Source: a virus. Taken from it: DNA of 64,000 bases. Where the stretch lies: positions 1-64,000 of the IMG/VR virus record IMGVR_UViG_3300020470_000460; one strand, 5' to 3'. How positions within the stretch are numbered: position 1 is the stretch's first letter; each line of letters starts with the position of its first letter. Position numbers and translations under genes: made by a program. Below the pieces are notes generated by a model. The model saw only the letters and a list, made by a program, of their open reading frames with translations. It did not search any database and had not been told where the DNA came from. This document shows, piece after piece, positions 1-64,000 of the stretch.

Positions 1-1712
1 ATATCTGTTATTTCACCGTTAAAGATGGTTGCTTCTGCTAAAGCACCAGTACCACCTATTGGCTCTCCATATCCGTCTTTTCTGTCATCTACGATATAAA
101 CTGAAGGTGCATCGGTATAACCCATGCCACCAGTCAACATTTCAATATTTGTAACTGATCCAGATGCTACAGTAACGTCTAATATCTGAGCACCGATAGG
201 GTTAACGATTTTGACTCTAGGAGGTGCCGTATACCCTCTACCACGGTTGGTAATCTGGATTTCGTATACTTGACCATCCTGGTTGATTTTTGATATTGCT
301 TGAGCATTAATTCCACCAATAGGAGCAGGATCAATGTAAACTACAGGTGCATTACTATAACCACTACCCATTGTATCAACGGTAATGGTTCCTATGTTAA
401 TTCTACCTTCACCATCAATAGTAGGAGGTGAGATGGTTGCTCCACCTGGATTCTTGAATGATATAGCAGGAATGAAGTCATATCCACTTCCACTATCAGT
501 AATAGTCAATGTATCGACCATTCCAGTCGTATCATTAACTGTAAGACTTAGTTTAGCAGGTGTGCCGTTAGGATTAGAAGGTGCAGCAACAATAGGGATC
601 GGTGGGTTATAAGAAGTGTAACCTTGACCACCATCGATCAAATTGATGTCTTTAATACCACCAATTAGAGATCTGGCAGTAGCATTCTTACCAGTCTTAC
701 TTGTAATTGCAACTTTAGGTGCAAAATCAAGTCTATACTTATTTCCACCAGTTTTGGGGATTAAAGCGGTAATTGTGCCATCATCAGCAACCTTAGCAAT
801 TGCTGAGGCTCCTGAACCATAAGAAGGAGGAGTATATTCAACAGAACGAATATGAATGGCATCAGCAGCTCCAATTTCATTTTTGAAGACCACTTTATCT
901 TCAAAAACGGTAAAATCGGTATATGGTTCTTGTAAACGTCCATTTTTGTTAATTACAAGTCCAATTTCAGAAGTTGGAGTGTAAGATTGGTCATTAATCC
1001 TTAATGGATAGAATTTGGTGTTTTGCCACTCTTGATAAGGGATTGCATCGCAAGTTTTGATCGGTTGATCCGAATATCCGACCAAATAAGTGACAGAAGT
1101 GAATTCTGAGTCATCAGACCCGATTTGGTCTCTTGGAGGGTCTTGGAAACGCAAATTAAACCCTTCAACGTAGTAATCTACGTTTGGCACCATCATTGTG
1201 TTGTAAGCAGTCACAATCAAGTGCTCTGCTGAAGGAGGAGCGACTGGAGTGCCTAAAAATGATAATGCAAAGACATTTTGGACTCCATCGAACAGCATGA
1301 ATGGATTTTCAAGCTGTTGCTTCTTCTTATTAAACTGTGGATAGGAAATACCTGGAGTAATGATAACATCAGGACCACGAGTTACCGATTCGTAGTAAAT
1401 TACCTCATTATCGATCATTATGGAGCCATCTTGCTCCTGGAATCCATCTATTCCTTCAATTTCTATCTTTTCATCGTACAGACCAATATCCTTAAGCAAA
1501 CTAGTTGCAGAGTCAAGTTGCTCGGAGGTATAACTGTCAAGATCAAGATATCTCAGTAAATTATTGAGTATATCGTAAGGTCTACCTGTTTTCTCTTGAG
1601 ATTTATAGTATTCAAACAAGAAGTTGACTAATTGTCTATCTTCGTGACGAATAAACTCAGGTAACTGATTTTCGACCCTATCAGAGACGTTGATATTCTT
1701 AGTAATCGGCAT
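1..1712 (-). CDS. Large virion structural protein in the gp7 position (3' end outside window)
   Basis: The frame is open from an ATG at 1712 to the window edge, giving at least 570 residues. It starts only 6 nt after the gp6 stop, so it is probably co-transcribed with gp6. The N-terminus is helical and charged. The C-terminal half repeats a motif of the form G-x-G-Y-x5-P-x-V-x-I about every 40-60 residues, seen for example as GGQGYTSYNPP, GSGYSNAPVVYI and GRGYTAPPRVKI. The same motif recurs in the 1378-aa protein at 5080-9216. In T4 the gene after 6 is baseplate wedge gene 7, and position suggests a similar wedge role, but I cannot recognise gp7 by sequence. It could instead be a cyanophage-specific baseplate or fibre protein. 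Confidence 0.8.
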   Translation of the reverse strand, partial: MPITKNINVSDRVENQLPEFIRHEDRQLVNFLFEYYKSQEKTGRPYDILNNLLRYLDLDSYTSEQLDSATSLLKDIGLYDEKIEIEGIDGFQEQDGSIMIDNEVIYYESVTRGPDVIITPGISYPQFNKKKQQLENPFMLFDGVQNVFALSFLGTPVAPPSAEHLIVTAYNTMMVPNVDYYVEGFNLRFQDPPRDQIGSDDSEFTSVTYLVGYSDQPIKTCDAIPYQEWQNTKFYPLRINDQSYTPTSEIGLVINKNGRLQEPYTDFTVFEDKVVFKNEIGAADAIHIRSVEYTPPSYGSGASAIAKVADDGTITALIPKTGGNKYRLDFAPKVAITSKTGKNATARSLIGGIKDINLIDGGQGYTSYNPPIPIVAAPSNPNGTPAKLSLTVNDTTGMVDTLTITDSGSGYDFIPAISFKNPGGATISPPTIDGEGRINIGTITVDTMGSGYSNAPVVYIDPAPIGGINAQAISKINQDGQVYEIQITNRGRGYTAPPRVKIVNPIGAQILDVTVASGSVTNIEMLTGGMGYTDAPSVYIVDDRKDGYGEPIGGTGALAEATIFNGEITD

Positions 1713-1717
1713 CTATC

Positions 1718-3814
1718 TTAGAAACAGGATTCGCTGACTGGATAATCGAAACTATCCGTTGGATAATCGATAATATTTATCCCAGTTGTATCACCGTAAT
1801 TATAACCATTAAAGTTATTAGGATCGAAGGTTGGGATTGACACATCGTTGATTGTGTAGTCAATTGGATTGACTTGGGGGTTGAATATTGTAGGATCTAC
1901 TCCTGGTGGGACTGTAACTGATCCACCAGCAGGTAATACCTGAATTGGTAGTCTCTCAGTGCCATCTGGGGTGCCCTGAATCGCTACAGGACCAACACAG
2001 ACTTGACCACTAGCATAATTAACGCTGCCTACTGAAGGATTGAGGGTTAACTCAGTCTCATCCCTCACAGTAACGAGAATTAGGTTTCCACGACCATCAT
2101 CTCTTATATTGACAGGTACCAAAACCTGATTATCAGCAGTAGTGCTAATTCCAGGGGTTGCAACCTGTGCTGAAGTCGAACCATCACTTAAAGTAAGATT
2201 TACAAGATCTTCTGTGTAACCAGTGGCATAAAATGTGCCAGATTTGACTACAGAGAAGGAAGGCTTACATTTTCCACCAGTTCCATCAGTATCATCGTCT
2301 GGAGTGCCAGAATAACCAGATGGATCGTAAAGTGGGTTACCAAAATCTAAACATTGGGTGAAAACTTGCCCAAAAGCAAATTGATCGATATTTTGACCCA
2401 AAGTCATCTGGGTTACATTACCAGAAATCGAAGGATCGGCATTATCTACCATTGCACCGAATTTAGATCCGTCTAAACGGTTTCCAAACCTATTTGTTTG
2501 ACCATTTTTGTTAAATGCGTCAATTCCTTGTAAAATCTTAGTTCCAAGTTGTGCTCCAGTCAAACTGGTGTCATTTCCGTTGTAATAAACGTAAGATTTA
2601 GGAATAACGTAGAAAATAGTTGGGTCAATGATGACTGGCTCGATAGAAGCAATAGAATACTTCAATAAATCCTTCTTAATCTTCTGTTTTGTTGTTGCAT
2701 TTAGCTTATTTCCCGTTTTTGGTCTAATTGCAACGTAAACTTTTCCATAAATCGGTGGATTTAGCTTCTCTCCACCAAATGCAGTCACTGATGCTGCTTG
2801 AGGATAGATTTCAGAGACAATATGCTCAAAATCGTTCTCTGTAACTGCCCTATTTTGGGTTGCATACGCTCTAGGTGCTCTAAACTTGACTGAAAGTGAT
2901 GTTTCACGATTTTCACCGTCTTGAGCAGCGTCTTTAGTAGTCAAACTAATGGAATTTGGACTTACAACACGTAAATCACTGTCTTGGACAGTGCCAATGA
3001 AGTTAAATCCCTTTGCACCGTTAGCTTCAACCCCATCTGTAGACACATATGAGATTCTAATGTACTCACCATCGATTAATTTACGTCCAATTGATCCATC
3101 TCCGAAAACAAGACGGTATCTCATGTCATCAGTCTCTTCCAAATAGTAAATTCTGGAAGTTCCATCAGCATTTGTAACATTTGCAGCAGGACTATAGGTA
3201 TCTGTCTCTGAAGATTGCTCAGTTGGAGATATATCTACAGTCAAAAGTCCTGTATCTACATTTTCATCAGGAATAATGTAGTCCTGACGTGTTGTATAGT
3301 CAACTGTGTAGTTATAAGTGAGTAAATTGCCTTGATATACTAAAACATTATCAAAAGTTGCTAATCCTGTGCCACTATCTACAGGCACTTGGATGTCTTG
3401 AGTCAATGCAAAGGTATAAGAGTCGAAATCATTGTCTGCAACAAAGACATCACCCTTCTTTAAGGTGCAAAACTCTGGAAAACTAGTACCATCTAGACCA
3501 ATACTAGTCTGTGCAAGGAGTTTAATACATGCTCTAGGTGCTTTTATTGATCTTGGAGTGTAATTTAACTGCTTTGCGATCCTTACAATGTTATCTCTGA
3601 CCGTTGCAGTCTCTAGAAATGCTTCGTTTAACGCCATGTTAGCGTTAAATGCTGTGTAATATGTGTTATATGCTAGAATATCGATCAAATATGATGCAGA
3701 ACTACCCTCAAAATCGTAATCAGTAAACTCTTTTCGAGTTCTGAGGTACGATCTGATCGATTCTTTGATCTCAAAGAAGTCTAACGACGTTAACTGTGAT
3801 GGAATGGCTGCCAT
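1718..3814 (-). CDS. gp6: Baseplate wedge subunit gp6
   Basis: This 698-aa protein matches the T4 gp6 / baseplate J-like family and is close to the T4 length of about 660. The N-terminus carries the family's helical segment (FEIKESIRSYLRTRKEF, near residues 13-29). It is followed by the conserved LAYNTYYTAFNANMALNEAF block and a NIVRIAKQLNYTPRS block near residues 77-91. In T4, gp6 forms the wedge ring that joins neighbouring wedges around the hub. The C-terminal ~170 residues are Pro/Gly/Thr-rich and look like an extension beyond the T4 core. Its start lies 1 nt from the gp25 stop, keeping the T4-like neighbourhood of gp25, gp6 and the next wedge gene. Confidence 0.92.
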   Translation of the reverse strand: MAAIPSQLTSLDFFEIKESIRSYLRTRKEFTDYDFEGSSASYLIDILAYNTYYTAFNANMALNEAFLETATVRDNIVRIAKQLNYTPRSIKAPRACIKLLAQTSIGLDGTSFPEFCTLKKGDVFVADNDFDSYTFALTQDIQVPVDSGTGLATFDNVLVYQGNLLTYNYTVDYTTRQDYIIPDENVDTGLLTVDISPTEQSSETDTYSPAANVTNADGTSRIYYLEETDDMRYRLVFGDGSIGRKLIDGEYIRISYVSTDGVEANGAKGFNFIGTVQDSDLRVVSPNSISLTTKDAAQDGENRETSLSVKFRAPRAYATQNRAVTENDFEHIVSEIYPQAASVTAFGGEKLNPPIYGKVYVAIRPKTGNKLNATTKQKIKKDLLKYSIASIEPVIIDPTIFYVIPKSYVYYNGNDTSLTGAQLGTKILQGIDAFNKNGQTNRFGNRLDGSKFGAMVDNADPSISGNVTQMTLGQNIDQFAFGQVFTQCLDFGNPLYDPSGYSGTPDDDTDGTGGKCKPSFSVVKSGTFYATGYTEDLVNLTLSDGSTSAQVATPGISTTADNQVLVPVNIRDDGRGNLILVTVRDETELTLNPSVGSVNYASGQVCVGPVAIQGTPDGTERLPIQVLPAGGSVTVPPGVDPTIFNPQVNPIDYTINDVSIPTFDPNNFNGYNYGDTTGINIIDYPTDSFDYPVSESCF

Positions 3815-3815
3815 T

Positions 3816-4229
3816 TTATGCCTTTTCTAGGAGAAAATCGACATTTTGCACTTCTTGCTGACCAACAATAGTGTAATCTATCGAAATATGGACTGAATTT
3901 ATATCATTTTCATCTCTAAGACCGACTCCAGTGCATACAACACGTGGTTCTAGTCGTTTGATACAGTTAAATATCTCACTTTTTATGGTATCTACTGAAA
4001 ATGGATCCCATGGTTCAAATAAAAGTGCCTTAACCCTAGACCCAATACTGGGTTGAAAAGGTCTTTCTCCGAACATAGTTAAAATGAGGTTACGAACAGA
4101 CTGCTTTATAGCATTCTCATTCTTAACCACACCAAAATCGCCAGTATTAGGATTCGCTTTGAAAGAGACTGCTAAGTCTTTGAATCCTCTGCTGACGTAT
4201 TTTTCAGATCTGAACCTGTAGGAGGGCAT
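3816..4229 (-). CDS. gp25: Baseplate wedge subunit gp25 (gpW/gp25 lysozyme-like family)
   Basis: This 137-aa protein is the length expected for T4 gp25 (132 aa). Typical family segments are visible: KNENAIKQSVRNLILTMFGERPFQP near residues 36-60, a conserved proline-phenylalanine block, and the W-x-P-F region LFEPWDPFS near residue 72. In contractile injection systems gp25 joins sheath to baseplate and helps start sheath polymerisation. A GATAAATA sequence on the coding strand (4251-4258) sits about 22 nt before the start, a good late promoter position. The next gene, gp6, begins 1 nt after its stop. Confidence 0.93.
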   Translation of the reverse strand: MPSYRFRSEKYVSRGFKDLAVSFKANPNTGDFGVVKNENAIKQSVRNLILTMFGERPFQPSIGSRVKALLFEPWDPFSVDTIKSEIFNCIKRLEPRVVCTGVGLRDENDINSVHISIDYTIVGQQEVQNVDFLLEKA

Positions 4230-4351
4230 ACTTCCTTACTTTTACTAAGATATTTATCACATCTTGGGTCAGTAATTAAGTATTTACAATATTCCCAACC
4301 GTTTTCCTTAAAGGAATCGGACATATCGACAGGTCTTTCTGGGTATCCCAT
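4172..4351 (-). CDS. Small hypothetical protein overlapping the gp25 start
   Basis: An ATG at 4351 opens a 59-codon frame that ends inside the first codons of gp25, overlapping it by about 58 nt in another frame. The predicted peptide has a mixed acidic/basic composition with a Trp-Glu-Tyr-Cys-Lys-Tyr segment and three cysteines. A consensus TATAAATA (4373-4380) lies about 22 nt upstream, which favours a real late gene. I recall similar short cyanophage proteins but cannot name a function. The long overlap with gp25 is the main reason for doubt. Confidence 0.5.
   Translation of the reverse strand: MGYPERPVDMSDSFKENGWEYCKYLITDPRCDKYLSKSKEVCPPTGSDLKNTSAEDSKT
4251..4258 (-). promoter_or_regulatory. 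Late promoter (GATAAATA) before gp25
   Basis: On the minus strand this reads GATAAATA, one mismatch from the T4 late box TATAAATA. It ends about 22 nt before the gp25 start, the spacing seen before many virion genes here. Confidence 0.6.
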
Positions 4352-4372
4352 TAATTCGACCCTATTATGTTT

Positions 4373-4380
4373 TATTTATA
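4373..4380 (-). promoter_or_regulatory. Late promoter (TATAAATA)
   Basis: This is a perfect T4-type late box on the minus strand, about 22 nt upstream of the 59-codon frame at 4172-4351 and upstream of gp25-gp6. Confidence 0.65.
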
Positions 4381-4391
4381 GGGTTTCCCGA

Positions 4392-4529
4392 CTATTTTCC
4401 TTGACCTCTATACCTTTTCTTTGCTCCATTACGTGAAGTAGCACTTATTTTTGTATTTTTTGACGATCCTTGCCTTGTTTTCTTCGCTGGAGGAGCGACA
4501 TAAGTGGTATTTCCAGAGTATAATGCCAT
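4392..4529 (-). CDS. Small basic virion-region protein
   Basis: An ATG at 4529 opens a 45-codon frame. The peptide is strongly basic, begins MALYSGNTTYVAPP, and is rich in Lys, Arg, Ser and Thr towards a KKRYRGQGK end. It fills the gap between the PAAR-like gene and the gp25 promoter almost exactly, and I recall near-identical small proteins next to gp25 in other cyanophages. No function is known to me. The basic tail could bind nucleic acid or act as a virion-associated peptide. Confidence 0.65.
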   Translation of the reverse strand: MALYSGNTTYVAPPAKKTRQGSSKNTKISATSRNGAKKRYRGQGK

Positions 4530-4546
4530 TTTTGGTTAGTTAACTA

Positions 4547-5080
4547 CTATGATGATAGCACAGTTGCATGCCCCCACGCAACTACAGATGAACAAGGGTA
4601 ACTAAATCCTGAAAATCCAACTCCTAGAGGGTCTAAGATACGTGCAATTGGTAATTTCAGAGCAAATACTGTTAAAGTTGTTGCCATAAGGATCCTAGTA
4701 TGTCCTACACCACCTCCATCTTCAATTGTAAGGGTGCTACAAGGGATTGGAGTAGGGGTTGGACACATCGCTTTACCACAAGGACACATGTATACAACAA
4801 TATTAGTACATACCGCTATATGTGGAGTGAAAGTATCCCCATGTAACATAATAGGAATACGATTTACCTGCACAGTTGCCCTATAAGGAGTAACAGGGAA
4901 TATAGGAATTAAAGGTTGAGGAGGCCACCAACAGGTATATTCCTTAATGACTATGCTGTAGGGGATTGGAGGGGTGCCACACGCTTGTACAGAGTGAATA
5001 GTGGATGGTATACACAATCCATGACCACTACAAGGTAGTCCATTTAGAGATGATACTGGTAATAGTGCACCAAATGCCAT
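4547..5080 (-). CDS. PAAR-like membrane-piercing spike tip protein
   Basis: The 177-aa sequence shows PAAR-type features: repeated Pro-x-Pro-Ile-Pro strands and a VNRIPIMLHGDTFTPH segment near residues 88-104. It ends with GGGVGHTRILMATTLTVF followed by LPIARILDPLG, the classic GHT...tVfvng.piAR.gD arrangement. Nine or more Cys plus several His could bind the metal that sharpens such tips. PAAR proteins cap the gp5/VgrG spike of contractile tails; T4 uses gp5.4. Its start overlaps the stop of the 1378-aa gene, so the two are translationally coupled. At 177 aa it is longer than minimal PAAR proteins of about 90-100 aa. Alternative: a generic Cys-rich structural protein. Confidence 0.7.
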   Translation of the reverse strand: MAFGALLPVSSLNGLPCSGHGLCIPSTIHSVQACGTPPIPYSIVIKEYTCWWPPQPLIPIFPVTPYRATVQVNRIPIMLHGDTFTPHIAVCTNIVVYMCPCGKAMCPTPTPIPCSTLTIEDGGGVGHTRILMATTLTVFALKLPIARILDPLGVGFSGFSYPCSSVVAWGHATVLSS

Positions 5081-8000
5081 TATAACCTCTTAGGAAAAAC
5101 TATATCATTAAGTGTCTCACCGTCAGTCCAAGAATTGTCCTCACTACACTCATCAAAGAATGGGTTACCATAATTCCTTAATCCTCTTCCTAATGCTATG
5201 ACTCCACCAGACAGATAGTTTCTAACTGCCATGATGCCATTATAAGCACCCATAAGCATTCTAGCGTTTGCACCAGATCCAGTCATACGTTGAGGATTAA
5301 TAGCAATAGAAGCATCCATACATTTATCTAGTGCTACACAGGCATCAAATAGTTCAGAAGTATTACAATACGTGCTTCCTGATTGACCATTACCATTAGC
5401 ATCATACCCACTATACACAGTAAGAGGTCCGTCTGATGCGTTAACTCCTCTAACGTAACTATCCCAACATTCATTAGGTGGTACACCACTATTACAACTT
5501 GCTACGGTTAATGCAGTATAATCTACAGAATGCGGAGTACCTGCTGGATCTCCTGCCGTAGGGTGTCCTAACCATGTCTGCACTGCTGCACTACTACTGA
5601 TATTATCACCAGCCCACATCTGCAATTGCTCTAACTCAGTATAGTTAGACCTGTTGTAATCATAAGTGTTTTCATCAAGACCCACAGGTACAAAGACCAT
5701 GTTACCAGGGTCTTGAGGGTCACGGTAACATCTGCCATCTATACTACTCCGCTTACATTTCCAAGTCTTCTCACCAGCATTAGTAGTTATAGGTCTCTTC
5801 TGCTGTAGGAAGGGGACTGGCATATCTCTAAGGAAATCCATGAATGCTGGTCCTTGACTACCACCAACATATCCTTCAATTTCCATTGATACTCTAAATG
5901 TTGCCTCCTTCTCTTTAGAAGCACAATACTTGTATGGTAACCATCCGAATGCTTTACGCTCTCCGTCTTCATTAGTATCCAAGTATGCACACGGCATATC
6001 AAACCACCGTGTAATATTATACAACCTAGGTTGTACCATACTAATACACTGATCCTGTCCGAAAGGACCATATAGATGGGACATGTTATTACCGAAGGTA
6101 TCTGCTTGATCTACAGCAGCTAGTGCGTATCCCATTGCACCATCTTGAAACTCCTGTACACCAGACTCATTTGCAGCAACATATTCAAACTGCTCTGCAT
6201 CTGGCATACCTGCTTTCATATTAGCAACACCATTAACCTCAACACATTCTGCTGGTAGATTAAAGCATAGTTTAGTTACATCATCATCTAAACCATCACC
6301 TGCTGCTCTTATGTAACTATCTGGCACTGTTACAGAAACCTGAGTAGCATTATTGGTAGGCATATCAGATGAATGACTCATAGACTCTTTAACCATCTCC
6401 CTAGTCATAGGATCCATATTTGAGGATAAAGGCTCCATAGAATAATCATCCATAGTTGCCTCATCTCTCACACCATACACTACATCCCTCTTCTCAAAGG
6501 TGTGATCCCATGCCTTATCCATACTCTCCGCAGCGGCTTCCATCTCCTTACCACCAGCTTGGAAGTTACCGTCCTTATCACGCACACCCTCATATTCAAT
6601 CTGCTCAGGATCAACTACATGCACCATGACATTATTTGCCTGACTATATCCTGCACCTGGGTCTACAACCCGCACTGCTCTAATGATACCCATCTCATCT
6701 AAGAGTGATATCTCAACCTCTGCTCTCTTCAGTCTGTATACATCCTTATTCTTATCTTCTGCATCAACCGATTCCGTAGAGGACTTCCACACTCTTGTAT
6801 GAGTATTCATATCCTGTGTTTGCAGAGAGGTATCTTCCTTATCAGGGTCTGCTATTGCTTTCTCTGCATCAGGATCCATTCCTAACTTATCTGCCATGAA
6901 ATCAGATGTATCATTAGGGGAGAAGTCATCTAATCCTTGCGGATCCATAACCTGTATGATTGGGTTTACGTACCCTCTACCACCATTAATAATAACAACT
7001 GATTTAATCTCTCCGTCATCTCCTACTATTGCTTCTAGTTTTGCCTCATCCATAGTACGCTTTGGAATGAGTGCTTTAGGATCTATCTCTACCTTCCAAT
7101 ATGATATCTTCTTAGGGAATTCATATGTCCCGCAGAATGCAGACTTATTAGGTATACCATATCCCGCTAGTATCTGTGCTCTACCCTGATCACCACCTGA
7201 AGTAAATTCCTCCTGATATGTAAACGGTGCGGGATCTACAGTCCTTTCAATATTCTTAACTCTAGTCTCTATAGTGTAATTACCTGCTGCAAGTGTCATG
7301 GGGAATATCTGTGTACCCATGCCACTAGCGTAAGTGATCTCCTGATCTATAAGGACATTGCTACTAGAGTCAGTGATCTTAAGGTATCCGTAGTTATCAG
7401 ACTCTACTGCTATAGAGTAGTCTCCGTTACTAGGTATAGTAACTGTCGCAGTGTGTATCTGCCATGTGCCTATATGAGGATCTACTGCGTCATCTGCGGG
7501 TTTAACTGGGTATATGCTGTAATCCTTCATCAACTGTGACCACGGCACTGCGGGATTATTAGGTGCACCTATGTGTACCCATGATCCTTTCTCCGCAAGT
7601 GATGTAGATATCTCCACAGCACCTACGGTAGTTAACCGCCAGGCTATGCAAGCAGGGTTGACATACCAATCATTATCTCTACTATTATCCCAAGTGAGCT
7701 CCATTATTCCGCACTTGAGCTCATCACCAAAATAATACACGGATACTATATCCCAACCATTAATCTTCTCACCTGGACCAAAATCACCAGTCCTTGTTAA
7801 GTAACGGAAGAAGATAATAGGAGTATCAGTATCTACAGTCCAGAATGATTCATTTACACCAGCACTACTAGCATCATGCAGTGATAGTTTAGTTTTAGTA
7901 GTATTCCATACATCAGAGTTGATCTCATAGTAATGACTATGATATGTCCATACAGGAGCACATTGTGGACATCCTTCAGCGTCAGTAGTATTAGGACAAC

Positions 8001-9216
8001 ACTTAGCGTTACTTAGAATATATTGTGAGGAGAAGATCGGACCATTCCAAGGATAAGTCGTATCATATAGGTAAAATACAAACTGAGAGTCATACATATC
8101 CTCGAATCCAAGGAAACGTGGTACAGCACCCTTTACGGCACCACTCAGACCGTATGACCACTCGAATAGTGCTTCGTTATCTAATATATCTACGTTATCA
8201 GGCCATCCCCAACCATTAACATTAGGTGGACCTTCAACATTATTACCATTTGAGTCACGCATCTGTCGATACATGAATTCAGACCATCCACCTGTTCCCC
8301 ATCCAGACTCTCCATAGGAGTATTGGTCGTCATCTGTGTAATCATACCACCCAGACTTGTTAATACTCTGTCCAGTAGGTCCAATCTTACCAATATCAAG
8401 GATGAGATCGGTTGGACTGTCTAAAGCACGTGTCTTAAAACCCCATCCTAGGATTCCTAGGTAAGAATATTCCCCTTTTAGTCTCTCTTTAGGAGGTATA
8501 GGACTATTGTCAGCGAGGTTTACCTCACTAGCAGGGTCTATAGTATAAAAATGGTCTGGGTCGGGGTGCAAATACTCATAGATGGGTGCTGGTACCTCAC
8601 CAGGAGAGCAATATGCCTGTGCATCTGCCTCTGAAGTGAAAACATATCCTAGAGTATCTACTTCTTTATATAAATTTCTTCCACATCCTACTCCATTTAA
8701 CCCAGTAGGGACATTTGTACCAACACATAACTGTGTATCATCGGGCCAATGGGAATAAAATGCCTTTAATGGCACAGAATTAGTAACCTGTCCTATCATA
8801 ATATAGAACACAGGTTTACCACTCCTAGGTTCAGGATTATACCCAGAAGCAGCACGTTGCCAACTTTCATTCTCGCAACCGAAGTCACGTCTCATTAACT
8901 GAGGATCACGACTATACTTGTGGTCGTCTTTGGATCCCCTATAAAATCTGAATATACCTACTCTTTCGTTTCCAGCAGCATTTACATTAGTAGGCTCTTC
9001 ATCACCAATGTAATGCACTACATCTTTACCCATAGGTAATGAACCAGGACCACCATCTTCAAAGGTGATACTGTACGCCATACCAGTACCTACACCAGGA
9101 TAGTCTCCTGATGTCCTGTAGTTACCAGATGAAGGTCTTTTAAAATCCTGATTGAAACCGCCACCCTTAATAGGATTAGGAAAGCTCCTACCAGTTTCCT
9201 GAATATAGGCTGGCAT
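5080..9216 (-). CDS. Giant multi-domain virion structural protein (1378 aa)
   Basis: No T4 homologue is recognisable. Around residues 139-262 there is a segment like DUF5648 (PF18885), with EYLHPDPDHFYTID followed by a G-x-L-G-W-G-F end. A second HYYEINSD segment follows near residue 430. Residues ~583-650 look like a PA14/beta-sandwich domain (TVTIPSNGDYSIAVESDNYG). Two copies of the G-x-G-Y repeat seen in the gp7-position protein occur near residues 743 and 852. Many Cys and Trp residues suit an exposed protein. It lies between a small coiled-coil gene and the PAAR gene, and a CTAAATA late box lies ~26 nt upstream. A baseplate-associated role in carbohydrate binding or receptor recognition is my inference. 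Confidence 0.75.
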   Translation of the reverse strand: MPAYIQETGRSFPNPIKGGGFNQDFKRPSSGNYRTSGDYPGVGTGMAYSITFEDGGPGSLPMGKDVVHYIGDEEPTNVNAAGNERVGIFRFYRGSKDDHKYSRDPQLMRRDFGCENESWQRAASGYNPEPRSGKPVFYIMIGQVTNSVPLKAFYSHWPDDTQLCVGTNVPTGLNGVGCGRNLYKEVDTLGYVFTSEADAQAYCSPGEVPAPIYEYLHPDPDHFYTIDPASEVNLADNSPIPPKERLKGEYSYLGILGWGFKTRALDSPTDLILDIGKIGPTGQSINKSGWYDYTDDDQYSYGESGWGTGGWSEFMYRQMRDSNGNNVEGPPNVNGWGWPDNVDILDNEALFEWSYGLSGAVKGAVPRFLGFEDMYDSQFVFYLYDTTYPWNGPIFSSQYILSNAKCCPNTTDAEGCPQCAPVWTYHSHYYEINSDVWNTTKTKLSLHDASSAGVNESFWTVDTDTPIIFFRYLTRTGDFGPGEKINGWDIVSVYYFGDELKCGIMELTWDNSRDNDWYVNPACIAWRLTTVGAVEISTSLAEKGSWVHIGAPNNPAVPWSQLMKDYSIYPVKPADDAVDPHIGTWQIHTATVTIPSNGDYSIAVESDNYGYLKITDSSSNVLIDQEITYASGMGTQIFPMTLAAGNYTIETRVKNIERTVDPAPFTYQEEFTSGGDQGRAQILAGYGIPNKSAFCGTYEFPKKISYWKVEIDPKALIPKRTMDEAKLEAIVGDDGEIKSVVIINGGRGYVNPIIQVMDPQGLDDFSPNDTSDFMADKLGMDPDAEKAIADPDKEDTSLQTQDMNTHTRVWKSSTESVDAEDKNKDVYRLKRAEVEISLLDEMGIIRAVRVVDPGAGYSQANNVMVHVVDPEQIEYEGVRDKDGNFQAGGKEMEAAAESMDKAWDHTFEKRDVVYGVRDEATMDDYSMEPLSSNMDPMTREMVKESMSHSSDMPTNNATQVSVTVPDSYIRAAGDGLDDDVTKLCFNLPAECVEVNGVANMKAGMPDAEQFEYVAANESGVQEFQDGAMGYALAAVDQADTFGNNMSHLYGPFGQDQCISMVQPRLYNITRWFDMPCAYLDTNEDGERKAFGWLPYKYCASKEKEATFRVSMEIEGYVGGSQGPAFMDFLRDMPVPFLQQKRPITTNAGEKTWKCKRSSIDGRCYRDPQDPGNMVFVPVGLDENTYDYNRSNYTELEQLQMWAGDNISSSAAVQTWLGHPTAGDPAGTPHSVDYTALTVASCNSGVPPNECWDSYVRGVNASDGPLTVYSGYDANGNGQSGSTYCNTSELFDACVALDKCMDASIAINPQRMTGSGANARMLMGAYNGIMAVRNYLSGGVIALGRGLRNYGNPFFDECSEDNSWTDGETLNDIVFPKRL

Positions 9217-9485
9217 TACTCACTAAGTTTTTCTTCTATCTTATTTAGTCTGTTTTCCACATGATTCATCTGAGCAAACACCGTATCGAGTAACTCTTTA
9301 AGATTTAGATACGTCGGACTACCAGGAGGTTTATACTTGATCATATCAGCACCTGGGGGAGGGATTTTTTGTAATCCCCCTTCTACCTGCTCTAATCTTT
9401 TGGTTAGGTTAGTGATCGCTTCGCTAATTTTTTGAAATGTCCAAGCAAAGAATTCTTCGTCAGAGTTAAACTGAGGTGTCTCCAT
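9216..9485 (-). CDS. Small coiled-coil protein upstream of the 1378-aa structural gene
   Basis: The 89-aa product has heptad-like helices at both ends (EEFFAWTFQKISEAITNL near residues 10-27; MNHVENRLNKIEEKLSE at the C-terminus) around a Pro/Gly-rich linker. Its stop overlaps the start of the 1378-aa gene, so the two are coupled. A trimerising adaptor or chaperone for the large protein is plausible, but nothing in the sequence proves it. Confidence 0.6.
   Translation of the reverse strand: METPQFNSDEEFFAWTFQKISEAITNLTKRLEQVEGGLQKIPPPGADMIKYKPPGSPTYLNLKELLDTVFAQMNHVENRLNKIEEKLSE
9242..9248 (-). promoter_or_regulatory. Late promoter (CTAAATA) before the 1378-aa gene
   Basis: CTAAATA on the minus strand lies inside the 3' end of the coiled-coil gene, about 26 nt before the start at 9216. 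The same heptamer precedes other virion genes in the window. Confidence 0.5.
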
Positions 9486-9577
9486 AATATGAATTCGCCA
9501 TTTTTTTAGACGCTAATTTTTTATAAGGTTAATGATATTACATATAACCAGTATGGTTAGCATTATTTGATTATATC

Positions 9578-9775
9578 TCATTCGTCTACTTTATGCAATA
9601 TGACAGACCCATCAGTCTCTTCTTCGTATTCTAACACAGTCCCTATATCCCATCCACATTCTCGCATAACATCATCAGGAATGTGTATATAATTTTCACC
9701 GAAGTCATCTTCTTCGATTCTGAGAGTAAACCGTTTCATATCATACTTAACTTGTATATCTGCTTTATGTAGCAT
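9578..9775 (-). CDS. Small hypothetical protein, AbrB/MazE-like fold suspected
   Basis: The 65-codon frame overlaps the end of the NlpC/P60-like gene by 11 nt. An internal Met at 9739 gives a 53-aa protein that may be the real product. From there the sequence reads as two short beta strands, then PDDVMRECGWDIGTVLEYEEE. That resembles the swapped-hairpin AbrB/SpoVT core (P-x-x-h-R-x-x-G-h-x-x-G-x-x-h). It is acidic overall, so DNA binding is uncertain. Confidence 0.55.
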   Translation of the reverse strand: MLHKADIQVKYDMKRFTLRIEEDDFGENYIHIPDDVMRECGWDIGTVLEYEEETDGSVILHKVDE

Positions 9776-10319
9776 TTTCTCTCACTATACCTACACAGCA
9801 TTTGCGATAGTGCTCATCTAGTCTCACAATACAACTGTCAGTTTGCCACAACTGATGAATCATCCATCCGTCCCCTAAGTAAACTCCACCGTGATTGGGT
9901 GCCCTTCCCGCCTTCTCGGAGTAGGCACCACCCAGTGCCTCGGTGTATATCTTAAACAATAGGAGATCATGTTTTTGTAATATAGACATATCCCAATCCT
10001 CTCCCCATTCTGGTCTGCTTATCCAGAGACCATTCTCCTCTGCCACTGCTTCATCCTTAAAGGATGTATACAGTCCTGAGAAGTCCTTCAGATCCCTTCC
10101 AAGGCGTGTCTGAGCATACTTCTGTATAATTCCATAACAACCTGGATATCTCCTACCAACCCAAGGGAGACCTATGAGGTCTTTGTATTCCTCTTCTAAT
10201 TTTTCTTGGGCGATCTCCAAGGGATTTTGATTAAACTCTGACACGAAAAAATATACTGGGAAAATTTTTATATGGAAAAAATATTTTGATATCGATCCTA
10301 TACTTTTGTAGGTTAACAA
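9765..10319 (-). CDS. NlpC/P60-like peptidase (phage tail or lysis hydrolase)
   Basis: The 184-aa frame has the NlpC/P60 layout: a Cys near the start of a helix (GCYGIIQKYA, C61), then NHGGVYLGDGWMIHQL with H143 and H155, matching the family's D-C-x-G-h and H-x-G-x-Y-h-G-x-G-x-h-H motifs. Family members cut peptidoglycan stem peptides, and phage lambda tail protein K is of this type. The first ~25 residues are hydrophobic and poorly conserved-looking. A GTG at 10244 (V26) would give a 159-aa protein of more typical form, so the start is uncertain. It could help entry or lysis. Confidence 0.7.
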   Translation of the reverse strand: MLTYKSIGSISKYFFHIKIFPVYFFVSEFNQNPLEIAQEKLEEEYKDLIGLPWVGRRYPGCYGIIQKYAQTRLGRDLKDFSGLYTSFKDEAVAEENGLWISRPEWGEDWDMSILQKHDLLLFKIYTEALGGAYSEKAGRAPNHGGVYLGDGWMIHQLWQTDSCIVRLDEHYRKCCVGIVRENAT

Positions 10320-10400
10320 TATCGAAAAACTTAATAACTGTCTTAAGTGTTATTAATTACTGCATATTTACATATGCTCATATACACATAGTGCCTATAC

Positions 10401-10505
10401 GGTTGTTGTTAATAATGCCTGGTGCGATTACATGCTATTTGTGTTAATTAGTCCCCACACAGTTGTTGTTAATTAGTGGGTATACGGTTTGTGTTAATTA
10501 GTGGG
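10401..10505. repeat. Gene-free region with four copies of a GTTGTTAATTAGTG-type motif
   Basis: Copies of (TTG)TGTTAATTAGTG begin near 10401, 10441, 10462 and 10488; the first is degenerate (GGTTGTTGTTAATAAT). Related copies occur at 11589-11605, upstream of the 120-aa gene, and at 13017-13030. The 233 nt from 10320 to 10552 holds no convincing gene. A GGGGGT/ACCCCC hairpin (10503-10521) follows the last copy but has no T-tract. The motif may be a regulator-binding site or leader element for early genes. Confidence 0.5.
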
Positions 10506-10552
10506 GGTAATATGCACCCCCTTATGTGTTAACAACTGTGTGTGCCTATGTG

Positions 10553-10723
10553 TTAAGAATCGCTGCTAAATTGCGTTGCGTCGAGTAATGCTAACTTCTC
10601 GCTTTTAAACGGTCCATTCTTATTACATCCATCGTAATTATACGCCCAAAAGTATTTCCTACGTGTTTCCCAGATCTTTACATCTACTGGGGGAATTGTC
10701 TGAATGGTTGTTACTTTGGTCAT
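10553..10723 (-). CDS. Hypothetical protein, 56 aa
   Basis: I chose the internal Met at 10723, because the longer frame back to 10816 has a low-complexity, gene-overlapping N-terminus. The product starts MTKVTTIQTIPPVD, has an aromatic core (RRKYFWAYNYDG) and ends acidic. No family recognised. It is one of a run of small early-type genes on the minus strand. Confidence 0.5.
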   Translation of the reverse strand: MTKVTTIQTIPPVDVKIWETRRKYFWAYNYDGCNKNGPFKSEKLALLDATQFSSDS

Positions 10724-10745
10724 GGCAATTAGGGGCAAGTTTGTG

Positions 10746-10916
10746 TTAGGCAGTAGGGGGCAAATCGTTGCGGGATTGTTTATACTTTTCCACATAGTCT
10801 GTGGAATTGTTATCACTTTCCCTGCGATACTTTGTCTTGGATTGTTTACGCTTTTCTCTCAAACTTTTCGCCCTATGTGATGAATAGGGGTCATTACGTT
10901 TGTATGTCCTTCCCAT
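10746..10916 (-). CDS. Small basic hypothetical protein, 56 aa
   Basis: Starting at the Met at 10916, the product begins MGRTYKRNDPYSSHR and is very rich in Lys, Arg, Ser and Tyr (KSLREKRKQSKTKYRRES). Small proteins opening MGR(T/S)Y(K/R)R occur in other marine phages. The charge suggests nucleic-acid binding, perhaps in host takeover; that is inference. Its coding sequence contains a TTTTCCACA-TGTGG inverted pair (10786-10808). Confidence 0.55.
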   Translation of the reverse strand: MGRTYKRNDPYSSHRAKSLREKRKQSKTKYRRESDNNSTDYVEKYKQSRNDLPPTA

Positions 10917-11168
10917 TGGTAATTTGCTTACAATGTAATAATAACCGAGATCGATTGCGTTGTCAAGGGTTATAACGAGATTGTGGCAATTCTTAGCAAT
11001 TGTTGACAAAAATCCGTCGATAGATTACGCTCTAAGACAACACTTTGTTACGCTATTTATGGGGGTTTAAATAACACTCTACTACATTTATTTAACCATT
11101 TAAAATATACACTACTTTTCCACAATCTCTCCGCAAAGTGTGGAAAACTGTTGAAAATCTGTGGATTC
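10786..11168. other. Cluster of DnaA-box-like nonamers
   Basis: TTTTCCACA occurs exactly at 10786-10794 and 11116-11124, and its complement TGTGGAAAA at 11139-11147. Two near matches lie at 10800-10808 (TGTGGAATT) and 11160-11168 (TGTGGATTC). As I recall, TTTTCCACA is the common cyanobacterial DnaA-box form. The stretch 10917-11212 carries no solid gene, only a doubtful 38-codon frame at 11054-11170. It could be a replication or host-DnaA binding region; chance in AT-rich DNA is possible. Confidence 0.4.
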
Positions 11169-11212
11169 ATTGTTATCAATTAGTAGTGATGATTAGGTCG
11201 TAATTGTTGTTA

Positions 11213-11575
11213 TTATCTTAGGTATAAGTATCCTCCTGCCCAATCACATTTAGTAAAGCAAGTTTGCGGATCAGTTAATAAATTGTATCGTGCAATATCT
11301 GCTGGTTTGTTCCAACTTGCTGGTTTATATACATGCCCTAATAGTTTATCTACGAAGCAATGTACAGAATTGTCAGTAATAACTTTCCAATACTTTCTTC
11401 CTAGTTTAATTTCAACATTGTAGGGCAAATCGTGTCCTGCTCGTTGATAAGAATTGAGGATGTAATCTTTGAGTTTGTTTACATTTTTCTCTATCACTTT
11501 TGCGTCATAAGCAAAATCTTTGCGAAAGTGATGTTCTTTAACAGCAGAGATCAAATCTTGTCTAGGTTGTGTCAT
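11213..11575 (-). CDS. Conserved-looking hypothetical protein, 120 aa
   Basis: The product begins MTQPRQDLISAVKEHH, is helical in its first half and ends with an aromatic, Cys-containing segment (CFTKCDWAGGYLYLR). It has the look of a folded small domain rather than a shadow frame. I do not recognise the family. The leader just upstream carries the GTTGTTGTTAATTAGTG motif (11589-11605). Confidence 0.65.
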   Translation of the reverse strand: MTQPRQDLISAVKEHHFRKDFAYDAKVIEKNVNKLKDYILNSYQRAGHDLPYNVEIKLGRKYWKVITDNSVHCFVDKLLGHVYKPASWNKPADIARYNLLTDPQTCFTKCDWAGGYLYLR

Positions 11576-11606
11576 TTAAGGAAAAACAGTTGTTGTTAAT
11601 TAGTGT

Positions 11607-11753
11607 TTAATCTGAAAGTATATTTAACTTGCGTGATCTTGGGGGATTGTACACACTTTGTGCAATTGGTTTGTTGTTAGTAACTGATTGGTAGATTTTG
11701 AGCAATGTATCAGAATTGAGGGAAATTGTGTTTGGATTTGTTTTAATTAGCAT
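11607..11753 (-). CDS. Hypothetical protein, 48 aa
   Basis: The Met at 11753 overlaps the 3' end of the preceding gene by 11 nt, as expected for coupled phage genes. The product starts MLIKTNPNTISLNSD and ends basic. No family recognised; the call rests on context only. Confidence 0.4.
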   Translation of the reverse strand: MLIKTNPNTISLNSDTLLKIYQSVTNNKPIAQSVYNPPRSRKLNILSD

Positions 11754-11988
11754 GGGTAAATGCGAAGTCGTTGAGTGATAATGAGTTGGCATGATTTACC
11801 TTATTAATGATACACGCATGATGAATATTGAATATTTCCTTATAACTAACTCCCTCCCAATCTGTCCACTCTGTTACATAATCTTCATGATCAAAATCAC
11901 CTGTATTATCAACATTTAAGGGGCATGATTTGAAATCATTGTTATCATCTATCCAGAAGATTCGACCAAAGAAATTAGATTTAAACAT
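11743..11988 (-). CDS. Hypothetical protein, 81 aa
   Basis: The 81-aa acidic product (MFKSNFFGRIFWIDD at the start) has an aromatic-acidic middle and fits the space between a TATAAT-like box at 12018-12023 and the next gene. No known domain is visible. Confidence 0.5.
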   Translation of the reverse strand: MFKSNFFGRIFWIDDNNDFKSCPLNVDNTGDFDHEDYVTEWTDWEGVSYKEIFNIHHACIINKVNHANSLSLNDFAFTHAN

Positions 11989-12017
11989 GTGAAAGATTGG
12001 GGGTTGTTGTTGTTACT

Positions 12018-12023
12018 ATTATA
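12018..12023 (-). promoter_or_regulatory. Possible -10 box (TATAAT)
   Basis: A perfect TATAAT on the minus strand lies in an intergenic gap about 30 nt before the start at 11988, followed by AGTAACAACAACAAC. No good -35 hexamer is visible at 16-18 nt, so an early host-type promoter is only possible. Confidence 0.35.
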
Positions 12024-12028
12024 GGGTA

Positions 12029-12364
12029 TTAATAGCGAGTTGGGATGTGATCGTAGGCACTAATATTAGTGTCACAAAGTCTATTGACAATCTCATCTTC
12101 TGCCTTGTATGATGATAGTTTCTCTCTAATTGTGACGTATTTGTTGTCAATTAGTGAGAAAATTGTATCCCATTCAGTGTTAGTTAATCTTGGATACTTG
12201 TTGTTATGTTTAATAACAACCTTTGCATCTAATTCACTATTAGTGGCATTAGGATTTGCAGTCTTTGTATACACTGGGCGAGGATTTAACTTAGGCATTG
12301 TGTTAGTTTCCTTAGAGTGATTAACGTAAAGTGGTTCTAAATCAGGAGTGATAATTACTTCCAT
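12029..12364 (-). CDS. Hypothetical protein, 111 aa
   Basis: I chose the start at 12364 because its ATG shares one base with the TAA stop of the upstream zinc-ribbon gene (TAATG), a coupling used repeatedly here. The product begins MEVIITPDLEPLYV, then a Pro/Asn/Thr-rich linker and a helical C-terminal half (YPRLTNTEWDTIFSLIDN). Function unknown. Confidence 0.55.
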   Translation of the reverse strand: MEVIITPDLEPLYVNHSKETNTMPKLNPRPVYTKTANPNATNSELDAKVVIKHNNKYPRLTNTEWDTIFSLIDNKYVTIREKLSSYKAEDEIVNRLCDTNISAYDHIPTRY

Positions 12365-12528
12365 TAAGTAACAACTCCCCATTCATACTTAGGTACTATT
12401 GAGTGACAAGATTGGCAACCAAGGGCATAGAACGAAAAATGGTAAACTGTATGCGTTGATTTACAATCAGGGCACACAATTTGTTTGCCATTCTTTCCTG
12501 CTCTAGTGTAACGATTAACTTTATTCAT
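12364..12528 (-). CDS. Small zinc-ribbon protein, 54 aa
   Basis: The 54-codon frame starting at 12528 encodes a basic N-terminus followed by two Cys pairs, CPDC near residues 19-22 and CQSC near residues 38-41. That is the C-x2-C...C-x2-C layout of a zinc ribbon. Its start overlaps the upstream gene's end by 8 nt and its stop overlaps the next ATG (TAATG). Such phage mini-proteins often bind nucleic acid or RNA polymerase, but the target here is unknown. Confidence 0.65.
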   Translation of the reverse strand: MNKVNRYTRAGKNGKQIVCPDCKSTHTVYHFSFYALGCQSCHSIVPKYEWGVVT

Positions 12529-12736
12529 TATCATCTACCTCACTAAATGCTACCTCATAACATAACCCTTCGGCAATGAAATAATCACACAATTGTTGAT
12601 ACTGAGTCAACTCATTGTGTAGGTCACAATCTATTAAGAACTGTGCCATCTCTACTTGTAAATCTTCGGGCAATTGTCCCGCATCATAAGCATCAAGTAG
12701 CAATGCTAATTTCTTTGGAAGTTTAGATTTAGTCAT
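12521..12736 (-). CDS. Conserved cyanophage hypothetical protein, 71 aa
   Basis: The product opens MTKSKLPKKLALLLDAYDA and continues GQLPEDLQVEMAQFLIDC. I recall this block in many cyanophage small proteins of unknown function. It is helical and acidic towards the C-terminus. It overlaps both neighbours by 8 nt and belongs to the chain of tiny genes in 12.0-13.1 kb. Confidence 0.7.
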   Translation of the reverse strand: MTKSKLPKKLALLLDAYDAGQLPEDLQVEMAQFLIDCDLHNELTQYQQLCDYFIAEGLCYEVAFSEVDDNE

Positions 12737-12956
12737 GAAATCCTGGAATGAATGTTTCTAGTTTATTGGTAGTAATATCATGACTATTGTTCTCAACTAG
12801 ATCCCAAATTGCGATATAATCTGTTAACCAGTTGCGTTGAACTTCTGTTAATTCATTATAACTGGTAACAAGCAAATCATCCGCACTAAGGTATTCTAAT
12901 TCGTTGGATTTACACCAGTTGTAGAGTAAATCAGTGAGTGATTCTAGCATGGTCAT
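12729..12956 (-). CDS. Hypothetical protein, 75 aa
   Basis: The longest frame begins at 12989, but its first codons are the stem and T-tract of an intrinsic terminator. The Met at 12956 (MTMLESLTDLLYNW) is therefore the likely start. The product is helical and acidic, with a Trp-rich middle (WLTDYIAIWDLVENN). No family recognised. Confidence 0.6.
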   Translation of the reverse strand: MTMLESLTDLLYNWCKSNELEYLSADDLLVTSYNELTEVQRNWLTDYIAIWDLVENNSHDITTNKLETFIPGFHD

Positions 12957-12959
12957 AAT

Positions 12960-12987
12960 GTAAAGAAAAAGGGGCAATAAATGCCCC
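12960..12987 (-). terminator. Intrinsic terminator
   Basis: On the minus strand a six-pair stem (GGGGCA/TGCCCC, 12982-12987 with 12971-12976) with a 5-nt loop is followed by TTTTTCTTT. It sits between the 34-codon frame at 12999-13103 and the 75-aa gene. Confidence 0.75.
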
Positions 12988-12998
12988 ATAAGTGTGAA

Positions 12999-13103
12999 CT
13001 AGCGTTGTGCTAGGTAGTTGTCAATTAGTGCGATCAATTCGTTTCCAGTTTGTGCACGTGAGAGTGATTCAACAAGAAAATTAAATGATACTGACTGAGA
13101 CAT
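12999..13103 (-). CDS. Hypothetical mini-protein, 34 aa
   Basis: An ATG at 13103 opens a 34-codon frame (MSQSVSFNFLVESLSRAQ at the start, then TGNELIALIDNYLAQR) whose stop lies just before the intrinsic terminator. A full, helix-like sequence ending right at a terminator argues for a real gene, but the short length leaves doubt. Confidence 0.45.
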   Translation of the reverse strand: MSQSVSFNFLVESLSRAQTGNELIALIDNYLAQR

Positions 13104-13162
13104 GATTAGAAGAGAGTAAACAACATTTAGTTTAGAGTCATTTCGGACTATTTAACATTTAG

Positions 13163-13531
13163 TTAGACTGCTTCCATTCCTGAGAAGAATGGGACGGTAC
13201 CAACCTTAGAAGAATTGTAGTACCAAGTGAAGTCCTTTTGAAATACTCCCCCATCACATGTCACCTCACTAAGTAAAGCATTTAGACGAGATTTGGTAGT
13301 CACTGACTGCCATCCTCCATCTAGTATCTGCACAAATGTGTCACCTACTCTTGCAATTAGGTTGCCATGTAGGTAAACATTGGCAGTGCGGTCATTCCAA
13401 GTCACTTGAGTATTTGCCTTAGAAAAGTTTGATCTGTTTCTGATGGCAGAATTCATTTGTGCTTCGATTTTACGCATGTTTGAAGTGTTGTAAGGGTTGA
13501 AAATCGGTGGTTTTGCCTCCGATACACTCAT
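13163..13531 (-). CDS. Conserved marine-phage hypothetical protein, 122 aa
   Basis: The start at 13531 (MSVSEAKPPIFNPYN) is preferred over the frame-extending Met at 13591, which would run into the helicase gene. The core shows MRKIEAQMNSAIRNRSNF, then VYLHGNLIARVGD and GGWQSVTTKSRLNALL. I recall this pattern in a widespread marine-phage family of unknown function. It looks like a compact beta-rich domain. The gene lies directly downstream of the DEAH helicase. Confidence 0.7.
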   Translation of the reverse strand: MSVSEAKPPIFNPYNTSNMRKIEAQMNSAIRNRSNFSKANTQVTWNDRTANVYLHGNLIARVGDTFVQILDGGWQSVTTKSRLNALLSEVTCDGGVFQKDFTWYYNSSKVGTVPFFSGMEAV

Positions 13532-13584
13532 TATAGGGCATATTGCGGAGAGTGTGCGGAAAAGTGGACACTTTGCGTACTGTC

Positions 13585-14817
13585 CTAGCAATATGCGGTT
13601 GTGTGGTGTCCTTCTGTAAAAATATCATTTACGACTCTTTGAATACGGTTAACAGTCTTCGTGCCGTAATTCTTGTGAGTAGGAATAACACAATTGCCAG
13701 AGGATTTGCGATACAAACTAAGAACCCCAGCAGGAATAGTGCCTTGATTAATACTTTCGGCATCTTCTTTGTGTAACCTAATAACTCTACCGATAGTCTG
13801 TGCCATCTCCACGATGTTAAGATTTCGCAGCAATAACGTATGAGATAGTCCACTAACGTTGATACCTTCTGATAAAATACTATAATGAAAGATAACAAAT
13901 TTCCTCTCTGTTTGATATCCCCACTCTTTGAGAGTGTTAAAGAACGTCGTGCGATTGACTTTAGTTTTGTTAACATAAGCACCAAACTTAGAGGTAATAT
14001 GTAATACATCAAACCCCTGATCTTCAAGAGATTTGAGTAATGTTGTGTGCCCTAGCATGTTATTAAGTATGCGTGAAGATGGGACACTAACTAACACTTT
14101 AGCACCATCATAGTTGTTAATACTTTTGATGAAAGATTCAACAGTTAATGAATGATGCACATAAGCATTTTCTTTTGTAAAATGTGTATCAACTGGGAAT
14201 GATTGCACGTTAGGTGGTATAATTGATCCACATTTAATAAGATCACGTGCATCAACATCAATTAAGATTCTACCCCAAATTGATACATTATTCATGCCTC
14301 TATCATGCTTATATGATATTTTAGGTGTAGCAGTAAAGTAATAACAACGTGATGCAATTTGACTACATGCACTAACACTTTTAAAGAAAGTCCTTGCAGT
14401 GCCGTTGTGTGCTTCATCAAAATATATTGTATCAATTGTTATATTACTGTCTACAACTCTTGATAGAGAATGATAAGTTGTGAAGAGTAATTTATCACCT
14501 GGAGTGTTATCAATCCAGTGCTTAATCTCTTCTGGTTTGGTAGAACTAAGGTGCTTAGTCCTTCCACTATGTGCATGAAATACATTTAGATTAGGTGATA
14601 TTTTGTCACCTAATTGATGTATAAAATCATCACATAATTGTTGTGCTAATAGTATACGAGGTGCTACAATTACTGTGACATTGTTATCAAGATTGTCAAT
14701 GCAATCTTTGATCATAATCATAGTTTTGCCACCACCAGTAGGTACTATTATTTGCCCAACATTCTCAGACTGCATAACATTTAATGCAGCAGATTGATGA
14801 GGTCTTAAAGTAATCAA
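13585..14817 (-). CDS. Superfamily 2 DEAH-box helicase
   Basis: The 410-aa protein has SF2 helicase motifs in order: an HQ pair near residue 7 (Q-motif-like), Walker A PTGGGKT at 26-32, DEAH at 134-137, TAT at 162-164, and QTIGRVIR (motif VI) in the C-terminal half. It is shorter than T4 UvsW (~500 aa) but similar in plan. Likely roles are ATP-driven unwinding, branch migration or replication restart, or use in host takeover. It is followed by small genes of unknown function and preceded by an intrinsic terminator, so it probably has its own promoter upstream of 14817. Confidence 0.88.
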   Translation of the reverse strand: MITLRPHQSAALNVMQSENVGQIIVPTGGGKTMIMIKDCIDNLDNNVTVIVAPRILLAQQLCDDFIHQLGDKISPNLNVFHAHSGRTKHLSSTKPEEIKHWIDNTPGDKLLFTTYHSLSRVVDSNITIDTIYFDEAHNGTARTFFKSVSACSQIASRCYYFTATPKISYKHDRGMNNVSIWGRILIDVDARDLIKCGSIIPPNVQSFPVDTHFTKENAYVHHSLTVESFIKSINNYDGAKVLVSVPSSRILNNMLGHTTLLKSLEDQGFDVLHITSKFGAYVNKTKVNRTTFFNTLKEWGYQTERKFVIFHYSILSEGINVSGLSHTLLLRNLNIVEMAQTIGRVIRLHKEDAESINQGTIPAGVLSLYRKSSGNCVIPTHKNYGTKTVNRIQRVVNDIFTEGHHTTAYC

Positions 14818-14856
14818 AGGCAGTAATTTGTAACTACTCTATTAATATACATGAAA

Positions 14857-14878
14857 AAAGCACCCTTTGGGGTGCTTT
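14857..14878 (-). terminator. Intrinsic terminator
   Basis: A nine-pair stem (AAAGCACCC 14857-14865 with GGGTGCTTT 14870-14878) with a TTTG loop lies just downstream of the gene at 14898-15224. On the minus strand it runs into TTTTTT, so it would terminate that gene before the helicase. Confidence 0.8.
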
Positions 14879-14897
14879 GTGGACAGTTTGTAGAGTG

Positions 14898-15224
14898 TCA
14901 CTCAGAGACAAATGCTCGATTGTAAGATGAAACAACGTAGTCATAACCTTGCTTTACGAGTGGTTTTGTTTGCTCGTAAACCCACTTTATGTCCTTAATT
15001 AACTCTTTGATCTCGTAATTGTGGATCTCAAGTCTAATATTGAAGTCCTTTTGATAGTCTTCAAATTTGAGGAGTGGGGTTGGTCTCACTGGTGTTTCAA
15101 CTGTCATTTGCTTTACCTCTTTGATGGTTGGTACTGTCTTGACTGCTTTAGGGGCAGTTGCCTTGCGTGTCCTTCTCTTACGTGGTGTTGTAGAGGTTGA
15201 CTTGCGAGGTGTTGCAGTTGGCAT
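14898..15224 (-). CDS. Basic hypothetical protein, 108 aa
   Basis: The Met at 15224 (MPTATPRKSTSTTPRK) is the likely start. The first 35 residues are a Lys/Arg/Pro/Thr-rich tail like histone H1 or HU tails. Residues ~55-108 form a helical segment (IRLEIHNYEIKELIKDIKW). The tail suggests DNA or RNA binding. A terminator follows directly, so the gene may be a single transcription unit. Function unknown. Confidence 0.6.
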   Translation of the reverse strand: MPTATPRKSTSTTPRKRRTRKATAPKAVKTVPTIKEVKQMTVETPVRPTPLLKFEDYQKDFNIRLEIHNYEIKELIKDIKWVYEQTKPLVKQGYDYVVSSYNRAFVSE

Positions 15225-15387
15225 AAATGACCAGTTGTAAGGGGTGAGCGAAACGAAACCCAATAACCGTCAGATGAGCAATTAAGTCAGTTACTGCGGG
15301 TGGGATCGTTTCGCATGTTCATTATAACTTGACAAGTGGTCATTTTTGACTAAATCGTTACAATATGCAACAAAAAAGTCCAGTTTG

Positions 15388-15786
15388 TCAACTGTCTACT
15401 AATTCATATTGTTTATTGAAGATCTGTTTTGTTACATCTTCATTTATATAATTCTCTATGTATTCTTTACAACTAGCAACAGTAGGGAATGCTGCTATTC
15501 TTTCATAAGTCCATAAAGTATTGCCATTAAATATCATCGGGTTGAGCACTTTATCTGTTGCAGATATAAACCTTTTCATGCCTTCTGCATTGCCTAATTG
15601 ACATGCAATACGTGCATTAACCCTGTATTCATCATCAGTTTCACCACTATAATAAGTATTCTCAACTATAGTAAATGATGGTAATTGTTTACCATTAACA
15701 TTAACACTATCGTCAGTGTGATAGATGTCCTCATAGTATTTGAGTTCATCATTATCTCTTTGACTATTTGTTATTTGTAATGCCAT
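15388..15786 (-). CDS. Hypothetical protein, 132 aa
   Basis: The acidic product (MALQITNSQRDNDELKYYED at the start) has a central helix-rich region (VNARIACQLGNAEGMKRFI) and no motif I recognise. Its start overlaps the preceding gene's end by 23 nt. It is one of the early-type small genes between 15.4 and 17 kb. Confidence 0.6.
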   Translation of the reverse strand: MALQITNSQRDNDELKYYEDIYHTDDSVNVNGKQLPSFTIVENTYYSGETDDEYRVNARIACQLGNAEGMKRFISATDKVLNPMIFNGNTLWTYERIAAFPTVASCKEYIENYINEDVTKQIFNKQYELVDS

Positions 15787-15961
15787 TTTCGAGATCAGAT
15801 AATAGGTCAGTTACGTGTATTAAATTATCAATATTATGCAGCATATCTGCAATATGTTTTGATACATAGGATGCTTCAGTTCTTGCACTAAATGATAACG
15901 CATTGCGTAAATCTTGTTGTGCTTCTATTAAACTTTCTTCAACTTGTTTGCTTAAAGTCAT
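15764..15961 (-). CDS. Helical hypothetical protein, 65 aa
   Basis: The sequence is almost entirely helical (SKQVEESLIEAQQDLRNAL, then HIADMLHNIDNLIHVTDLL) with heptad-like leucines. It overlaps the next gene by 23 nt. No family recognised. Confidence 0.55.
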   Translation of the reverse strand: MTLSKQVEESLIEAQQDLRNALSFSARTEASYVSKHIADMLHNIDNLIHVTDLLSDLENGITNNK

Positions 15962-15963
15962 AA

Positions 15964-16131
15964 TTAATAACCATTAATATAGGATGCTAAACTATCAATC
16001 ATATCATTATATGTAGCATACTTATGTACATAAAAATGAGGGATATTATCACTAGGTAGATAATAATATCCCTTTGGATTGATTGATCTATTGATGAATA
16101 GATTCATGTTGTGAGTGTTACTTACTGACAT
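15964..16131 (-). CDS. Hypothetical protein, 55 aa
   Basis: An ATG at 16131 opens a 55-codon frame, tyrosine-rich (GYYYLPSDNIPHFYV), that ends 2 nt before the next gene and overlaps the upstream frame by 10 nt. The snug fit supports it; function unknown. Confidence 0.55.
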   Translation of the reverse strand: MSVSNTHNMNLFINRSINPKGYYYLPSDNIPHFYVHKYATYNDMIDSLASYINGY

Positions 16132-16268
16132 AAATCCTCAAATCGTTGATAAACAATGGATTCAATTTCACTGTCTGTATACATTGCAATGTTACCAGTT
16201 TGTGTTATTTCATCCATGAATTCATCATAGATTGTTTCAAGAATTGATTCATGATGTAGAGTTGACAT
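16122..16268 (-). CDS. Acidic hypothetical protein, 48 aa
   Basis: The 48-aa product starts MSTLHHESILETIYDEFMD, an opening I recall from small cyanophage proteins. Its ATG shares a base with the TAA of the gene upstream (TAATG), indicating coupled translation. It is acidic and helical; function unknown. Confidence 0.65.
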   Translation of the reverse strand: MSTLHHESILETIYDEFMDEITQTGNIAMYTDSEIESIVYQRFEDLCQ

Positions 16269-16420
16269 TAGTAACTAGATCTCCATAATTGTTGAATAGT
16301 GTCAATAATTTGTGGATCTTTAATGTCACTTAGGATAGAATCCCATTGATCTTCAGTGAAGAAATCCCACATCTTATTTAACTCATTGTGAGTGTAATCT
16401 TTGCCGTTGATTGTAAACAT
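16268..16420 (-). CDS. Hypothetical protein, 50 aa
   Basis: The 50-aa product begins MFTINGKDYTHNELNKMWD and is tryptophan-rich and acidic. It ends in a TAATG overlap with the next gene and starts 3 nt after the end of the one before. Unknown function; the tight packing argues for a real gene. Confidence 0.6.
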   Translation of the reverse strand: MFTINGKDYTHNELNKMWDFFTEDQWDSILSDIKDPQIIDTIQQLWRSSY

Positions 16421-16423
16421 TGA

Positions 16424-16834
16424 TTAAACTCCTTGATTGATAACTTTGTCCCACACATTTGAGAATTGTTCAACAGTGAAATCACCGTCATCATCAAGTT
16501 TTGTGTCAATGTCCAATGCTGCTGCACTTGCGAAGACTGCTTGAATCAAGTTCCAGTCGTCTTGAGTGAGTTGGTTAGATGCCATTTTTGCGTTGAGTTT
16601 GTTTGACTCTTTAATTATAGTCGAAAATGACCCAAATGGTGACCAAGGTGGACAGTTTGGAAATCGTCTTTGGATCTCTGCTTCTATTTGTATAAACAAA
16701 TCCTCCATATCATCGTTGTACAGACTACCTTTAGGGCACAAATTAGCGTCCTGTCTGTCCTCATACGGTTTATACATCCTAGCGATGGATAATACACCTC
16801 TTAAATATTTTAATTGCTTAAGATTGAGGTCCAT
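16424..16834 (-). CDS. Two-part hypothetical protein, 136 aa
   Basis: The N-terminal half (LKQLKYLRGVLSIARMYKPY, then QIEAEIQRRFPN) is basic-helical. The C-terminal half from about residue 84 (MASNQLTQDDWNLIQAVFAS) is acidic and resembles a stand-alone small cyanophage protein, so this may be a fusion of two small modules. An internal Met at the join could also serve as a second start. No known domain. Confidence 0.6.
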   Translation of the reverse strand: MDLNLKQLKYLRGVLSIARMYKPYEDRQDANLCPKGSLYNDDMEDLFIQIEAEIQRRFPNCPPWSPFGSFSTIIKESNKLNAKMASNQLTQDDWNLIQAVFASAAALDIDTKLDDDGDFTVEQFSNVWDKVINQGV

Positions 16835-16997
16835 TCATACTCACATTTCTAATAATAATGACGTTTTGTTCATAATCAGGGATAAACTCTAATTTATCTT
16901 TATGATGCCATAATAACTCTTCATAAAGTGCATTTAACCTGTCCATATCTTCCCATAAATCATTGACATGATCGGGGTGATCTTCTTCATAATTCAT
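16818..16997 (-). CDS. Acidic hypothetical protein, 59 aa
   Basis: The ATG at 16997 opens a 59-codon frame rich in Asp, Glu, Trp and Leu (LWEDMDRLNALYEELLW) that overlaps the next gene by 17 nt. Spacing and composition match its small neighbours. Function unknown. Confidence 0.55.
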   Translation of the reverse strand: MNYEEDHPDHVNDLWEDMDRLNALYEELLWHHKDKLEFIPDYEQNVIIIRNVSMNGPQS

Positions 16998-17002
16998 GTT
17001 AG

Positions 17003-17641
17003 TTATCCAGGTACAATATTTGCACTAAGTGTTATTAACTCATTGCTTGGGTTACTATCATAACCAAACGTTAAATTGCTAGGGAAAGTTATAATATCTC
17101 CTTCTGCCATTTTAAATGTTGCTTCAGTCATATTATACTGTGTTAATTGTTTAGAATTGAGTTGCATTATTGGATAATGATTAGACCCTACATTCTTCCT
17201 CCATTTAATATAACTATGTGCTTCAGGATTGTAGTTAACTAAGTATATACTATGGTACAAACAGTTACTAACTTCGTGAGGTGCATAAATGGCATCCTTA
17301 TTTGATAACTCTAAATATGACTCATTAACTCTTAGATCAGTATTATAGTGCATTGAGTTATCATTATGCTGTGCAATTGCAGTTTTGAAAGCATCAGCAA
17401 CATCAGGCAAATCTGTCAATAGTTTATTAGTTTCACCAATTTGTACCACGTTGTGAGTTATACTTTCACGACCTGATTTCTTCAATATATCTTCATCACC
17501 CATCCAATTTAGGATTTGAGTTTTAAGATCTGTGTGATTACTAAGTGAGAACTTACTGATAGGAGTTGGGAACAAACCATAAGTTTCATTCGTAATCTTA
17601 TCCTCTAAAGTATCACTTAGTGGGTGCTTAGTTTCTGTCAT
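17003..17641 (-). CDS. Degenerate 2OG-Fe(II) oxygenase-like protein
   Basis: The 212-aa protein follows the plan of the phage 2OG-Fe(II) oxygenases in this window: an N-terminal G-L-F-P-T-P-I-S opening, a central beta region, and a late TFPSNL strand. The usual iron and 2OG ligands are gone. The distal His after FPS(N/W)L is replaced (LTFGYD), and the Arg of the final R-I-S-h-S-F-N strand is missing (ELITLSANI). It may be an inactive paralogue, a binding or scaffold protein, or a structural derivative. The next gene upstream (17650-18273) is a canonical relative. Confidence 0.5.
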   Translation of the reverse strand: MTETKHPLSDTLEDKITNETYGLFPTPISKFSLSNHTDLKTQILNWMGDEDILKKSGRESITHNVVQIGETNKLLTDLPDVADAFKTAIAQHNDNSMHYNTDLRVNESYLELSNKDAIYAPHEVSNCLYHSIYLVNYNPEAHSYIKWRKNVGSNHYPIMQLNSKQLTQYNMTEATFKMAEGDIITFPSNLTFGYDSNPSNELITLSANIVPG

Positions 17642-17649
17642 TTTATACG

Positions 17650-18273
17650 TTAATTAATGGGTTGTTCTTTACTATTATACCATGCCCAATCTTTATTATT
17701 AGGGTCTAACATTGAGTTTGTTAATTTAACACCAGTTGGATCAAATGTAGGGAAAACTAATCCCCAACTACAACGATATCCCTCGGTTGGACATTCACCA
17801 CGATGCAAAGTATTGGAATTAAATAATACTAACCGTCCTTCCTTAAATGATATTCTTTCAATATCATTGTTATCATCATCAACAATAACTGTGTCACCTG
17901 AGTTACCATAACCCATGTAAATTACAGTCATATAATTATCATCATCAGAGTCACGATGATTCATTCCGTTCATACTTTCCAGAGGAAATTGTCCGTTATG
18001 TAAACATCTATACGTGTTAGATATATTTAATTCTTTACATATATCGTGCTTAATTGCGTCTATTAAATAAAAAATAAACCAATGTGGAGATTCTTTTAAT
18101 TGCCAATTGTCTTCGATGAGTAACATATTACCCATGAATCGCTTGCCTTTCTTGATAGTATAATCAGAAGTATTATCCCATCTAACTGGCATCATACACA
18201 TGTAATCTCTTACCTGTTGTACCATCCAATCAGGGAAATAATCATCTATAATTTTATACTCACCTGGTTTCAT
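17650..18273 (-). CDS. 2OG-Fe(II) oxygenase (prolyl hydroxylase-like)
   Basis: This 207-aa protein has a clean iron facial triad, H106-x-D108 (NHRDSD) and H157 (SNTLHRGE), with the 2OG-binding Arg at R167 (GYRCSWG). These are spaced as in the P4H-type double-stranded beta helix. Such enzymes use O2 and 2-oxoglutarate to hydroxylate proteins, nucleic acids or small molecules; the substrate here is unknown. It lies 8 nt before the degenerate relative, suggesting tandem duplication followed by decay of one copy. Confidence 0.85.
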   Translation of the reverse strand: MKPGEYKIIDDYFPDWMVQQVRDYMCMMPVRWDNTSDYTIKKGKRFMGNMLLIEDNWQLKESPHWFIFYLIDAIKHDICKELNISNTYRCLHNGQFPLESMNGMNHRDSDDDNYMTVIYMGYGNSGDTVIVDDDNNDIERISFKEGRLVLFNSNTLHRGECPTEGYRCSWGLVFPTFDPTGVKLTNSMLDPNNKDWAWYNSKEQPIN

Positions 18274-18470
18274 TTGTTATAACGTGCTTCACGATCTTTC
18301 TTCGCTTGTGTTGCTTTAGCAATGATATCTTTCAACTCTTCAGTAGCATTTATCCTCTCAGATATTGACTGTTTGAGTTCATCTCCATCCATTTCTAGGT
18401 TTGAATATTTATTAGTTAACTCCTGTAATTTACGCAGTGCACGTGCTGCTTCATCTGCTTCTTGTGTCAT
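18270..18470 (-). CDS. Coiled-coil hypothetical protein, 66 aa
   Basis: Almost all of the 66 residues form predicted helix with heptad spacing (ALRKLQELTNKYSNLEMDG, then a Lys/Glu-rich tail). Overlaps of 4 nt at both ends tie it to neighbouring genes. Possible oligomerisation adaptor; function unknown. Confidence 0.6.
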   Translation of the reverse strand: MTQEADEAARALRKLQELTNKYSNLEMDGDELKQSISERINATEELKDIIAKATQAKKDREARYNK

Positions 18471-18739
18471 AATTGTTTACTAACAAACTCCTTATTTGTG
18501 ATGTTATTTGTTAACAATTCATGGGCATTTTTGAGCAATTCTGCCCTATTAGAATGGTAATTTATGCTATCTTGTAATGCTGTCCTGACACAACTTACAA
18601 ATTCTCCAGGAGTTAGCACTTCAGACTCAACATAATCTACCACTGCATCTCTGATGTGATGTATACATGCGTTGACATCTTGTTGGTGCATCGCTGCTGG
18701 ATGCTCTGTCTCTGTCACATTTATATTAGAATTAGTCAA
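18467..18739 (-). CDS. Hypothetical protein, 90 aa
   Basis: Helical product with a His-rich stretch (PAAMHQQDVNACIHHIRDA) and a small charged C-terminus. It overlaps neighbours by 4 and 8 nt. No recognised family. Confidence 0.55.
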   Translation of the reverse strand: MTNSNINVTETEHPAAMHQQDVNACIHHIRDAVVDYVESEVLTPGEFVSCVRTALQDSINYHSNRAELLKNAHELLTNNITNKEFVSKQL

Positions 18740-18935
18740 TGATCTTATACTCCCAATTGGTATCGTTTTCAGTATTGATCCAGAACCAGAAGTCTGGATT
18801 GTCTAGTGATGACAAGAATAGTTTATCTTGTCTCTTATGCTCCAGTTTGACAATATTCTTAGAGTTAAGATACTGTACATAGGTGAGTTTAGATTGCTCA
18901 CTGATGGGTGTTACCCACACTTTCTGTCTAAGCAT
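18732..18935 (-). CDS. Hypothetical protein, 67 aa
   Basis: Starts immediately after the methyltransferase stop (18936) and is basic in the middle with an aromatic C-terminus (FWFWINTENDTNWEYKIID). No recognised family; its place after the methyltransferase may mean it belongs to the same operon. Confidence 0.55.
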   Translation of the reverse strand: MLRQKVWVTPISEQSKLTYVQYLNSKNIVKLEHKRQDKLFLSSLDNPDFWFWINTENDTNWEYKIID

Positions 18936-19778
18936 TTAATCTGATTGTAGTCTGGTGAGAAGATTGTCTTGATAAGGTTTGACTCTATCAACACACATTT
19001 GATAGTATGTATCATCGATCTCAAAACCAATAAAATTTCTGAGCATTTCTAGGCAAATTTGGGCAGATGTGCCCGACCCCATAAAGGGATCTAACACGAG
19101 GTCACCCTCGTTGCTCCACGTATGTATGTGACCACGTGCTAACTCTTCAGGCATGGTAGCAGGGTGTTTGTATGCAGTCTTACTAGACTGTCCAAACCCA
19201 CCACTATTCTTTATCCTCCAGATGTTAGTGCGTACGCCCCACTCTTTGATCTCTTTACTCTTCTTACCAGGATCCTTGATTGATCCATCCTTCGCTCTAG
19301 TCTGTGCATTGCCCCATGACTGGTGACCTGCCCACTTATTCTTCTTATCACACAATAGATTGATAGTCTTAGGTTTACCCTTAGATAGTATGAAACAATA
19401 CTCAAACTGTTGAGTATATCTCACACTCTTCGGACCAGATGCAAATGCAGTGCCAGTCTTCTCATATATCATTGTATCATGTAATCTTAAACCCAAGTCC
19501 ATGAAATGTAATGCTTGTCTGAATGATGACCCAGACTCACTACCATTTATGGTAGCATCATTTACATTCCACATGATAACACCACCTGGTTTTAACACCC
19601 TATTCAGTTGTGCTGCAACTGCATAGAATGTATTCTGATCCCATTTACTGCTATCATTATATGTCCTTAAGTCATCATAAGGTGGAGAGGTGACCACTAG
19701 GTCAACACTCTCCTGATCCATCTTCTCCATACCTGCTATGCAGTTGAGATGATATGTTTTATTGATTGGTAGGGACAT
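18936..19778 (-). CDS. DNA methyltransferase (N4-cytosine or N6-adenine, beta class)
   Basis: From the Met at 19778 this gives 280 aa. The catalytic motif IV is TSPPY at residues 30-34, and the S-adenosylmethionine motif DPFMGSGTS comes late, at about 230-238: the beta-class order. SPPY, rather than DPPY, is typical of N4-cytosine enzymes, but N6-adenine cannot be excluded. The predicted nuclease at 19759-20397 ends within the methyltransferase start (20 nt overlap), like many restriction-modification gene pairs. A longer start at 19826 is possible but would push it further into the neighbour. Recognition sequence unknown. Confidence 0.88.
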   Translation of the reverse strand: MSLPINKTYHLNCIAGMEKMDQESVDLVVTSPPYDDLRTYNDSSKWDQNTFYAVAAQLNRVLKPGGVIMWNVNDATINGSESGSSFRQALHFMDLGLRLHDTMIYEKTGTAFASGPKSVRYTQQFEYCFILSKGKPKTINLLCDKKNKWAGHQSWGNAQTRAKDGSIKDPGKKSKEIKEWGVRTNIWRIKNSGGFGQSSKTAYKHPATMPEELARGHIHTWSNEGDLVLDPFMGSGTSAQICLEMLRNFIGFEIDDTYYQMCVDRVKPYQDNLLTRLQSD

Positions 19779-20397
19779 ATGTAGGGTATAAGAATTTCTT
19801 TGCTGGTCTTGTGCTACCAAATACACATGTCACAATATGTGCATCATGCTTTGATATCTCAAGAGTAGAGAATCCATTATTATTCTTTACTTCACCAGTC
19901 TTCTTGTCTTTCTTCTGATCATCTCTCCATCTTGTGATAAGAGGTAGAGTCCTCTGTGATAAATCAACTACACTTGCATGTATTTGATCAAACCCATTGT
20001 TGTCATTATACACTAATTTTGTGCAGAAAACAAGGTCAACCTTAGTTTTACTGTGATTGTTACCAGTTGCAAACGCATGAGGTGACTTGGTACCGAGAGA
20101 TAGTTTATTCTCTACCTTCTGCTTCTCTACGATACAATCATAACCAATGCCCTCCTCTTCAATGTAATCCACACCTAGTTCTTTAGCAACTCTACCTAGT
20201 TGGACATTGAAGATAGGTGCAACATACTTAGTCCTATCAACAGTTTGTTGAAACCATTCTCCTAAGTGTGCAAACTCTCCATCACCTGCAATTTCAACAC
20301 ATTTAGCAATCCTCTCTGATGTGCGAGTGAGAGCAAGTGGAATGATTTGTTTGAGATCAGCAGCGATGTCGTCGTGCGATGGGGGACGTAATTTCAT
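19759..20397 (-). CDS. Predicted restriction-endonuclease-like protein, PD-(D/E)xK fold suspected
   Basis: This 212-aa protein overlaps the start of the adjacent DNA methyltransferase by 20 nt. Near residues 85-98 it shows a hydrophobic strand with Asp87 (IGYDCIVEK), then E96-N-K98 on the next strand. That arrangement fits the D...ExK metal site of PD-(D/E)xK nucleases, and a further strand follows (VDLVFCTKLVY). Length is typical of type II restriction enzymes. No specific restriction family is recognisable by eye, so the nuclease call is inferred from motif and context. Alternative: a methyltransferase accessory or unrelated protein. Confidence 0.5.
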   Translation of the reverse strand: MKLRPPSHDDIAADLKQIIPLALTRTSERIAKCVEIAGDGEFAHLGEWFQQTVDRTKYVAPIFNVQLGRVAKELGVDYIEEEGIGYDCIVEKQKVENKLSLGTKSPHAFATGNNHSKTKVDLVFCTKLVYNDNNGFDQIHASVVDLSQRTLPLITRWRDDQKKDKKTGEVKNNNGFSTLEISKHDAHIVTCVFGSTRPAKKFLYPTYVPTNQ

Positions 20398-20428
20398 CGT
20401 TTTTAAAATTCTATAGTACTATTATACA

Positions 20429-21382
20429 TCAATCAGAGTCATCTGTATCAGCAGTGCCACCACTTTGTAAACTGGCATACAGTCCCAATCTCTTCTCTAT
20501 TAAATTAGAATAGTCCTTGTGTAACTCACATCCTAGGTAGTATCTACCCAACTCCTTTGCTACCATTGCAGTGGTACCACTGCCCATAAAGGGATCTAAT
20601 ACTATATCACCCCTCTCACTACCTGCTCTAATACATGGTACAATGAGGTCTCTAGGGAATGTAGCAAAGTGTGATCCCTTGTATGGTTTATTAGTTACCG
20701 ACCATACACTTCTCTTATTCTTAGTAGGGTATGATTTACTAAGACCAGAGTGAGGTGTGAGTCCTGTCCCTTTATTGTGATACTTACCTTTTGTCCTGTC
20801 CCTCGTGCCCCAATCCCTAGCAGGTTCTTTAATAGCGTCATTGTTATAATAATATTTCTTGCTTTTACTCAATAAAAATATATACTCGTGTGACTTTGTG
20901 CACCTATCCTTCACACTCTCAGGCATTGGATTAGGTTTATGCCATATTATATCCTGTCTTAAATACCATCCATCAGCACGTAATGCAAATGCTAACATCC
21001 AAGGTATACCAATTAAATCTTTTTCTTTGAGTCCTTCGAGTCTATTTCCTCTACGAGGACACACATCTGGTAGGTCTTGTCTAGTATTTGAGACTGTCTG
21101 TTTTGCCAGTCCTTGTCCCCTTCCAGGTCTGTAATTATAGTAACTATCGCCAATATTAACCCAACAAGTTCCATCATCTGTGAGCACATTTCGCACCTCC
21201 CTGAATACCTTTACCAAGTTATCTATGTATTCTTCAGGAGTTTGCTCCTGACCTATTTGATCTTTCTCACCACCATAGTCCCTAAGACCATAATAAGGCG
21301 GTGACGTTACACACATCCTCGCCTTATCGATAAATGCTGATAATGTCTCACGACAATCACCATACAATATGGTATCCTTCAT
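20429..21382 (-). CDS. Second DNA methyltransferase (beta class)
   Basis: The 317-aa protein has TSPPYYGLRDYG (motif IV at 26-30) near the N-terminus and LDPFMGSGTTA (motif I, ~262-272) late, the beta-class order again. Early GDCRETL and mid HKPNPMPESV blocks match a frequent phage/bacterial family of site-specific methyltransferases. It could protect phage DNA against host restriction or belong with the neighbouring nuclease. The C-terminus overlaps the next gene by 4 nt. Substrate base and site unknown; it need not share specificity with the first enzyme. Confidence 0.9.
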   Translation of the reverse strand: MKDTILYGDCRETLSAFIDKARMCVTSPPYYGLRDYGGEKDQIGQEQTPEEYIDNLVKVFREVRNVLTDDGTCWVNIGDSYYNYRPGRGQGLAKQTVSNTRQDLPDVCPRRGNRLEGLKEKDLIGIPWMLAFALRADGWYLRQDIIWHKPNPMPESVKDRCTKSHEYIFLLSKSKKYYYNNDAIKEPARDWGTRDRTKGKYHNKGTGLTPHSGLSKSYPTKNKRSVWSVTNKPYKGSHFATFPRDLIVPCIRAGSERGDIVLDPFMGSGTTAMVAKELGRYYLGCELHKDYSNLIEKRLGLYASLQSGGTADTDDSD

Positions 21383-21690
21383 TTATTTTTATTAGTTATA
21401 TCATATTCTATCACAATTTTCTGTGACTGTCTACCCACACTGTTAAGAGTACTATATTCTTTCCACTCACCTTTGAGTAGTCTCTCCATCAAGTTTTTAT
21501 CTAACCCACATAGATTAGTACAATTATCAACAGATTTGCGAACAGATTCTAATCCATCAGGATATACTTGTACCTTAAATCCATGTTTATCTAATTCATT
21601 ACCATCCTCATCATATTTCTTACCATCACCACCTGCCTCTAAGTGTGCAAGATCTTGCTTCTCAGATGGATTAGTATAACTATGTGTCAT
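21379..21690 (-). CDS. Hypothetical protein, 103 aa
   Basis: Acidic protein with a Gly/Asp-rich N-terminal part (AGGDGKKYDEDGNELD), a Cys pair (NCTNLCGLDK), and a KIVIEYDITNKNK end. It is coupled to both neighbours by 4-nt ATGA-type overlaps. Unknown function; possibly part of the DNA-modification operon. Confidence 0.55.
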   Translation of the reverse strand: MTHSYTNPSEKQDLAHLEAGGDGKKYDEDGNELDKHGFKVQVYPDGLESVRKSVDNCTNLCGLDKNLMERLLKGEWKEYSTLNSVGRQSQKIVIEYDITNKNK

Positions 21691-21854
21691 TTATCTTTAC
21701 TCCTATTGATTAAAGATATAAACTTATCATTAGCAAATGTCCCACCCAGACACACATCTATCTCATCACCATCTTTCCAATTCTCAGTACCATCCTTCTT
21801 AGTGTGTGCTAGTGCTACTGTTAGATCATCGATGATCTTTTGAGTTATCTTCAT
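21687..21854 (-). CDS. Hypothetical protein, 55 aa
   Basis: The ATG at 21854 opens a 55-codon frame bridging purC (4 nt overlap) and the 103-aa gene (ATGA overlap). A helical start (MKITQKIIDDLTVALAHTKK) is followed by an acidic middle. The double coupling makes it a likely real gene; function unknown. Confidence 0.6.
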   Translation of the reverse strand: MKITQKIIDDLTVALAHTKKDGTENWKDGDEIDVCLGGTFANDKFISLINRSKDK

Positions 21855-22549
21855 GATAATAGTTCATTTAAAATATAATTATATGCCTTCACTATATCAC
21901 CTTGTCCCTTCCTAAACAAATCCTTATCAAATGCCTTACCTTCTTTCCAGAGTCGCATTCCATCAGGTGATAGTTCATCAGCAACGAGTATATTCTGTCT
22001 AGAATCATAACCAAACTCCAATTTAAAATCAACAAGTGTGAGACCTATATCTTTAAAGGTCTGTATTAGTATAGCATTAATATTACGTGCTAATGACTTG
22101 AGTACAGGTAGATTAGTACCAATATTAGTAAACTTCATTAATGCTATACGATCCTCTGTTAATAGTGGATCATCCTTAGCATCATCCTTAAGATAGAATT
22201 CAACTAATGGTGCATCAAATACTGTACCCTCTTCAATAGTAGTTTGTCTAACAATACTACCTGCTGCTATATTTCTAACTACAACTTCAATTGGTATAAT
22301 ATCTACTCTTCTACATGCCATTGCTGTTTTAGTTGGCATATTAACATAGTGAGTGGCAATGCCATTCAATTCAAGTAATTGAAATAAGCACTCAGATATC
22401 TTAGCACATACCTCACCTTTACCCTCTGGAAAATCTACCAGTCTACCATTACCAGCAGTAACCTTGTCCTCATATTGTATGAGTACTGTCTCAGTATCAT
22501 CAGTAGAGTATACTGTCTTAACCTTACCTCTTAACTCTTCAATATTCAT
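21851..22549 (-). CDS. purC: SAICAR synthetase
   Basis: The 232-aa protein matches PurC, which joins aspartate to carboxyaminoimidazole ribotide using ATP in purine synthesis. Both family signatures are visible: IPIEVVVRNIAAGS at 85-98 and LVDFKLEFG in the second half. Nucleotide-binding residues such as the K-T-V-Y opening (residues 11-14) also fit. Length equals bacterial PurC (~235 aa). Cyanophages often carry purine-synthesis genes, which may raise nucleotide supply during infection. It overlaps both neighbours by 4 nt. Confidence 0.95.
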   Translation of the reverse strand: MNIEELRGKVKTVYSTDDTETVLIQYEDKVTAGNGRLVDFPEGKGEVCAKISECLFQLLELNGIATHYVNMPTKTAMACRRVDIIPIEVVVRNIAAGSIVRQTTIEEGTVFDAPLVEFYLKDDAKDDPLLTEDRIALMKFTNIGTNLPVLKSLARNINAILIQTFKDIGLTLVDFKLEFGYDSRQNILVADELSPDGMRLWKEGKAFDKDLFRKGQGDIVKAYNYILNELLS

Positions 22550-22875
22550 GATGTAATGTCCTTGGGTAGATCTTCATTGCCTGGATGTTCTTTAATAACA
22601 CCCTTGTAATTCTTTTTATTATAGAAGTGCTCATCTTCAATATACATATCATCCCACTCATCAGGATATACTAGCACATTTGTCTGTGCTACACCATGCA
22701 ATGTGTCTTTCTTCTCCCATTCATGTGTGGTAACAGTAATATACTGATCACTTATGAAATTAATAACACCCTCATCTCCATCCTTTAACCTAACCTTCAT
22801 ACCTTTCTTCAATGATTTAAGAATGTTTCTTATCTCCAAAGGAATTGCCTCCGCTAAGAATATAGGAATGGTCAT
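22546..22875 (-). CDS. Conserved cyanophage hypothetical protein, 109 aa
   Basis: Residues ~20-45 look like a small beta-barrel start (KKGMKVRLKDGDEGVINFIS) with a VLVYPDEWDDMYIED segment later, a pattern I recall in a common cyanophage protein of unknown role. It lies between purC and an oxygenase with 4 nt overlaps. Confidence 0.65.
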   Translation of the reverse strand: MTIPIFLAEAIPLEIRNILKSLKKGMKVRLKDGDEGVINFISDQYITVTTHEWEKKDTLHGVAQTNVLVYPDEWDDMYIEDEHFYNKKNYKGVIKEHPGNEDLPKDITS

Positions 22876-23495
22876 AGTTTTAATTGATGGTCATATCCGA
22901 GACCATACTCACCTCTTAATATGTAATTGAATGCCATAGAATACCTCTCGTCATTACTATTATTAATATTAATAGAATGTGTTAGATGTGATGGGAAGCA
23001 TATTATCATACCATCCTGCGGTGTGATCCTTGATACCCTCATATTATATGTGTTGTATTCCTTAACCTCTGGATATAGAGTAGTAGTACACCACGTAGGG
23101 TAAGTAGCAGGGACATAAAATGATATATCACCACTATTATATGGTATCTGAAAATACATAACACCACTGAATTGTGCGTTGTTATGTGAATGACCGTGCC
23201 CACTATCACCAGGATTATGTTTATTAATCCATGATGTTGTGTGCTCTAATTGATGTTTAGTCTCGTCTACTTGTAACACATCGTAGACATATTTTGATAC
23301 ATGATACTCAACTGTTGCCCTTATTTCTGGTTGTGATACCAACCACTGAGTTTCACTCATCCAACCATTACTATATCCTCCATTGTCATGTTTACAAGGA
23401 GTATTAATAACCTGCTGAATCATTGCATCAGTCAGATCTATTTTATTAATATATAATGGATTGGAAAATAAAGGAACTATCTGAGGATCTCTCAT
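22872..23495 (-). CDS. 2OG-Fe(II) oxygenase (PF13759-like)
   Basis: The 207-aa protein shows the phage 2OG-Fe(II) pattern: HGHSHNN followed by FSGVMYF (first metal His at 102/104), then ICFPSHLTHSI (H173) and ERYSMAFNY (Arg184 for 2-oxoglutarate). The N-terminal VPLFSNPLY opening is also typical. Predicted activity is hydroxylation of an unknown substrate. It is one of five related genes between 22.9 and 26.5 kb. A lone Asn after the HxH leaves slight doubt about the third ligand. Confidence 0.85.
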   Translation of the reverse strand: MRDPQIVPLFSNPLYINKIDLTDAMIQQVINTPCKHDNGGYSNGWMSETQWLVSQPEIRATVEYHVSKYVYDVLQVDETKHQLEHTTSWINKHNPGDSGHGHSHNNAQFSGVMYFQIPYNSGDISFYVPATYPTWCTTTLYPEVKEYNTYNMRVSRITPQDGMIICFPSHLTHSININNSNDERYSMAFNYILRGEYGLGYDHQLKL

Positions 23496-23496
23496 A

Positions 23497-23733
23497 TCAA
23501 ATATGTTTCATGTGCAAAGTATCAATAATTGATTCAATCAGTCCCCTATCATTCTCTGGAACATTTCCATAATGCTCGCAAGCATCTTTTTGATAGAAGA
23601 ATAGTGCCTTCTTTAATAACTCTTTCTGATCGTGATTAAGAATGGCAGTTTTGAGTGACATGTACATTTGTGACCCCTTCCCCATTAGGTCTTGTGCAGA
23701 ACTATTTATTAGTGTATCTAGTTTCTTGGTCAT
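23497..23733 (-). CDS. Hypothetical protein, 78 aa
   Basis: Helical protein (TLINSSAQDLMGKGSQMYMS, then KKALFFYQKDACEHYGN) inserted between two oxygenase genes. It overlaps the upstream gene by 4 nt. A partner or small cofactor protein for the oxygenases is possible; nothing in the sequence shows it. Confidence 0.55.
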   Translation of the reverse strand: MTKKLDTLINSSAQDLMGKGSQMYMSLKTAILNHDQKELLKKALFFYQKDACEHYGNVPENDRGLIESIIDTLHMKHI

Positions 23734-24440
23734 GTCAACAGTAATTTCTCGATTGTCTTGGAATCGAAACCAACGACTCCCATATCATTAGGTGGTGCAA
23801 TACCACGTTTGTTATCCATCTCAGCACTGGTGAATAAACTTTGTCTCTTTTTTGGTTCCATGTACTTAAAGGACATGATATATCTATTTATCGGATACCT
23901 ATTGGTTGGTGGTCTACCTGAATGGGGTACTCTCCCATCAAATACTACTATTCTACCAGGTATAGGTGACACAATACGTTGTGCTTCTAACCTATGGTCA
24001 TAGAATACAGTCTCACCACCAAAGTTAGGATTCCATTCAGGGTTAAGATATAATACTACTGTCTTATTATCCTCTACCCAATATGGTGCGTCTACATGCA
24101 CACCAGGTGTATCACCTGCCTTAAGCACATTAATATATGCACTGTATAACCAGTCACGAGGGGGCATTTTTGGGCAAATTGCTTCCAAATATTCCAGACA
24201 TTCTAGGTATAGTGGATCCTCACTCGCATCTAGTCCTGAATTTTGAAAGTAAGTAGGATCACTAACTGGTGTGAAATTATATAATTGATGTGTCCAATAT
24301 GTATTCTCTAATTGTACCTCTGGTCTTGCTGGAGTTGGTGGATCATCTGTCCGTGTGAACATATAAGGTAAGAACATTACCTTATCAAATAATTCTTGTG
24401 ATGCTAGTTTAGTATCAAATACTTCAATTGGAAAGTTCAT
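23730..24440 (-). CDS. 2OG-Fe(II) oxygenase
   Basis: This 236-aa protein has H115-x-D117 (GVHVDAPYW), then H173 in DGRVPHSGRPP and a nearby Arg (R181 or R186), a complete prolyl-hydroxylase-type site. The C-terminal 40 residues (KKRQSLFTSAEMDN onward) form an extra tail. The N-terminus differs from PF13759 members, so this is a separate subfamily. The C-terminus overlaps the 78-aa gene and the start overlaps the JmjC gene by 17 nt. Confidence 0.87.
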   Translation of the reverse strand: MNFPIEVFDTKLASQELFDKVMFLPYMFTRTDDPPTPARPEVQLENTYWTHQLYNFTPVSDPTYFQNSGLDASEDPLYLECLEYLEAICPKMPPRDWLYSAYINVLKAGDTPGVHVDAPYWVEDNKTVVLYLNPEWNPNFGGETVFYDHRLEAQRIVSPIPGRIVVFDGRVPHSGRPPTNRYPINRYIMSFKYMEPKKRQSLFTSAEMDNKRGIAPPNDMGVVGFDSKTIEKLLLT

Positions 24441-25194
24441 GAGTGTTTAGTTTATACCATTTTCTATTAATAGGTCTCAAGTGTGGTAACATATGCTGCA
24501 TAGGTACACTAACAGACAATCTCTTACCAGTTGGCATCGCTTGATGATAACAACGTGCTGGAATGTATAATATATCACCTGGTTTTAATACGTGATCTAT
24601 TACACAATTCATCTCTCCTACATTCTCATCATGCTCAAGAGAATCAACTGCAACACTACTTACTTCAAAATCAAACTCATCCTTCAATTGCTTAGGTATC
24701 TTCAATAGATTACTACATCTATTACTATATACTTTCCAATGTGTCTCTCCTTCTACTTGTATTATAAAATTATTTGCTGTGTCTTCATGCACTCTGAATG
24801 AATGACATGGACCTAAACCTGCATAGATATGAAATGCTGTCTTACCATCAAAATATTTCTCAAACTCTTGTATTAATTCTTGCTTCTTACGGAACCCTTG
24901 ATCGAAATTATTAATAATTAAATTATGTCCTTCCTCCCATGCTTGCATTATATCTTTTACTTCAGCACATGGATTTGACCAACAACGTTCATACTGTTTA
25001 AGATCAAAGAACTGTATGATCTGCTTATCAATAAATGTAATAGAATAGAATTGTGGATTGTTGAGACAATACTCTACATCATCCCATGTTGCAAATACAT
25101 GAGGATCCTCAACAATACCTTCCCATAGTTCAGGTGCATCATCAATTGCCCAGTTTTTTGCTGTCGATATTTTAGTTAGAAGCGAAGATATCAT
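24424..25194 (-). CDS. JmjC/cupin-type oxygenase
   Basis: The 256-aa protein has H136-E-D138 (RVHEDTANNF), then VLKPGDILYIPARCYHQAMP with H217, the JmjC arrangement found in ribosomal oxygenases and FIH-like enzymes. A Lys at 154 (HWKVYS) could bind 2-oxoglutarate. Such proteins hydroxylate amino-acid side chains in bacteria (for example the YcfD ribosomal protein hydroxylase). Its start overlaps the next oxygenase by 23 nt. A cyanophage ribosomal or structural-protein hydroxylase is possible; the substrate is unknown. Confidence 0.85.
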   Translation of the reverse strand: MISSLLTKISTAKNWAIDDAPELWEGIVEDPHVFATWDDVEYCLNNPQFYSITFIDKQIIQFFDLKQYERCWSNPCAEVKDIMQAWEEGHNLIINNFDQGFRKKQELIQEFEKYFDGKTAFHIYAGLGPCHSFRVHEDTANNFIIQVEGETHWKVYSNRCSNLLKIPKQLKDEFDFEVSSVAVDSLEHDENVGEMNCVIDHVLKPGDILYIPARCYHQAMPTGKRLSVSVPMQHMLPHLRPINRKWYKLNTHELSN

Positions 25195-25831
25195 GATCGC
25201 ATTTAAAATTAATGTTTAATGTTACACGGTACGCATGGTTACCGTATGGATTAGTTGAAGCATGGAACTGATGTCCATCGAATACAAATAAACTATTTGC
25301 TTCAGGTGTTACTCTCTTATGTATAGTATATTCTTGGTTCCTTCCTTTATACCATCTCTCATCTACAGTCCCATAGTTAGGGTCATCATATTGATCAAAG
25401 AATACTGTATCACCATTTGAATCATGTAGATAAAATAGTGCTGCATAATGATCTTCTTCATTATCAGTGTGTGGACAGTTATGGTGTCCCTCCTTACCTA
25501 TGTCTGTTATTAATGCTAATCTTAATCTAAAAAACTCTACCTCATGTGGTAGAGAATCTTGTATAGCATCTATCAATGGTAAGAAATGGGGTAACCAAGG
25601 ACTCTCTACACCATCCTGATCTAATAACATATGGACAAACCCGATGGATCTCTCCTTCTCAGGCACTTCATTCCTTATCTCTTCACCACCAAATTTCATA
25701 TCAGTAGCGAAATCATATGATATATCCTCTGATATAAAATACCAAGGAAATCCATTTTGTCCCGATACTATTTTATTTAAGCGAGAGAGGTACGTTGGAC
25801 CTATTATATCTTTTTTGTGGATATACTTCAT
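25172..25831 (-). CDS. 2OG-Fe(II) oxygenase
   Basis: I chose the Met at 25831 (MKYIHKKDIIGPTYLS) because upstream codons are hydrophobic and overlap the neighbouring gene. The 219-aa product has H121-T-D123, a DTVFFDQYDDP strand, H190 in DGHQFHAS and Arg202 in YRVTLNINFK. The overlap with the PF13759-like gene upstream is 59 nt, unusual even here. Substrate unknown. Confidence 0.85.
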   Translation of the reverse strand: MKYIHKKDIIGPTYLSRLNKIVSGQNGFPWYFISEDISYDFATDMKFGGEEIRNEVPEKERSIGFVHMLLDQDGVESPWLPHFLPLIDAIQDSLPHEVEFFRLRLALITDIGKEGHHNCPHTDNEEDHYAALFYLHDSNGDTVFFDQYDDPNYGTVDERWYKGRNQEYTIHKRVTPEANSLFVFDGHQFHASTNPYGNHAYRVTLNINFKCDHDIFASN

Positions 25832-26459
25832 CTTCACGATAATAATCAGAGAATACGTGCATATTAAATGATAGAGATATTCTATCATCCTCACTAGCAC
25901 TTCTATCAACGCTGTGCATTAACCATGATGGAAATATTACCATAGTACCAGGTTTTGGTTGCACATACCAATTGACGTAATTATGCTGATGCTCATGCCT
26001 ATCAAAATTCTCATCGCATCCCCATGATTCTTTGAGACATTGATCTGCATATGGTCTGTGGAATTGTAATTCACCACAACAGCAGTTAGGTATCTTTGCA
26101 TAGTATACACCAGCAAACATTGATCCTGAATGCGTGTGGACTGCATTACTATCACCATACTTATTAATGTTTGCCCAGAGATTACTTAATCTAACAGTAT
26201 AATCATTAAATCCAAACTCATCAGCAGCAGCATATGTATTTAATTGTATCTGCTTATGTAAGTCTTTAAATGGTGTGTTATCAATATATGGTACTACAAA
26301 ATTATTTGATTGCCATCCACCGATATTAGATTTACTCATACCTTTAGGATCTTCCTTCTGCACCTCATAGATAAAATCTACTATTAGATCATTATCTAGA
26401 TCACAGTCCTCAAATATCCACAGTGGTGTGGGAAATAATAACTCAGTCCTTAGTTGCAT
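25773..26459 (-). CDS. 2OG-Fe(II) oxygenase (PF13759-like)
   Basis: The 228-aa protein shows H108-T-H110 (AVHTHSGSMFAGVYY), a Cys-rich turn (PNCCCGELQF), H182 in FPSWLMHSV and Arg193 in DRISLSFNM. It shares the N-terminal FPTPLWIF strand with the oxygenase at 33687-34304, so the two are probably paralogues. The three adjacent cysteines could be a metal or disulfide site. Substrate unknown. Confidence 0.88.
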   Translation of the reverse strand: MQLRTELLFPTPLWIFEDCDLDNDLIVDFIYEVQKEDPKGMSKSNIGGWQSNNFVVPYIDNTPFKDLHKQIQLNTYAAADEFGFNDYTVRLSNLWANINKYGDSNAVHTHSGSMFAGVYYAKIPNCCCGELQFHRPYADQCLKESWGCDENFDRHEHQHNYVNWYVQPKPGTMVIFPSWLMHSVDRSASEDDRISLSFNMHVFSDYYREDEVYPQKRYNRSNVPLSLK

Positions 26460-26835
26460 CCTCGGTTACCTCTTCACTAGCAGGGAGTGCACCCTGTGGT
26501 TCTTCATCATTATTAAATACAAAATCTCTTTCAGTTATATTAGGATCAACATGCTTTTTAAATAATGCTAGTGCTTCAACTGCACCACTTAACTTATTAA
26601 GTGTATCCTTCTTAGTCTGCAAATCTTCTAGTGATATCTTAGTAATAGTACTAGTATAGTGCATATTATCTAACGCTTCTTGGAGTTTATAATACTCACT
26701 CTTAGTATCTTCATACTGTTGTAGAAAGTTCATTACCAATTCGTCAAAGGATATAAGACCTTCAATTTCGTTTGGCAGTTCAGTTGATAATCCTGCTTTC
26801 TCAGCAAGATTCACTTCTCTTACGTCTTCTGGCAT
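26443..26835 (-). CDS. Helical/acidic hypothetical protein, 130 aa
   Basis: The N-terminal half is acidic-helical; residues ~45-85 form a heptad-rich helix (QYEDTKSEYYKLQEALDN). The C-terminal 25 residues are Glu/Ala-rich. It lies between a large unknown protein and the oxygenases. A CTAAATA late box (26858-26864) is 23 nt before its start, so this gene opens the late-transcribed oxygenase run. A coiled-coil adaptor for the oxygenase/halogenase genes is conceivable, unproven. Confidence 0.6.
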   Translation of the reverse strand: MPEDVREVNLAEKAGLSTELPNEIEGLISFDELVMNFLQQYEDTKSEYYKLQEALDNMHYTSTITKISLEDLQTKKDTLNKLSGAVEALALFKKHVDPNITERDFVFNNDEEPQGALPASEEVTEDATKD

Positions 26836-27719
26836 TACTCAAACCTCTCTTTGTTTTTATTTAGGGAAAGAATTTTCTTTTGATTGTCGATGCGTCCTTT
26901 AAGTGTGGTCATCTCAGGGAAACTCATGTACCTGTGATAGTCCATGATTTCATTATTCTTAATGTCCTCCTCATTAGCATCTTCAACTATAACATCAAAC
27001 TCATCATTATTCAACCATTGTCTTGGAATAGGAATCCATTGAGCGAGTGGTGTACCTGCCTTAACAAGATACTCACCCTCTTCAATGGCATGCCAGAATA
27101 ATTGTAGATTGACTTCATATGAATAGGATGGATCTACTATACCTGTTGGTATACTAAACCTATCTTCATCATAATATGGCACTGGTATCTGTAAGAATAC
27201 CACATCTTTATGTGCTTGCACCCTCCAAGGTAGTTCTAATTTAACTACCATAGAGTTAGTTGGTCTCTGTTGATCAACTAAGTGTGACATACCCTCTGTC
27301 TGCTCAGGTGCATGTGCTTTAACAAATGATTTACCACCTGCATCAAATAATACTTGTGATATCCAAGAGAAATTCTTTGCTTCACCATCTTGTGATATAA
27401 CAAAATCTGCTGGACATTGTAGTACCCATCCACTCTCAAATAATTGATGTAATGCTGGACATGTTGCTGCGTGTTGGAATAAACCATCATAATCTGCATC
27501 ACCTACACCATAATTAAGTAATGCAGTGTGATGATTAAATAGTTTCTTGACCTTCATTACAGGACAAGCACTATCCTTACCATAATATTTCTTTAGTGCA
27601 TCATTTACCCACTTTCTTTTTATCTTCTTAGCAGGTATCCAAGGTTGTAATGCTGCCACACCTCGTTGTACTGAGTAGAATCTTACCCACTTCTTGTTCT
27701 TTTTAAACGGATTCCACAT
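26835..27719 (-). CDS. Halogenase-associated unknown protein, 294 aa (DUF6065-like)
   Basis: The 294-aa protein begins with a basic KPF/WVRFYSVQ segment, then beta-rich tracts (MVVKLELPWRVQAHKDVVF, later QLFWHAIEEGEYLVKAGTPL). I recall DUF6065-type proteins beside tryptophan-halogenase genes in bacteria and phages, and it directly precedes two halogenases here with a 17 nt overlap. No catalytic motif is obvious. It may be a substrate-binding or accessory protein for the halogenases. The family call is tentative. Confidence 0.6.
   Translation of the reverse strand: MWNPFKKNKKWVRFYSVQRGVAALQPWIPAKKIKRKWVNDALKKYYGKDSACPVMKVKKLFNHHTALLNYGVGDADYDGLFQHAATCPALHQLFESGWVLQCPADFVISQDGEAKNFSWISQVLFDAGGKSFVKAHAPEQTEGMSHLVDQQRPTNSMVVKLELPWRVQAHKDVVFLQIPVPYYDEDRFSIPTGIVDPSYSYEVNLQLFWHAIEEGEYLVKAGTPLAQWIPIPRQWLNNDEFDVIVEDANEEDIKNNEIMDYHRYMSFPEMTTLKGRIDNQKKILSLNKNKERFE
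26858..26864 (-). promoter_or_regulatory. Late promoter (CTAAATA) before the oxygenase run
   Basis: CTAAATA on the minus strand lies inside the end of the 294-aa gene, 23 nt before the start at 26835. It would place the 26.8-22.9 kb oxygenase cluster under late control. Confidence 0.5.
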
Positions 27720-29274
27720 AGATATTATCCTTTAGATATTGATAATGAGATGGTAATGTATCAACCCACTCTAACATATGCTCTTTATTTTTGCAATAGT
27801 CTTTATGATATTGTTCAATCTCTTTGAATCTTTCTTCATCTGCTCTCTCATTTAATATAGATCTAGTAAATGGTTTGTATCCCATTCCTGCTGAAATATA
27901 TATTGTCCCTTCACCTAACATACTAGGATCATATACCTTAGTCTCTAATGTATCTAATAATCGTCTATAATCACTAATAGCATGTAATGATGACTCATCA
28001 GGATTATCAGTAAATTTATAGAATCTTTCAACATTATTAGTGGCATCCCTCCAGTATGGAGTATCTTCTCTCATACTGAAAGTATAATGATTTACCACGA
28101 AATTCTTATATGATTCTAATAGTTTATTAGTAGCATAATTATATGCTATACGATCTTGATTAACTACATGTCCATCACGAGTAGATAATATATCATCTAA
28201 GAAAATAATATTATCATGTGTAGTGACCAGTCCAGTTGATTCTAATGGTTCTATGAATCCATATGCTAGACCAATACCTACAACATTATTAACCCATCCC
28301 ACCTTGTGCTTACCATGCTTTATTTTTATAGGCATTAATGGGCATTCTTGGTCATCTAGATACTCTCTAAACTCCTCCTCTGCCTCAGCATCAGAGATAT
28401 ATTTACTAGAGTAAACATATCCTGTACCTATATTATTCCACATGGGAATATTATATACCCATCCATTCTTCATTGCAACACAGTCAGTGAAAGTATCCAT
28501 CTGTGTCTCTTTATCCTTATATTCAATATGTGTTGCTAATGCTCTATCATTGAATAATTGATCTGTGAATGGAATAAATGGTACACCCATGTGCTGCTCT
28601 AATAGCAGTGATCTAAATCCTGTGCAATCTATGAATAGATCAGCACTAATTGCTTGACCATCTGTTGTAGTGATAGCAGATATATTTCCATCAGGTGTCT
28701 TAACTACATTATGTACTTCACCTACTAAATGATGACAACCATTTGGTACTGCTATATTATCTCTTAAATACTCACCAAACTTATCAGCATTGAGATGATA
28801 AGCAAGATCAGTATCAGGATTATAATATGAATCAGGTATCTCTTTGGTTATCTTACCATGCTCTGTTGGATATGTTAATGGATTAACAAACCTAGCAAAC
28901 TCATCTGAATCATAATCATATACCCATGATGCCTCAAAGTATTTCTGAATATGAAATGGTGTCTCATCACGTGGTGGACCAAATGCTCCAAAAGGATATT
29001 GAAATGACTCACCCTTTCCTTCTTTAAAATTCTTAAATCTAATTGATGACTTATATGTAGCATTACAATGTGTCATCCAGTCTTCATCCTTAAGACCTAA
29101 TCTTAATAGAAATCTATTAAAATCTGCCAGAGTTGATTCACCTACACCTATAGGTTTAATATCAGGAGATTCTATTAGACATATCTCAATGTCTGGATGT
29201 GACTTAGATAGCAATGCTGCTGTCATCCATCCTGATGTACCACCACCTACAATACAAATAGATTCAACTCGCAT
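27703..29274 (-). CDS. Flavin-dependent tryptophan-halogenase-like enzyme 1
   Basis: The 523-aa protein has the FAD motif GGGTSGW at 10-16, a GVGEST strand at 43-48, K75 in NATYKSSIRF (the position of the catalytic lysine K79 of PrnA), NGWVYNIPMW in the middle, and GFIEPLESTGLV, where Glu sits in the EPLES motif of the family. These enzymes use FADH2, O2 and a halide to halogenate aromatic substrates. The W-x-W-x-I-P motif is altered to W-V-Y-N-I-P, so substrate or halide preference may differ. A flavin reductase is also needed; none is visible here. Substrate may be free tryptophan, a peptide or another aromatic. Confidence 0.88.
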   Translation of the reverse strand: MRVESICIVGGGTSGWMTAALLSKSHPDIEICLIESPDIKPIGVGESTLADFNRFLLRLGLKDEDWMTHCNATYKSSIRFKNFKEGKGESFQYPFGAFGPPRDETPFHIQKYFEASWVYDYDSDEFARFVNPLTYPTEHGKITKEIPDSYYNPDTDLAYHLNADKFGEYLRDNIAVPNGCHHLVGEVHNVVKTPDGNISAITTTDGQAISADLFIDCTGFRSLLLEQHMGVPFIPFTDQLFNDRALATHIEYKDKETQMDTFTDCVAMKNGWVYNIPMWNNIGTGYVYSSKYISDAEAEEEFREYLDDQECPLMPIKIKHGKHKVGWVNNVVGIGLAYGFIEPLESTGLVTTHDNIIFLDDILSTRDGHVVNQDRIAYNYATNKLLESYKNFVVNHYTFSMREDTPYWRDATNNVERFYKFTDNPDESSLHAISDYRRLLDTLETKVYDPSMLGEGTIYISAGMGYKPFTRSILNERADEERFKEIEQYHKDYCKNKEHMLEWVDTLPSHYQYLKDNIYVESV

Positions 29275-30721
29275 ATAGATTCTCCTTATAGTAATCGTAT
29301 GGGCACTGTAATTTATCTATACCCTTCCAAGGATCAGGTACATGCTCTGGTACCGTGCCACCTGCATAGTAGTCAAGTTCTTTATAAACTAGATCACTAA
29401 ATGGATTCCATCCTTGACCTGCTTGGACATAGAATGATCCTTCACTTGATAGATCACCCCAGTTATATGCGTCACCAAATGTTGAAGATGGTAATCCTAG
29501 ATTCCTCTGGAATCTAAAGAAGCAATGATCATCAGGATAATGCTTATCACATATATGCTGCCAATATGGTGTGTCATTACGTTGAGTATATGCAAAGTGT
29601 GATGCTACAAACATAGCAAACTCATCGAAACTACCATTACAATTATTATTAAATGTATCTCTCATTAGTTGTGTAACAGTATCTCTACCATCCATCACAC
29701 GTAAGAACATCAATAAGAAATTATGTATGGATAGTATACCATTAGATTCTAATGGTTCAAGGAAACCAGCAGACAATCCAATTGATATTACATTACCATT
29801 CCACATCTCCTTTCTTCTACCTGTTGTCCATTTAATAACACGGAACATCTTGTCAGTATATGCTCCTACATCTGACTCTATATTATCTGCAAGATAATCT
29901 CTAAACTCATCTATTGCTTCTTGATCTGAGCAGAACTTATCACAATATACATATCCACTACCTATTCTAGTCCACGTGGGTACATTCCAACACCAACCAT
30001 TATCAAGAGCAACACAATCTGTGACTGGTTTCATTTGCTCTTCTTTATTATTATAGGCAAACCTGGTCACAACTGCACTATTATTTGGCAGTATGTCACT
30101 CATATCCACCCAAGGTGAATCATTTAATAGTGATTTGAATCCTGTGCAATCAAAATATAGATCTGCTTTAGGTAATCTCTTAGGGTTTATCTTCCTCTTA
30201 ACATGTCTAACACCACGAGGTAGTGCAAAATTATCTCTTAACCACTCACCAAACTTAACTGCATCAAAATGGAATCCAGTATATTTGTGTAGATCCCAGT
30301 AATCATTTGTTAATGGTAGTTTATTCTGTGTTACACATGCTGCTGCATAACTATAGTCTTCAGCAAACTTAGAATTATTCCATCCATACTTCTTCTGATA
30401 ATACCACCACTGTGCAGGTTCAAATAAATCACCCCTTGGCGGACCAAATGGGTACTGCCAAGGGGTATCCCCTTTCTTATGAAAATTATGAAATCTTACA
30501 CTTGCTTTATATGTTGCATCACATGCCTCCATCCAATCCTCATCCTTCAGATCAAGGAAGTGACACCATAGTCTAAAAAATTGTGTGGTTGACTCACCTA
30601 CACCAACAGAGGGAGTCTTAGCATCTTCGTACAAAACAATATCCCAATCGGGATATGCTTTGACCAGCGTAGATGCAGTCATCCAACCAGCGGTACCACC
30701 GCCAACAATAACAATTTTCAT
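29264..30721 (-). CDS. Flavin-dependent tryptophan-halogenase-like enzyme 2
   Basis: This 485-aa protein is a diverged paralogue of the gene downstream (11 nt overlap). It has GGGTAGW at 7-13, K72 in DATYKASVRF, W-x-W in NGWCWNVPTW (nearer the canonical W-x-W-x-I-P) and GFLEPLESNG. The two copies share layout but differ throughout, so their duplication is not recent. The 38-residue shorter length and WxW form could mean different specificity. A viral halogenase of this group, VirX1 from a cyanophage, has been characterised, as I recall, with an iodide preference. Confidence 0.88.
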   Translation of the reverse strand: MKIVIVGGGTAGWMTASTLVKAYPDWDIVLYEDAKTPSVGVGESTTQFFRLWCHFLDLKDEDWMEACDATYKASVRFHNFHKKGDTPWQYPFGPPRGDLFEPAQWWYYQKKYGWNNSKFAEDYSYAAACVTQNKLPLTNDYWDLHKYTGFHFDAVKFGEWLRDNFALPRGVRHVKRKINPKRLPKADLYFDCTGFKSLLNDSPWVDMSDILPNNSAVVTRFAYNNKEEQMKPVTDCVALDNGWCWNVPTWTRIGSGYVYCDKFCSDQEAIDEFRDYLADNIESDVGAYTDKMFRVIKWTTGRRKEMWNGNVISIGLSAGFLEPLESNGILSIHNFLLMFLRVMDGRDTVTQLMRDTFNNNCNGSFDEFAMFVASHFAYTQRNDTPYWQHICDKHYPDDHCFFRFQRNLGLPSSTFGDAYNWGDLSSEGSFYVQAGQGWNPFSDLVYKELDYYAGGTVPEHVPDPWKGIDKLQCPYDYYKENLYAS

Positions 30722-30745
30722 AACGAATCTGTTCTGTTTTGTATT

Positions 30746-31174
30746 CTACCCTGGAGGTACCCAGTTGTCAACCCAAGGATCCCAAGGATCTCTTCCTTCT
30801 AGTTGGATCTTCTTAGGATCTTGTACAAATGGGGGAATAGATGCTGGTGCAGCAACAGTTGCTTTCACGTTTGCTACGTGATCTTTCCAACGTGTACCAC
30901 CATCTAATGAGTCTTTGTACTGCATATCCAACTGTTCACCTACGTCACCGTAAGCAATAATTCTGTCAACGACTGCTTCTTCACGTAAATCTTCATTGTC
31001 ATGATGATCTACTAGCACACCATTGACCATTTGCTTATCAAAGTTAGCGTCATCAGGCACTTCACACCACTTCATAGTTGCATCAGCACCTTCATAAATT
31101 TCAAATTTGTCTGCTTCATCACAGATATCAGATAATGCACCTGTGTCTTTAGAAACGATTGCCCATTTAGCCAT
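30746..31174 (-). CDS. Cyanophage structural/tail-fibre-associated protein, 142 aa
   Basis: It starts MAKWAIVSKDTGALSDICDE, a type common in cyanophage fibre-adjacent proteins, and ends with several Asp/Pro/Trp repeats (DPWDPWVDNWVPPG). It stands between the halogenases and the glycine-rich adhesins, and an AATAAATA late box lies 26 nt upstream. A short fibre-assembly or baseplate attachment role is an inference from position. Confidence 0.55.
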   Translation of the reverse strand: MAKWAIVSKDTGALSDICDEADKFEIYEGADATMKWCEVPDDANFDKQMVNGVLVDHHDNEDLREEAVVDRIIAYGDVGEQLDMQYKDSLDGGTRWKDHVANVKATVAAPASIPPFVQDPKKIQLEGRDPWDPWVDNWVPPG

Positions 31175-31199
31175 GATTGATTAAATCTCCTTGTAAATC

Positions 31200-31207
31200 T
31201 ATTTATT
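31200..31207 (-). promoter_or_regulatory. Late promoter (AATAAATA)
   Basis: On the minus strand it reads AATAAATA and ends 26 nt before the gene starting at 31174. One position departs from the TATAAATA form. Confidence 0.45.
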
Positions 31208-32030
31208 AACCGTAGTATTCGTAAACTACTACTACACCTTCTCGACCTCTAGCACCTCGGTTACCCTCACGAGCACCATTACCACCTGATCCCCAAGCAG
31301 CATGTGATTGATGCCTATGGGAATAATTTTCTTGCTGGTGACTAGCAGGTTGTGATCCACCCATATAGGATGCACCAGACGTATAGTTACCGTATTTAGA
31401 CCAGTTACCGTAACCATTTCCACCGCCACCATAGGCGTTCATGTTACCACCTGATCCATTACCACCATACCCACCAGCGTGTTGCTGTGAGCAGTTGGCA
31501 CCAATACCTGCCGAAGCACTACAGTATCCACCAAAAGATGATCCGTTACCGTTACCACCACAACCAGCGTAACTAGTACCACCACCTGGGTTACCAACTG
31601 AAACACTTACAGATGATACATTACTTACATCAATAACTCTTTCAGAGAATCCACCAGCACCACCTGATTCACATTTACCTGATCCTCCACCACCTGCACC
31701 AACTACTTGGACTCTAATACTTTTTACATCAGATGGTCTATACCATGTACCGTTACCAGTCCATACTTGCATGGATCTAAATCCAGCACCACCACTACCT
31801 CCACCTGATATATCTGTTGACCAGACGAGGTTTGTACCATTGGTGCTTAAGAATTGTCCTGACTGACCTGAGAAATCAGGTATATTGAAGTTAGAACTAC
31901 CAGTAATAGTACCATTTATGTTTATGTCATTGACCTTGAGCGTCCCGTTGCAGGTGATAGATCCACTCGATAGAGTGAAACCACCTAGACCAGCGAGGTC
32001 AGTAACTCCTGTAACTTTAAGAACACTCAT
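31206..32030 (-). CDS. Glycine-rich tail-fibre adhesin, copy 3
   Basis: The start at 32030 (MSVLKVTGVTDLAGLGG) is preferred over the long frame from 32117, since it sits in an ATGA overlap with copy 2. The 274-aa protein has a variable N-terminal ~80 residues, then MQVWTGNGTWYRPSD and VVGAGGGGSG, the common fibre Gly-rich domain, with long Gly/Ser/Asn tracts and a conserved GARGREGVVVVYEYYG end. Polyglycine-II-type fibre tips recognise host receptors. It is one of three tandem paralogues. Confidence 0.82.
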   Translation of the reverse strand: MSVLKVTGVTDLAGLGGFTLSSGSITCNGTLKVNDININGTITGSSNFNIPDFSGQSGQFLSTNGTNLVWSTDISGGGSGGAGFRSMQVWTGNGTWYRPSDVKSIRVQVVGAGGGGSGKCESGGAGGFSERVIDVSNVSSVSVSVGNPGGGTSYAGCGGNGNGSSFGGYCSASAGIGANCSQQHAGGYGGNGSGGNMNAYGGGGNGYGNWSKYGNYTSGASYMGGSQPASHQQENYSHRHQSHAAWGSGGNGAREGNRGARGREGVVVVYEYYG

Positions 32031-32836
32031 CCGTAGAACTCCTGAACGATAACGATACCTTCTCTTCCTCTGGCACCACGACCTCCGTGTTTTGCTCCAT
32101 TTCCACCAGCACCCCATGCACAGTGTGATTGGTGTCTATGAGAGTAATTACCTTGGTTATGAGAGGAAGGTTGTGTGCCTCCTATGTATGACATACCAGC
32201 AGTGACGCAACCGAATGACCAGTGAGATCCATGTCCGTTACCTCCACCACCATATACATTCAGGTTACCACCTGAACCATTTCCACCAATTCCTCCAGCA
32301 TGCTGTTGTCTACAGTTTGCACCGTATCCTCCAGACGCAGAGCAATAACCACCGAATGATGAAGTATTACCTCCACCACCACATCCAGAATAGTTAGATC
32401 CTCCACCTGGATTACCTACCGAAACTGATATAGATGATACGTTTGATACATCTATTACCCTTTCTGCCATTCCACCAGCACCACCAGATTCAGTATAACC
32501 TGATCCACCGCCACCAGCACCTACAACAGTAACAATAATAGTACCTACATCAGATGGTTTATACCATGTGCCATTACCAGTCCATACTTGCATGGATCTG
32601 ATACCAGTACCAGCACTAACTCCTGACCAAACATACTCAGAACCAGTGGATCTCAATGCTTTACCTTCGTTACCACCCATAGGAGGTACAACGAAAGTTG
32701 ATCCACCACGAATCGCACCGTTAATGACCACATTAGAGCATGTCAGGGTAGTTGTGGCAGTGATACCACCACCAGCAAGCATGAATCCTTGTGCTCCAGT
32801 TAAGTCTTTTAGTGCTGATACTTTAAGTTTTGACAT
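32027..32836 (-). CDS. Glycine-rich tail-fibre adhesin, copy 2
   Basis: 269-aa paralogue of its neighbours, overlapping copy 3 by 4 nt. Differences are concentrated in the N-terminal 80 residues and in several Gly-rich loops (for example YGSH/SFGCVTAGMSY where copy 3 has NWSKYGNYTSGASY), while MQVWTGNGTWYKPSD and the GRGARGREGIVIVQEFYG end are shared. This pattern suggests receptor-binding loops are being diversified in a conserved frame. Confidence 0.82.
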   Translation of the reverse strand: MSKLKVSALKDLTGAQGFMLAGGGITATTTLTCSNVVINGAIRGGSTFVVPPMGGNEGKALRSTGSEYVWSGVSAGTGIRSMQVWTGNGTWYKPSDVGTIIVTVVGAGGGGSGYTESGGAGGMAERVIDVSNVSSISVSVGNPGGGSNYSGCGGGGNTSSFGGYCSASGGYGANCRQQHAGGIGGNGSGGNLNVYGGGGNGHGSHWSFGCVTAGMSYIGGTQPSSHNQGNYSHRHQSHCAWGAGGNGAKHGGRGARGREGIVIVQEFYG

Positions 32837-32839
32837 GTC

Positions 32840-33649
32840 TTAACCGTAAAATTCATGTACAACTACGACACCTTCACGACCTCTTGCACCACGTCCACCT
32901 TCTCTACATCCATTACCACCTGATCCCCAGGCAGCATGTGATTGGTGTCTATGTGCATAGTTTTGCTGTTGGTGAGATGCAGGTTGTCCTCCACCCCAAT
33001 ATGATTTACCACATGTGTGGTTACCATAAGTGTAATGAGATCCGTGTCCTGATCCCCCTCCACCGTAAATATTTAGTGATCCACCTGATCCGTTACCACC
33101 ATATCCTCCTGCATGTTGCTGAGAACAGTTAGCACCGATTCCTCTTGAAGCACTACAGTATCCACCGAATGACGATGAGTTTCCGTTACCACCACATCCA
33201 GCGTAATTAGTACCACCACCAGGATTACCTACTGTAACAGATACAGATGATACGTTAGTTACATCTATCTGTCTTTGTGCTGTACCTCCAGCACCACCTG
33301 ATTCCATGAATCCAGATCCACCTCCACCAGCACCAGTTACAGTCACCATAATGGTTTTAACATCAGATGGTTTATACCATGTACCGTTACCAGTCCAGAC
33401 CTGCATAGATCTAACACCAGAAGCAGATGATAAAGTACCCCAAGTGAGTGCTGACCCATTAGTTGAGATATATTCATCAGTGTGACCTGATGGATTGGGG
33501 AGAATATATGCAGACGAACCTGCTAATGTACCACTAATTTCTATGTCTTGTACATTAAGAGTACCATTGGCAGTGATACCCCCACTCGTGAAAGTAAACC
33601 CTCCAATACCACCTACGTCTTTTATAGCTCCCAGGTTTAACTGTGCCAT
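32840..33649 (-). CDS. Glycine-rich tail-fibre adhesin, copy 1 (promoter-proximal)
   Basis: 269-aa paralogue; first of the three in the direction of transcription. N-terminal MAQLNLGAIKDVGGIGGF is unlike the others, but MQVWTGNGTWYKPSD, the Gly-rich region and GARGREGVVVVHEFYG are alike. A GATAAATA late box lies ~25 nt upstream, which suits structural expression. It is 3 nt from copy 2, so the trio is one transcription unit. Confidence 0.82.
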   Translation of the reverse strand: MAQLNLGAIKDVGGIGGFTFTSGGITANGTLNVQDIEISGTLAGSSAYILPNPSGHTDEYISTNGSALTWGTLSSASGVRSMQVWTGNGTWYKPSDVKTIMVTVTGAGGGGSGFMESGGAGGTAQRQIDVTNVSSVSVTVGNPGGGTNYAGCGGNGNSSSFGGYCSASRGIGANCSQQHAGGYGGNGSGGSLNIYGGGGSGHGSHYTYGNHTCGKSYWGGGQPASHQQQNYAHRHQSHAAWGSGGNGCREGGRGARGREGVVVVHEFYG

Positions 33650-33673
33650 ACTAAACTACTACCTGTATGTTTC

Positions 33674-33681
33674 TATTTATC
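33674..33681 (-). promoter_or_regulatory. Late promoter (GATAAATA) for the adhesin trio
   Basis: Reads GATAAATA on the minus strand, 25 nt before the start at 33649. The next gene upstream ends at 33687. Confidence 0.55.
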
Positions 33682-33686
33682 ATTAT

Positions 33687-34304
33687 TTATATCAGATATT
33701 TACCACCGTGTCCTTGATTCTGAGCAAAGGGATTATGTTCACTTATGTCTAAGCAACTACTCATACCCTCAAAATCAGCAGACAAATTGAATGCGATAGA
33801 TATCCTATCATCATCACTCTCATTCTCAGTCACGTCATGCTCCAACCATGATGGGAAATATATTAATGTCCCTGGTTGTGGTTCGATTTCGTGATAATCT
33901 AAACCATCATTAAAATACTCATGATCTCTTTGCACTTGGACTAATGGACCTCTAGGATCCCAAAATCTTATGCTACCTGAGTATTTAGGCACCTTCACAT
34001 AGTATACTCCTGATAATAATATATTAGTATCAGCATGTAAATGCCTCTTATTACTAGCACCTTTAGGGTTTATATTACACCAAGAGTATACACACAAATC
34101 CTTTAATGGTTTGTCCTCTCTAAATGGACAATTAGCAGCAATAAGATCTACCCAATCCCTATTATAAAACAAATCACCCTGATAACCTCCATTACTGGAG
34201 TAAGGGTGATTAGGTTCAGTCTTAGAGAAATTATATATCTCTTCTGCTAACTTATCATTGTCAAAATCAATTCTCTTAATCCAGAGAGGGGTGCCAAATA
34301 TCAT
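33687..34304 (-). CDS. 2OG-Fe(II) oxygenase between fibre genes
   Basis: The 205-aa protein begins with GTPLWIKRID, has H88-L-H90 (RHLHADTNIL) before LSGVYYVKVP, H156 in FPSWLEHDV and Arg167 in DRISIAFNL. These are PF13759-like and closely match the oxygenase at 25773-26459. Being flanked by fibre genes makes a structural-protein substrate more likely than for the others; that is inference. Confidence 0.87.
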   Translation of the reverse strand: MIFGTPLWIKRIDFDNDKLAEEIYNFSKTEPNHPYSSNGGYQGDLFYNRDWVDLIAANCPFREDKPLKDLCVYSWCNINPKGASNKRHLHADTNILLSGVYYVKVPKYSGSIRFWDPRGPLVQVQRDHEYFNDGLDYHEIEPQPGTLIYFPSWLEHDVTENESDDDRISIAFNLSADFEGMSSCLDISEHNPFAQNQGHGGKYLI

Positions 34305-34318
34305 AATAAAAAAATTAA

Positions 34319-35194
34319 TTAACTAAAGTTTCGATAATGTCCTAGGACTACAAATTCTTCGTTATCATCTTGGTTTTTAGGTACCTTATCTATAATAAGG
34401 AAGTCACACATAGCATAGTCATTACCCATACTTGGACCTCCTCTGGTTGTGCACCATTCAATAGGACAGTTTACACCAAGAATACTTATAGAGGATGGTA
34501 ATCCGTTAGCACCTGCATTCTCACAAATAACTCTAAAGTGATATAAACTACCATCACCATTGTGCTCATCCATATCAGTGAGATTTAATCTCCAGTTACC
34601 ACCACCATTTCTTGTAACATATATTGTGTTACCATTGTTAATACTATGAGTTACATCACCACTATACTCAGCATAAAACTTACAATGCTCTTTACGACCA
34701 CCTGAGAAGTGCATTCCAGTTGATCTAAAATCTTCAGTTATTATATCTACAACCTCAAGGTTTAACATGTCATCACCACCGAGGATATTCCACGTGGCAT
34801 TATTTTCAATCGTGACAGTATAACCGTTTGCAATAGTAATAGGACCTGCTGAGAAACCGTTGGTGAATTCCACACCACCGTTAGCAACTGGACCTATAGT
34901 TAAATTCTCTTCAATAGTAGTGCCGTTAGTCCTAATTATACTATTCTCACCAACACTTGGACCTCCTCCACCTACGTCCGTCCAACCTGGAACACCCTGA
35001 GCAGCATCTTGCTTATAGATCTGTGCCATGTCCTCGGTACTATTATACACAATGGTACCATAGGCAGGTGTGCCCAATGCTGTTACTGCTGATTGGTTAA
35101 GAGCAGGTAGATTGAGTTGCTCTGTCAACTGTAGTGCCTCCATTATGGCACGAGTTGAAGCATCAATCTGATTTCCAATTATCTTGGTGGACAT
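34319..35194 (-). CDS. Virion structural / short fibre protein, 291 aa
   Basis: N-terminal helical start (STKIIGNQIDASTRAIMEAL), then beta-rich Gly/Asn/Thr-rich sequence with a GTIVYNSTED motif often seen at fibre heads. The C-terminal ~110 residues (SIEY..KDQDDNEEFVVLGHYRN) form a distinct domain of unknown type. A CTAAATA late box at 35211-35217 precedes it. Probably part of a tail fibre or attachment device. Confidence 0.65.
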   Translation of the reverse strand: MSTKIIGNQIDASTRAIMEALQLTEQLNLPALNQSAVTALGTPAYGTIVYNSTEDMAQIYKQDAAQGVPGWTDVGGGGPSVGENSIIRTNGTTIEENLTIGPVANGGVEFTNGFSAGPITIANGYTVTIENNATWNILGGDDMLNLEVVDIITEDFRSTGMHFSGGRKEHCKFYAEYSGDVTHSINNGNTIYVTRNGGGNWRLNLTDMDEHNGDGSLYHFRVICENAGANGLPSSISILGVNCPIEWCTTRGGPSMGNDYAMCDFLIIDKVPKNQDDNEEFVVLGHYRNFS

Positions 35195-35210
35195 GATTAC
35201 CCTTTTATAC

Positions 35211-35217
35211 TATTTAG
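35211..35217 (-). promoter_or_regulatory. Late promoter (CTAAATA)
   Basis: CTAAATA on the minus strand, 17 nt before the start at 35194. Slightly closer than the others. Confidence 0.5.
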
Positions 35218-35219
35218 TT

Positions 35220-38200
35220 TTATATAACGAGTTCACGTATCTGTATGTTATCTCCTGTCTGTGGTGTAGTGCCAACAGAGAAGTCTACAGAGTTTGCAGT
35301 AACAGTATAATCAACACCAGGAACTTGAGCAACACCATTTAGGAATACTAAGAGTGAATATGCTGTATGTCCAGGAGATATGGCAAATGATGTAGCAACA
35401 CCATTACCTGTATACATGACACCGTTGTTACTATTAGTAACACCAGTTGCAAGGGTATACTTATCTGCACATCCATACTTACCAGTCACATCTATATCAC
35501 CTGTAATTGCTACATTACCTGTGATCCTCATTCTATTAAGTGCGTCTGGTGCTTCACCAATACCATAATGAGTCACACCTGAGAACCTATTAGATGTAAT
35601 AGGTGCAGTATCACTTAGACCAAACTTATACCAAGTACCTGAGTCATATATCCAACCTAGGTATGTTCCTGGAGTCCAGTCTACATTATAACAAATATCA
35701 CCAGTGTTGAATGCTGATCCTGCGGTTACTGTTGGATTACCAGTACCATCATCCTCAGCAAGGAATGTATTCTTCAAAACAGTACCATCATCGTTAGATA
35801 AGGTAAAGTTTAGTGTCTGCAATGTATCCTGAGAAGTTATCTTCTTCTGGAATGTAGCAGGACCAGAGAATACTGATTCCAACTGGTTAGATGCACCACC
35901 GATAACAGTCAATTTATCAGTAAGCACAATCTCACTGAAGGTCTCAATAGTTGTACCTTCTTCACCCAACACGTTAAGTTGAGCAATATCTTCGTTAGTG
36001 ATCTGACCTGTAACTGGGTTAATAACCTGGTTACCAACAAACAACTCACCATCACTGTTAACACCAGAGTAGTATGCAACACCCGCAGATTCTTTAAGTG
36101 ACTGTGATAGTCTGACCTGTGCTGGTGTTAATACTTCTACCTGTGTAGATGGGAATGCAGTTGAGTAGTTACCTGGACCAAATCCAAGATACTCAAACGT
36201 GTGACCTGATGCTCTGAGAATTGAGTATCTTCGTAACTCACAGAGTAGAGGTTGTACTGAGTTATCAGCATTCAACTTCAGTGCAATCTTTCTTTCTTCA
36301 GCATCACCTAGTCTTGCAGTAACACTAATACCATTCAATACGTTAGATGTAGTGTTATATCCTAGGTTATTCTCTGTCTCCAGTAAGAAGAACTGTGATG
36401 TCTCTTTAGTAAGAGATCTTTGTGTGTCCTCATTAGGAGTAGGAGATGCACCGTCAGTAGTAGTAACAACACCAAGTGTTTCATTACTTGCTATAGATAC
36501 TGCTGCTGATGGGTCTGCTACTGGGTTGTCTCTGTCAAATGCAGGATATAAGTCTACAACTGCCTGAGAGAATGCGAAGTCATTAAAGTTAGACGTTGAT
36601 GGTGCTACACTAGCATTAAGTAACGTCAAATAATATATACCGTCAGTCACACCCTTAACAAACGTTTGATGTGTCTCTACAGCATATATGTAATATGCTT
36701 TGGTATATGCTGGGCTATTGGTTTCACTACTTCGTGGTTGGACAACAAAACCTGTGATAGGTGCTCTAGGTACGGGAAATGCGTCCTTGTCCAATACATA
36801 GCGGTACCTGTAAATCCTGTCAACAAGGTTTCTAGCATCGGGTACCCTCCTTATAAAGGTAGTAGGTGTGAATCCAAGGTTTTGATATATGCTATTTGCT
36901 TGTAGTGTTGTGTATATGGTATTAGCAGATCCATCTACTTGTAAATACCACTGACTATTAACACTATCCCATTTAACTGGGTTGTCATCGTCACCTGCTT
37001 TAGTACCTGTTACCAATGGTCCTGAAGGACTTATATCAGCATAGTGCGTAGTAGGTTCACTTGCTCCACTGGCAATTAAGAGCACATACAGGCGATCTGG
37101 GGTATTAACGTCATCACGTCTAGCACCCACAGTATAGCCTTGTACTTTCGCTGGTGGTTTGCCAGTTTCTACAGTATATCCATATAAAAATAGTTTTGTC
37201 GGGTCTGCAACACTCTTAGTCTTATTGATATCAATAGTAACCCAGTTGATTGATATCTCTGATACATCACTTAAAGACTTAGGTGGTATTACATGTGTAA
37301 CTTGCCCTGCTTTATCTTTCGTAAATGCTGCACTCTTAAAGCCTTTAGATCGGAGAGAAGTGTTACCAAAGTTTGAGTTCGAGTTGGTAATCGAGAGATC
37401 TCCTCCGCTGTCAGCGAAGAAATGGTCTCCAAATCCGACAGCGAATACTGAGACGACTTGGATGAATGCGTCGTTAGATGCGTAGATGTGTCTGTGTCGC
37501 CAACCTTTTCTGTATTTGGCGAGTCCATTAATATGAGCACCAGATCCCGCAGCTTGGGGTTCATATGCTCCAGTAGTTTGGTTGTATATGACGAATGCTC
37601 TGTCATCTTTCTGTAGGGAGATTCCAGTAAACTGGGCAACAACCATTGACTTGAAACCTGTTGCTTGACTACCATCAGCATGCATACCATTGATACCCCA
37701 TACTGATCTTAGAGAGCAGTTGAAGACATATGGTGAGGCAGAGTCAACCGTATCAATCTCGACCTTGACTAGTACATTATTACCCAGTGCGTTACCTGAT
37801 GGCTCGGAAGACATCTGGTATGTAAATTGGTTACCTTGTGCACTGGTTACCAGGAAACTACCATTATAGAGGAGAGCATCTTGGTCAGTAGGACCAGTAA
37901 CACCAGATATATTAACAGCGACACCCACGGAGAACCCATGATTCTTCGGGTTACCGAGTTCATCAACTGTAAATGCTGTTGCAGTTTGTCCATTTCTTAT
38001 GATCTGTGATACTGCAAATTCATCAGAGATCGGACCTACAATTCTGTTTTCCTCGACCCTTGCTTGCATCTGGTCTTGAGAAACAATACCAGAGGTGTCA
38101 GGAATTACAGCGTATCCTTTTGATATCTTTTGGTAATATAATTCTAGATCTTCTACGTTAGCAAACTCAAAACACGTGAGTTTATGGTGTGAGAAGTTTG

Positions 38201-38792
38201 GTGCAATCTGTGCTAAGTCATCACGATAGTATACTCCAGTATTATCACCATCAAAGAATGACTGTTGCCAGAAATAGCAACCACCAGTTAGTTTGAATAT
38301 ACCAGCAGGGACTGGTTCGTTAGCAGCAGTTATGCCCAGTGATCCTTGTACTGTAGGATAAGGTACATACTTAGGTACAATTTTCGTTCTTCTAAGGTCA
38401 GATCCGACGACGGAACAACCTCTGGGGACGACAATGCCACCACGAGTCGAATTGAATTTATAAAGTTCGTTAGAAGCACTGGTCAGATCAAAGTTGGTAT
38501 TCTCATTAAATGGTTGGATCTGGTTATAGTCTGATATACCAGGTCTGTTATCTACCACATATTCTGATGGATAGAGATAGATACTGAATGCGTCGAATTC
38601 GTCGTTTGAAAGACCAACTCTATATGAAAATCGTGCTACCTCAAGGAAAGCACGTTGTAACGTCTTAAAAGGACGCAAAGCAGAGTTACCTCGGTTATCG
38701 TATGCATCCGATGCATCAAAATCGTCGGGGTTAACGTAGATAATACGTCCTGTCCTCGACGTAATGATATTTTTAAGACGAGTAAGTGCCAT
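35220..38792 (-). CDS. Large virion structural / fibre protein, 1190 aa
   Basis: The N-terminus (MALTRLKNIITSRTGRIIYV) and first ~250 residues resemble the cyanophage large tail-associated protein with a beta-helix-like middle; Gly/Asn/Thr-rich beta repeats follow. The C-terminal third turns into fibre-like sequence ending QTGDNIQIRELVI. No T4 counterpart by sequence. A late box (38814-38820) precedes the start by 22 nt. Its size and company with three other fibre genes suggest a long distal or receptor-contact protein. Confidence 0.75.
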   Translation of the reverse strand: MALTRLKNIITSRTGRIIYVNPDDFDASDAYDNRGNSALRPFKTLQRAFLEVARFSYRVGLSNDEFDAFSIYLYPSEYVVDNRPGISDYNQIQPFNENTNFDLTSASNELYKFNSTRGGIVVPRGCSVVGSDLRRTKIVPKYVPYPTVQGSLGITAANEPVPAGIFKLTGGCYFWQQSFFDGDNTGVYYRDDLAQIAPNFSHHKLTCFEFANVEDLELYYQKISKGYAVIPDTSGIVSQDQMQARVEENRIVGPISDEFAVSQIIRNGQTATAFTVDELGNPKNHGFSVGVAVNISGVTGPTDQDALLYNGSFLVTSAQGNQFTYQMSSEPSGNALGNNVLVKVEIDTVDSASPYVFNCSLRSVWGINGMHADGSQATGFKSMVVAQFTGISLQKDDRAFVIYNQTTGAYEPQAAGSGAHINGLAKYRKGWRHRHIYASNDAFIQVVSVFAVGFGDHFFADSGGDLSITNSNSNFGNTSLRSKGFKSAAFTKDKAGQVTHVIPPKSLSDVSEISINWVTIDINKTKSVADPTKLFLYGYTVETGKPPAKVQGYTVGARRDDVNTPDRLYVLLIASGASEPTTHYADISPSGPLVTGTKAGDDDNPVKWDSVNSQWYLQVDGSANTIYTTLQANSIYQNLGFTPTTFIRRVPDARNLVDRIYRYRYVLDKDAFPVPRAPITGFVVQPRSSETNSPAYTKAYYIYAVETHQTFVKGVTDGIYYLTLLNASVAPSTSNFNDFAFSQAVVDLYPAFDRDNPVADPSAAVSIASNETLGVVTTTDGASPTPNEDTQRSLTKETSQFFLLETENNLGYNTTSNVLNGISVTARLGDAEERKIALKLNADNSVQPLLCELRRYSILRASGHTFEYLGFGPGNYSTAFPSTQVEVLTPAQVRLSQSLKESAGVAYYSGVNSDGELFVGNQVINPVTGQITNEDIAQLNVLGEEGTTIETFSEIVLTDKLTVIGGASNQLESVFSGPATFQKKITSQDTLQTLNFTLSNDDGTVLKNTFLAEDDGTGNPTVTAGSAFNTGDICYNVDWTPGTYLGWIYDSGTWYKFGLSDTAPITSNRFSGVTHYGIGEAPDALNRMRITGNVAITGDIDVTGKYGCADKYTLATGVTNSNNGVMYTGNGVATSFAISPGHTAYSLLVFLNGVAQVPGVDYTVTANSVDFSVGTTPQTGDNIQIRELVI

Positions 38793-38813
38793 TTATTTGT
38801 AAACCTTACCTAG

Positions 38814-38820
38814 TATTTAG
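38814..38820 (-). promoter_or_regulatory. Late promoter (CTAAATA)
   Basis: CTAAATA on the minus strand, 22 nt before the start at 38792. Confidence 0.55.
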
Positions 38821-38827
38821 TAGGTGT

Positions 38828-41014
38828 TTAACCACCTGATTGTATCTTGGTCATGTTGATAACTTCATAGTCATCAGATGTTGTCTCAAATCCATTAAGG
38901 ACGTAACTAATATCACCCGCTGAAGAATAAACAAGTAGATTCTGACCAGGACCCACTATAATAGAGGTATTCTTATCGGTAGTATTTGCTGCTAAAGCAT
39001 TATCATATAAGAAATAATCTTCTGCTGAATACAGACCAGTTTGATCTGTATGAATGCCAGTACTGATAGTTGCCACATCAAATGTTAGTGCAGCACCACC
39101 TCCACCTCCTAACTGGGAGTCATTAATAGTAAGGGTATCAGATACAGCATGACCATATCCACCATCTATGACAGTGATAGTCGCTGCTCCAGATCCATCA
39201 ACTACAACTGTAAACTTAGAAGTAGTTAGATTTCCAGATCCACCTGTTGCATTAGGTGAAATACTTGCATAGGTACCTGCTGTCCTTGATGCATCAGCAG
39301 CACCAATACTATTGACGGACAATGCTTTACCAGTCCTGACAGTAGTTAAAATACGAGTACCATTGTTTAATGTAGGAGTATCATAGAATGAATCATCAGC
39401 AGCAAATGCCTGTGATCCTTCTCCTATACTTACCTTCAAATGACATGATGCTGGGTACCAATCTTGGACATATCCAAAAGGTCCAGCAGTAACACCACTT
39501 GCTTGAATAGTTTGAGTAGTAGCAGATATAGTGAATGTGTCAGCAGCAGCGAGTGCTTCACCCTTCACGTCATAGATATACAACTCATTATATGAAGGGT
39601 CATCGTTAATACTTGCAACGAAACCAACACCAGTTGTAGATCCAGCAGGGGATCCATCTGCATATATGTTTAAGTTTGCAGTCGTATCAACAGTGATATC
39701 AATAGCAGTATATGCTCCACTTGAACCAGCAGTACCTACCTTGCTGACTCCAGCAGTATATTCAGTACCTGATCCGTTTGTACCTTCTACATCGTCTGCT
39801 GAGAATTTCAGTGGGTAGTTAGTACAAGTAGAATCTTCTAAGTTATACTTGTATGTCCTATTAATATCATACTGGTTAATAGTTTGTATGATATGATCTG
39901 TTGCTCCAACACTAGTCTGTGATATCACATACTTGTTATCAATTGTTGCACCCTGTGATGTAACAAAGTTTAGAGGAACAGTAGCGTTAGATGAAGATCC
40001 AGTTACAGTCTCACCTTCACTGAAATAGTTTAGAAGATAAATTCCGTTGTCTGTTAATAGAGTTACGTTAACACCATCGTTGTGGTCAACGTCAGTTGTA
40101 CCATAACGTCCTCTTACAAGACTAAGGTCATTACCATTAACTTCAGATATTTGACACAACTCGTTGTCAATTATGACAATACCACCAGATGTAAATCCAG
40201 TAGAGTTAGCAACTGTTAAAACTGTATCACCAGCAACATAAGTCGCACCTTCAGCAATAGTTGAAACAGTAGCAGAAGCAGACCAAGCATTAATCTGACT
40301 ACCAGCAGGAATGGCAGCAGCAGTTGTACCCAGTTGTCCTCTTGTTATCTGTAACACATTGGTAGTAGTGTTAATACCAGAGTTGTTAATAGTTGAAACT
40401 TCACCACCTTGTAATGTACTAGGATCTGTGCCAATGGTTAGATACATACCATCTGCTAGACCTGTTGTCCTTGAGATGTTTACAGTTGTACCACCAGCAG
40501 CAATGTCTGCATACTCAGTCCAAACACCAATAGTAGCATTCATTCCCCTGAATGTTGCTGTGAAACCTGAAGTTGCTCCAGTTAATGTCTCACCACCAGT
40601 GAATGTACCTGCTTGGTTATCTCCATCAATTGCTGTGTTACTAATAGGTAATACTTTTACAAAGTAATCTACGTCATTAGTAGGTTTAAATACATCTAAT
40701 ATGGTAGCAGTAGCACCATTAGTAGTTGTAAATGTAGTACCTGGGATTGCTGCTGAATCTTGGAATCCAGGTTCCACGTTAATCTTGTATGCTGAAATAG
40801 GGTTACCCTTAGCAAATTTATATGTAGAGGTATTCGCTCCATCTAAATGCAACACTTGCTCATAATCACGAAGTGCTGCTCTGTATGCTAAGGCACCTGC
40901 TGTTTGGTTGCAAACATTCAAGACTGAACTTGCACTCCTAGTGATCGGTGTCCTATACAGAACTGTATTTGTAGTTGCACCAGGCTTGCTGGCGGCTAAT
41001 CTTCCTGCTGTCAT
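38828..41014 (-). CDS. Virion structural protein, 728 aa
   Basis: Begins MTAGRLAASKPGATTNTVLY and consists mostly of Thr/Ser/Gly/Ala-rich beta repeats (for example SASATVSTIAEGATYVAGDT). Such composition fits an elongated trimeric fibre or a beta-prism, but no domain is recognised. It follows the 447-aa gene after 1 nt and precedes the 1190-aa gene. Receptor or fibre function is inferred from context. Confidence 0.72.
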   Translation of the reverse strand: MTAGRLAASKPGATTNTVLYRTPITRSASSVLNVCNQTAGALAYRAALRDYEQVLHLDGANTSTYKFAKGNPISAYKINVEPGFQDSAAIPGTTFTTTNGATATILDVFKPTNDVDYFVKVLPISNTAIDGDNQAGTFTGGETLTGATSGFTATFRGMNATIGVWTEYADIAAGGTTVNISRTTGLADGMYLTIGTDPSTLQGGEVSTINNSGINTTTNVLQITRGQLGTTAAAIPAGSQINAWSASATVSTIAEGATYVAGDTVLTVANSTGFTSGGIVIIDNELCQISEVNGNDLSLVRGRYGTTDVDHNDGVNVTLLTDNGIYLLNYFSEGETVTGSSSNATVPLNFVTSQGATIDNKYVISQTSVGATDHIIQTINQYDINRTYKYNLEDSTCTNYPLKFSADDVEGTNGSGTEYTAGVSKVGTAGSSGAYTAIDITVDTTANLNIYADGSPAGSTTGVGFVASINDDPSYNELYIYDVKGEALAAADTFTISATTQTIQASGVTAGPFGYVQDWYPASCHLKVSIGEGSQAFAADDSFYDTPTLNNGTRILTTVRTGKALSVNSIGAADASRTAGTYASISPNATGGSGNLTTSKFTVVVDGSGAATITVIDGGYGHAVSDTLTINDSQLGGGGGAALTFDVATISTGIHTDQTGLYSAEDYFLYDNALAANTTDKNTSIIVGPGQNLLVYSSAGDISYVLNGFETTSDDYEVINMTKIQSGG

Positions 41015-41015
41015 T

Positions 41016-42359
41016 TTACCATCCAGACATAAAGTGTTGTTGTATTCTTAGTTGTCCTCCTAGGACAGGGGCTGCGAGTGCTCCACCGAATGTAATAGCA
41101 ACTTCACTAATGTTGTTAGTTGAAAGTAATGTTGCATCGGCATTTGGGAATTGAATTGTAACACTTTCGTTAATGTTACTAGTATCAATCGTGACGATTC
41201 CGTTAAGGTCGTCAGGATTATTTATCTTCATCAATTCCATCGTCTTGTTAGTCAGAGTCTGGGTCTTCTTCTCTGAAACAAGTATATTAGGATCAGAACC
41301 ATTATTCAATGGTGCTGTAACCTCATTATCTGGGAAACTAAAGACGTATGTCTGGTTATCCTCTATATTTGATAGATCGAATTGAATCTTTCTACCTTCT
41401 CCATCTGCGACATCAGTATCACAGAATACTGCACCTTTATAGACCTTATTAGATACAGTTTGAGCTGATGCTTCACCAACCACCTTAATGTTAAGGTCTG
41501 GCCATATCACAGTACGATCCTGCGTTAATTGTGAAGAATCAAATATTACATACCTGGTAGGGTTATTCTCATCATTTGAAGGGGTATTTGAGAATGTGGG
41601 GTTAACCAAGTTTTTATTAAAGACATTCTGCTCAGTAATGTCATCAAGTAGCGTAGATTGTGTATTAGCAGCACCAAAGTCAGGTAGTTTGTATGTGTGA
41701 GCACCTGGTGATTCCCATGCGTCAGTCTCAAACTTAGCAATCTTTGATGTATCTGTAGATCCAGTAATCTGTAACTCACTGTCCTTAATAAGGATAGTCT
41801 TGTTAGTTAAGGTCTGGAATGCGTCATTAGAAACTAGAGTAGTACTTGTGTTAGTACCTACATTAGGTAAGTCAAAACGACGTGTGCCTGACTGTGTAGA
41901 AATAGTATCTACGTTGAAATGTGCTCTCTTAGCAGGGTTTTGGTCACCTGCAAGATAGAATTGTGCGTCAGTTTGAATTAAATCACCATTAACAGTTAAA
42001 TAACCACTACCCTGTGGAGTAAATTCTATACTAGAAATTGCCGATGCAGTATCAATTGCTCTAATAATTAGAGTGCTTGATCCATCGGTATTCGCTCTTC
42101 TACTGTTATAGAGTGATGCACTACCAAAAGTAATACCTATTTCATCTACTGCTGACTGGTAGATTCCCGAATCTCGGTCAAGGTCAAAAGCTAATCCTGG
42201 TTGGGTCGCTGTTCCTGCACTAAGTCCTCTAAACAGTTGGTTAATCTTGGCCTTTCTGTTTGGTATTAGTGGATCAGAAATAACGATGGGAAGGATAGCT
42301 TCACCAGTTACGAGTCCATCTGCAATAGTTTCTAACTGGGATATCCGTTTAGTTGCCAC
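41016..42359 (-). CDS. Virion structural / fibre protein, 447 aa
   Basis: Begins MATKRISQLETIADGLVTGE, a known type of cyanophage fibre N-terminus that joins to the baseplate region, and continues as beta-rich repeats with several TLTNKT motifs. A TATAAATA late box (42388-42395) is 29 nt upstream. It heads the fibre operon. Confidence 0.75.
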   Translation of the reverse strand: MATKRISQLETIADGLVTGEAILPIVISDPLIPNRKAKINQLFRGLSAGTATQPGLAFDLDRDSGIYQSAVDEIGITFGSASLYNSRRANTDGSSTLIIRAIDTASAISSIEFTPQGSGYLTVNGDLIQTDAQFYLAGDQNPAKRAHFNVDTISTQSGTRRFDLPNVGTNTSTTLVSNDAFQTLTNKTILIKDSELQITGSTDTSKIAKFETDAWESPGAHTYKLPDFGAANTQSTLLDDITEQNVFNKNLVNPTFSNTPSNDENNPTRYVIFDSSQLTQDRTVIWPDLNIKVVGEASAQTVSNKVYKGAVFCDTDVADGEGRKIQFDLSNIEDNQTYVFSFPDNEVTAPLNNGSDPNILVSEKKTQTLTNKTMELMKINNPDDLNGIVTIDTSNINESVTIQFPNADATLLSTNNISEVAITFGGALAAPVLGGQLRIQQHFMSGW

Positions 42360-42387
42360 GAAATTTCAACACAATTTGCTACAGTTT

Positions 42388-42395
42388 TATTTATA
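42388..42395 (-). promoter_or_regulatory. Late promoter (TATAAATA) for the fibre operon
   Basis: Perfect TATAAATA on the minus strand, 29 nt before the start at 42359. Lies just inside or beyond the 42-aa gene's end. Confidence 0.65.
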
Positions 42396-42399
42396 CTAC

Positions 42400-42528
42400 T
42401 TACGACCTACCTTTTTCATTAGGTAAAAACTCGTAGGCAATAATTTTTGTATCATCTGTCCTGGTTCTAGGACCAAATCTTATAAATAGTGGTAGAATTA
42501 GGAACAACAAGATGAATTGAAAACTCAT
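42400..42528 (-). CDS. Small membrane-like protein, 42 aa
   Basis: The ATG at 42528 opens a 42-codon frame: MSFQFILLFLILPLFIRF is a hydrophobic segment long enough to span a membrane, followed by a charged tail with PRTRTDDTK. It overlaps a TATAAATA box of the opposite strand. Small hydrophobic cyanophage peptides are common; a membrane or holin-like role is possible but unsupported. Confidence 0.5.
   Translation of the reverse strand: MSFQFILLFLILPLFIRFGPRTRTDDTKIIAYEFLPNEKGRS
42481..42488 (+). promoter_or_regulatory. Late promoter (TATAAATA), plus strand
   Basis: A perfect TATAAATA on the plus strand lies 69 nt before the start of the 53-codon gene at 42558. It is divergent from the minus-strand late box at 42388-42395. 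Confidence 0.6.
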
Positions 42529-42557
42529 TTGTTATTGTTAACCAATTCGAGAAACCT

Positions 42558-42719
42558 ATGCATAACCTTAGACCGCAAAATCAATTAGCTGAGTGGAAGC
42601 ACTCTTCAGATCGTTGCTTAAACACACCACAGGATGAATTAATAGACGATTACTTCTCCTGTCTTATTGAGAGTGACAGCTATGAGCAAGAAAGACTCTG
42701 TAGACATTTGCTCTGCTAA
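42558..42719 (+). CDS. Small conserved-type protein on the plus strand, 53 aa
   Basis: The ATG at 42558 opens a 53-codon frame starting MHNLRPQNQLAEWKHSSDRC with further NTPQDELIDD and two C-terminal Cys. This opening is like small proteins I recall in cyanophages. It reads against the surrounding minus genes, has its own perfect late box 69 nt upstream, and is followed by an intrinsic terminator: a complete unit. Function unknown. Confidence 0.72.
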   Translation: MHNLRPQNQLAEWKHSSDRCLNTPQDELIDDYFSCLIESDSYEQERLCRHLLC

Positions 42720-42780
42720 CTCTGGAGTGTTTTTATCTTTTTCCCCTATGCAACAGCGGCTATCGTTATGTGTAGTTTCT

Positions 42781-42803
42781 TACCCCCGAAAGGGGGTATT
42801 TTT
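42781..42803 (+). terminator. Intrinsic terminator
   Basis: Stem TACCCCC/GGGGGTA (42781-42787 and 42792-42798) with a GAAA loop is followed by TTTTTAT on the plus strand. It ends the plus-strand unit containing the 53-codon gene. Confidence 0.8.
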
Positions 42804-42807
42804 ATGT

Positions 42808-43002
42808 TCAATAATATTTAATTGGGTCTTGTATTTGTACCTCAATTGTATCAAATAATCTGTTTAATGAATCACTAAACTGTCTGTACCCTGATCCAAC
42901 ATATAATTGTCCAGCAAATACAGACACAGTAGCAGCACCCCAGAAGATATAGTAAAATCTACTCTTCACTTGGTTTCTTTTCTTTTCTTTCTTCAGACTC
43001 AT
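42808..43002 (-). CDS. Small membrane protein, 64 aa
   Basis: Begins with a Lys/Arg-rich start (MSLKKEKKRNQVKSRFYYIF), then a hydrophobic segment WGAATVSVFAGQLYV likely to cross a membrane, and a charged C-terminus. I recall near-identical small proteins next to talC in cyanophages. Function unknown. Confidence 0.65.
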   Translation of the reverse strand: MSLKKEKKRNQVKSRFYYIFWGAATVSVFAGQLYVGSGYRQFSDSLNRLFDTIEVQIQDPIKYY

Positions 43003-43096
43003 TTTCCTTCATACTTTTGACTATTCTATCATAGTCCTCTGCACTGTCAACTATAGATCTTCTTAACTCTTCTAGTGACCAGTTTTCAGAATGCAT
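42959..43096 (-). CDS. Charged mini-protein, 45 aa
   Basis: The ATG at 43096 opens a 45-codon frame, helical and Glu/Lys-rich (WSLEELRRSIVDSAEDYDR, then EERKEKKPSEE). It overlaps talC by 11 nt and the 64-aa gene by 44 nt in another frame. A GATAAATA late box (43121-43128) lies 25 nt upstream, inside the end of talC, which supports it. Confidence 0.5.
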   Translation of the reverse strand: MHSENWSLEELRRSIVDSAEDYDRIVKSMKENESEERKEKKPSEE

Positions 43097-43781
43097 CTAA
43101 ATCTTTTCCGTGCTTACCCATATTTATCGGTGGCACCTTCTTAGATCTTGATATAGTTGCTTGATAGTCCTTATCAAATATCTCTAGTCCTTTATCAGTA
43201 AGGATATGATTATACATTCCTTCAAAGATCTTAGGTGGCATGGTAACTATGTGTGCACCATTCCAGAATGATCTTGATACTTTATATACGTCACGAATAG
43301 ATGCTGCAAGTATCTGTGTCTTAACTCCTTGCACTCTATAGACTTCGCTTATCGACCTAACAATCTCCAGTCCAGCAACAGAATTATCGTCCAACCTCCC
43401 AATAAAAGGAGACACGTACGTAGCACCTGCCTTTGATGCAAGTATAGCCTGAGCTGCGTTAAAAATAAGGGTGACATTTACTCTAACTCCATCATCTGAT
43501 AGTATTTTACATGCTTTTAATCCTTCTGGTGTGCATGGCACCTTGATAGTACACACTTCTTTAAATTCAGCAGAGAGTCTTCTACCCTCTCCTATCATAT
43601 CCTCTACCACTTCCATACTAATGTCAGGTACCCCTGCCAGTACTAATTCACGATAGACATCCTCTGGATCTCTACCACTCTTACGAATAAGAGATGGATT
43701 GGTAGTAACACCATCGATTAACCCTGTCTCAAAATGTTTGAGAATAGTTGGGACATCAGCAGTATCTAAAAAAATCTTCAC
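43086..43781 (-). CDS. talC: Transaldolase TalC
   Basis: The 231-aa protein is a small-type transaldolase. The signature GVTTNPSLI is at residues 24-32, and K80 in CTIKVPCTPEG is the Schiff-base lysine position. Length fits TalC/FSA enzymes (~220 aa). Transaldolase moves a dihydroxyacetone unit between sugar phosphates in the pentose phosphate pathway. In cyanophages talC, together with CP12 found here at 49.3 kb, is thought to shift host carbon flow from the Calvin cycle towards NADPH and ribose supply. A GATAAATA late box lies inside its 3' end. Confidence 0.95.
   Translation of the reverse strand: MKIFLDTADVPTILKHFETGLIDGVTTNPSLIRKSGRDPEDVYRELVLAGVPDISMEVVEDMIGEGRRLSAEFKEVCTIKVPCTPEGLKACKILSDDGVRVNVTLIFNAAQAILASKAGATYVSPFIGRLDDNSVAGLEIVRSISEVYRVQGVKTQILAASIRDVYKVSRSFWNGAHIVTMPPKIFEGMYNHILTDKGLEIFDKDYQATISRSKKVPPINMGKHGKDLDAF
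43121..43128 (-). promoter_or_regulatory. Late promoter (GATAAATA) within talC 3' end
   Basis: GATAAATA on the minus strand, 25 nt before the start at 43096. It would drive the two mini-genes downstream of talC. Confidence 0.45.
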
Positions 43782-44041
43782 TCAGGAACCTCCTCCATGT
43801 TTTCAACAAATTGTTCAATTGGAAATAGCAAAGGATGACATGCTTCTGCAATTAGATACTGAGAGTATCTATACATGTCATCCATAGTATAACTCTGATT
43901 ACTAGCAGCTTCCTGCTGTATCTCTTCTATTGCCATTGGTTCTGGCAATTCATCAAAGGTAAAGGGAATACCCTGTATGTACCACATGTCTACTACCTTC
44001 TCGTTTAGGTAACAGTAGTTTCTTGTGATACGACCTTTCAT
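43778..44041 (-). CDS. Hypothetical protein, 87 aa
   Basis: Overlaps talC by 4 nt. N-terminal basic part, then acidic helix-like C-terminal half (MDDMYRYSQYLIAEACHPLL). Several Glu/Pro at the end. No family recognised. Confidence 0.55.
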   Translation of the reverse strand: MKGRITRNYCYLNEKVVDMWYIQGIPFTFDELPEPMAIEEIQQEAASNQSYTMDDMYRYSQYLIAEACHPLLFPIEQFVENMEEVPE

Positions 44042-44298
44042 TACAACCCTTGTGTCATCTCCCGCAGAGCAGCATCCACATATGTTCGTGTTCCCACTGG
44101 ATCAGGGACGAACTCATCGGGGTTTGGAATATTTAGGTCTGGTGCTTCAGGGTCTTGAGCAACAGATGCTACTGGTGAGATAATACAGACAATACCATTG
44201 TCGGTAGTAACCTTCAAGGTATTACCCTTCTCTACCAGTCTAAGAGAAAAGGGGACGTTCTCTTGGAACTCCCCCTGTGATAGATTGATGATGTTCAT
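44041..44298 (-). CDS. Hypothetical protein, 85 aa
   Basis: Residues 1-50 look like a beta-rich domain (GEFQENVPFSLRLVEKGNTL, then NGIVCIISPVASVAQD), followed by a Pro/Asp-rich linker (APDLNIPNPDEFVPDPVG) and a short helix. The function is unknown. Confidence 0.55.
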   Translation of the reverse strand: MNIINLSQGEFQENVPFSLRLVEKGNTLKVTTDNGIVCIISPVASVAQDPEAPDLNIPNPDEFVPDPVGTRTYVDAALREMTQGL

Positions 44299-44498
44299 AG
44301 GTATGTGATCATTTCATCTGGGACTGTCTCACGAAAATGCTTTAGAGTTTCAGTAAACCCATCCACTCCATCTTCACTAAACTCCCACGTCACAATCTCA
44401 TCATATCCTTCATCATCCATAATCTTCACCTCTCTCTTGGCAACATTAACCCAGATATGCTCTAGGTATGTGTCCGTGTCTCCTGTTATCTTTGCCAT
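44295..44498 (-). CDS. Hypothetical protein, 67 aa
   Basis: Short acidic protein (DTDTYLEHIWVNVAKREVK near the start) with a helix near the C-terminus; overlaps the next gene by 4 nt. I recall similar small cyanophage proteins but no function. Confidence 0.55.
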   Translation of the reverse strand: MAKITGDTDTYLEHIWVNVAKREVKIMDDEGYDEIVTWEFSEDGVDGFTETLKHFRETVPDEMITYL

Positions 44499-44536
44499 GT
44501 GGATGGGTATACACTGAATCTACTGTAGCACGGTTC

Positions 44537-45439
44537 CTAGATTTTGGCAAGGAACCTGTTGTACACTCCTCTTTTCTTAAGAAAAGTGTGGTTTAGGTGA
44601 GCAGTGCTCACACTCAATTGGACTTGACCGTCTTCCTTGTCCAAGAGTCGGTCAGTAGTCAAACAAAGTAACTGATACATCATCGTTAGACGACCTTCAT
44701 TACTCATGTATGCTGCTTTACCTTCTCCTTCCCAAAAATCTACAAGATCTTTTAGAAGTGGGACACTACCATTACCTAGTACTGTATCCTCAAAGTGTTC
44801 CATGAGGATTTCGGCAGCATCACGTAAACCATTGTTAACACATAGGGTTGACCATGCTCCAATAGTCTTTCTGCTGCCAGACCAGTCAGTACAAGAAGCG
44901 AAGAAACTCGATACAATCTTATCTGACTCGATAATGTAGCTTTTCCAATATTCCCATTGATGTATCGCATTGTTAATGGTGAGTTCTTCACCTCTGCGAC
45001 GCTTTAACAGGTCTTTCATCACTGCTACATTTTCAGGTGTAGCAGACTCATCTACCCTATGGATCTCATCAATTGGTTTACGAGGTTTTGCTAGTGCACA
45101 CTTGGAGAAGCAATTTGCTTCTACCCCAGTGACAACTATAACTGTAAACAGTTCTCTTGGATCTCGTTTTGAGATTGCATTTAACCTATGCTGTGCCTCA
45201 GTGAGGTTACCTTCTTTGTTGAAGGTTATAGGTTGACCATCCAAGAGCCACCCTTGCTGATTAATATTATTACTAATCTTTTTAGCATGGGTCTTTGACA
45301 TCTTTCTGTTGTCAAAGTTGTGATACTTTAGCAGGTATTCTGCTATCTCACTGTTGATTCGACAAGTCAAGGCTTCATACACCTGTGACTTAGGGTTAAA
45401 AGGAAGAGCGATTTTGTCTTCCAGTATACTTAAGGCCAT
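44537..45439 (-). CDS. ParB/sulfiredoxin-like domain protein, 300 aa
   Basis: Around residues 69-90 the sequence reads QPITFNKEGNLTEAQHRLNAIS, close to the GQPI.hd..G.h.DGqHRh.A pattern of ParB-like nuclease and sulfiredoxin folds (E81-AQHRL). The rest is helical with a Cys-containing C-terminal half. Phages carry such proteins beside DNA-modification or replication genes. Role here unknown; no nuclease residues are certain. Confidence 0.62.
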   Translation of the reverse strand: MALSILEDKIALPFNPKSQVYEALTCRINSEIAEYLLKYHNFDNRKMSKTHAKKISNNINQQGWLLDGQPITFNKEGNLTEAQHRLNAISKRDPRELFTVIVVTGVEANCFSKCALAKPRKPIDEIHRVDESATPENVAVMKDLLKRRRGEELTINNAIHQWEYWKSYIIESDKIVSSFFASCTDWSGSRKTIGAWSTLCVNNGLRDAAEILMEHFEDTVLGNGSVPLLKDLVDFWEGEGKAAYMSNEGRLTMMYQLLCLTTDRLLDKEDGQVQLSVSTAHLNHTFLKKRGVYNRFLAKI

Positions 45440-45476
45440 TTCTTACGCCATTTGTATAGGACAAATTTATTCTACA

Positions 45477-48206
45477 CTAGTTCAGCAAAACTGGCAAGCC
45501 GAAGACCTGACAAGGACCAGCAGCACAACCCACTGCCATGTAACCGTTGTTGACCACATATGCTCCTAAACCATTGTTACATTGGTTAATAATAGCACCC
45601 TGTGGCACGAACTCAGCGATAACACCAGTAGGTGCTGAAATAAAGGTAGCATGGAATGCATTGGTAGACCCTGCAAGGATATCTGCCATGCTACTAGGCA
45701 TTTGCTGACCTACTGATATTCTAACCTGTGTAGGTGGTGCAACTCCTGGGAATGGTAGGTCTGTAGTTATATCAACAATACATCCCTTAACCATAGCAAA
45801 CTGTCCAGTCAAGGACGTTGCTGTCATATTGAATAGTGCAATAAACTCAAATCTACCTGAGTTTAAGAATGATGATATCCAGTTGGCCTGGTTGATTATC
45901 TCACCATCAGCAACATTTTCAATGGTATTACCTTCTATCTTGACGTTTTGAGAGTTGATCATCAACGACTCAATAGCAGCATAACTTGTCTTCGCTGCTT
46001 GTACCTTTAACTCACCACTGACTGCAATATCTCTATCACCCTCAAATCTTTCGGAAGACTTCTGCTCTGTAGAGTCATTAAGAGTACCTGATAACTGAGG
46101 TCCAGTCCTAGTACGTCCCATATAGTCAGCACCAGGATCGAAAGGTATCTCCTCTGTTGGATAGAAACCACCTATATTTTCCTTATTTAATTTCTTAGTC
46201 CTTGCTGAAGGACCATATAATGCTAAGTCTTGTGACTGAGATATCACATCATCTGATACTGTACCCTGAGTAACATTAGTATCTACCTGTGCCATAGCAC
46301 CACCAACAGTATTGGTAGCAGGTGCTTCTGAGGATCCAGAAGATTCTGACTGTGGACCTTGAGAGTAGTGACCATTCCATGATCCTTCTACCTCTTGGTG
46401 CATATTACCCATGACCTTAATATAAAAGTCACCCTCTACTGTTAGACAGTAGTTACCTTTAATATTCTCACACTTGTCCTTAGCAATAATCTTAGTTTCA
46501 TTGTTAGGTACATTGGTATGTCTGTTACCCCAACTATCTTCAAACGTGCTGACACCACCAGGTCCACTAACTACTCTCTTAACTTTACCTTCAGTAGCAT
46601 CATCTATAATTCTTGTACCATTAAGATGACTTGATACCTGCATCAGATATGGATTGGTATCCTTAAACATCTGATCGATATAAGAACCAGTAACTTCTGG
46701 TGCACTAGTCGGTGTCGCTGCCATATTCAGTGACGTTAGGTCTTCTCCTGATAGACCTGCCCCTTGATAATCTACATTGATTAAACTATTAACACTTTCA
46801 TAAGGAGTACCTCTAACAGCATCTTCTATGTTGTCACACTCAGTGGATCCTATCAGTGGGAACCACCCCTTAGACTTCGGCCTCTTTATCTTCCTGTTAC
46901 AACTCTTTTTAAATAGTGCTCCTAGAATTGCCATAAGGATTTGAAGGAGACTACCCCAGTCTAATGAGGTGAAATCAAATTCAAATATAGATTGCACTGT
47001 CTCACCCAGTGCCATTGCCTTACCTAGCATACCTTTGGCAGTGCTGATAGCAGAGATAACATCACCAGCAACATCCTTAACACGATTCATTGCAGATGTG
47101 ATACCACCCAAGACACGATTGCTTATTCCTTTAACAGCAGAATCAATAGTCTTACCTAATTTAGACGTAGCTATCTTATCTACAGCAAGGCTCGCCATTT
47201 GGTTAGCAAAGTTTGCCGTATCACTCAGTGCTCCCTTCACCAGTCCTAACCACATTGGTGTCTTAGCACAGAATAGTGCGAAGATCTGATCCAAGAATGA
47301 CATCAATAGGTTAACAACTATCAGTGGTACGAATGAAGATATAATCTTCACTAGCATTCCTACAACCTCAGCAATTAACTTTGCCATCACCTCTTTCAAG
47401 GGTGCAAGAATACCTGCTATACCACCAGAAAGGAAGTTCATTGTCTTCCCTAGGTGCTCTCTAACTTTATCTCCTGCTATATTCTTACCAGTAATTAAGG
47501 ATACAAATCCTTTCTCAGCTTTACCTAATGCTGCTGACATGTTACCTAACTCAGTCAGCATCCTCTTTAAATCTTTCTCAAATCCACCACCAGCAGGACC
47601 AGCAACACCATCTCCAATTGATTGCATCTCAACAGGTGGTTTTATGGGGTGTGTTACTACATTACCAGGCGTTGTTGCCTCTGCCATGTTAATACCACCA
47701 CCTCTTGCCTCCTCCTGTTTTCCTGTTGCAGATGCAGGTGTGTTTTCATTCTTAGGGAATGGGTTTCCACTCCTTGCATTATTATTAGCAAGGTCAGTCT
47801 GTTGTGGAGTGCTAGTCTTTAATTCATTTGCAGGTCCAGCATCTGCAATAGTCGTGGCACCATCTGACTGTTCTTGTGAAAATCCTCTGAAAGCACCCAA
47901 TACACATGGTAACTGTGCTTCTTCACCATCAAGGAAGAAACCTAATACCCATGCTCCTGGTTGTAATTCTGTTGTAGTACCTGCTGACTTAGTTTGTGGT
48001 TGGTCAGTTGGTAGTAATACTGTTGCCCAAGGAAGTACCTCTTTAGGTACCTCTTCTAAGTATGCCTTTCCTTCTGAGTTACCTGTATACCAACCAAGGA
48101 TACGCACCTTGATACGACCTAGCTCGGAAGGATCTCGAATCTCTTCGACTTCTCCTACCCACCAAGTAAATGTATCTCTTCCAAGATAATCGGTACGTAC
48201 GCCCAT
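45477..48206 (-). CDS. gp5: Baseplate hub / spike protein gp5 (lysozyme-free)
   Basis: The first ~110 residues form an OB-fold-like domain (FTWWVGEVEEIRDPSELGRI, then VKVRILGWYTG, later PGAWVLGFFLDGEE), as in T4 gp5/VgrG. The centre is Ala/Gly/Leu-rich helix. Residues ~540-600 (for example GNRHTNVPNNETKIIAK, then VEGDFYIKVMGNMHQEVEG) match the gp5 spike's beta-helix start. T4 gp5 carries a lysozyme domain between the OB fold and the helix; none is evident, so wall degradation must come from elsewhere. A late box lies 21 nt upstream. At 909 aa it is longer than T4 gp5 (575). Confidence 0.82.
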   Translation of the reverse strand: MGVRTDYLGRDTFTWWVGEVEEIRDPSELGRIKVRILGWYTGNSEGKAYLEEVPKEVLPWATVLLPTDQPQTKSAGTTTELQPGAWVLGFFLDGEEAQLPCVLGAFRGFSQEQSDGATTIADAGPANELKTSTPQQTDLANNNARSGNPFPKNENTPASATGKQEEARGGGINMAEATTPGNVVTHPIKPPVEMQSIGDGVAGPAGGGFEKDLKRMLTELGNMSAALGKAEKGFVSLITGKNIAGDKVREHLGKTMNFLSGGIAGILAPLKEVMAKLIAEVVGMLVKIISSFVPLIVVNLLMSFLDQIFALFCAKTPMWLGLVKGALSDTANFANQMASLAVDKIATSKLGKTIDSAVKGISNRVLGGITSAMNRVKDVAGDVISAISTAKGMLGKAMALGETVQSIFEFDFTSLDWGSLLQILMAILGALFKKSCNRKIKRPKSKGWFPLIGSTECDNIEDAVRGTPYESVNSLINVDYQGAGLSGEDLTSLNMAATPTSAPEVTGSYIDQMFKDTNPYLMQVSSHLNGTRIIDDATEGKVKRVVSGPGGVSTFEDSWGNRHTNVPNNETKIIAKDKCENIKGNYCLTVEGDFYIKVMGNMHQEVEGSWNGHYSQGPQSESSGSSEAPATNTVGGAMAQVDTNVTQGTVSDDVISQSQDLALYGPSARTKKLNKENIGGFYPTEEIPFDPGADYMGRTRTGPQLSGTLNDSTEQKSSERFEGDRDIAVSGELKVQAAKTSYAAIESLMINSQNVKIEGNTIENVADGEIINQANWISSFLNSGRFEFIALFNMTATSLTGQFAMVKGCIVDITTDLPFPGVAPPTQVRISVGQQMPSSMADILAGSTNAFHATFISAPTGVIAEFVPQGAIINQCNNGLGAYVVNNGYMAVGCAAGPCQVFGLPVLLN

Positions 48207-48225
48207 AGTATATTAATTGTTTCTT

Positions 48226-48681
48226 TTATTTATCAAGTCTCTCAAAGAGAAATTCACCTTCCTCTTCAGGTTTGCCCCATCGAAACTTACCAGTCTTTAA
48301 ATCATACCCAGTATCTATAGCACGATAATGATCACCATTGAATCTTATTTTTGAGACCATCCTCGTGTCACCCTGGATGCATTCTCCATCAGTATTCCCA
48401 TTCCACCAAACTCCATCCCAGTGCCAAATGAAAGGACAGGTAGGAGTACCAGTAATAATATTAGTAGTTTTAGTATAGACGATGTTTTCATCCATCCTCT
48501 GCCAATCGTACTGTATGTAATTATATGGATCGTCTTCTCCCTTATACTTATACCAAGACTTAGCTAATAGTATACCATAACTAGGTTCAACTATTCGTAT
48601 ATCAATCTGAGGCCATTGTGAAGGATTAGAGAATGCTTGATTTCTATTCCTATAGTGACCTACTACTTCATTAAACAGCAT
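48226..48681 (-). CDS. cpeT: CpeT/CpcT-type phycobilin lyase
   Basis: The 151-aa protein has the CpeT plan: an N-terminal NRNQAFSNPSQWPQIDIRI block, a Tyr-rich centre, a WWNGNTDGECIQGDTRMVSK stretch matching the family's Cys-loop, and DTGYDLKTGKFRWGKPEE, close to the family's D-R-G-h-D...h-W-G-a end. CpeT-like lyases attach bilins to phycobiliproteins. Cyanophages carry them as auxiliary genes to keep the host's light harvesting or bilin pool working. It lies between gp5 and a 2OG oxygenase, among virion genes. Confidence 0.78.
   Translation of the reverse strand: MLFNEVVGHYRNRNQAFSNPSQWPQIDIRIVEPSYGILLAKSWYKYKGEDDPYNYIQYDWQRMDENIVYTKTTNIITGTPTCPFIWHWDGVWWNGNTDGECIQGDTRMVSKIRFNGDHYRAIDTGYDLKTGKFRWGKPEEEGEFLFERLDK
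48227..48234 (-). promoter_or_regulatory. Late promoter (GATAAATA) before gp5
   Basis: GATAAATA on the minus strand, 21 nt before the gp5 start. It lies in the end of the cpeT gene. Confidence 0.55.
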
Positions 48682-49327
48682 TAATCTCTTTCCAATTTAT
48701 AGGATCTATAATAGCAAACTCATTATTATTTTTAGCAGTGACTATTATATCATATGATAAAGAATAACGTGGAGTGCTACCATTATATACTTCTACCTCA
48801 TGCTCTATATGAGATGGGAATATGAATAGTCTATCCTCTTCAGGTACATACTGTGTATCACCATAGGTAAGATCATTCAATTCTTCTACATGTATAGGCA
48901 TCCTATGAGTATTAGGTGAATGGAATTTAAGTTTACCACCAGTCAACGCACTACCTGTCTTAGGATAATATACTACTGATATTACTGAGTTTGGATGTGT
49001 GTGTTTATATATCTGACCTCCTCTCTCTATAATCACAGGCCATGCCTTTGATGCAAATATTTTAACCTTATCTATATCAACGTTGAAAGCACTAAGATAT
49101 TTCTGACAATGAAAAGAGACCTCACGGTTTAACCAGTGAAATCTCTTATCGTTAAACATCTTATAATCTTGGTCGTTATCCCCTGAATAACTACCCTTTT
49201 CTACCCTATCTGACTTACGATAGGTATCATAAATCTCCTCAAAATACTCAAGCATTTGTTGCTTGGTATCTTGAGATGGTTTTAAGTCTTCATGATATAT
49301 TGCGGTTGGAAACCAAAGATCAATCAT
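48671..49327 (-). CDS. 2OG-Fe(II) oxygenase (PF13759-like) beside cp12
   Basis: 218-aa protein with H109-T-H111 (IYKHTHPNSVISVVYY), H176 in FPSHIEHEV and Arg187 in PRYSLSYDI. It overlaps cpeT by 11 nt and ends where cp12 begins to be read in order, giving a cp12-oxygenase-cpeT cassette. Substrate unknown. Confidence 0.85.
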   Translation of the reverse strand: MIDLWFPTAIYHEDLKPSQDTKQQMLEYFEEIYDTYRKSDRVEKGSYSGDNDQDYKMFNDKRFHWLNREVSFHCQKYLSAFNVDIDKVKIFASKAWPVIIERGGQIYKHTHPNSVISVVYYPKTGSALTGGKLKFHSPNTHRMPIHVEELNDLTYGDTQYVPEEDRLFIFPSHIEHEVEVYNGSTPRYSLSYDIIVTAKNNNEFAIIDPINWKEINAV

Positions 49328-49555
49328 TTAATCATCATATACTAAACATTCTGGTTCGTCTGGATGCTGGTCGCAGAATAACTCTAGACAAGTTGGATCG
49401 TGGTGATCTCCTGCAACAATCTCATCATGGTGATGCTCTTCGTACTCAATTAAATCGTGCAACTCTTCCTTGTAGTGTCTGCGAGCAGCAGGATTCAATG
49501 TAGGATCATCAAGGAGCTCTTTATCGTGCTCAATATGTTGCTCTATAGTTGTCAT
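49328..49555 (-). CDS. cp12: CP12 Calvin-cycle inhibitor
   Basis: This 75-aa protein ends with CLELFCDQHPDEPECLVYDD. The final Cys pair (C61, C70), N-P/H-P core and E-C-x-x-Y-D-D match CP12's GAPDH-binding tail. The usual central helix is an Asp/His-rich substitute. CP12 binds GAPDH and PRK to stop the Calvin cycle; phage CP12 with talC would favour NADPH and pentose synthesis. The canonical EC-R is EC-L here, and a third Cys (C56) is extra. A CATAAATA late box (49580-49587) lies 25 nt upstream. The function is established for the family; the altered R is notable. Confidence 0.85.
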   Translation of the reverse strand: MTTIEQHIEHDKELLDDPTLNPAARRHYKEELHDLIEYEEHHHDEIVAGDHHDPTCLELFCDQHPDEPECLVYDD

Positions 49556-49579
49556 AATGGTCTCTGTAGAGTGTATAGT

Positions 49580-49587
49580 TATTTATG
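49580..49587 (-). promoter_or_regulatory. Late promoter (CATAAATA) before cp12
   Basis: CATAAATA on the minus strand, 25 nt before the cp12 start. It indicates late expression of the cp12-oxygenase-cpeT cassette. Confidence 0.5.
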
Positions 49588-51133
49588 CTTCTTGCTTAGG
49601 AACTGAGTCCCTAACCAGGTATAGTTTAGTCGTTAATCCAGTTTTTTGGTAGATATGTGTGAGTCCCGCAATAATATACTTACCACTGAACCTATAATCT
49701 AACAAAACTTCCTCATCTTCCTCTGTAGAAGAAGGTATCTTTACATCGATTACATTACCTGCTGTTAATGCAGTATTACCAGCAACGGTGAGATTTAACT
49801 TAATTGCCTTGAATAAATTATACCTTGCTGCTGCATATTGTGCAACTGCAATAGAGTCAATGTTGGGGCTTGATCCGTTATCAACATTCGCATTACTACT
49901 CTGATTCTTCATACCAGGCAATGCCCTGATCTTCATCCTAGTAGGTTGTGATGCTTCAATATCAAAGAATTCTGGTATAAGGAATGGTGGTTGTGCTTGG
50001 TTACCCCTTGTTTCATCATTACCATCTACTACTTTATTTGCCTTTGCAAATACCTGTTGGAAATTAAGTACCTTAAGAGCACTGATTGTACCACTAGGTG
50101 CTGATGATAAACCAGTACCAGAGAATTGTCCAGTCTCTTGATCAAAACCAACAGCATCTACAGACTCATTTGGTGCTGCCTCTTTCTTCTTACCAGATGT
50201 AGGAGTATAACTATCCTTCTGTGATGCTAATGATATACCAATAGCAGCAGTCTTATAGGTACCCATCCTCATGTTAGATAGATGATTTGCCTTATCAGGA
50301 TATGTTAGTGTCTCGATAGCATACCTCTTATCTGCTCCTTCTTGAGCACCTTGCACGTAAGTATATGTGTAGACACCATTCCTAGTTGCTTCACCCTTAG
50401 CAATACTATCAATAGATCTAAAGTTAAATCCATTCCTATTTGACCAGAATAAGAATCCAGACTGTTTAGCACCACCCTTACTATTGGTCAATCTAGTTAC
50501 CTTATCTGATAGGTAATGAATAGCATCACTAGGTTTCCAACTACATGCTATGAAAGTATATTTGGAATGATTCTCAAAATTATATTTGTTTGCCTTATTA
50601 GTACCCTTAGTCTTAAGGAATTCATCACAGATATACTTTGGTATATTCTCTACATCCTTAGACTTTTCTCCTGGTCCTAATGACTTAAAGATCTTATTAC
50701 TCTCATCATGATACATCTCTGGAGATACACAGTGTAAGATATACAACTGTCCTCTCTCAGTCTTTGAGATACTACCAATCTTATAGACAGTCAGTTCACA
50801 ATCTAAATGATCACCCCTGATAGCAGTACCAGTTACCATCTTAATCTTAACTTTCTCACCACCCTGTAGATTTTTATTCCAGTCAATAGCATCTAAGATA
50901 CTGATGTCACATCTTAAGAAAGAAGACTCAATAGATTCATGGTACTGAAATTCCAATACCATTTCAGTTATATCATACAGTTTCTTACCGTTTGCTGTCT
51001 CTAACTGTAACTTCTGAATCTCAAAGTCTCTAGCATTATCAGCATTAAAAGATCCTCCAAATGGACTAGCACCATAACTGATCCTCTGCCATGCAGTCTT
51101 TACATCATTAATATATTCTATTACTTGTGACAT
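49583..51133 (-). CDS. Baseplate hub protein, gp27-like position, 516 aa
   Basis: Begins MSQVIEYINDVKTAWQRIS and has mixed beta/alpha composition with several Lys/Asn-rich loops. It sits next to the tape-measure-like genes and near gp5, as T4 gp27 does. Segments such as YDITEMVLEFQYHESIESSF fit a hub tube-like domain, but I cannot prove gp27 homology. Probably a central hub or tail protein. Confidence 0.65.
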   Translation of the reverse strand: MSQVIEYINDVKTAWQRISYGASPFGGSFNADNARDFEIQKLQLETANGKKLYDITEMVLEFQYHESIESSFLRCDISILDAIDWNKNLQGGEKVKIKMVTGTAIRGDHLDCELTVYKIGSISKTERGQLYILHCVSPEMYHDESNKIFKSLGPGEKSKDVENIPKYICDEFLKTKGTNKANKYNFENHSKYTFIACSWKPSDAIHYLSDKVTRLTNSKGGAKQSGFLFWSNRNGFNFRSIDSIAKGEATRNGVYTYTYVQGAQEGADKRYAIETLTYPDKANHLSNMRMGTYKTAAIGISLASQKDSYTPTSGKKKEAAPNESVDAVGFDQETGQFSGTGLSSAPSGTISALKVLNFQQVFAKANKVVDGNDETRGNQAQPPFLIPEFFDIEASQPTRMKIRALPGMKNQSSNANVDNGSSPNIDSIAVAQYAAARYNLFKAIKLNLTVAGNTALTAGNVIDVKIPSSTEEDEEVLLDYRFSGKYIIAGLTHIYQKTGLTTKLYLVRDSVPKQEA

Positions 51134-53518
51134 TTACATAAACTCCACAGGATCGGTCATAAACTCATTGATAATCCCAAACTTAGGATGTATATATGGA
51201 TCAGCATCATGATGATGATCACCAGGAACTATAATAGGATTATCTTGACTCATATCAGCACTCATAATTTGTTGTGGTGATTCACCATCAACTACCACAG
51301 TAGATGAACCATCTTGAAGAGCATTCTGTAACTTCTCAAATTTCTGTTGTTGGAATCTCTGTTTTGCATCATCAATTACCTGACCTGCTTTCTGCAACAC
51401 ACCAGAAGCTTGGTACATTGAATGACCTCGCTTATCAAAGTCAAAGAATCCTCCTGTCATCTGGTCAGCAGCACCAGCTAACCATCTCATTACACCACGT
51501 GGTTTATCATCCTTCTTCTTCTTAGCAGCTTTGACTTTCTCTTTTAATCCCTTAGGTACAGGTGGTTGTGGTGGTTTGTCAGCTTTAATAACTCTACCAC
51601 CTCTAGCAAATCCTGGTGGTAAAGCATACCCACCTCTCTTTGCCTGTTTTAATCTTCTACTTGTTAAACCTCTATCAGATCTGGTAGCAGGAGTATCAAA
51701 TGGTACTACAAATGCTCCACCTGATGCCATCTTAGATCCAACCCACTCAGTGCCATGACCAATAAATGATGTTGACTTACCATCTAATGATACAGGATAT
51801 CCTGACTGTGGACCATGAATCCATCCACCTTTAGCAAACAATCCACCTTTCTTGAATTGTCCCATCCCACCTTCTTTAATATCCTTAGATGTCATACCTG
51901 CTTCTTTTGCTTCTTCAGCAGATACATTTCCACCTGATTTATTAAAGTCTTCCATTACACCAGCAGGATACTTATTACCCATCTGGATTCCAAGTTGAAT
52001 TGCTACCCTCTGTTTGGGTGACATCTTCTCACCAGGACTATACCTTTCACCACCATATTTTGTATACTTTTCTGTTTTAGTATCTCCTCCTCCACCTTTC
52101 TCCATCTCTTTAGCATCTGCACCACCTGTGAAGAGTTTCAACACAGCAGTCAATGCTTTCATTCCAAGGAATAGGGGCCAGAATAGTACCTTAAATCCTA
52201 TACCAATAATCTTACTGATGATCGGCATATGAGGTTCTACTGCTTCAAGAATTCCACCTAGGAATGCTCCCAAGGTAGTAAAGAATTCTTCCATTGGTGC
52301 TTTTATCTCAGCTATAACATTACCAAAAGTATCACCAATCATCTTAAAGAATTTACTGACTGGTTCTACTATAGGTTGTATCAATCCACCTACTGCATCA
52401 CCAATCTTACCACCTGCCATACCACCGATAGCACCACCTATGGCACCCATACCTGGTATACCAAGTGCTTTACCTGCCATGTCACCTAGTTTGGCACCCA
52501 CTGCCTGACCACCAGCAGCACCAGCACCAGTAGCTGCTGCCTCGACATTAGTAGCACCATCACCTTTTGCTGCCATAAATCCAGCAGCACCAGCACCTAA
52601 TCCAGCAGTAATTCTACCTGCTTTAGAACTAAAGAAGTTACCCTTACCACCTCTTGCCTTCTTAAGTTTATAATCTCTAAACTTCTGATCCTTACTCTGT
52701 AATCCAAATAGTCTCTGAAGACCTCCTATTATACCTCCTAATACCTTCTTAGCACCCTCAAGCATCAACTTAGGATTCTTGAGTAATGTATATCCAGCAA
52801 ATATAGGTACCGCACCAGTAAGGAACTTGATTATACCAAAGAATCCCTTCAAACTAATAGGATTCTCTAAGAATTGTACAAGTCCACCCAGTGACATTCC
52901 ACCGATGAATGAAATTATATTAAATACAAACTTACCTATAGCAGCTAGAGTTAGTCCTAACTTAGTAACTGCTTTAGGATTCTTTGATATCCATTCAAAT
53001 ATCTTAAACTTAATTGCATCAGTTAACAGACCAAACAGTCCAAAGAGAGCAGCAAATATACCACCACCTGTCTTCTTAGCTGCTTCTATAGCACCAGAAC
53101 GTAGACCTTCCTTCTTAGACTTAGCTTTCTCTGCCTTATCTTCTTTCTGATTTCTTAACTGAAACTTCCTTCTCTTCTCTGTCTGCTTATCTTTAAATAA
53201 TTTTCTCTTTCTATCTTTCTTATCAGTAAGAGCCTCTTGTTTGTTAATCTTATCAGCACTCTTAATCTGAGTCCTAATATTATCTCTCCAACTCTCTACT
53301 GTATTCTGTGTATTAGCAGCAATACTATTAAGAGTGGATCCTAATGAGTTGATACCAGATACAATTGACTTAAGTCCAGCACCAACACTCCTCTCAACCT
53401 TTGGCAATCTCTCAGCAGCAGTTAACGGTGTATATTTCGACTGAACACCAGTGACCCCTTTATAAGAGATCATCTTATACATGGATGCCTTTGCTACTTT
53501 TGCAGAAACTTTTGCCAT
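51134..53518 (-). CDS. Tape-measure-like structural protein 2, 794 aa
   Basis: Long protein with an N-terminal helical/basic segment, a central hydrophobic region with many Gly/Ala/Leu-rich stretches (GGIFAALFGLFGLLTDAI, then ISFIGGMSLGGLVQFL), and a C-terminal region with a GRGGRVIKADKPP motif. Its layout, including the K-rich start and AIGKF block, parallels the gene just upstream. Tape measure proteins set tail length and pass into the host with the DNA; T4 gp29 is 590 aa. This may be a second tape measure or a paralogous tail-interior protein. Confidence 0.6.
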   Translation of the reverse strand: MAKVSAKVAKASMYKMISYKGVTGVQSKYTPLTAAERLPKVERSVGAGLKSIVSGINSLGSTLNSIAANTQNTVESWRDNIRTQIKSADKINKQEALTDKKDRKRKLFKDKQTEKRRKFQLRNQKEDKAEKAKSKKEGLRSGAIEAAKKTGGGIFAALFGLFGLLTDAIKFKIFEWISKNPKAVTKLGLTLAAIGKFVFNIISFIGGMSLGGLVQFLENPISLKGFFGIIKFLTGAVPIFAGYTLLKNPKLMLEGAKKVLGGIIGGLQRLFGLQSKDQKFRDYKLKKARGGKGNFFSSKAGRITAGLGAGAAGFMAAKGDGATNVEAAATGAGAAGGQAVGAKLGDMAGKALGIPGMGAIGGAIGGMAGGKIGDAVGGLIQPIVEPVSKFFKMIGDTFGNVIAEIKAPMEEFFTTLGAFLGGILEAVEPHMPIISKIIGIGFKVLFWPLFLGMKALTAVLKLFTGGADAKEMEKGGGGDTKTEKYTKYGGERYSPGEKMSPKQRVAIQLGIQMGNKYPAGVMEDFNKSGGNVSAEEAKEAGMTSKDIKEGGMGQFKKGGLFAKGGWIHGPQSGYPVSLDGKSTSFIGHGTEWVGSKMASGGAFVVPFDTPATRSDRGLTSRRLKQAKRGGYALPPGFARGGRVIKADKPPQPPVPKGLKEKVKAAKKKKDDKPRGVMRWLAGAADQMTGGFFDFDKRGHSMYQASGVLQKAGQVIDDAKQRFQQQKFEKLQNALQDGSSTVVVDGESPQQIMSADMSQDNPIIVPGDHHHDADPYIHPKFGIINEFMTDPVEFM

Positions 53519-53521
53519 CTA

Positions 53522-55843
53522 TTAACAGGTAAACATTGGACTTGGAACAGTTGTCACTTTCCTTGATTTAGTACCAACACCAACATTATTTATTACTGGT
53601 ACTGTGGTCTTTAACACCATTGTCCTAGGTGGTAATATAATATCTTCAACAGTTGCATCCTTTTCTTGCTTCCAAGCAAACTTTGCATGCATTTCCTGTT
53701 GTTTAGCTACCATTGCATCTATATCAGGTGCTTCACCACCAGCAGATAACTGTGGTAACTGAATATTAGACATATCAATAGCACCACCCTTAGCAAAATC
53801 AGATATCCAAGACTCACCAGGCTTAAGATTGTGCCTCTTATTAAACGCTAGTATCCTTTCTGTCTGATGAATGTCACTAAGTCTTCGTGCTTTACTATCT
53901 TCATATATCTGATATAAAATCTTTGGATCAATATGATCACCTGCAGTACCCTCAACAAGATCCTCAATCTTAGTCTCAGGTTTAATCATCTTCATTTGCT
54001 TCAATGGCTTCAAGATATCATCATGATATTTAAGTAGAATATGATAATATATGAATCCTAATATCTCCTCCATAGAATCTTCTTCATGGAAGTGAACTAA
54101 CTCACCATTTTTTATTCTCTGCTCAGTCTTAGTTGTAAACTTAGTCCAAGAATATACAAATGTAGGTGGCTCTATATCTTCAGGACCAGTCTTAATCTTC
54201 CTTATTTTTCCTCCACCAGCAAATGACGATAATGGTCTCTTCTTAGCAGGTTTACCACTAACTAAGATCATTTCACCACCATCACCAAAGGATTCGACCT
54301 TATCCATCTTCACATCCTTACCAGGATCCTTACCTCTTATAATCTTCCATGCAAATCCTATAGGATTCTTCATGAAGGCAAATATATTCTTAGCAGCTTT
54401 AATAATAAAACCTATAATACCTCCAATTATTTTAATTACACCACTTAATAACCATGTGATAGGTTTCATTATCCAACCTAACACCTCAAACATCACCTTA
54501 CCAATCTGACCTAAGAATTTGAATAAGGTACCAAGAAATTCTGTTACACCTGTCTCTCCAGCAACATCCTTTACTAATTTGAATGCCATACCAAAGAATT
54601 TCTGGATAGGTTCAAATATAGGTTTAATAACTGGTAAGAATGTCTTACCTACCCACTCACCTAAGAATCCACCTATAGCATTACCAACTATAGGTCCAAA
54701 TGGTCCTAAGAATGGTGTCAATAAAGCAGATCCTATCATTCCACCTGCTGCCTGACCAAGACCTGCACCAACTGCTTCAGTCTTATCCTCACCCATAGCA
54801 AAACCTGATGCTATACGAGTAAGACCACCAGCTACTGCCAGTCCCTTCTGCATACCACCAGGTCGCATTGCCTTCTTACCAAGATTCTTACCAGTTTGTA
54901 GTCTGGTAGGATTATTATTTCTGGTATTAAACTGTTTACCAACCTTCCTTGCTTGATCGTCTCTACCCTGTGCTCTTAACTTCTTCTGCTGTCTCTCTAC
55001 TGACTTCTTCTGTGCCTTATATTCTTGCTCAGTGTATATCTTACCTGTCTCTGTATCCTTATAACCAAACTTACGCCATTGCTCGTTTCTTTCCCATGTC
55101 AATTCTTTCATGGAAGTATCTCTAAAGAGATTCTTTACCTTTGTACCATCACTGAATAGTTTTAATGGGTTTAATAGATACCGCAGGGTCATAAACCCTG
55201 TGAATAATTGTAGTAATCCTGTTATAGGTGAGAATGCCTTAGCAATACCTGTCTGACTACCAGCACCAAAGATATTAGTAATACCTTTGGCGTACATATT
55301 GACACCAAATCCTAGGATCTTAAAGGCAAACTTACCTATAGCAGCAACTAACTTAAAGACCCTAGCTGCATCCTTTGCTTTCTGTGGATTAGACAGCCAT
55401 TTAAAGACTGCCATTGTAACGAATATATCAAATATGGGAGTTAAGAAGTTAGCGATCATCTCAAAGAATCCCAAGGCTTTTTCTTTTGCCTTCTCCTTCA
55501 TGGGATTTGCTTCTTTCTTCTTCGCTGGTCCCTTCTCTGCCTTATCCTCTTTCTTATTCCTCTGTTCAAACTTGAACATGTTTTTAAAACCTTTTGCCCA
55601 TTTCTGGAACACATTAAGGTCTTGCTTCTCTTCTGCTGTATCCTCTTTTATCTCTTTAGCAGTATCTGTCCTTAACCAATCTCTCTCAAACTTAATAAGT
55701 TTCTCAGTCTCTACTTGGTTATGACTAATACTGGTTACCGTCATCCCAGTACGATTGATGCCCTTCCGAATCTGATTGAAAGTTCCAGAATAGGCACCAT
55801 CTTCTTTGATGGGTTTAATTTTGACGAAACTCTTAATTGCCAT
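53522..55843 (-). CDS. Tape-measure-like structural protein 1, 773 aa
   Basis: Directly follows gp51-like and gp26-like genes, as a tape measure does after its chaperones. It has a Lys/Glu-rich N-terminus and a WLSNPQKAKDAARVFKLVAA to AIGKFAFKILGF block shared (as WISKNPKAVTKL...AIGKFVFNIISF) with the 794-aa protein. Later come Gly/Ala/Leu membrane-like tracts. The C-terminal part is charged with a conserved HFHEEDSMEE segment. The most likely tape measure of this phage. Confidence 0.68.
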   Translation of the reverse strand: MAIKSFVKIKPIKEDGAYSGTFNQIRKGINRTGMTVTSISHNQVETEKLIKFERDWLRTDTAKEIKEDTAEEKQDLNVFQKWAKGFKNMFKFEQRNKKEDKAEKGPAKKKEANPMKEKAKEKALGFFEMIANFLTPIFDIFVTMAVFKWLSNPQKAKDAARVFKLVAAIGKFAFKILGFGVNMYAKGITNIFGAGSQTGIAKAFSPITGLLQLFTGFMTLRYLLNPLKLFSDGTKVKNLFRDTSMKELTWERNEQWRKFGYKDTETGKIYTEQEYKAQKKSVERQQKKLRAQGRDDQARKVGKQFNTRNNNPTRLQTGKNLGKKAMRPGGMQKGLAVAGGLTRIASGFAMGEDKTEAVGAGLGQAAGGMIGSALLTPFLGPFGPIVGNAIGGFLGEWVGKTFLPVIKPIFEPIQKFFGMAFKLVKDVAGETGVTEFLGTLFKFLGQIGKVMFEVLGWIMKPITWLLSGVIKIIGGIIGFIIKAAKNIFAFMKNPIGFAWKIIRGKDPGKDVKMDKVESFGDGGEMILVSGKPAKKRPLSSFAGGGKIRKIKTGPEDIEPPTFVYSWTKFTTKTEQRIKNGELVHFHEEDSMEEILGFIYYHILLKYHDDILKPLKQMKMIKPETKIEDLVEGTAGDHIDPKILYQIYEDSKARRLSDIHQTERILAFNKRHNLKPGESWISDFAKGGAIDMSNIQLPQLSAGGEAPDIDAMVAKQQEMHAKFAWKQEKDATVEDIILPPRTMVLKTTVPVINNVGVGTKSRKVTTVPSPMFTC

Positions 55844-56028
55844 TAGAGAGCCATTTTATTCTCTTCTGCTTTTTGCCTTCTCTCTTCCTCTTGAATATGA
55901 GCAATAAGAAGGTTCACGTATACATCACGTTCCCACGGTATCATGTCTTCCAACTCAGTCAGAGAGTATTTGTGATGTTGCATTAATGCGAAGTTAGTCT
56001 TGTAGTAATTCTCAAGACTGTCATGCAT
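55843..56028 (-). CDS. gp51: gp51-like baseplate hub assembly protein
   Basis: 61-aa helical protein (YKTNFALMQHHKYSLTELED, then VNLLIAHIQEEERRQKAEEN) between gp26 and the tape measure; T4 gp51 is a hub chaperone found together with gp26. It is shorter than T4 gp51 (249 aa), so the symbol is based mainly on position and fold-like composition. Overlaps the tape measure stop by 1 nt. Confidence 0.6.
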   Translation of the reverse strand: MHDSLENYYKTNFALMQHHKYSLTELEDMIPWERDVYVNLLIAHIQEEERRQKAEENKMAL

Positions 56029-56033
56029 TAACG

Positions 56034-56738
56034 CTACTCGAAAAAACTTGCTAGTCCCTCCAGTACCAACTCACTCTCAACTTTTGTCTTAGGATTAGTT
56101 ACCTTTAATGTGTATGATAACTTAGGCATAGTCTCAAAGAATGCTTGAATCTTTGCAAATTGCTCTGCATTTAGATCTTCAAGGAAATCTAATGCTTCCT
56201 TCTTAGTGAAAGAGTCATAGACTTCTTCTTTGTCGTATACTTGCTCAATACATCCTGCAGCTAATTCAAATACATCCTCTATATTAGGGTTATCAGAAAG
56301 ATTCTGTTGAATGAATACATCCAATGAAGGATATTTCATTTTTACCCCAACATTACCATCTAGATCGATTTTAGAATCGTGACCTTCTGGCATTTGCACA
56401 GTAACCTCACCAAGAGGTACCTGCACATCAACTTGTGTCTCATCATCATCTGGACAAGTGACTTTAAATTCACTTACCTCACCAACAGCAACAGATCTGA
56501 TCTTAAGGAAGATATATTCAATCTCGAACGTAGCAAGATTCTCAACCTTAGACTTTAGATTAGTGCAGTTTTTAATTATAGTCTTCACTGCTTTGACCAT
56601 CTGCTTGTTGTCTTGCGACTCCATAGCGAGATAGAGTAGTTTCTCTTCCTTAACTAGGAATGGTCTATATGATATTTGTGTGCCTGTAACAGGCAGGGTC
56701 GCTTCATACTCAGGTATGGCTAACTTAGGTAATGGCAT
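56034..56738 (-). CDS. gp26: Baseplate hub assembly protein gp26
   Basis: 234-aa protein with the cyanophage gp26 opening IPEYEATLPVTGTQISYRPF and KQMVKAVKTIIKNCTNL. The C-terminal YDSFTKKEALDFLEDL block is also typical. In T4 (208 aa) gp26 helps build the hub. A CTAAATA late box (56761-56767) lies 23 nt upstream. Confidence 0.85.
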   Translation of the reverse strand: MPLPKLAIPEYEATLPVTGTQISYRPFLVKEEKLLYLAMESQDNKQMVKAVKTIIKNCTNLKSKVENLATFEIEYIFLKIRSVAVGEVSEFKVTCPDDDETQVDVQVPLGEVTVQMPEGHDSKIDLDGNVGVKMKYPSLDVFIQQNLSDNPNIEDVFELAAGCIEQVYDKEEVYDSFTKKEALDFLEDLNAEQFAKIQAFFETMPKLSYTLKVTNPKTKVESELVLEGLASFFE

Positions 56739-56760
56739 AACGATTGCATTATTATAATTC

Positions 56761-56767
56761 TATTTAG
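56761..56767 (-). promoter_or_regulatory. Late promoter (CTAAATA) before gp26
   Basis: CTAAATA on the minus strand, 23 nt before the gp26 start and overlapping the end of the tail-tube-like gene. Confidence 0.6.
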
Positions 56768-57516
56768 ACACCAAATCCAGCTGCATTTGTCTGTGATCGG
56801 TCAATTCCAACAGAAGATAATCCATCTGATGCAGCATTGATGAATCTATCTGGAGAATTAACTCCATTAACATCACTACCAACACCATCAAATCTATATC
56901 TCTCGTGCTTAAACTTAACGCTAAACTTAACTAAATTGGTAGGACCATTACTATATGATGCTCCACCCATGTCATAAGGCCATGCTCCAAAGAACTGCCA
57001 AACTGCCATTGATGAATTAAGTCTCTGTCTATAGACTGCATTTGACTCTGTAAGACCTTCCCAACTAATATTAGATCCAACTTCCCACTTTGTTATTATA
57101 AGGTTAGTAGTATACTCTTCATATATTCCAGATCTATTCTCCATGTCTGGTGCTGCCCAGTTCATCCAATGCTCAAAGAATCTGCGATGATACTGATATT
57201 TGTCTGTTACAAATGTAATATCTACATCGTTATTCTGTTGTATCCTCGCATGTGAATATCCTGCACCTTGCCATGCTTGTGCTACTGGAGTATCTAATAT
57301 TCTCTTACCAGGTATAGACACTTGATCTGCCATATAATTCATAGCATCGAATGCCCATCTTCTATCTGCATTAACAAATTGGGTATTTGCTTGCATACAT
57401 GTAGGGAGCCACAGTTTAACTCCATAGAGATTAGACCTTGAAGGTTCTAGTCTTCCAGACGAGACCCTTTCTCTAAAGTCCTTAAAACTATTTGGATTTG
57501 ATGAGGTTGAAGGCAT
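56764..57516 (-). CDS. Tail-tube-like protein (gp19/gp54-type fold), 250 aa
   Basis: Starts MPSTSSNPNSFKDFRERVS; includes DITFVTDKYQYHRRFFEHWM and then beta-rich tracts and AVWQFFGAWPYDMGGASY, typical of tail-tube or tube-initiator proteins. T4 gp54 (320 aa) and gp48 start tube polymerisation; position between gp4 and gp26 suits a tube-cap/initiator role. A specific T4 match is not certain. Confidence 0.65.
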   Translation of the reverse strand: MPSTSSNPNSFKDFRERVSSGRLEPSRSNLYGVKLWLPTCMQANTQFVNADRRWAFDAMNYMADQVSIPGKRILDTPVAQAWQGAGYSHARIQQNNDVDITFVTDKYQYHRRFFEHWMNWAAPDMENRSGIYEEYTTNLIITKWEVGSNISWEGLTESNAVYRQRLNSSMAVWQFFGAWPYDMGGASYSNGPTNLVKFSVKFKHERYRFDGVGSDVNGVNSPDRFINAASDGLSSVGIDRSQTNAAGFGV

Positions 57517-57520
57517 AATC

Positions 57521-58000
57521 TTACTTTAATCTACTCCATATAATGCTGCTTGGTACTTCCATAGTCCTACCAAGACCTTTAGGTCTAATAACGAATTGCT
57601 CTATTGGAAGTGGTGTCATATCTTGCAGCTCATTTGAAGGTACATTATATGCTCTTGTGACACTATTCATAAAGTATTTATGGTGGCAACGCATAGGATA
57701 TGAAATACTACCAGCAGCCCATGTATTTGCCATACTTTTCCTACTATTAGGTCTCAGGTAGTGCATATTCCCGCCAGAGAATTGCTTCTTCTGGTAGTCT
57801 ACGTCTGTGATTAGTACCATAGGGAAAGTATCCCAAAATTTAAGATCTGGTGTCTGAGCTGCGTAATTGAAAAATATAATATCACCCACAATGAATCCAC
57901 CTTGGTATGCTTCCAGTCCATACTGAAGTTGCTCTCTATACCATTGTTTAGACTGTTTGACTCCCATTGCTAAGTCTTTTACGTCTGTGAAGATACTCAT
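57521..58000 (-). CDS. Conserved T4-like virion protein, 159 aa
   Basis: Contains LKFWDTFPMVLITDVDYQKK and GGNMHYLRPNSR, a pattern (FPhVh...h.G.NhHYLpP..R) seen in a T4-like structural family of unknown role. A KQSKQWYREQLQYGLEAYQG helix is at the N-terminus. Overlaps gp4 by 4 nt. Confidence 0.68.
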   Translation of the reverse strand: MSIFTDVKDLAMGVKQSKQWYREQLQYGLEAYQGGFIVGDIIFFNYAAQTPDLKFWDTFPMVLITDVDYQKKQFSGGNMHYLRPNSRKSMANTWAAGSISYPMRCHHKYFMNSVTRAYNVPSNELQDMTPLPIEQFVIRPKGLGRTMEVPSSIIWSRLK

Positions 58001-58431
58001 ACATTTAAGTGTTTTTCGGTCAGTATAATAAATTGAAACCCTTTATGTGCACAGAATTGCCTTGCTGCTCTCCATTTAGCACTATTTACATTCCAAGTCT
58101 TAACTTCACTCAAAAAGGTGCGAGCCTTCTGCGATTTACGCTTAGGGGGTTTAGTTTGATAAGCTGGTTTGATCTCGATGATCGATTTGGCAACTCCTCC
58201 GTTCTTGGTTCTTGCTCTAACATAGAAATCAGGATAATAACGGTGAATCCTGTTATCCAAAGGAGACTTATAAGGTATAATAATTTCTTCACTTCCCCAC
58301 TCTAATACGTTGTTATTCATGTCACACCAATGCATGAACTTCTTTTCCCACAAACTCCTATAAATAACATTAGTGTGATCACCTTTGTACTTATGTTTAT
58401 TTGATGGTCGGAATTTTCCTTTGTAAGACAT
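57997..58431 (-). CDS. gp4: Head completion protein gp4
   Basis: Starting at Met 58431, the 144-aa product MSYKGKFRPSNKHKYKGDHT, then NVIYRSLWEKKFMHWCD and EEIIIPYKSPLDNRIHRYYP closely matches T4 gp4. It has an endonuclease-like core (YPDFYV, then IIEIKP, E-x-K). In T4 it is needed for completed heads that can join tails. The start codon overlaps gp48's start on the other strand (CATG). Confidence 0.92.
   Translation of the reverse strand: MSYKGKFRPSNKHKYKGDHTNVIYRSLWEKKFMHWCDMNNNVLEWGSEEIIIPYKSPLDNRIHRYYPDFYVRARTKNGGVAKSIIEIKPAYQTKPPKRKSQKARTFLSEVKTWNVNSAKWRAARQFCAHKGFQFIILTEKHLNV
58359..58366 (+). promoter_or_regulatory. Late promoter (TATAAATA) for gp48-gp53
   Basis: Perfect TATAAATA on the plus strand, 64 nt before gp48 and lying within gp4 coding sequence on the other strand. 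Confidence 0.65.
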
Positions 58432-59452
58432 GGCAGTAACTGTATTTCCAAGAGCGAAACCTTTAGGAGTCAATTCAGCAAGTAGTAGAGAAACAATCAC
58501 GGATGGTGCTGCATTCCCAACTGAGGTAATCGATTACCTAAAATTTGAGGTATTCGATCAAAAATCGGATCAGTTAAGAGATACGATATATCTCTATTTA
58601 CCCAAGTCACTAAGTGAAAAACATAGTCAAGGGTGGGGACAAGTAAATTTGGGTCCAGCAGGAGCCGCAGCGATAGATATTGCTGCTGAAGCTGCTAATG
58701 CTAAAGGTGGAATTGATACTGATACTGTTGCTTCTAGTATTGAAGATGCAGCAAAAGCAGCAATGCCACAAATAGGATATAAAGCTGCTTCCAAAGTCAT
58801 AAATGCTGCTATATCTGCAACTGGTGGTAGTGGGTCTGTAACTAGAGAGCAATTAACCTCTATAATCGGTAAAAAGATCTTCAACCCATACGCAGAAGCA
58901 ACATACGAAGGTCAAGGATCATTTAGAGACCATTCCTGGAATTGGGAAATGGCACCTAAGAGCACAGCTGATGCTAAGACCATATACAATATTATTAAGA
59001 AATTTAGAGGATATTCACTACCTGGTAAAAGTGGAAATAACTGGTTAACAATACCAGAATACTTCCGTCTTAGCACTGTCAGATATATTGATAAAGGTGG
59101 TGGTAATGAAGAAATTTCAGATCCTTCAAAATCAGCAGACAAAGGTGGTATCTTAAGTCAGGTACTACAATTCCCAACAAAAATGGTCTGCACTAATGTT
59201 ACTGTTGGAATGCCTGATTATACCTCTCTGAGATCTTCATACGCTGGTACCAGATTCATGGATTTTGGTGCTGTGAAATACAATATATCGCTAACATTCA
59301 AAGAGACTGAATTCCTTACAAAGGAAACTTACGGTTTCGATGCAAAAGACCAGATTATGTCTGATTTTGATGATGCTATTAGAAGTCTGAATTGGAGAGA
59401 CGAATCTATAGGTGGTAATGACTTATCTGGTACCTCATCTAATATCGCATAA
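58430..59452 (+). CDS. gp48: Baseplate tail-tube cap gp48
   Basis: 340 aa (T4: 364). Begins MAVTVFPRAKPLGVNSASSR; a middle Ala/Gly/Ile-rich helix region is flanked by beta-rich domains (FRDHSWNWEMAPKSTADAKT, then MDFGAVKYNISLTFKETEFL) typical of gp48. It forms the tail-tube cap on the baseplate. Divergent with gp4 (shared CATG) and overlapping gp53 by one base (TAATG). Confidence 0.88.
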   Translation: MAVTVFPRAKPLGVNSASSRETITDGAAFPTEVIDYLKFEVFDQKSDQLRDTIYLYLPKSLSEKHSQGWGQVNLGPAGAAAIDIAAEAANAKGGIDTDTVASSIEDAAKAAMPQIGYKAASKVINAAISATGGSGSVTREQLTSIIGKKIFNPYAEATYEGQGSFRDHSWNWEMAPKSTADAKTIYNIIKKFRGYSLPGKSGNNWLTIPEYFRLSTVRYIDKGGGNEEISDPSKSADKGGILSQVLQFPTKMVCTNVTVGMPDYTSLRSSYAGTRFMDFGAVKYNISLTFKETEFLTKETYGFDAKDQIMSDFDDAIRSLNWRDESIGGNDLSGTSSNIA

Positions 59453-60291
59453 TGGCATATTTCACTCATTTACCACTCGTTGATGTAAGGACATCTAGTT
59501 ACCGTCAAAGTAACGTAGATCCATATACTCTTGCAAGAAATATCTTCAGGAGAATTAAAATACGTGAAAGTCTAGAAGATGTCATATTGGGATTTGACCA
59601 ATATACAATTCAGACAAATGAAAGACCAGATCAGGTTGCTTTTAAGCAATATGGCAGTATGCAGTATGATTGGGTTGTTTTGCTATGTAACAATATAATC
59701 AATGTATATGAAGAATGGCCCATGGCAGAAGATGAGTTAGAAAGGTATATTGACAGCACATATGAAGAAGATGCCGATTCTGTCCATCATTGGGTAACTC
59801 AAAGAATTACAGATCAAAAGGGACGCATCCTAGTAAAGGCAGATCGCATAGTACCTGAAGATTACACATATACTAGACCTGATGGAACCTTCGTACCTAA
59901 AGAAGAGACCGTTAGACCTATTTCAGTCTATGACCACGAAGCTGGCAAAAATGACTATAAACGCAATATTTACCTTTTAAGGAAAGAGTATGTAACTGGG
60001 TTTATTGAAGAATTCACCAGTTTGGTCGGATATCTTCCAAATAGCGAAACTGACGCAACAACAGGAGCTAAGAGATCAGTCAATACTACTCAAGAGCAGT
60101 TCCAGACCGTTAAACCGACTTATAGCACAAATATCGGTGAAACGAGTTCTATCGAATTTGCTTCAGAAGCGGATTACTCATCTAAGGAGTTTGACACCTC
60201 TGGACCAACTATTAGCGAAGGTGACGTATTGGCAGATGGCAGCACAGTCGCAGTTTCGTCTGCTGGCACTGGATCCACTAGTGGGTATTAA
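59452..60291 (+). CDS. gp53: Baseplate wedge gp53
   Basis: 279 aa (T4: 196). The N-terminal part has the family segments DQVAFKQYGSMQYDWVVLLC and NNIINVYEEWPMAEDELERY. A C-terminal ~80-residue Ser/Thr-rich extension (SETDATTGAKRSV onward) is not in T4. It joins wedge to hub. Followed by a bidirectional terminator. Confidence 0.9.
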   Translation: MAYFTHLPLVDVRTSSYRQSNVDPYTLARNIFRRIKIRESLEDVILGFDQYTIQTNERPDQVAFKQYGSMQYDWVVLLCNNIINVYEEWPMAEDELERYIDSTYEEDADSVHHWVTQRITDQKGRILVKADRIVPEDYTYTRPDGTFVPKEETVRPISVYDHEAGKNDYKRNIYLLRKEYVTGFIEEFTSLVGYLPNSETDATTGAKRSVNTTQEQFQTVKPTYSTNIGETSSIEFASEADYSSKEFDTSGPTISEGDVLADGSTVAVSSAGTGSTSGY

Positions 60292-60313
60292 TACTTAGCG
60301 ACCCTACAGGACA

Positions 60314-60345
60314 AAAAAATACCCCCGATTTTTTCGGGGGTTTTG
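60314..60345. terminator. Bidirectional intrinsic terminator
   Basis: Stem ACCCCCGA/TCGGGGGT (60321-60328 with 60334-60341) with a 5-nt T loop, T-tract on the plus strand and A-run before it (T-run on minus). It lies between convergent gp53 and the 103-aa gene and can end both. Confidence 0.85.
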
Positions 60346-60374
60346 CTTGTTCTAAAAGTCGAATAATATGCAGA

Positions 60375-60686
60375 TTAGCGTCTGCATCTTTCCCATGCAA
60401 TCACATCACGATGCTCATAATATCCTGGGATCCATGTGTTACCATGACCAAGGTAATGCCCTGGTACCCAGTATTTCTTTGTGATTACAACCTCACACCT
60501 TCTCCGTCTTGGACGGTGGTAGTGACCGTGGTCATATCTCCAGTCCCTCCAAGAAGGATCGTGGACGTGAGCATGACCATGATGATAGGACTCCTGAAAT
60601 GGTTCCCAGAATTCCTTCCATGTTAGTGCTTCTGCTCTCACAGGTGCTGCGAAGAGTAGAAGTGGGAGAAACAGGAGTCTTTTCAT
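60375..60686 (-). CDS. Secreted His/Trp-rich protein, 103 aa
   Basis: Begins MKRLLFLPLLLFAAPVRAEA, a clear signal peptide cleaved near A-x-A. The mature part is very rich in His, Tyr, Trp and Arg (HHGHAHVHDPSWRDWRYDHG, then KKYWVPGHYLGHGNTWIPGY). WVPGH(Y/W) repeats occur in bacterial periplasmic proteins of unknown role. It could act in the periplasm or envelope (metal binding, lysis aid). Close to gp32: stop/start gap of 1 nt. Confidence 0.65.
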   Translation of the reverse strand: MKRLLFLPLLLFAAPVRAEALTWKEFWEPFQESYHHGHAHVHDPSWRDWRYDHGHYHRPRRRRCEVVITKKYWVPGHYLGHGNTWIPGYYEHRDVIAWERCRR

Positions 60687-60687
60687 T

Positions 60688-61605
60688 TTAGTCCTCGTTA
60701 GCTAGGGCAGCGAAGTAGGATAAATCAGGTGAATCACCTGCCTCTTCAACTTCCTTTATCTTAGCACCGAAACCTGACTTTGTGGGTGCAGGTGGGTCCG
60801 CTTTGACAACTGGACTAGTAAGAGGTGCTAGTTCCTCGTCTTCTTCGTTAGTTTGTACCACAGGTCTTGTTGACTTGTTAAGCACAATATTCAAACGTGC
60901 TGATAACTCCTCATAACTCTTGAAGTTCTTAAGATCAGTAAACTCTTTAAGAGAATGCTGAGACTTCCAGATCTTCTCAAGTGCGTCATCTTCCAATCCA
61001 CCTAACACAGAGGGTGAGTCAAACTCACTCTTATCATAGTTCCAGTATCCACCAATGGTCTGGATCTTGATCTTAAAGTTAGCACCCTTCCAAAGATCGA
61101 AAGGATTGATTGGAGTTTCGTCTTCAAACTGTGGCTGCATCGCTGATGCAATCTTGTCATGAATTTTCTTACCATACTTATATAAGAATACTTTACCTTC
61201 ATTTTCTGGATGAAGTTGATCCTTAACGACATAGATGTTACTGTAGTAAGAAAGCTTACGCTTCTGCTTACGTGCAGTATCTTTGTCTGCGTCTAGTCCA
61301 CTATTCCATAGTGTCCTGTTTAATTCACCGACAGGATCCTTTTGGTTAAGTGTGGTAAGAGAATTCTCTATGTACCAACCACCTGGTCCTTGAAATGCAT
61401 GACTCCATACCTGTGCCCAAGGGAGATCTTCTCCGTCTGGCTCTGGTAGGAAACGAATAACGGCATAACCGTTACCACTCTTATCTACCTCTGGTTTCCA
61501 GAGTCTTTCATCTGGACCCCTTCCTTGAGGCTTGGAAAGGTTTTCTATCTGTTGTGTAAGCTTAGCAAACTTACCAGACTTGCTCTTTAGTGATGCAAAT
61601 GACAT
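60688..61605 (-). CDS. gp32: Single-stranded DNA-binding protein gp32
   Basis: 305 aa (T4: 301). Opens MSFASLKSKSGKFAKLTQQI, then GNGYAVIRFLPEPDGEDLPW, WSHAFQGPGGWYIENSLTTL and an acidic C-terminal tail ending DSPDLSYFAALANED, as in gp32, which coats ssDNA in replication and recombination. It contains no cysteine at all, so the T4 zinc site (H64, C77, C87, C90) is absent. A TTGACA/TATAAT pair and a CTAAATA box lie upstream. Confidence 0.93.
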   Translation of the reverse strand: MSFASLKSKSGKFAKLTQQIENLSKPQGRGPDERLWKPEVDKSGNGYAVIRFLPEPDGEDLPWAQVWSHAFQGPGGWYIENSLTTLNQKDPVGELNRTLWNSGLDADKDTARKQKRKLSYYSNIYVVKDQLHPENEGKVFLYKYGKKIHDKIASAMQPQFEDETPINPFDLWKGANFKIKIQTIGGYWNYDKSEFDSPSVLGGLEDDALEKIWKSQHSLKEFTDLKNFKSYEELSARLNIVLNKSTRPVVQTNEEDEELAPLTSPVVKADPPAPTKSGFGAKIKEVEEAGDSPDLSYFAALANED

Positions 61606-61646
61606 TCGTATTTGTCTCCGAAGTTGTATTGTGATATTGCTACTGG

Positions 61647-61678
61647 ATTATAGTAGCATGACTATTTAGGCTTGTCAA
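61647..61678 (-). promoter_or_regulatory. Host-type (sigma-70) promoter for gp32, with inverted repeat
   Basis: On the minus strand TTGACA (61673-61678) and TATAAT (61647-61652) are perfect hexamers but 20 nt apart; the best alternative -10 is TACTAT at 17 nt. GCTACT/AGTAGC (61639-61644 and 61652-61657) surround the -10 and may form an operator-like repeat. ATG is 41 nt downstream. Confidence 0.5.
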
Positions 61679-62027
61679 CCCCTTTTTCCTGCAATTCTCT
61701 CCGCCACGTGCGTAGTTTGGATTCCATCTGATCTAGTACCATAGTGAGGTTCATACCACCTGAATACTCTGTGGTCATGAGCTCCATCCTCTTCTTAATT
61801 TCTTTTGCTGAGTCATCATCCTTCAACTCATTCGCTGCTAGCTGTAATCGTGCATAGAATACTTTCTGCTTCGCTACCAACTCCAGAGTCTTTTCGATGT
61901 GCTCTAGTCTCTCATGTGGATTAAATTCCTTTAGACCAGCAGACATCTTCAAGAGCTCAGTATAACACTCTTGTATTGCCTCTAACTCTTCTTGTACTAC
62001 TTCTGATTGAAAGAATTGCTCAGTCAT
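61662..62027 (-). CDS. DUF1825-like protein
   Basis: 121 aa beginning MTEQFFQSEVVQEELEAIQE, then EFNPHERLEHIEKTLELVAK, QKVFYARLQLA and a helical C-terminus. The F-F-x-S-E-V-V-Q opening and KQKVF(Y/M)xRhxL block match DUF1825, a cyanobacterial family of unknown role. It lies between gp32 and gp33 and overlaps gp33's stop by 4 nt. The phage presumably acquired a host family. Role unknown, possibly replication or transcription linked by neighbours. Confidence 0.75.
   Translation of the reverse strand: MTEQFFQSEVVQEELEAIQECYTELLKMSAGLKEFNPHERLEHIEKTLELVAKQKVFYARLQLAANELKDDDSAKEIKKRMELMTTEYSGGMNLTMVLDQMESKLRTWRRELQEKGVDKPK
61663..61669 (-). promoter_or_regulatory. Late-type heptamer CTAAATA upstream of gp32
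   Basis: CTAAATA on the minus strand lies in the end of the DUF1825-like gene, 58 nt before gp32. It lies between the host-type -35 and -10, so gp32 could be expressed both early and late. Confidence 0.35.
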
Positions 62028-62269
62028 AAGTTTAAAATACCTTTACTTGTCCGTTTAATGTAGTTTAATTGTTGTGCATCCCATTTGATCTTGTCTTTTA
62101 ATGGTTTAGATATCAGTTTACCAACTGTCTCCACCTCAATCTCAAACTCTTCACACACTGAGGCTACACCCTCAATATAATTTATAAGACCTTGACTTTC
62201 CTTTACCCTATCTTCAACAAGAGAGGTAAACTTACCTTGTGTCATAAATTTTTCTTCAATTTCCTTCAT
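62024..62269 (-). CDS. gp33: Late transcription co-activator gp33
   Basis: 81 aa (T4: 112). KFTSLVEDRVKESQGLINYI and EEFEIEVETVGKLISKPL KDKI-type segments fit the cyanophage gp33 form. In T4 gp33 binds RNA polymerase's beta flap and links it to the sliding clamp for late promoters such as those listed here. Overlaps neighbours by 4 nt each side. Confidence 0.72.
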   Translation of the reverse strand: MKEIEEKFMTQGKFTSLVEDRVKESQGLINYIEGVASVCEEFEIEVETVGKLISKPLKDKIKWDAQQLNYIKRTSKGILNL

Positions 62270-62937
62270 GCTACAGTTTTCTCATTGTGATAGTCTCTTA
62301 TCCAATCGATAAGAGTGTCTATGTATGGTATCTTATCATACTTTTGGACAACTTGCATACCCCCATCTTCTGCTACTGATATTGTAACTAACTTGTCAAC
62401 CTCAACACCAGTCTGCTCATAATACATGTAAGCATACGCTGCCTCTTGCACAAAGAACTTATCAAGGTGCTCTTCCTTCTTAAGATTCTTAGTGGTCTTG
62501 AAGTCTATTATAGCAAGCTCAGAATCAAACTCAGCAATAGCATCAACACGCCCAGCCAGAAATAGATTGCGAGAAAAAAGAGGGGCTTCAATAGCGTGAA
62601 TATTATTAATCCTATTAAGAGTCTCACGAGCAGACCTAAAAAGGTACGTGGGAAGACCCTCGCTCTTCTTATCTTCTTCCAATTCATTTTTAAGATACTT
62701 CTCCACTAGGTTATGGTATTGAGTGCCTCGCCATGCAGATGACCGTCTGATCTTCTCTGCTTCAGCAAATCCAACTCGCTTCTGCCAAGCTAGTATACCA
62801 TGCTTGGATGCGTTGCCACATACTGTGGTGACACTTGGACACCATCTGTCATCGATCTTATAGAAACGACCAGAGTCAACAGTCCTACTCTCAACCTCCT
62901 GTAGAGGTTTAGCAGGACCAACATAATTAAACATCAA
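62266..62937 (-). CDS. RecB/Cas4-like PD-(D/E)xK exonuclease
   Basis: 223 aa with RGTQYHNLVEKYL (H75), LAGRVDAIAEFD with D132, and LAIIDFKTTKN with D145 and K147: the H...GxxD...DxK pattern of RecB/Cas4 nucleases. Probably resects DNA ends or degrades host DNA. Frequent in cyanophages next to phoH and gp33. Overlaps neighbours by 4 nt. Confidence 0.82.
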   Translation of the reverse strand: MMFNYVGPAKPLQEVESRTVDSGRFYKIDDRWCPSVTTVCGNASKHGILAWQKRVGFAEAEKIRRSSAWRGTQYHNLVEKYLKNELEEDKKSEGLPTYLFRSARETLNRINNIHAIEAPLFSRNLFLAGRVDAIAEFDSELAIIDFKTTKNLKKEEHLDKFFVQEAAYAYMYYEQTGVEVDKLVTISVAEDGGMQVVQKYDKIPYIDTLIDWIRDYHNEKTVA

Positions 62938-63692
62938 TCAAATCCCATTTCATGTTTGCAGATGAGGTAGTCTCGAATGAATCCAGACCTCACGATATCA
63001 TTGATACCGAACTCAACACAGGAGAATGAAGTCATTGCCTGTGTGATCTTCATAAAGTCTAGCACACCAGTCCTCTCATTAGCTTTAACTAAGTCAGACT
63101 GTGTGTAATCACCAGAGAATATGATCCTACTATCCTGACCGACACGAGTAGTAATACTATCTAACTCGTGGAAGTTTAGGTTAGAGAACTCATCTACTAT
63201 TATAATGGCTCTGTCAAGTGTTATGCCACGCAAGAAAGAAGTGGACCAGAAATCTATTGATCCTTGGTTTCTTAGGTTGTCATATAATATTTTAAATGCT
63301 CCTTCATCAGGCATATTAAACATGTATCGTACCATATTCCTGTATGGTGTCTGATACAAGTCTGATTTATCTTCTGCATCGCCTGGAAGGAATCCGATCT
63401 CTCTCGTAGGGACTAGAGACCTGACCATGTATACCTTAGTATAAGGTGAAGAAGGTTCCAATACTGCCTGTAATGCTAGGTAGAGACTGATAAATGTCTT
63501 ACCAGTACCAGCAGCACCATGCAATACTAAATTCTGGCCACTCTTGAACGCATCAAAAACATCTTCTTGACTAGGTGTCAAAGGTTCGATGACCCTGAGA
63601 TGCTCAAGGTTAATGGGTGGCTTCTTCTTCATTGCTCTTGATACGGTACCGTTCCCGTTACCATTACCGTTTTTCTTTTTCCTTGCTGGCAT
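62934..63692 (-). CDS. phoH: PhoH-like ATPase
   Basis: 252 aa. N-terminal Lys/Asn-rich tail (KKKNGNGNGNGTVSRAMKKK), then Walker A GAAGTGKT at 59-66, VRSLVPTREIGFLPGD, Walker B IIIVDEFSN (~163-171) and a FSGDYTQSD sensor-like motif. PhoH proteins are P-loop ATPases, sometimes RNA helicase-like, and widespread in marine phages as phosphate-stress marker genes. Role in infection is unclear. Confidence 0.92.
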   Translation of the reverse strand: MPARKKKNGNGNGNGTVSRAMKKKPPINLEHLRVIEPLTPSQEDVFDAFKSGQNLVLHGAAGTGKTFISLYLALQAVLEPSSPYTKVYMVRSLVPTREIGFLPGDAEDKSDLYQTPYRNMVRYMFNMPDEGAFKILYDNLRNQGSIDFWSTSFLRGITLDRAIIIVDEFSNLNFHELDSITTRVGQDSRIIFSGDYTQSDLVKANERTGVLDFMKITQAMTSFSCVEFGINDIVRSGFIRDYLICKHEMGFD

Positions 63693-63694
63693 AA

Positions 63695-63925
63695 TTAAGT
63701 AAACCTCGAAAGGTTAGCACGTGGGTGTTTCTCTTGGATCTTACTCATTACTTCTTTGAATCCATCCGATTGTTTCGGGTCTCCATATGTTACTCCACCA
63801 GTCCCTGCGGACCAGTCTTTATCCCAGTCGGGATTGTCCTTCCTCCACTCATCATAAGCAGTCATGGACATTGAGAGTTCTTTCTTCTCTCCAGTAGATT
63901 TATTTATAACAGGGTATGTTGGCAT
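63695..63925 (-). CDS. Conserved cyanophage hypothetical protein, 76 aa
   Basis: Start at 63925 (MPTYPVINKSTGEKKELSMS) shares a base with an upstream TAA (TAATG). The opening resembles a zinc-ribbon (FmdB-type) start but has no Cys. It lies 2 nt before phoH. Function unknown. Confidence 0.65.
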   Translation of the reverse strand: MPTYPVINKSTGEKKELSMSMTAYDEWRKDNPDWDKDWSAGTGGVTYGDPKQSDGFKEVMSKIQEKHPRANLSRFT

Positions 63926-64000
63926 TAGTCTATCCTTAAGCATGGTTGTGTGTCACCCCAGTCACTATCATAACGACAGTCACAGTCATCAACATCAGGA
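63925..64000 (-). CDS. 3' end of an upstream gene
   Basis: A minus-strand frame with no stop from the window edge ends at a TAA that overlaps the next ATG (63925). It encodes a short C-terminus, DVDDCDCRYDSDWGD and a PCLRID end. Too short to identify. Confidence 0.5.
   Translation of the reverse strand, partial: PDVDDCDCRYDSDWGDTQPCLRID

Follow-up and report, generated by a model that had tools for sequence, protein, structure and literature searches.

The tip gene triplet and its surroundings

The window analysed here, positions 1 to 64,000 of the 74.4-kb IMG/VR record IMGVR_UViG_3300020470_000460, comes, judging by its sequence, from a T4-like cyanophage; among annotated phages, those nearest to it are Prochlorococcus and Synechococcus myoviruses (Kyanoviridae). 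A purC-like gene for SAICAR synthetase, a metabolic gene typical of cyanophages, lies at 21851-22549. The region of interest carries three glycine-rich proteins encoded by adjacent genes, followed by a chaperone-like gene and two halogenase genes and preceded by an oxygenase gene and fibre genes (Table 1).

Table 1. Features of the tip gene region in the window
Feature	Position	Strand	Remarks and basis
Five 2OG-Fe(II)/JmjC oxygenase-like genes, downstream	22872..26459	-	Pfam
Flavin-dependent halogenase 2	27703..29274	-	VirX1 (6QGM), E 2e-148
Flavin-dependent halogenase 1	29264..30721	-	Pfam Trp_halogenase; best PDB match VirX1
phrog_1787 protein, probable tail-fibre assembly chaperone	30746..31174	-	Position; model with beta domain and helices
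Tip adhesin copy 3	31206..32030	-	274 aa; alignment and reading of the junction
Predicted receptor-binding domain, copy 3	31206..31778	-	Alignment to copy 1
Stem module, copy 3	31779..32030	-	Residues 1-84, 5-residue linker insertion; alignment, stem tree
Tip adhesin copy 2	32027..32836	-	269 aa; ORF, Gly_rich_2 and phrog_863 matches
Predicted receptor-binding domain, copy 2	32027..32599	-	Alignment to copy 1
Stem module, copy 2	32600..32836	-	Residues 1-79; identity and stem tree
Tip adhesin copy 1	32840..33649	-	269 aa; ORF, Gly_rich_2 and phrog_863 matches, AlphaFold model
Predicted TNF-like and glycine-rich receptor-binding domain, copy 1	32840..33412	-	Structural match to Pam3 gp24
Stem module, copy 1	33413..33649	-	Residues 1-79; 33-47% identity to other stems; position-specific group
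TATAAATA octamer, T4-late-promoter-like, before copy 1	33684..33691	-	Position only
2OG-Fe(II) oxygenase, directly upstream of the triplet	33687..34304	-	Pfam 2OG-FeII_Oxy_5
phrog_29506 protein, probable fibre part, upstream	34319..35194	-	PHROG match
Large tail fibre protein (phrog_529)	35220..38792	-	PHROG match

A preliminary description of this DNA had reported three tandem adhesin-like paralogues with a common entry and a common C-terminus and with divergent first ~80 residues, and in these respects it holds. The three ORFs run head to tail on the minus strand, which the preliminary description left unstated, and are 64-71% identical overall; all have WTGNGTWY(K/R)PSD after MQV and end in GARGREG. 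Identity between the copies is 33-47% over residues 1-79 and 76-81% over the remainder. Copies 1 and 2 are separated by a 3-bp gap, and the ATG of copy 3 overlaps the stop codon of copy 2 as ATGA, so that the 303-aa ORF given for copy 3 in the ORF list starts too early. No further copy was found in the 74.4-kb record. As the same triplet recurs at this location in P-TIM40 and numerous IMG/VR contigs, the likeness of the copies is homology and not chance. The octamer before copy 1 is not enriched in the window (six occurrences versus seven expected by chance) and a promoter scan gave no excess over shuffles; a terminator scan found three candidates versus 1.7 expected.

In each copy a stem 79-84 residues long precedes a domain of about 190. 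All three pass the curated cut-off of the Pfam family Gly_rich_2 (PF21722; 25.5-33.1 bits versus 24.3) and match PHROG 863, annotated as ‘tail fiber assembly’. A search of PDB sequences with the adhesin alignment found nothing better than E 0.56. AlphaFold models were made of the copy 1 adhesin and of the chaperone-like protein, one each. The copy 1 model is confident from residue 79 onwards, where block means are mostly 83-97 and a single block drops to 67. The stem is poorly modelled (48-75), with residues 1-78 free of helix at low confidence. Residues 78-269 of this model match the tip of Pam3 gp24 (Z 20.9 and rmsd 2.5 over 181 residues, VIA-align, with 29% identity); the next PDB structures are a Bxb1 tail-tip chain (Z 15.2) and the glycine-rich domains of ALK and LTK (Z of about 9). 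This predicted fold makes the name ‘adhesin’ reasonable and ‘assembly’ probably a misnomer. The same would apply to the PHROG 863 proteins of P-TIM40, P-RSM6, S-WAM1 and syn9, which are direct homologues at the same genome position and are annotated as assembly proteins, whereas the predicted fold says adhesin.

The likely assembly factor is instead the phrog_1787 gene, which comes after the last tip copy in every complete array. Its model (pLDDT 92) has an N-terminal beta domain followed by C-terminal helices. The best PDB structural match by Z is Pam3 gp25 (7ypx_a), a weak one at Z 4.2; the match to Mu Tfa (5yvq_B) is also weak, at Z 2.5, and a search of PDB sequences with this protein returned no match. 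It is mainly position and layout that make a tail-fibre assembly chaperone the probable identity of this protein. In Pam3, gp24 is trimeric and is bound to its chaperone in a 3:3 ratio (PMC9608196). Both phages share the TNF-like and glycine-rich C-terminal domain and an adjoining chaperone-like gene (Pam3 structures 7YPX and 7YFW). However, Pam3 uses a single gene whose product forms a trimer of one protein and has a helical N-terminal domain for baseplate docking; the window has three genes with stems of another type, and the helical N-terminal domain is absent from the low-confidence part of the model.

Copy number in related phages

Searches of IMG/VR revealed three groups of arrays. The group of the window comprises 24 distinct arrays with three copies. 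The second (L058 and L068-L141) has stems of the ‘KIADG..IT..SKGGTG’ type, which our first stem profile missed in L058, and binding domains homologous to those of the window's group. The third (S-RIM44, Sf-FP1, Sf-FR1 and L142-L145) has yet another stem type and again three genes, the count for Sf-FR1 being taken from its gene table only. Three copies are present in 68 of the 69 complete arrays of the second and third groups, and the sole exception, L134, is at a contig edge. After removal of near-identical arrays, 60 of 66 distinct arrays have three copies, three have two and three have one, counts that do not represent independent events as the arrays are related by descent. No array with four copies was present among these 66. 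Three intact copies occur in 58 of them; syn9 and S-CREM1, counted among the 60, are two-copy loci with an internally duplicated or broken copy. The genes are closely set: 108 of 115 gaps measure 40 bp or less, and the other seven belong to arrays in which the start of the third gene was unread.

Phages and contigs with one or two copies do exist (P-RSM6, S-WAM1, S-SZBM1, syn9, Syn10, L052-L059, L158, L164 and L168). When the tip copies are counted together with another glycine-rich gene found upstream, the combinations are three and none in 100 loci, two and one in seven, and one and one in six; S-CREM1 is effectively of the second kind, and P-RSM6 and L059 are exceptions to the pattern. This different upstream gene, seen for instance at L003:7665-8600, L005:2945-3895, L054:6442-7431 and L066:2864-3739, mostly precedes a gene whose product has some 160-190 aa. 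It is confined to arrays with one or two tip copies and never accompanies three intact ones.

Some individual copies are atypical. In P-TIM40 the middle copy, gp043 (L001:11858-13447), carries about 260 extra C-terminal residues that look fibrinogen-like by eye; the extension recurs in L030, L034, L036 and L039-L041, and in this sub-lineage only. The tip gene gp39 of syn9 (L005:5239-6508) shows an internal duplication and a disrupted frame, and its counterpart in the closely related Syn10 (L178:4126-4944) is intact. The first tip copy of S-CREM1 (L004:6678-7478) is split into two ORFs, and its relatives have intact copies.

Evolution of stems and binding domains

The two parts of these proteins have had different histories. 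In the window's group, stems are 60% identical between the same positions of different phages versus 45% within one phage, the latter value being the same as for different positions in different phages. Binding domains are 80% identical at the same position, 81% within a phage and 77% at different positions in different phages. At fourfold sites, stems within a phage gave 0.39 versus 0.38 expected from codon usage, and binding domains gave 0.50, above expectation. On the stem tree, which rests on 79 columns and leaves many forks unresolved, the positions need three label changes versus a minimum of two, and position 3 forms one clade. On the binding-domain tree the positions need 11 changes, and the copies of one phage cluster together in L047, L013 and P-RSM6 and, with weaker support, in L024 and L031. 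The stems form three ancient, largely position-specific groups common to the three-copy phages of the window's group. The binding domains are at least as similar within a phage as at the same position across phages, and they cluster within phages, which indicates that concerted evolution has kept them alike in several lineages of this group.

In the second group homogenisation is local: identity of the tips is 78% at the same position and 71% within a phage. There, residues 151-190 agree best within a phage and residues 211-230 are strongly position-specific. The stems are nearly free of indels. Residues 1-10 hardly differ among the three chains, and within a phage they vary in concert; at residue 2 (A or P) the chains match in 30 of 31 arrays, seven third-copy starts being unread. 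A test for complementary changes between the stems of the three chains, comparing correlations of volume, hydrophobicity and charge in the same column with those in shifted columns, gave no signal and had little power with about 24 arrays per group.

The preliminary description had interpreted the triplet as receptor-binding diversification by tandem duplication, the copies serving as alternative tips for different receptors or as a recombination reservoir. Recombination is indeed visible in the array, as the internal duplication of syn9 is without counterpart in Syn10. Variable loops are also present, and between the three window copies dN is higher in loop 196-216 (0.37-0.51) than over the domain (0.17-0.22); dS between these paralogues is about 0.9-1.5, near saturation, which makes dN/dS between them unreadable. 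Against the two nearest relatives, L009 and L010, however, the window copies give dN/dS of 0.02-0.24 (no more than 0.08 in the loop that varies most), values that point to purifying selection in stem, domain and loop alike and bear no sign of diversification. A scan for conversion tracts between close relatives, made without a significance test, found only short tracts. Furthermore, the divergent ~80 residues are not part of the domain with the match to a receptor-binding tip, it is the binding domains that are homogenised and the stems that differ, and the copy number, expected to vary in a reservoir, is nearly always three. The pattern of copy evolution, read from these sequences, is thus not that of receptor diversification, and we regard this explanation of the triplet as improbable.

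Assembly of the tip and neighbouring enzymes

We tentatively favour a reading, to which we give slightly less than an even chance, in which the products of the three genes are co-expressed as chains A, B and C and form one tail-fibre tip, probably a heterotrimer. Each chain would begin with a short peptide for docking, continue as a position-specific stem (residues 1-79) and end in a TNF-like/glycine-rich domain that would bind the host surface. The three stems would most likely wind into a single A:B:C heterotrimer, aided by the chaperone-like protein encoded next, and one tip would then display three related, non-identical binding domains, kept alike through gene conversion. If each chain is needed once, the number of copies would be held at three and their order kept. 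A heterotrimer is favoured by the apparently shared dock, the stems that differ by position and are of near-equal length, the alike binding domains, the near-constant number, the close-set genes and the single chaperone-like gene; the recurrence of three copies in groups with stems lacking detectable similarity also speaks for it.

There is a precedent in the virophage DSLV2, where the products of three consecutive fibre genes are reported to copurify as a heterotrimer (PMC12724248). Both systems have three adjacent paralogues that fall into clades by position. The DSLV2 proteins are of the gp37-collar type and are thought to sit on the virophage capsid; neither a glycine-rich domain nor homogenised tip domains, as seen in the window's group, are reported for them (PMC12724248).

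The existence of one- and two-copy phages argues against a mixed tip, although most of them carry another glycine-rich gene instead. So do the local character of homogenisation in the second group, the low model confidence of the stem and the lack of a signal of complementary change between stems. A real weakness comes from the two-copy phage S-SZBM1: the virion proteome lists the products of genes 51-54 and not those of genes 47-50, and the tip proteins are missing from the particle list, although the phrog_29506 protein and the upstream fibres were found (PMC9146016). Tryptic digestion would yield peptides of suitable length from both tip proteins.

Where only one or two copies are present, the tip has to be a homomer or a two-chain form, and this, together with Pam3 gp24 being a trimer of a single protein, gives some weight to three separate homotrimeric tips, all on the virion, each with a stem fitting its own fibre or baseplate site. 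Position-specific stems would suit position-specific docks, and tips binding the same kind of receptor would be kept alike. We nevertheless consider such an arrangement rather unlikely, because the shared and coordinated first ten residues of the second group point to one common dock and because a constant three copies in groups whose stems are unrelated would need a separate reason. A composite tip of single chains attached serially or side by side would resemble the gp38-type adhesins of S16 and T2, which are rich in glycine and cap a separate trimeric fibre (PMC9608196). Of all structures found, however, trimeric Pam3 gp24 is by far the best match to the TNF-like fold, and S16 gp38 (6F45) is not among the structural matches listed for the copy 1 domain; we find this alternative improbable. 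The best-known phage fibres are homotrimers. Should the triplet form one mixed tip, marine cyanophages would carry a widespread heterotrimeric receptor-binding tip, and why three is kept would become a question.

Two halogenase genes directly follow the chaperone-like gene (27703-30721). Among solved structures, VirX1 of cyanophage Syn10 (6QGM, gene CPUG_00131) is the closest relative of both; in Syn10 it is the second halogenase of a cluster of this kind. This is a comparison of the neighbouring enzymes and not of the tips; Syn10 has two tip genes and another glycine-rich gene versus the three tip genes of the window. VirX1 has a large, open active site and accepts a broad range of substrates in vitro (PMC8407142, PMC7948982).

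A flavin-dependent halogenase ORF comes next after the chaperone-like gene in all 111 loci that have 1.2 kb or more of sequence beyond that gene, or 61 of 61 without near-duplicates; nearly all of these loci came from adhesin queries, and a halogenase search supplied a few annotated phages. In the reverse direction, all 26 contigs retrieved with window halogenase 2 that have upstream sequence show the halogenase preceded by a tip gene and the chaperone-like gene. L175, a match with 27% identity to halogenase 2, is without these two genes. Three isolates depart from the order: S-B64 (from its annotated region), its relative S-H35, where according to the hit table the halogenase gene adjoins a recombination endonuclease, and Sf-CH11, where it comes after a different gene, beyond the large fibre.

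The conserved order suggests the tip proteins as a candidate substrate of VirX1-class halogenases. One could imagine a heterotrimeric tip whose exposed aromatic and histidine-rich loops are modified by these halogenases and by the 2OG-Fe(II) oxygenases, the receptor-binding tips being halogenated or hydroxylated before or during assembly; we hold this combined scenario to be unlikely. Since the order of tip and halogenase genes can instead come from joint late expression or a shared insertion site, we put tip modification forward as a hypothesis. A literature search combining phage tail fibres with post-translational modification or hydroxylation returned nothing on this topic. To our knowledge, VirX1 has no established native substrate; if the hypothesis is true, it would gain one, and phages would have a new way to alter their host-binding surface. 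The constant succession of tips, chaperone-like gene, VirX1-type halogenase and oxygenases offers a concrete substrate candidate for viral halogenases. Among the five downstream oxygenase-like genes of the window, one (25172-25909) scores below the family cut-off. Genes for 2OG-Fe(II) and JmjC-type oxygenases flank the tip and halogenase genes in many relatives too.

Follow-up and report, generated by a model that had tools for sequence, protein, structure and literature searches.

The window analysed here, i.e. the whole stretch of 64,000 nucleotides, is part of a record of 74,410 bases from a marine cyanobacterial virus (IMG/VR record IMGVR_UViG_3300020470_000460) and has 80 predicted genes, 74 of which are on the minus strand. 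On this strand, the gene for a hub-type tail protein (49583..51133; phrog_350 'tail protein', E 1.8e-88) is followed by cp12 (49328..49555, 75 aa; PF02672, E 1.8e-10, 41.9 bits against a cut-off of 22.7), a gene for a 2OG-Fe(II)-oxygenase-like protein (48671..49327, 218 aa; PF13759, E 9.6e-17, 61.7 bits against a cut-off of 27; phrog_81), cpeT for a T-type phycobiliprotein lyase-like protein (48226..48681, 151 aa; PF06206, E 9.7e-10, 39.1 bits against a cut-off of 21) and gp5 (45477..48206; phrog_694 'baseplate hub and tail lysozyme', E 2.8e-163). The three genes between the hub-type gene and gp5 form a tight cassette (48226-49555, minus strand), in which the ATG of the oxygenase gene directly follows the cp12 stop codon while cpeT and the oxygenase gene overlap by 11 nt. 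The gene calls and coordinates of the three genes in a preliminary description of the sequence are correct, with all three Pfam matches above the cut-off, and the phrog_350 and phrog_694 matches bear out its placement of the cassette in the baseplate region. The late box that it noted before the cassette is likewise present: ATAAATA at 49580..49586 (minus strand) lies 31 nt before the cp12 ATG and overlaps the hub stop codon. A second ATAAATA, for gp5, is in the last codons and the stop of cpeT (48227..48233, minus strand; -27 from the gp5 ATG), and, going upstream from the hub block, a box at promoter distance is first encountered at 56761..56767 on the same strand (-29 from a predicted start at 56738). 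Beyond gp5, a 300-aa gene (44537-45439) has phrog_5931, of unknown function, as its sole match.

These boxes resemble the cyanomyovirus late promoter motif NATAAATA described in the accessible text of PMC2984593, to which we add the variant CTAAATA as a widening based on the present data. As for T4-type late promoters, they are positioned at promoter distance from gene starts: in the window, with its 74 predicted minus-strand starts, of 28 [AC]TAAATA sites on the minus strand, 11 are followed by a gene start at 23-41 nt, while 0.84 would be expected. Because ATAAATA as such is not overrepresented in the window (20 found, 25.7 expected) and the placement before starts is above chance, the signal is in the position of the boxes and not in their number. 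Among 58 distinct cp12 upstream regions from 85 cp12 loci, 31 carry a box at a distance of -27 to -34, and a box elsewhere in the 60 nt upstream of cp12 is found in none; after shuffling of these regions, a box is at that position in 1.2 on average and in 6 at most. Where cargo genes are inserted between cp12 and gp5, the cp12 box is present in 34 of 35 distinct loci and the gp5 box also in 34 of 35. By contrast, in direct cp12-gp5 loci without cargo the cp12 box is found in 15 of 70 and the gp5 box in 2 of 70. Thus, the inserted genes bring with them a promoter-like box by which gp5 would again be transcribed. From the boxes, we infer that cp12, the oxygenase gene and cpeT are expressed late. 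The conserved C-terminal Asp-Lys-stop of the CpeT group to which the window protein belongs (GATAAATAA) itself spells ATAAATA, i.e. the gp5 late box (48226-48233).

To place the cassette among relatives, we gathered 160 IMG/VR loci by cp12 (the best 80 of 284 and the best 80 of 421), which together with the window and six isolate loci make up a set of 167 that is not dereplicated and has Syn9 twice. The preliminary description had stated that auxiliary genes usually lie outside virion operons. For cp12, an unusual position is not supported, as 154 of the 167 loci have the hub gene immediately before cp12, at a distance of -40 to 150 nt in 150 loci and with a predicted overlap of 52-72 nt in the other four. 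Downstream of cp12, gp5 is found in 146 of the 167 loci, within 60 nt in 94 and behind an insert in 52. In other words, there are two layouts, one in which cp12 leads straight into gp5 and one in which cargo genes lie in between. In the 57 loci anchored on cpeT, hub and cp12 are upstream on the same strand in all 57, a figure that applies to cpeT types resembling the two queries; gp5 is found in 53, and the remaining four stretches end soon after cpeT. The neighbourhood of the cassette is ordinary for cyanomyoviruses, and for cp12 and cpeT an auxiliary gene in the virion operon is the rule. Linkage of the three genes elsewhere, for which the preliminary description had proposed a comparison of synteny, is found in P-RSM6 (NC_020855), where the order hub-CP12-2OG-CpeT-gp5 and the strand are identical to those of the window and CP12 is 81% identical, so that the genes cannot be said never to be linked elsewhere. 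However, the P-RSM6 oxygenase belongs to PF13640/phrog_61 and is located elsewhere in the oxygenase tree than the PF13759 protein of the window.

Among isolates, cp12 is in the slot between hub and gp5 in P-RSM6, S-SSM5, ACG-2014a, Syn9, P-TIM40 and S-RS29, with both cpeT and cp12 in the slot of Syn9 (cp12 15325-15537, cpeT 15497-15982) and P-TIM40 (cp12 18254-18481, cpeT 20333-20800). Other slot cargo includes ndhI and speD in P-TIM40 and tRNA genes in S-SSM5 and S-RS29. In P-HM2 and P-SSM2, cp12 is absent from the slot and hub and gp5 are together, while cp12 of P-HM1 is a neighbour of talC at 175 kb. cpeT can also be located behind gp5 (six ORFs in 39 control loci), and this is its position in P-HM2, unlike in the window. 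In 12 distinct direct loci, cp12 and gp5 overlap by 8 nt, and in direct loci (L021, L036, L050 and others) the gp5 start codon is often inside the codons for the conserved C-terminal Asp-Asp of CP12. Another protein that recurs in the slots of S-SSM5, ACG-2014a and relatives (L002:4128-4805, L003:4809-5486) looks secreted and has a short stretch rich in His/Glu; its S-SSM5 copy has no Pfam match. No hub was found in 13 of the 167 cp12 loci, which we assign, as working classes, to helicase-flanked loci, a second variable region, a psbA/psbD-cp12-oxygenase arrangement, loci before virion-like genes and one locus with a glutaredoxin-like neighbour. In L158, L167 and L168, cp12 is just before two baseplate wedge-like genes (gp25/gp6 naming), which we take to be a second virion block with cp12.

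The window CP12 keeps the C-terminal Cys pair (C61 and C70, invariant in 16 of 16 aligned phage CP12 proteins) and lacks the N-terminal Cys pair as well as the AWD_VEE core, i.e. it is not of the classical N/C form. In the accessible text of PMC3906501, cyanophages are exceptions that match the carboxy-terminal region of CP12. The CP12 proteins of two Prochlorococcus contigs (L296, L297) have the same layout and are 57% and 52% identical to that of the window. The genes beside cp12 in these contigs are presumably obg-like. The predicted window protein is, thus, classed as a host-type partial CP12 and not as the classical form; an alternative in which the N-terminal half is phage-specific and serves a new function was rejected because of the same layout in the two Prochlorococcus contigs. 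Relative to the window cp12, the loci in this comparison have a pS of 0.63-1.07, with synonymous sites near saturation, and a pN of 0.03-0.23; two loci whose CP12 differs in length were left out. In L005, CP12 is 97% identical in protein with a pS of 0.80, while the identity is 27% for hub and 26% for gp5, a slow evolution of CP12 relative to hub and gp5 that may be overstated because loci were selected for CP12 similarity. These values point to strong and long purifying selection on cp12. A recent exchange of cp12 between phages was rejected as the cause of the high identity, as synonymous sites are near saturation even at 97% protein identity. CpeT of the window is similar to 5hi8 'Antenna protein' (E 1.4e-9) and to CpcT 4o4o (9e-4); the phage CpeT in 5hi8 is of the same CpeT/CpcT family, whereas the window protein, at 151 aa, is longer than its 136-aa chain. 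We take 5hi8 to be PhiCpeT (Gasper 2017) and P-HM2 to be a close relative of the phage from which PhiCpeT comes.

For the window oxygenase, the predicted structure has a pLDDT of 82.5 and a pTM of 0.83. Its best fold matches among the 50 listed are the uncharacterised 3bvc (Z 19.9) and 2rg4 (Z 18.9), followed by PHD2 prolyl hydroxylases (Z 16.3). The profile score above the cut-off and the double-stranded beta-helix fold of the model both place the protein in PF13759. All 23 PF13759 proteins that were aligned share H109, H111, H176 and R187, and the motif is H109-X-H111...H176 where the canonical iron triad would be His-X-Asp/Glu...His. In the motif, a His thus stands in the place of the usual acidic iron ligand. 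We take R187 to be the Arg (RXS-type) for the 2OG carboxylate. The predicted protein is classed as a PF13759 member and not as a canonical-triad enzyme. The modelled fold, of prolyl-hydroxylase type, makes a protein substrate plausible, and the probable target of the oxygenase is a protein in the late phase of infection. Seven more oxygenase-like genes are present on the minus strand of the window between 17003 and 34304 (17003-17641, 17650-18273, 22872-23495, 23730-24440, 25172-25900, 25773-26459 and 33687-34304); several are clustered, and similar clusters exist in other records. Adding the slot gene and another at 67750 gives nine oxygenases for the 74-kb record.

Slot oxygenases are of several kinds. 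Those of the window group, S-RS29, L005, L011, L015 and ACG-2014a belong to PF13759/phrog_81, those of P-RSM6, S-SSM5 and L027 to PF13640/phrog_61, and the second slot oxygenase of L064 to phrog_274, while a JmjC_2 protein that is also in the ACG-2014a slot adds one more family. In 50 collected records, there are 15 oxygenases in 25.6 kb of slot sequence (from 27 records with inserts) versus 113 in 2.205 Mb elsewhere, an 11.4-fold higher density. Per kb, we count 0.586 oxygenases in the slot (34 insert loci, roughly dereplicated) and 0.09 in the first 4 kb downstream of gp5 (79 loci), and none within 5 kb upstream of the hub (0 in 398 kb; 97 loci). When cargo families are defined at 40% identity and only those of at least 100 aa are counted, 10 of 16 non-CpeT slot families are oxygenases, while the 4-kb stretch behind gp5 has 7 of 46 (Fisher p 0.0006). 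P-values are too small here, as the loci, many of them related, were picked for their resemblance to cp12 or cpeT. In a tree of 145 oxygenases, 17 of them in the slot (same-label sequences of 85% identity or more merged, ORFs below 130 aa dropped), the slot label changes eight times, at least seven of these changes being forced by well-supported branches, whereas shuffled labels give 16.3 changes on average; this is a quick tree with many weak branches, in which label changes can be losses or gains. The oxygenases of the window group and of S-RS29/L096 form one slot clade. The alternative of one oxygenase lineage travelling with cp12/cpeT is rejected by this tree. Predicted 2OG-type oxygenases of unrelated families have entered the slot repeatedly. 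An oxygenase is present in the slot of 24 of the 57 cpeT-anchored loci; it is missing in the close relatives L232, L240 and L242, and doubled in L238 and L244. Because close relatives do without it, the slot oxygenase is dispensable. Two psbA loci (L133, L291) have a PF13640-like oxygenase directly after cp12, and L134 has the same cp12-oxygenase pair; L291 is a contig in a Prochlorococcus single-cell assembly and is probably a phage. This psbA arrangement, a single class, suggests that the oxygenase is linked to cp12 and not to gp5.

Based on these data, we suggest that the interval between hub and gp5 in cyanomyoviruses is a "late metabolic slot", a fixed site in which cp12 comes first, cpeT is common and 2OG-type oxygenases have been captured repeatedly, and which would be read late. 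We regard this reading as probable, with some reserve. In this model, the T4-type late machinery would read cp12, the oxygenase gene and cpeT as a single late mRNA, as the boxes suggest, and the second box would keep gp5 expressed in spite of the inserted genes. By homology, CP12 would hold host Calvin-cycle enzymes inactive and CpeT would handle the attachment of bilin. Because unrelated oxygenases replace one another, the selected trait would be late oxygenase activity and not activity on a single fixed substrate. Against the model are the nine oxygenases in the 74-kb record and the great number of such genes in these phages, which raise the chance rate of finding one in the slot. In the accessible text of Thompson 2016 (PMC5082946), the auxiliary genes of P-HM2, cp12 included, are exclusively in the middle cluster. 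As P-HM2 has no cp12 in the slot, a middle-class cp12 in this phage and a late cp12 in the slot are both possible, and the P-HM2 result neither confirms nor refutes a late slot. Infection time courses exist for Syn9 and P-TIM40 (Chen & Zeng 2020, PMC7238727, as far as accessible), while the accessible text of Puxty 2018 (PMC5931967) does not mention cp12 or cpeT.

The first alternative is that the slot is no more than a permissive insertion site into which members of the most amplified gene family fall, and that the pairing with cp12 is not selected. The 50 records have 128 oxygenases in 2.23 Mb, and for S-SCSM1 and S-CREM1 the accessible literature gives 24 and ten, respectively; in addition, the slot also takes up ndhI, speD and tRNA genes, and close relatives lack the oxygenase. 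However, the oxygenase density is higher in the slot than in the variable region next to it, after gp5, by a factor of 6.5, the share of oxygenase families differs between the two regions as described, and the cp12-oxygenase pair is also found away from gp5 (L133, L291). We consider such passive cargo possible without being the expected answer. In a second alternative, the oxygenase would hydroxylate a virion protein such as the hub, gp5 or a tail fibre and be placed for co-production with it. A late-type box inside the baseplate block, the modelled resemblance to prolyl hydroxylases that act on proteins, and other oxygenases within 4 kb after gp5 fit this idea, but the 5 kb upstream of the hub are devoid of oxygenases, the cp12-linked oxygenase at psbA is not beside virion genes and presence varies among close relatives, all of which make it unlikely. 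Third, the oxygenase might work directly with CP12 or CpeT, e.g. with a bilin, a phycobiliprotein or a CP12 partner as the target of modification, and the tight operon of the window, the same order in P-RSM6 and the adjacency to cp12 at the psbA locus could be read in this way. The preliminary description had made a suggestion of this kind, with pigment or CP12-linked targets, for which there is no specific support: slot oxygenases come from several unrelated subfamilies, those of L005 and L027 have no cpeT in the slot, and fewer than half of the cpeT loci (24 of 57) have an oxygenase. We therefore regard a direct partnership as quite unlikely. Improbable, but attractive as a speculation, is a repeated recruitment of unrelated oxygenases behind cp12 for a shared chemistry, i.e. 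for the late consumption of 2-oxoglutarate and oxygen at a time when CP12 keeps carbon fixation blocked. If true, the Calvin-cycle block would be coupled to the carbon/nitrogen signal that the host bases on 2OG, and both the interchangeable enzyme families, JmjC-type included, and the cp12-oxygenase pair beside psbA would have an explanation. Finally, that phage CP12 has an extra role in the baseplate or its assembly and is, therefore, locked into the hub-gp5 unit and slow to evolve is very improbable: the direct layout with its frequent 8-nt overlaps, the slower evolution of cp12 than of hub or gp5 and the position before other virion-like genes in L158, L167 and L168 speak for it, but Prochlorococcus host CP12 has the same N- and C-terminal layout, the 362 matching phage records are all named Synechococcus, Prochlorococcus or cyanophages bar one 'Marine', and P-HM2 and P-SSM2 keep hub and gp5 together without cp12.

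Cyanophage auxiliary metabolic genes are usually discussed as replication-phase genes. If the model of a late-read slot is true, a widespread slot with cp12 and cpeT under late promoters would mean that in many phages the block of carbon fixation and the handling of pigment continue or begin during virion assembly, and the timing of auxiliary genes would differ between phages by gene position. Oxygenases are among the most amplified and least explained families of these phages, and the pairing with cp12 gives them a defined context for function.

Parts of this arrangement are in print. In the accessible text of Sullivan 2010 (PMC3037559), cp12 is near gp5 in some genomes and the region near gp5 is a hot spot of Synechococcus-phage genes and tRNAs, so that cp12, cpeT and the near-gp5 region are the same as in the window; the link between oxygenase and cp12, the rule that boxes bracket the cargo and the direct hub-cp12-gp5 layout are not in that text. 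The mobile zwf-gnd-petE-PTOX cassette described there is, like the slot, a recurrent auxiliary cassette of variable content, but it is found at varied genome sites, whereas the slot has, for the most part, a single location and is flanked by late-type boxes. In the literature searched, from which most subscription papers are missing as they were not searchable, neither an oxygenase slot next to cp12 nor boxes that bracket its cargo nor the repeated arrival of unrelated oxygenases came up.

Some loci come from assemblies of cellular organisms. Those of L288, L289, L290 and L292-L294 have a phage hub beside cp12 in assemblies titled Euryarchaeota, Nonlabens, Anaerolineales and Rhodopirellula and are probably binning or contamination errors. 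Among the loci from genome contigs, 7 of 10 have a hub, gp5 or psbA-cp12-oxygenase context and resemble phage contigs.
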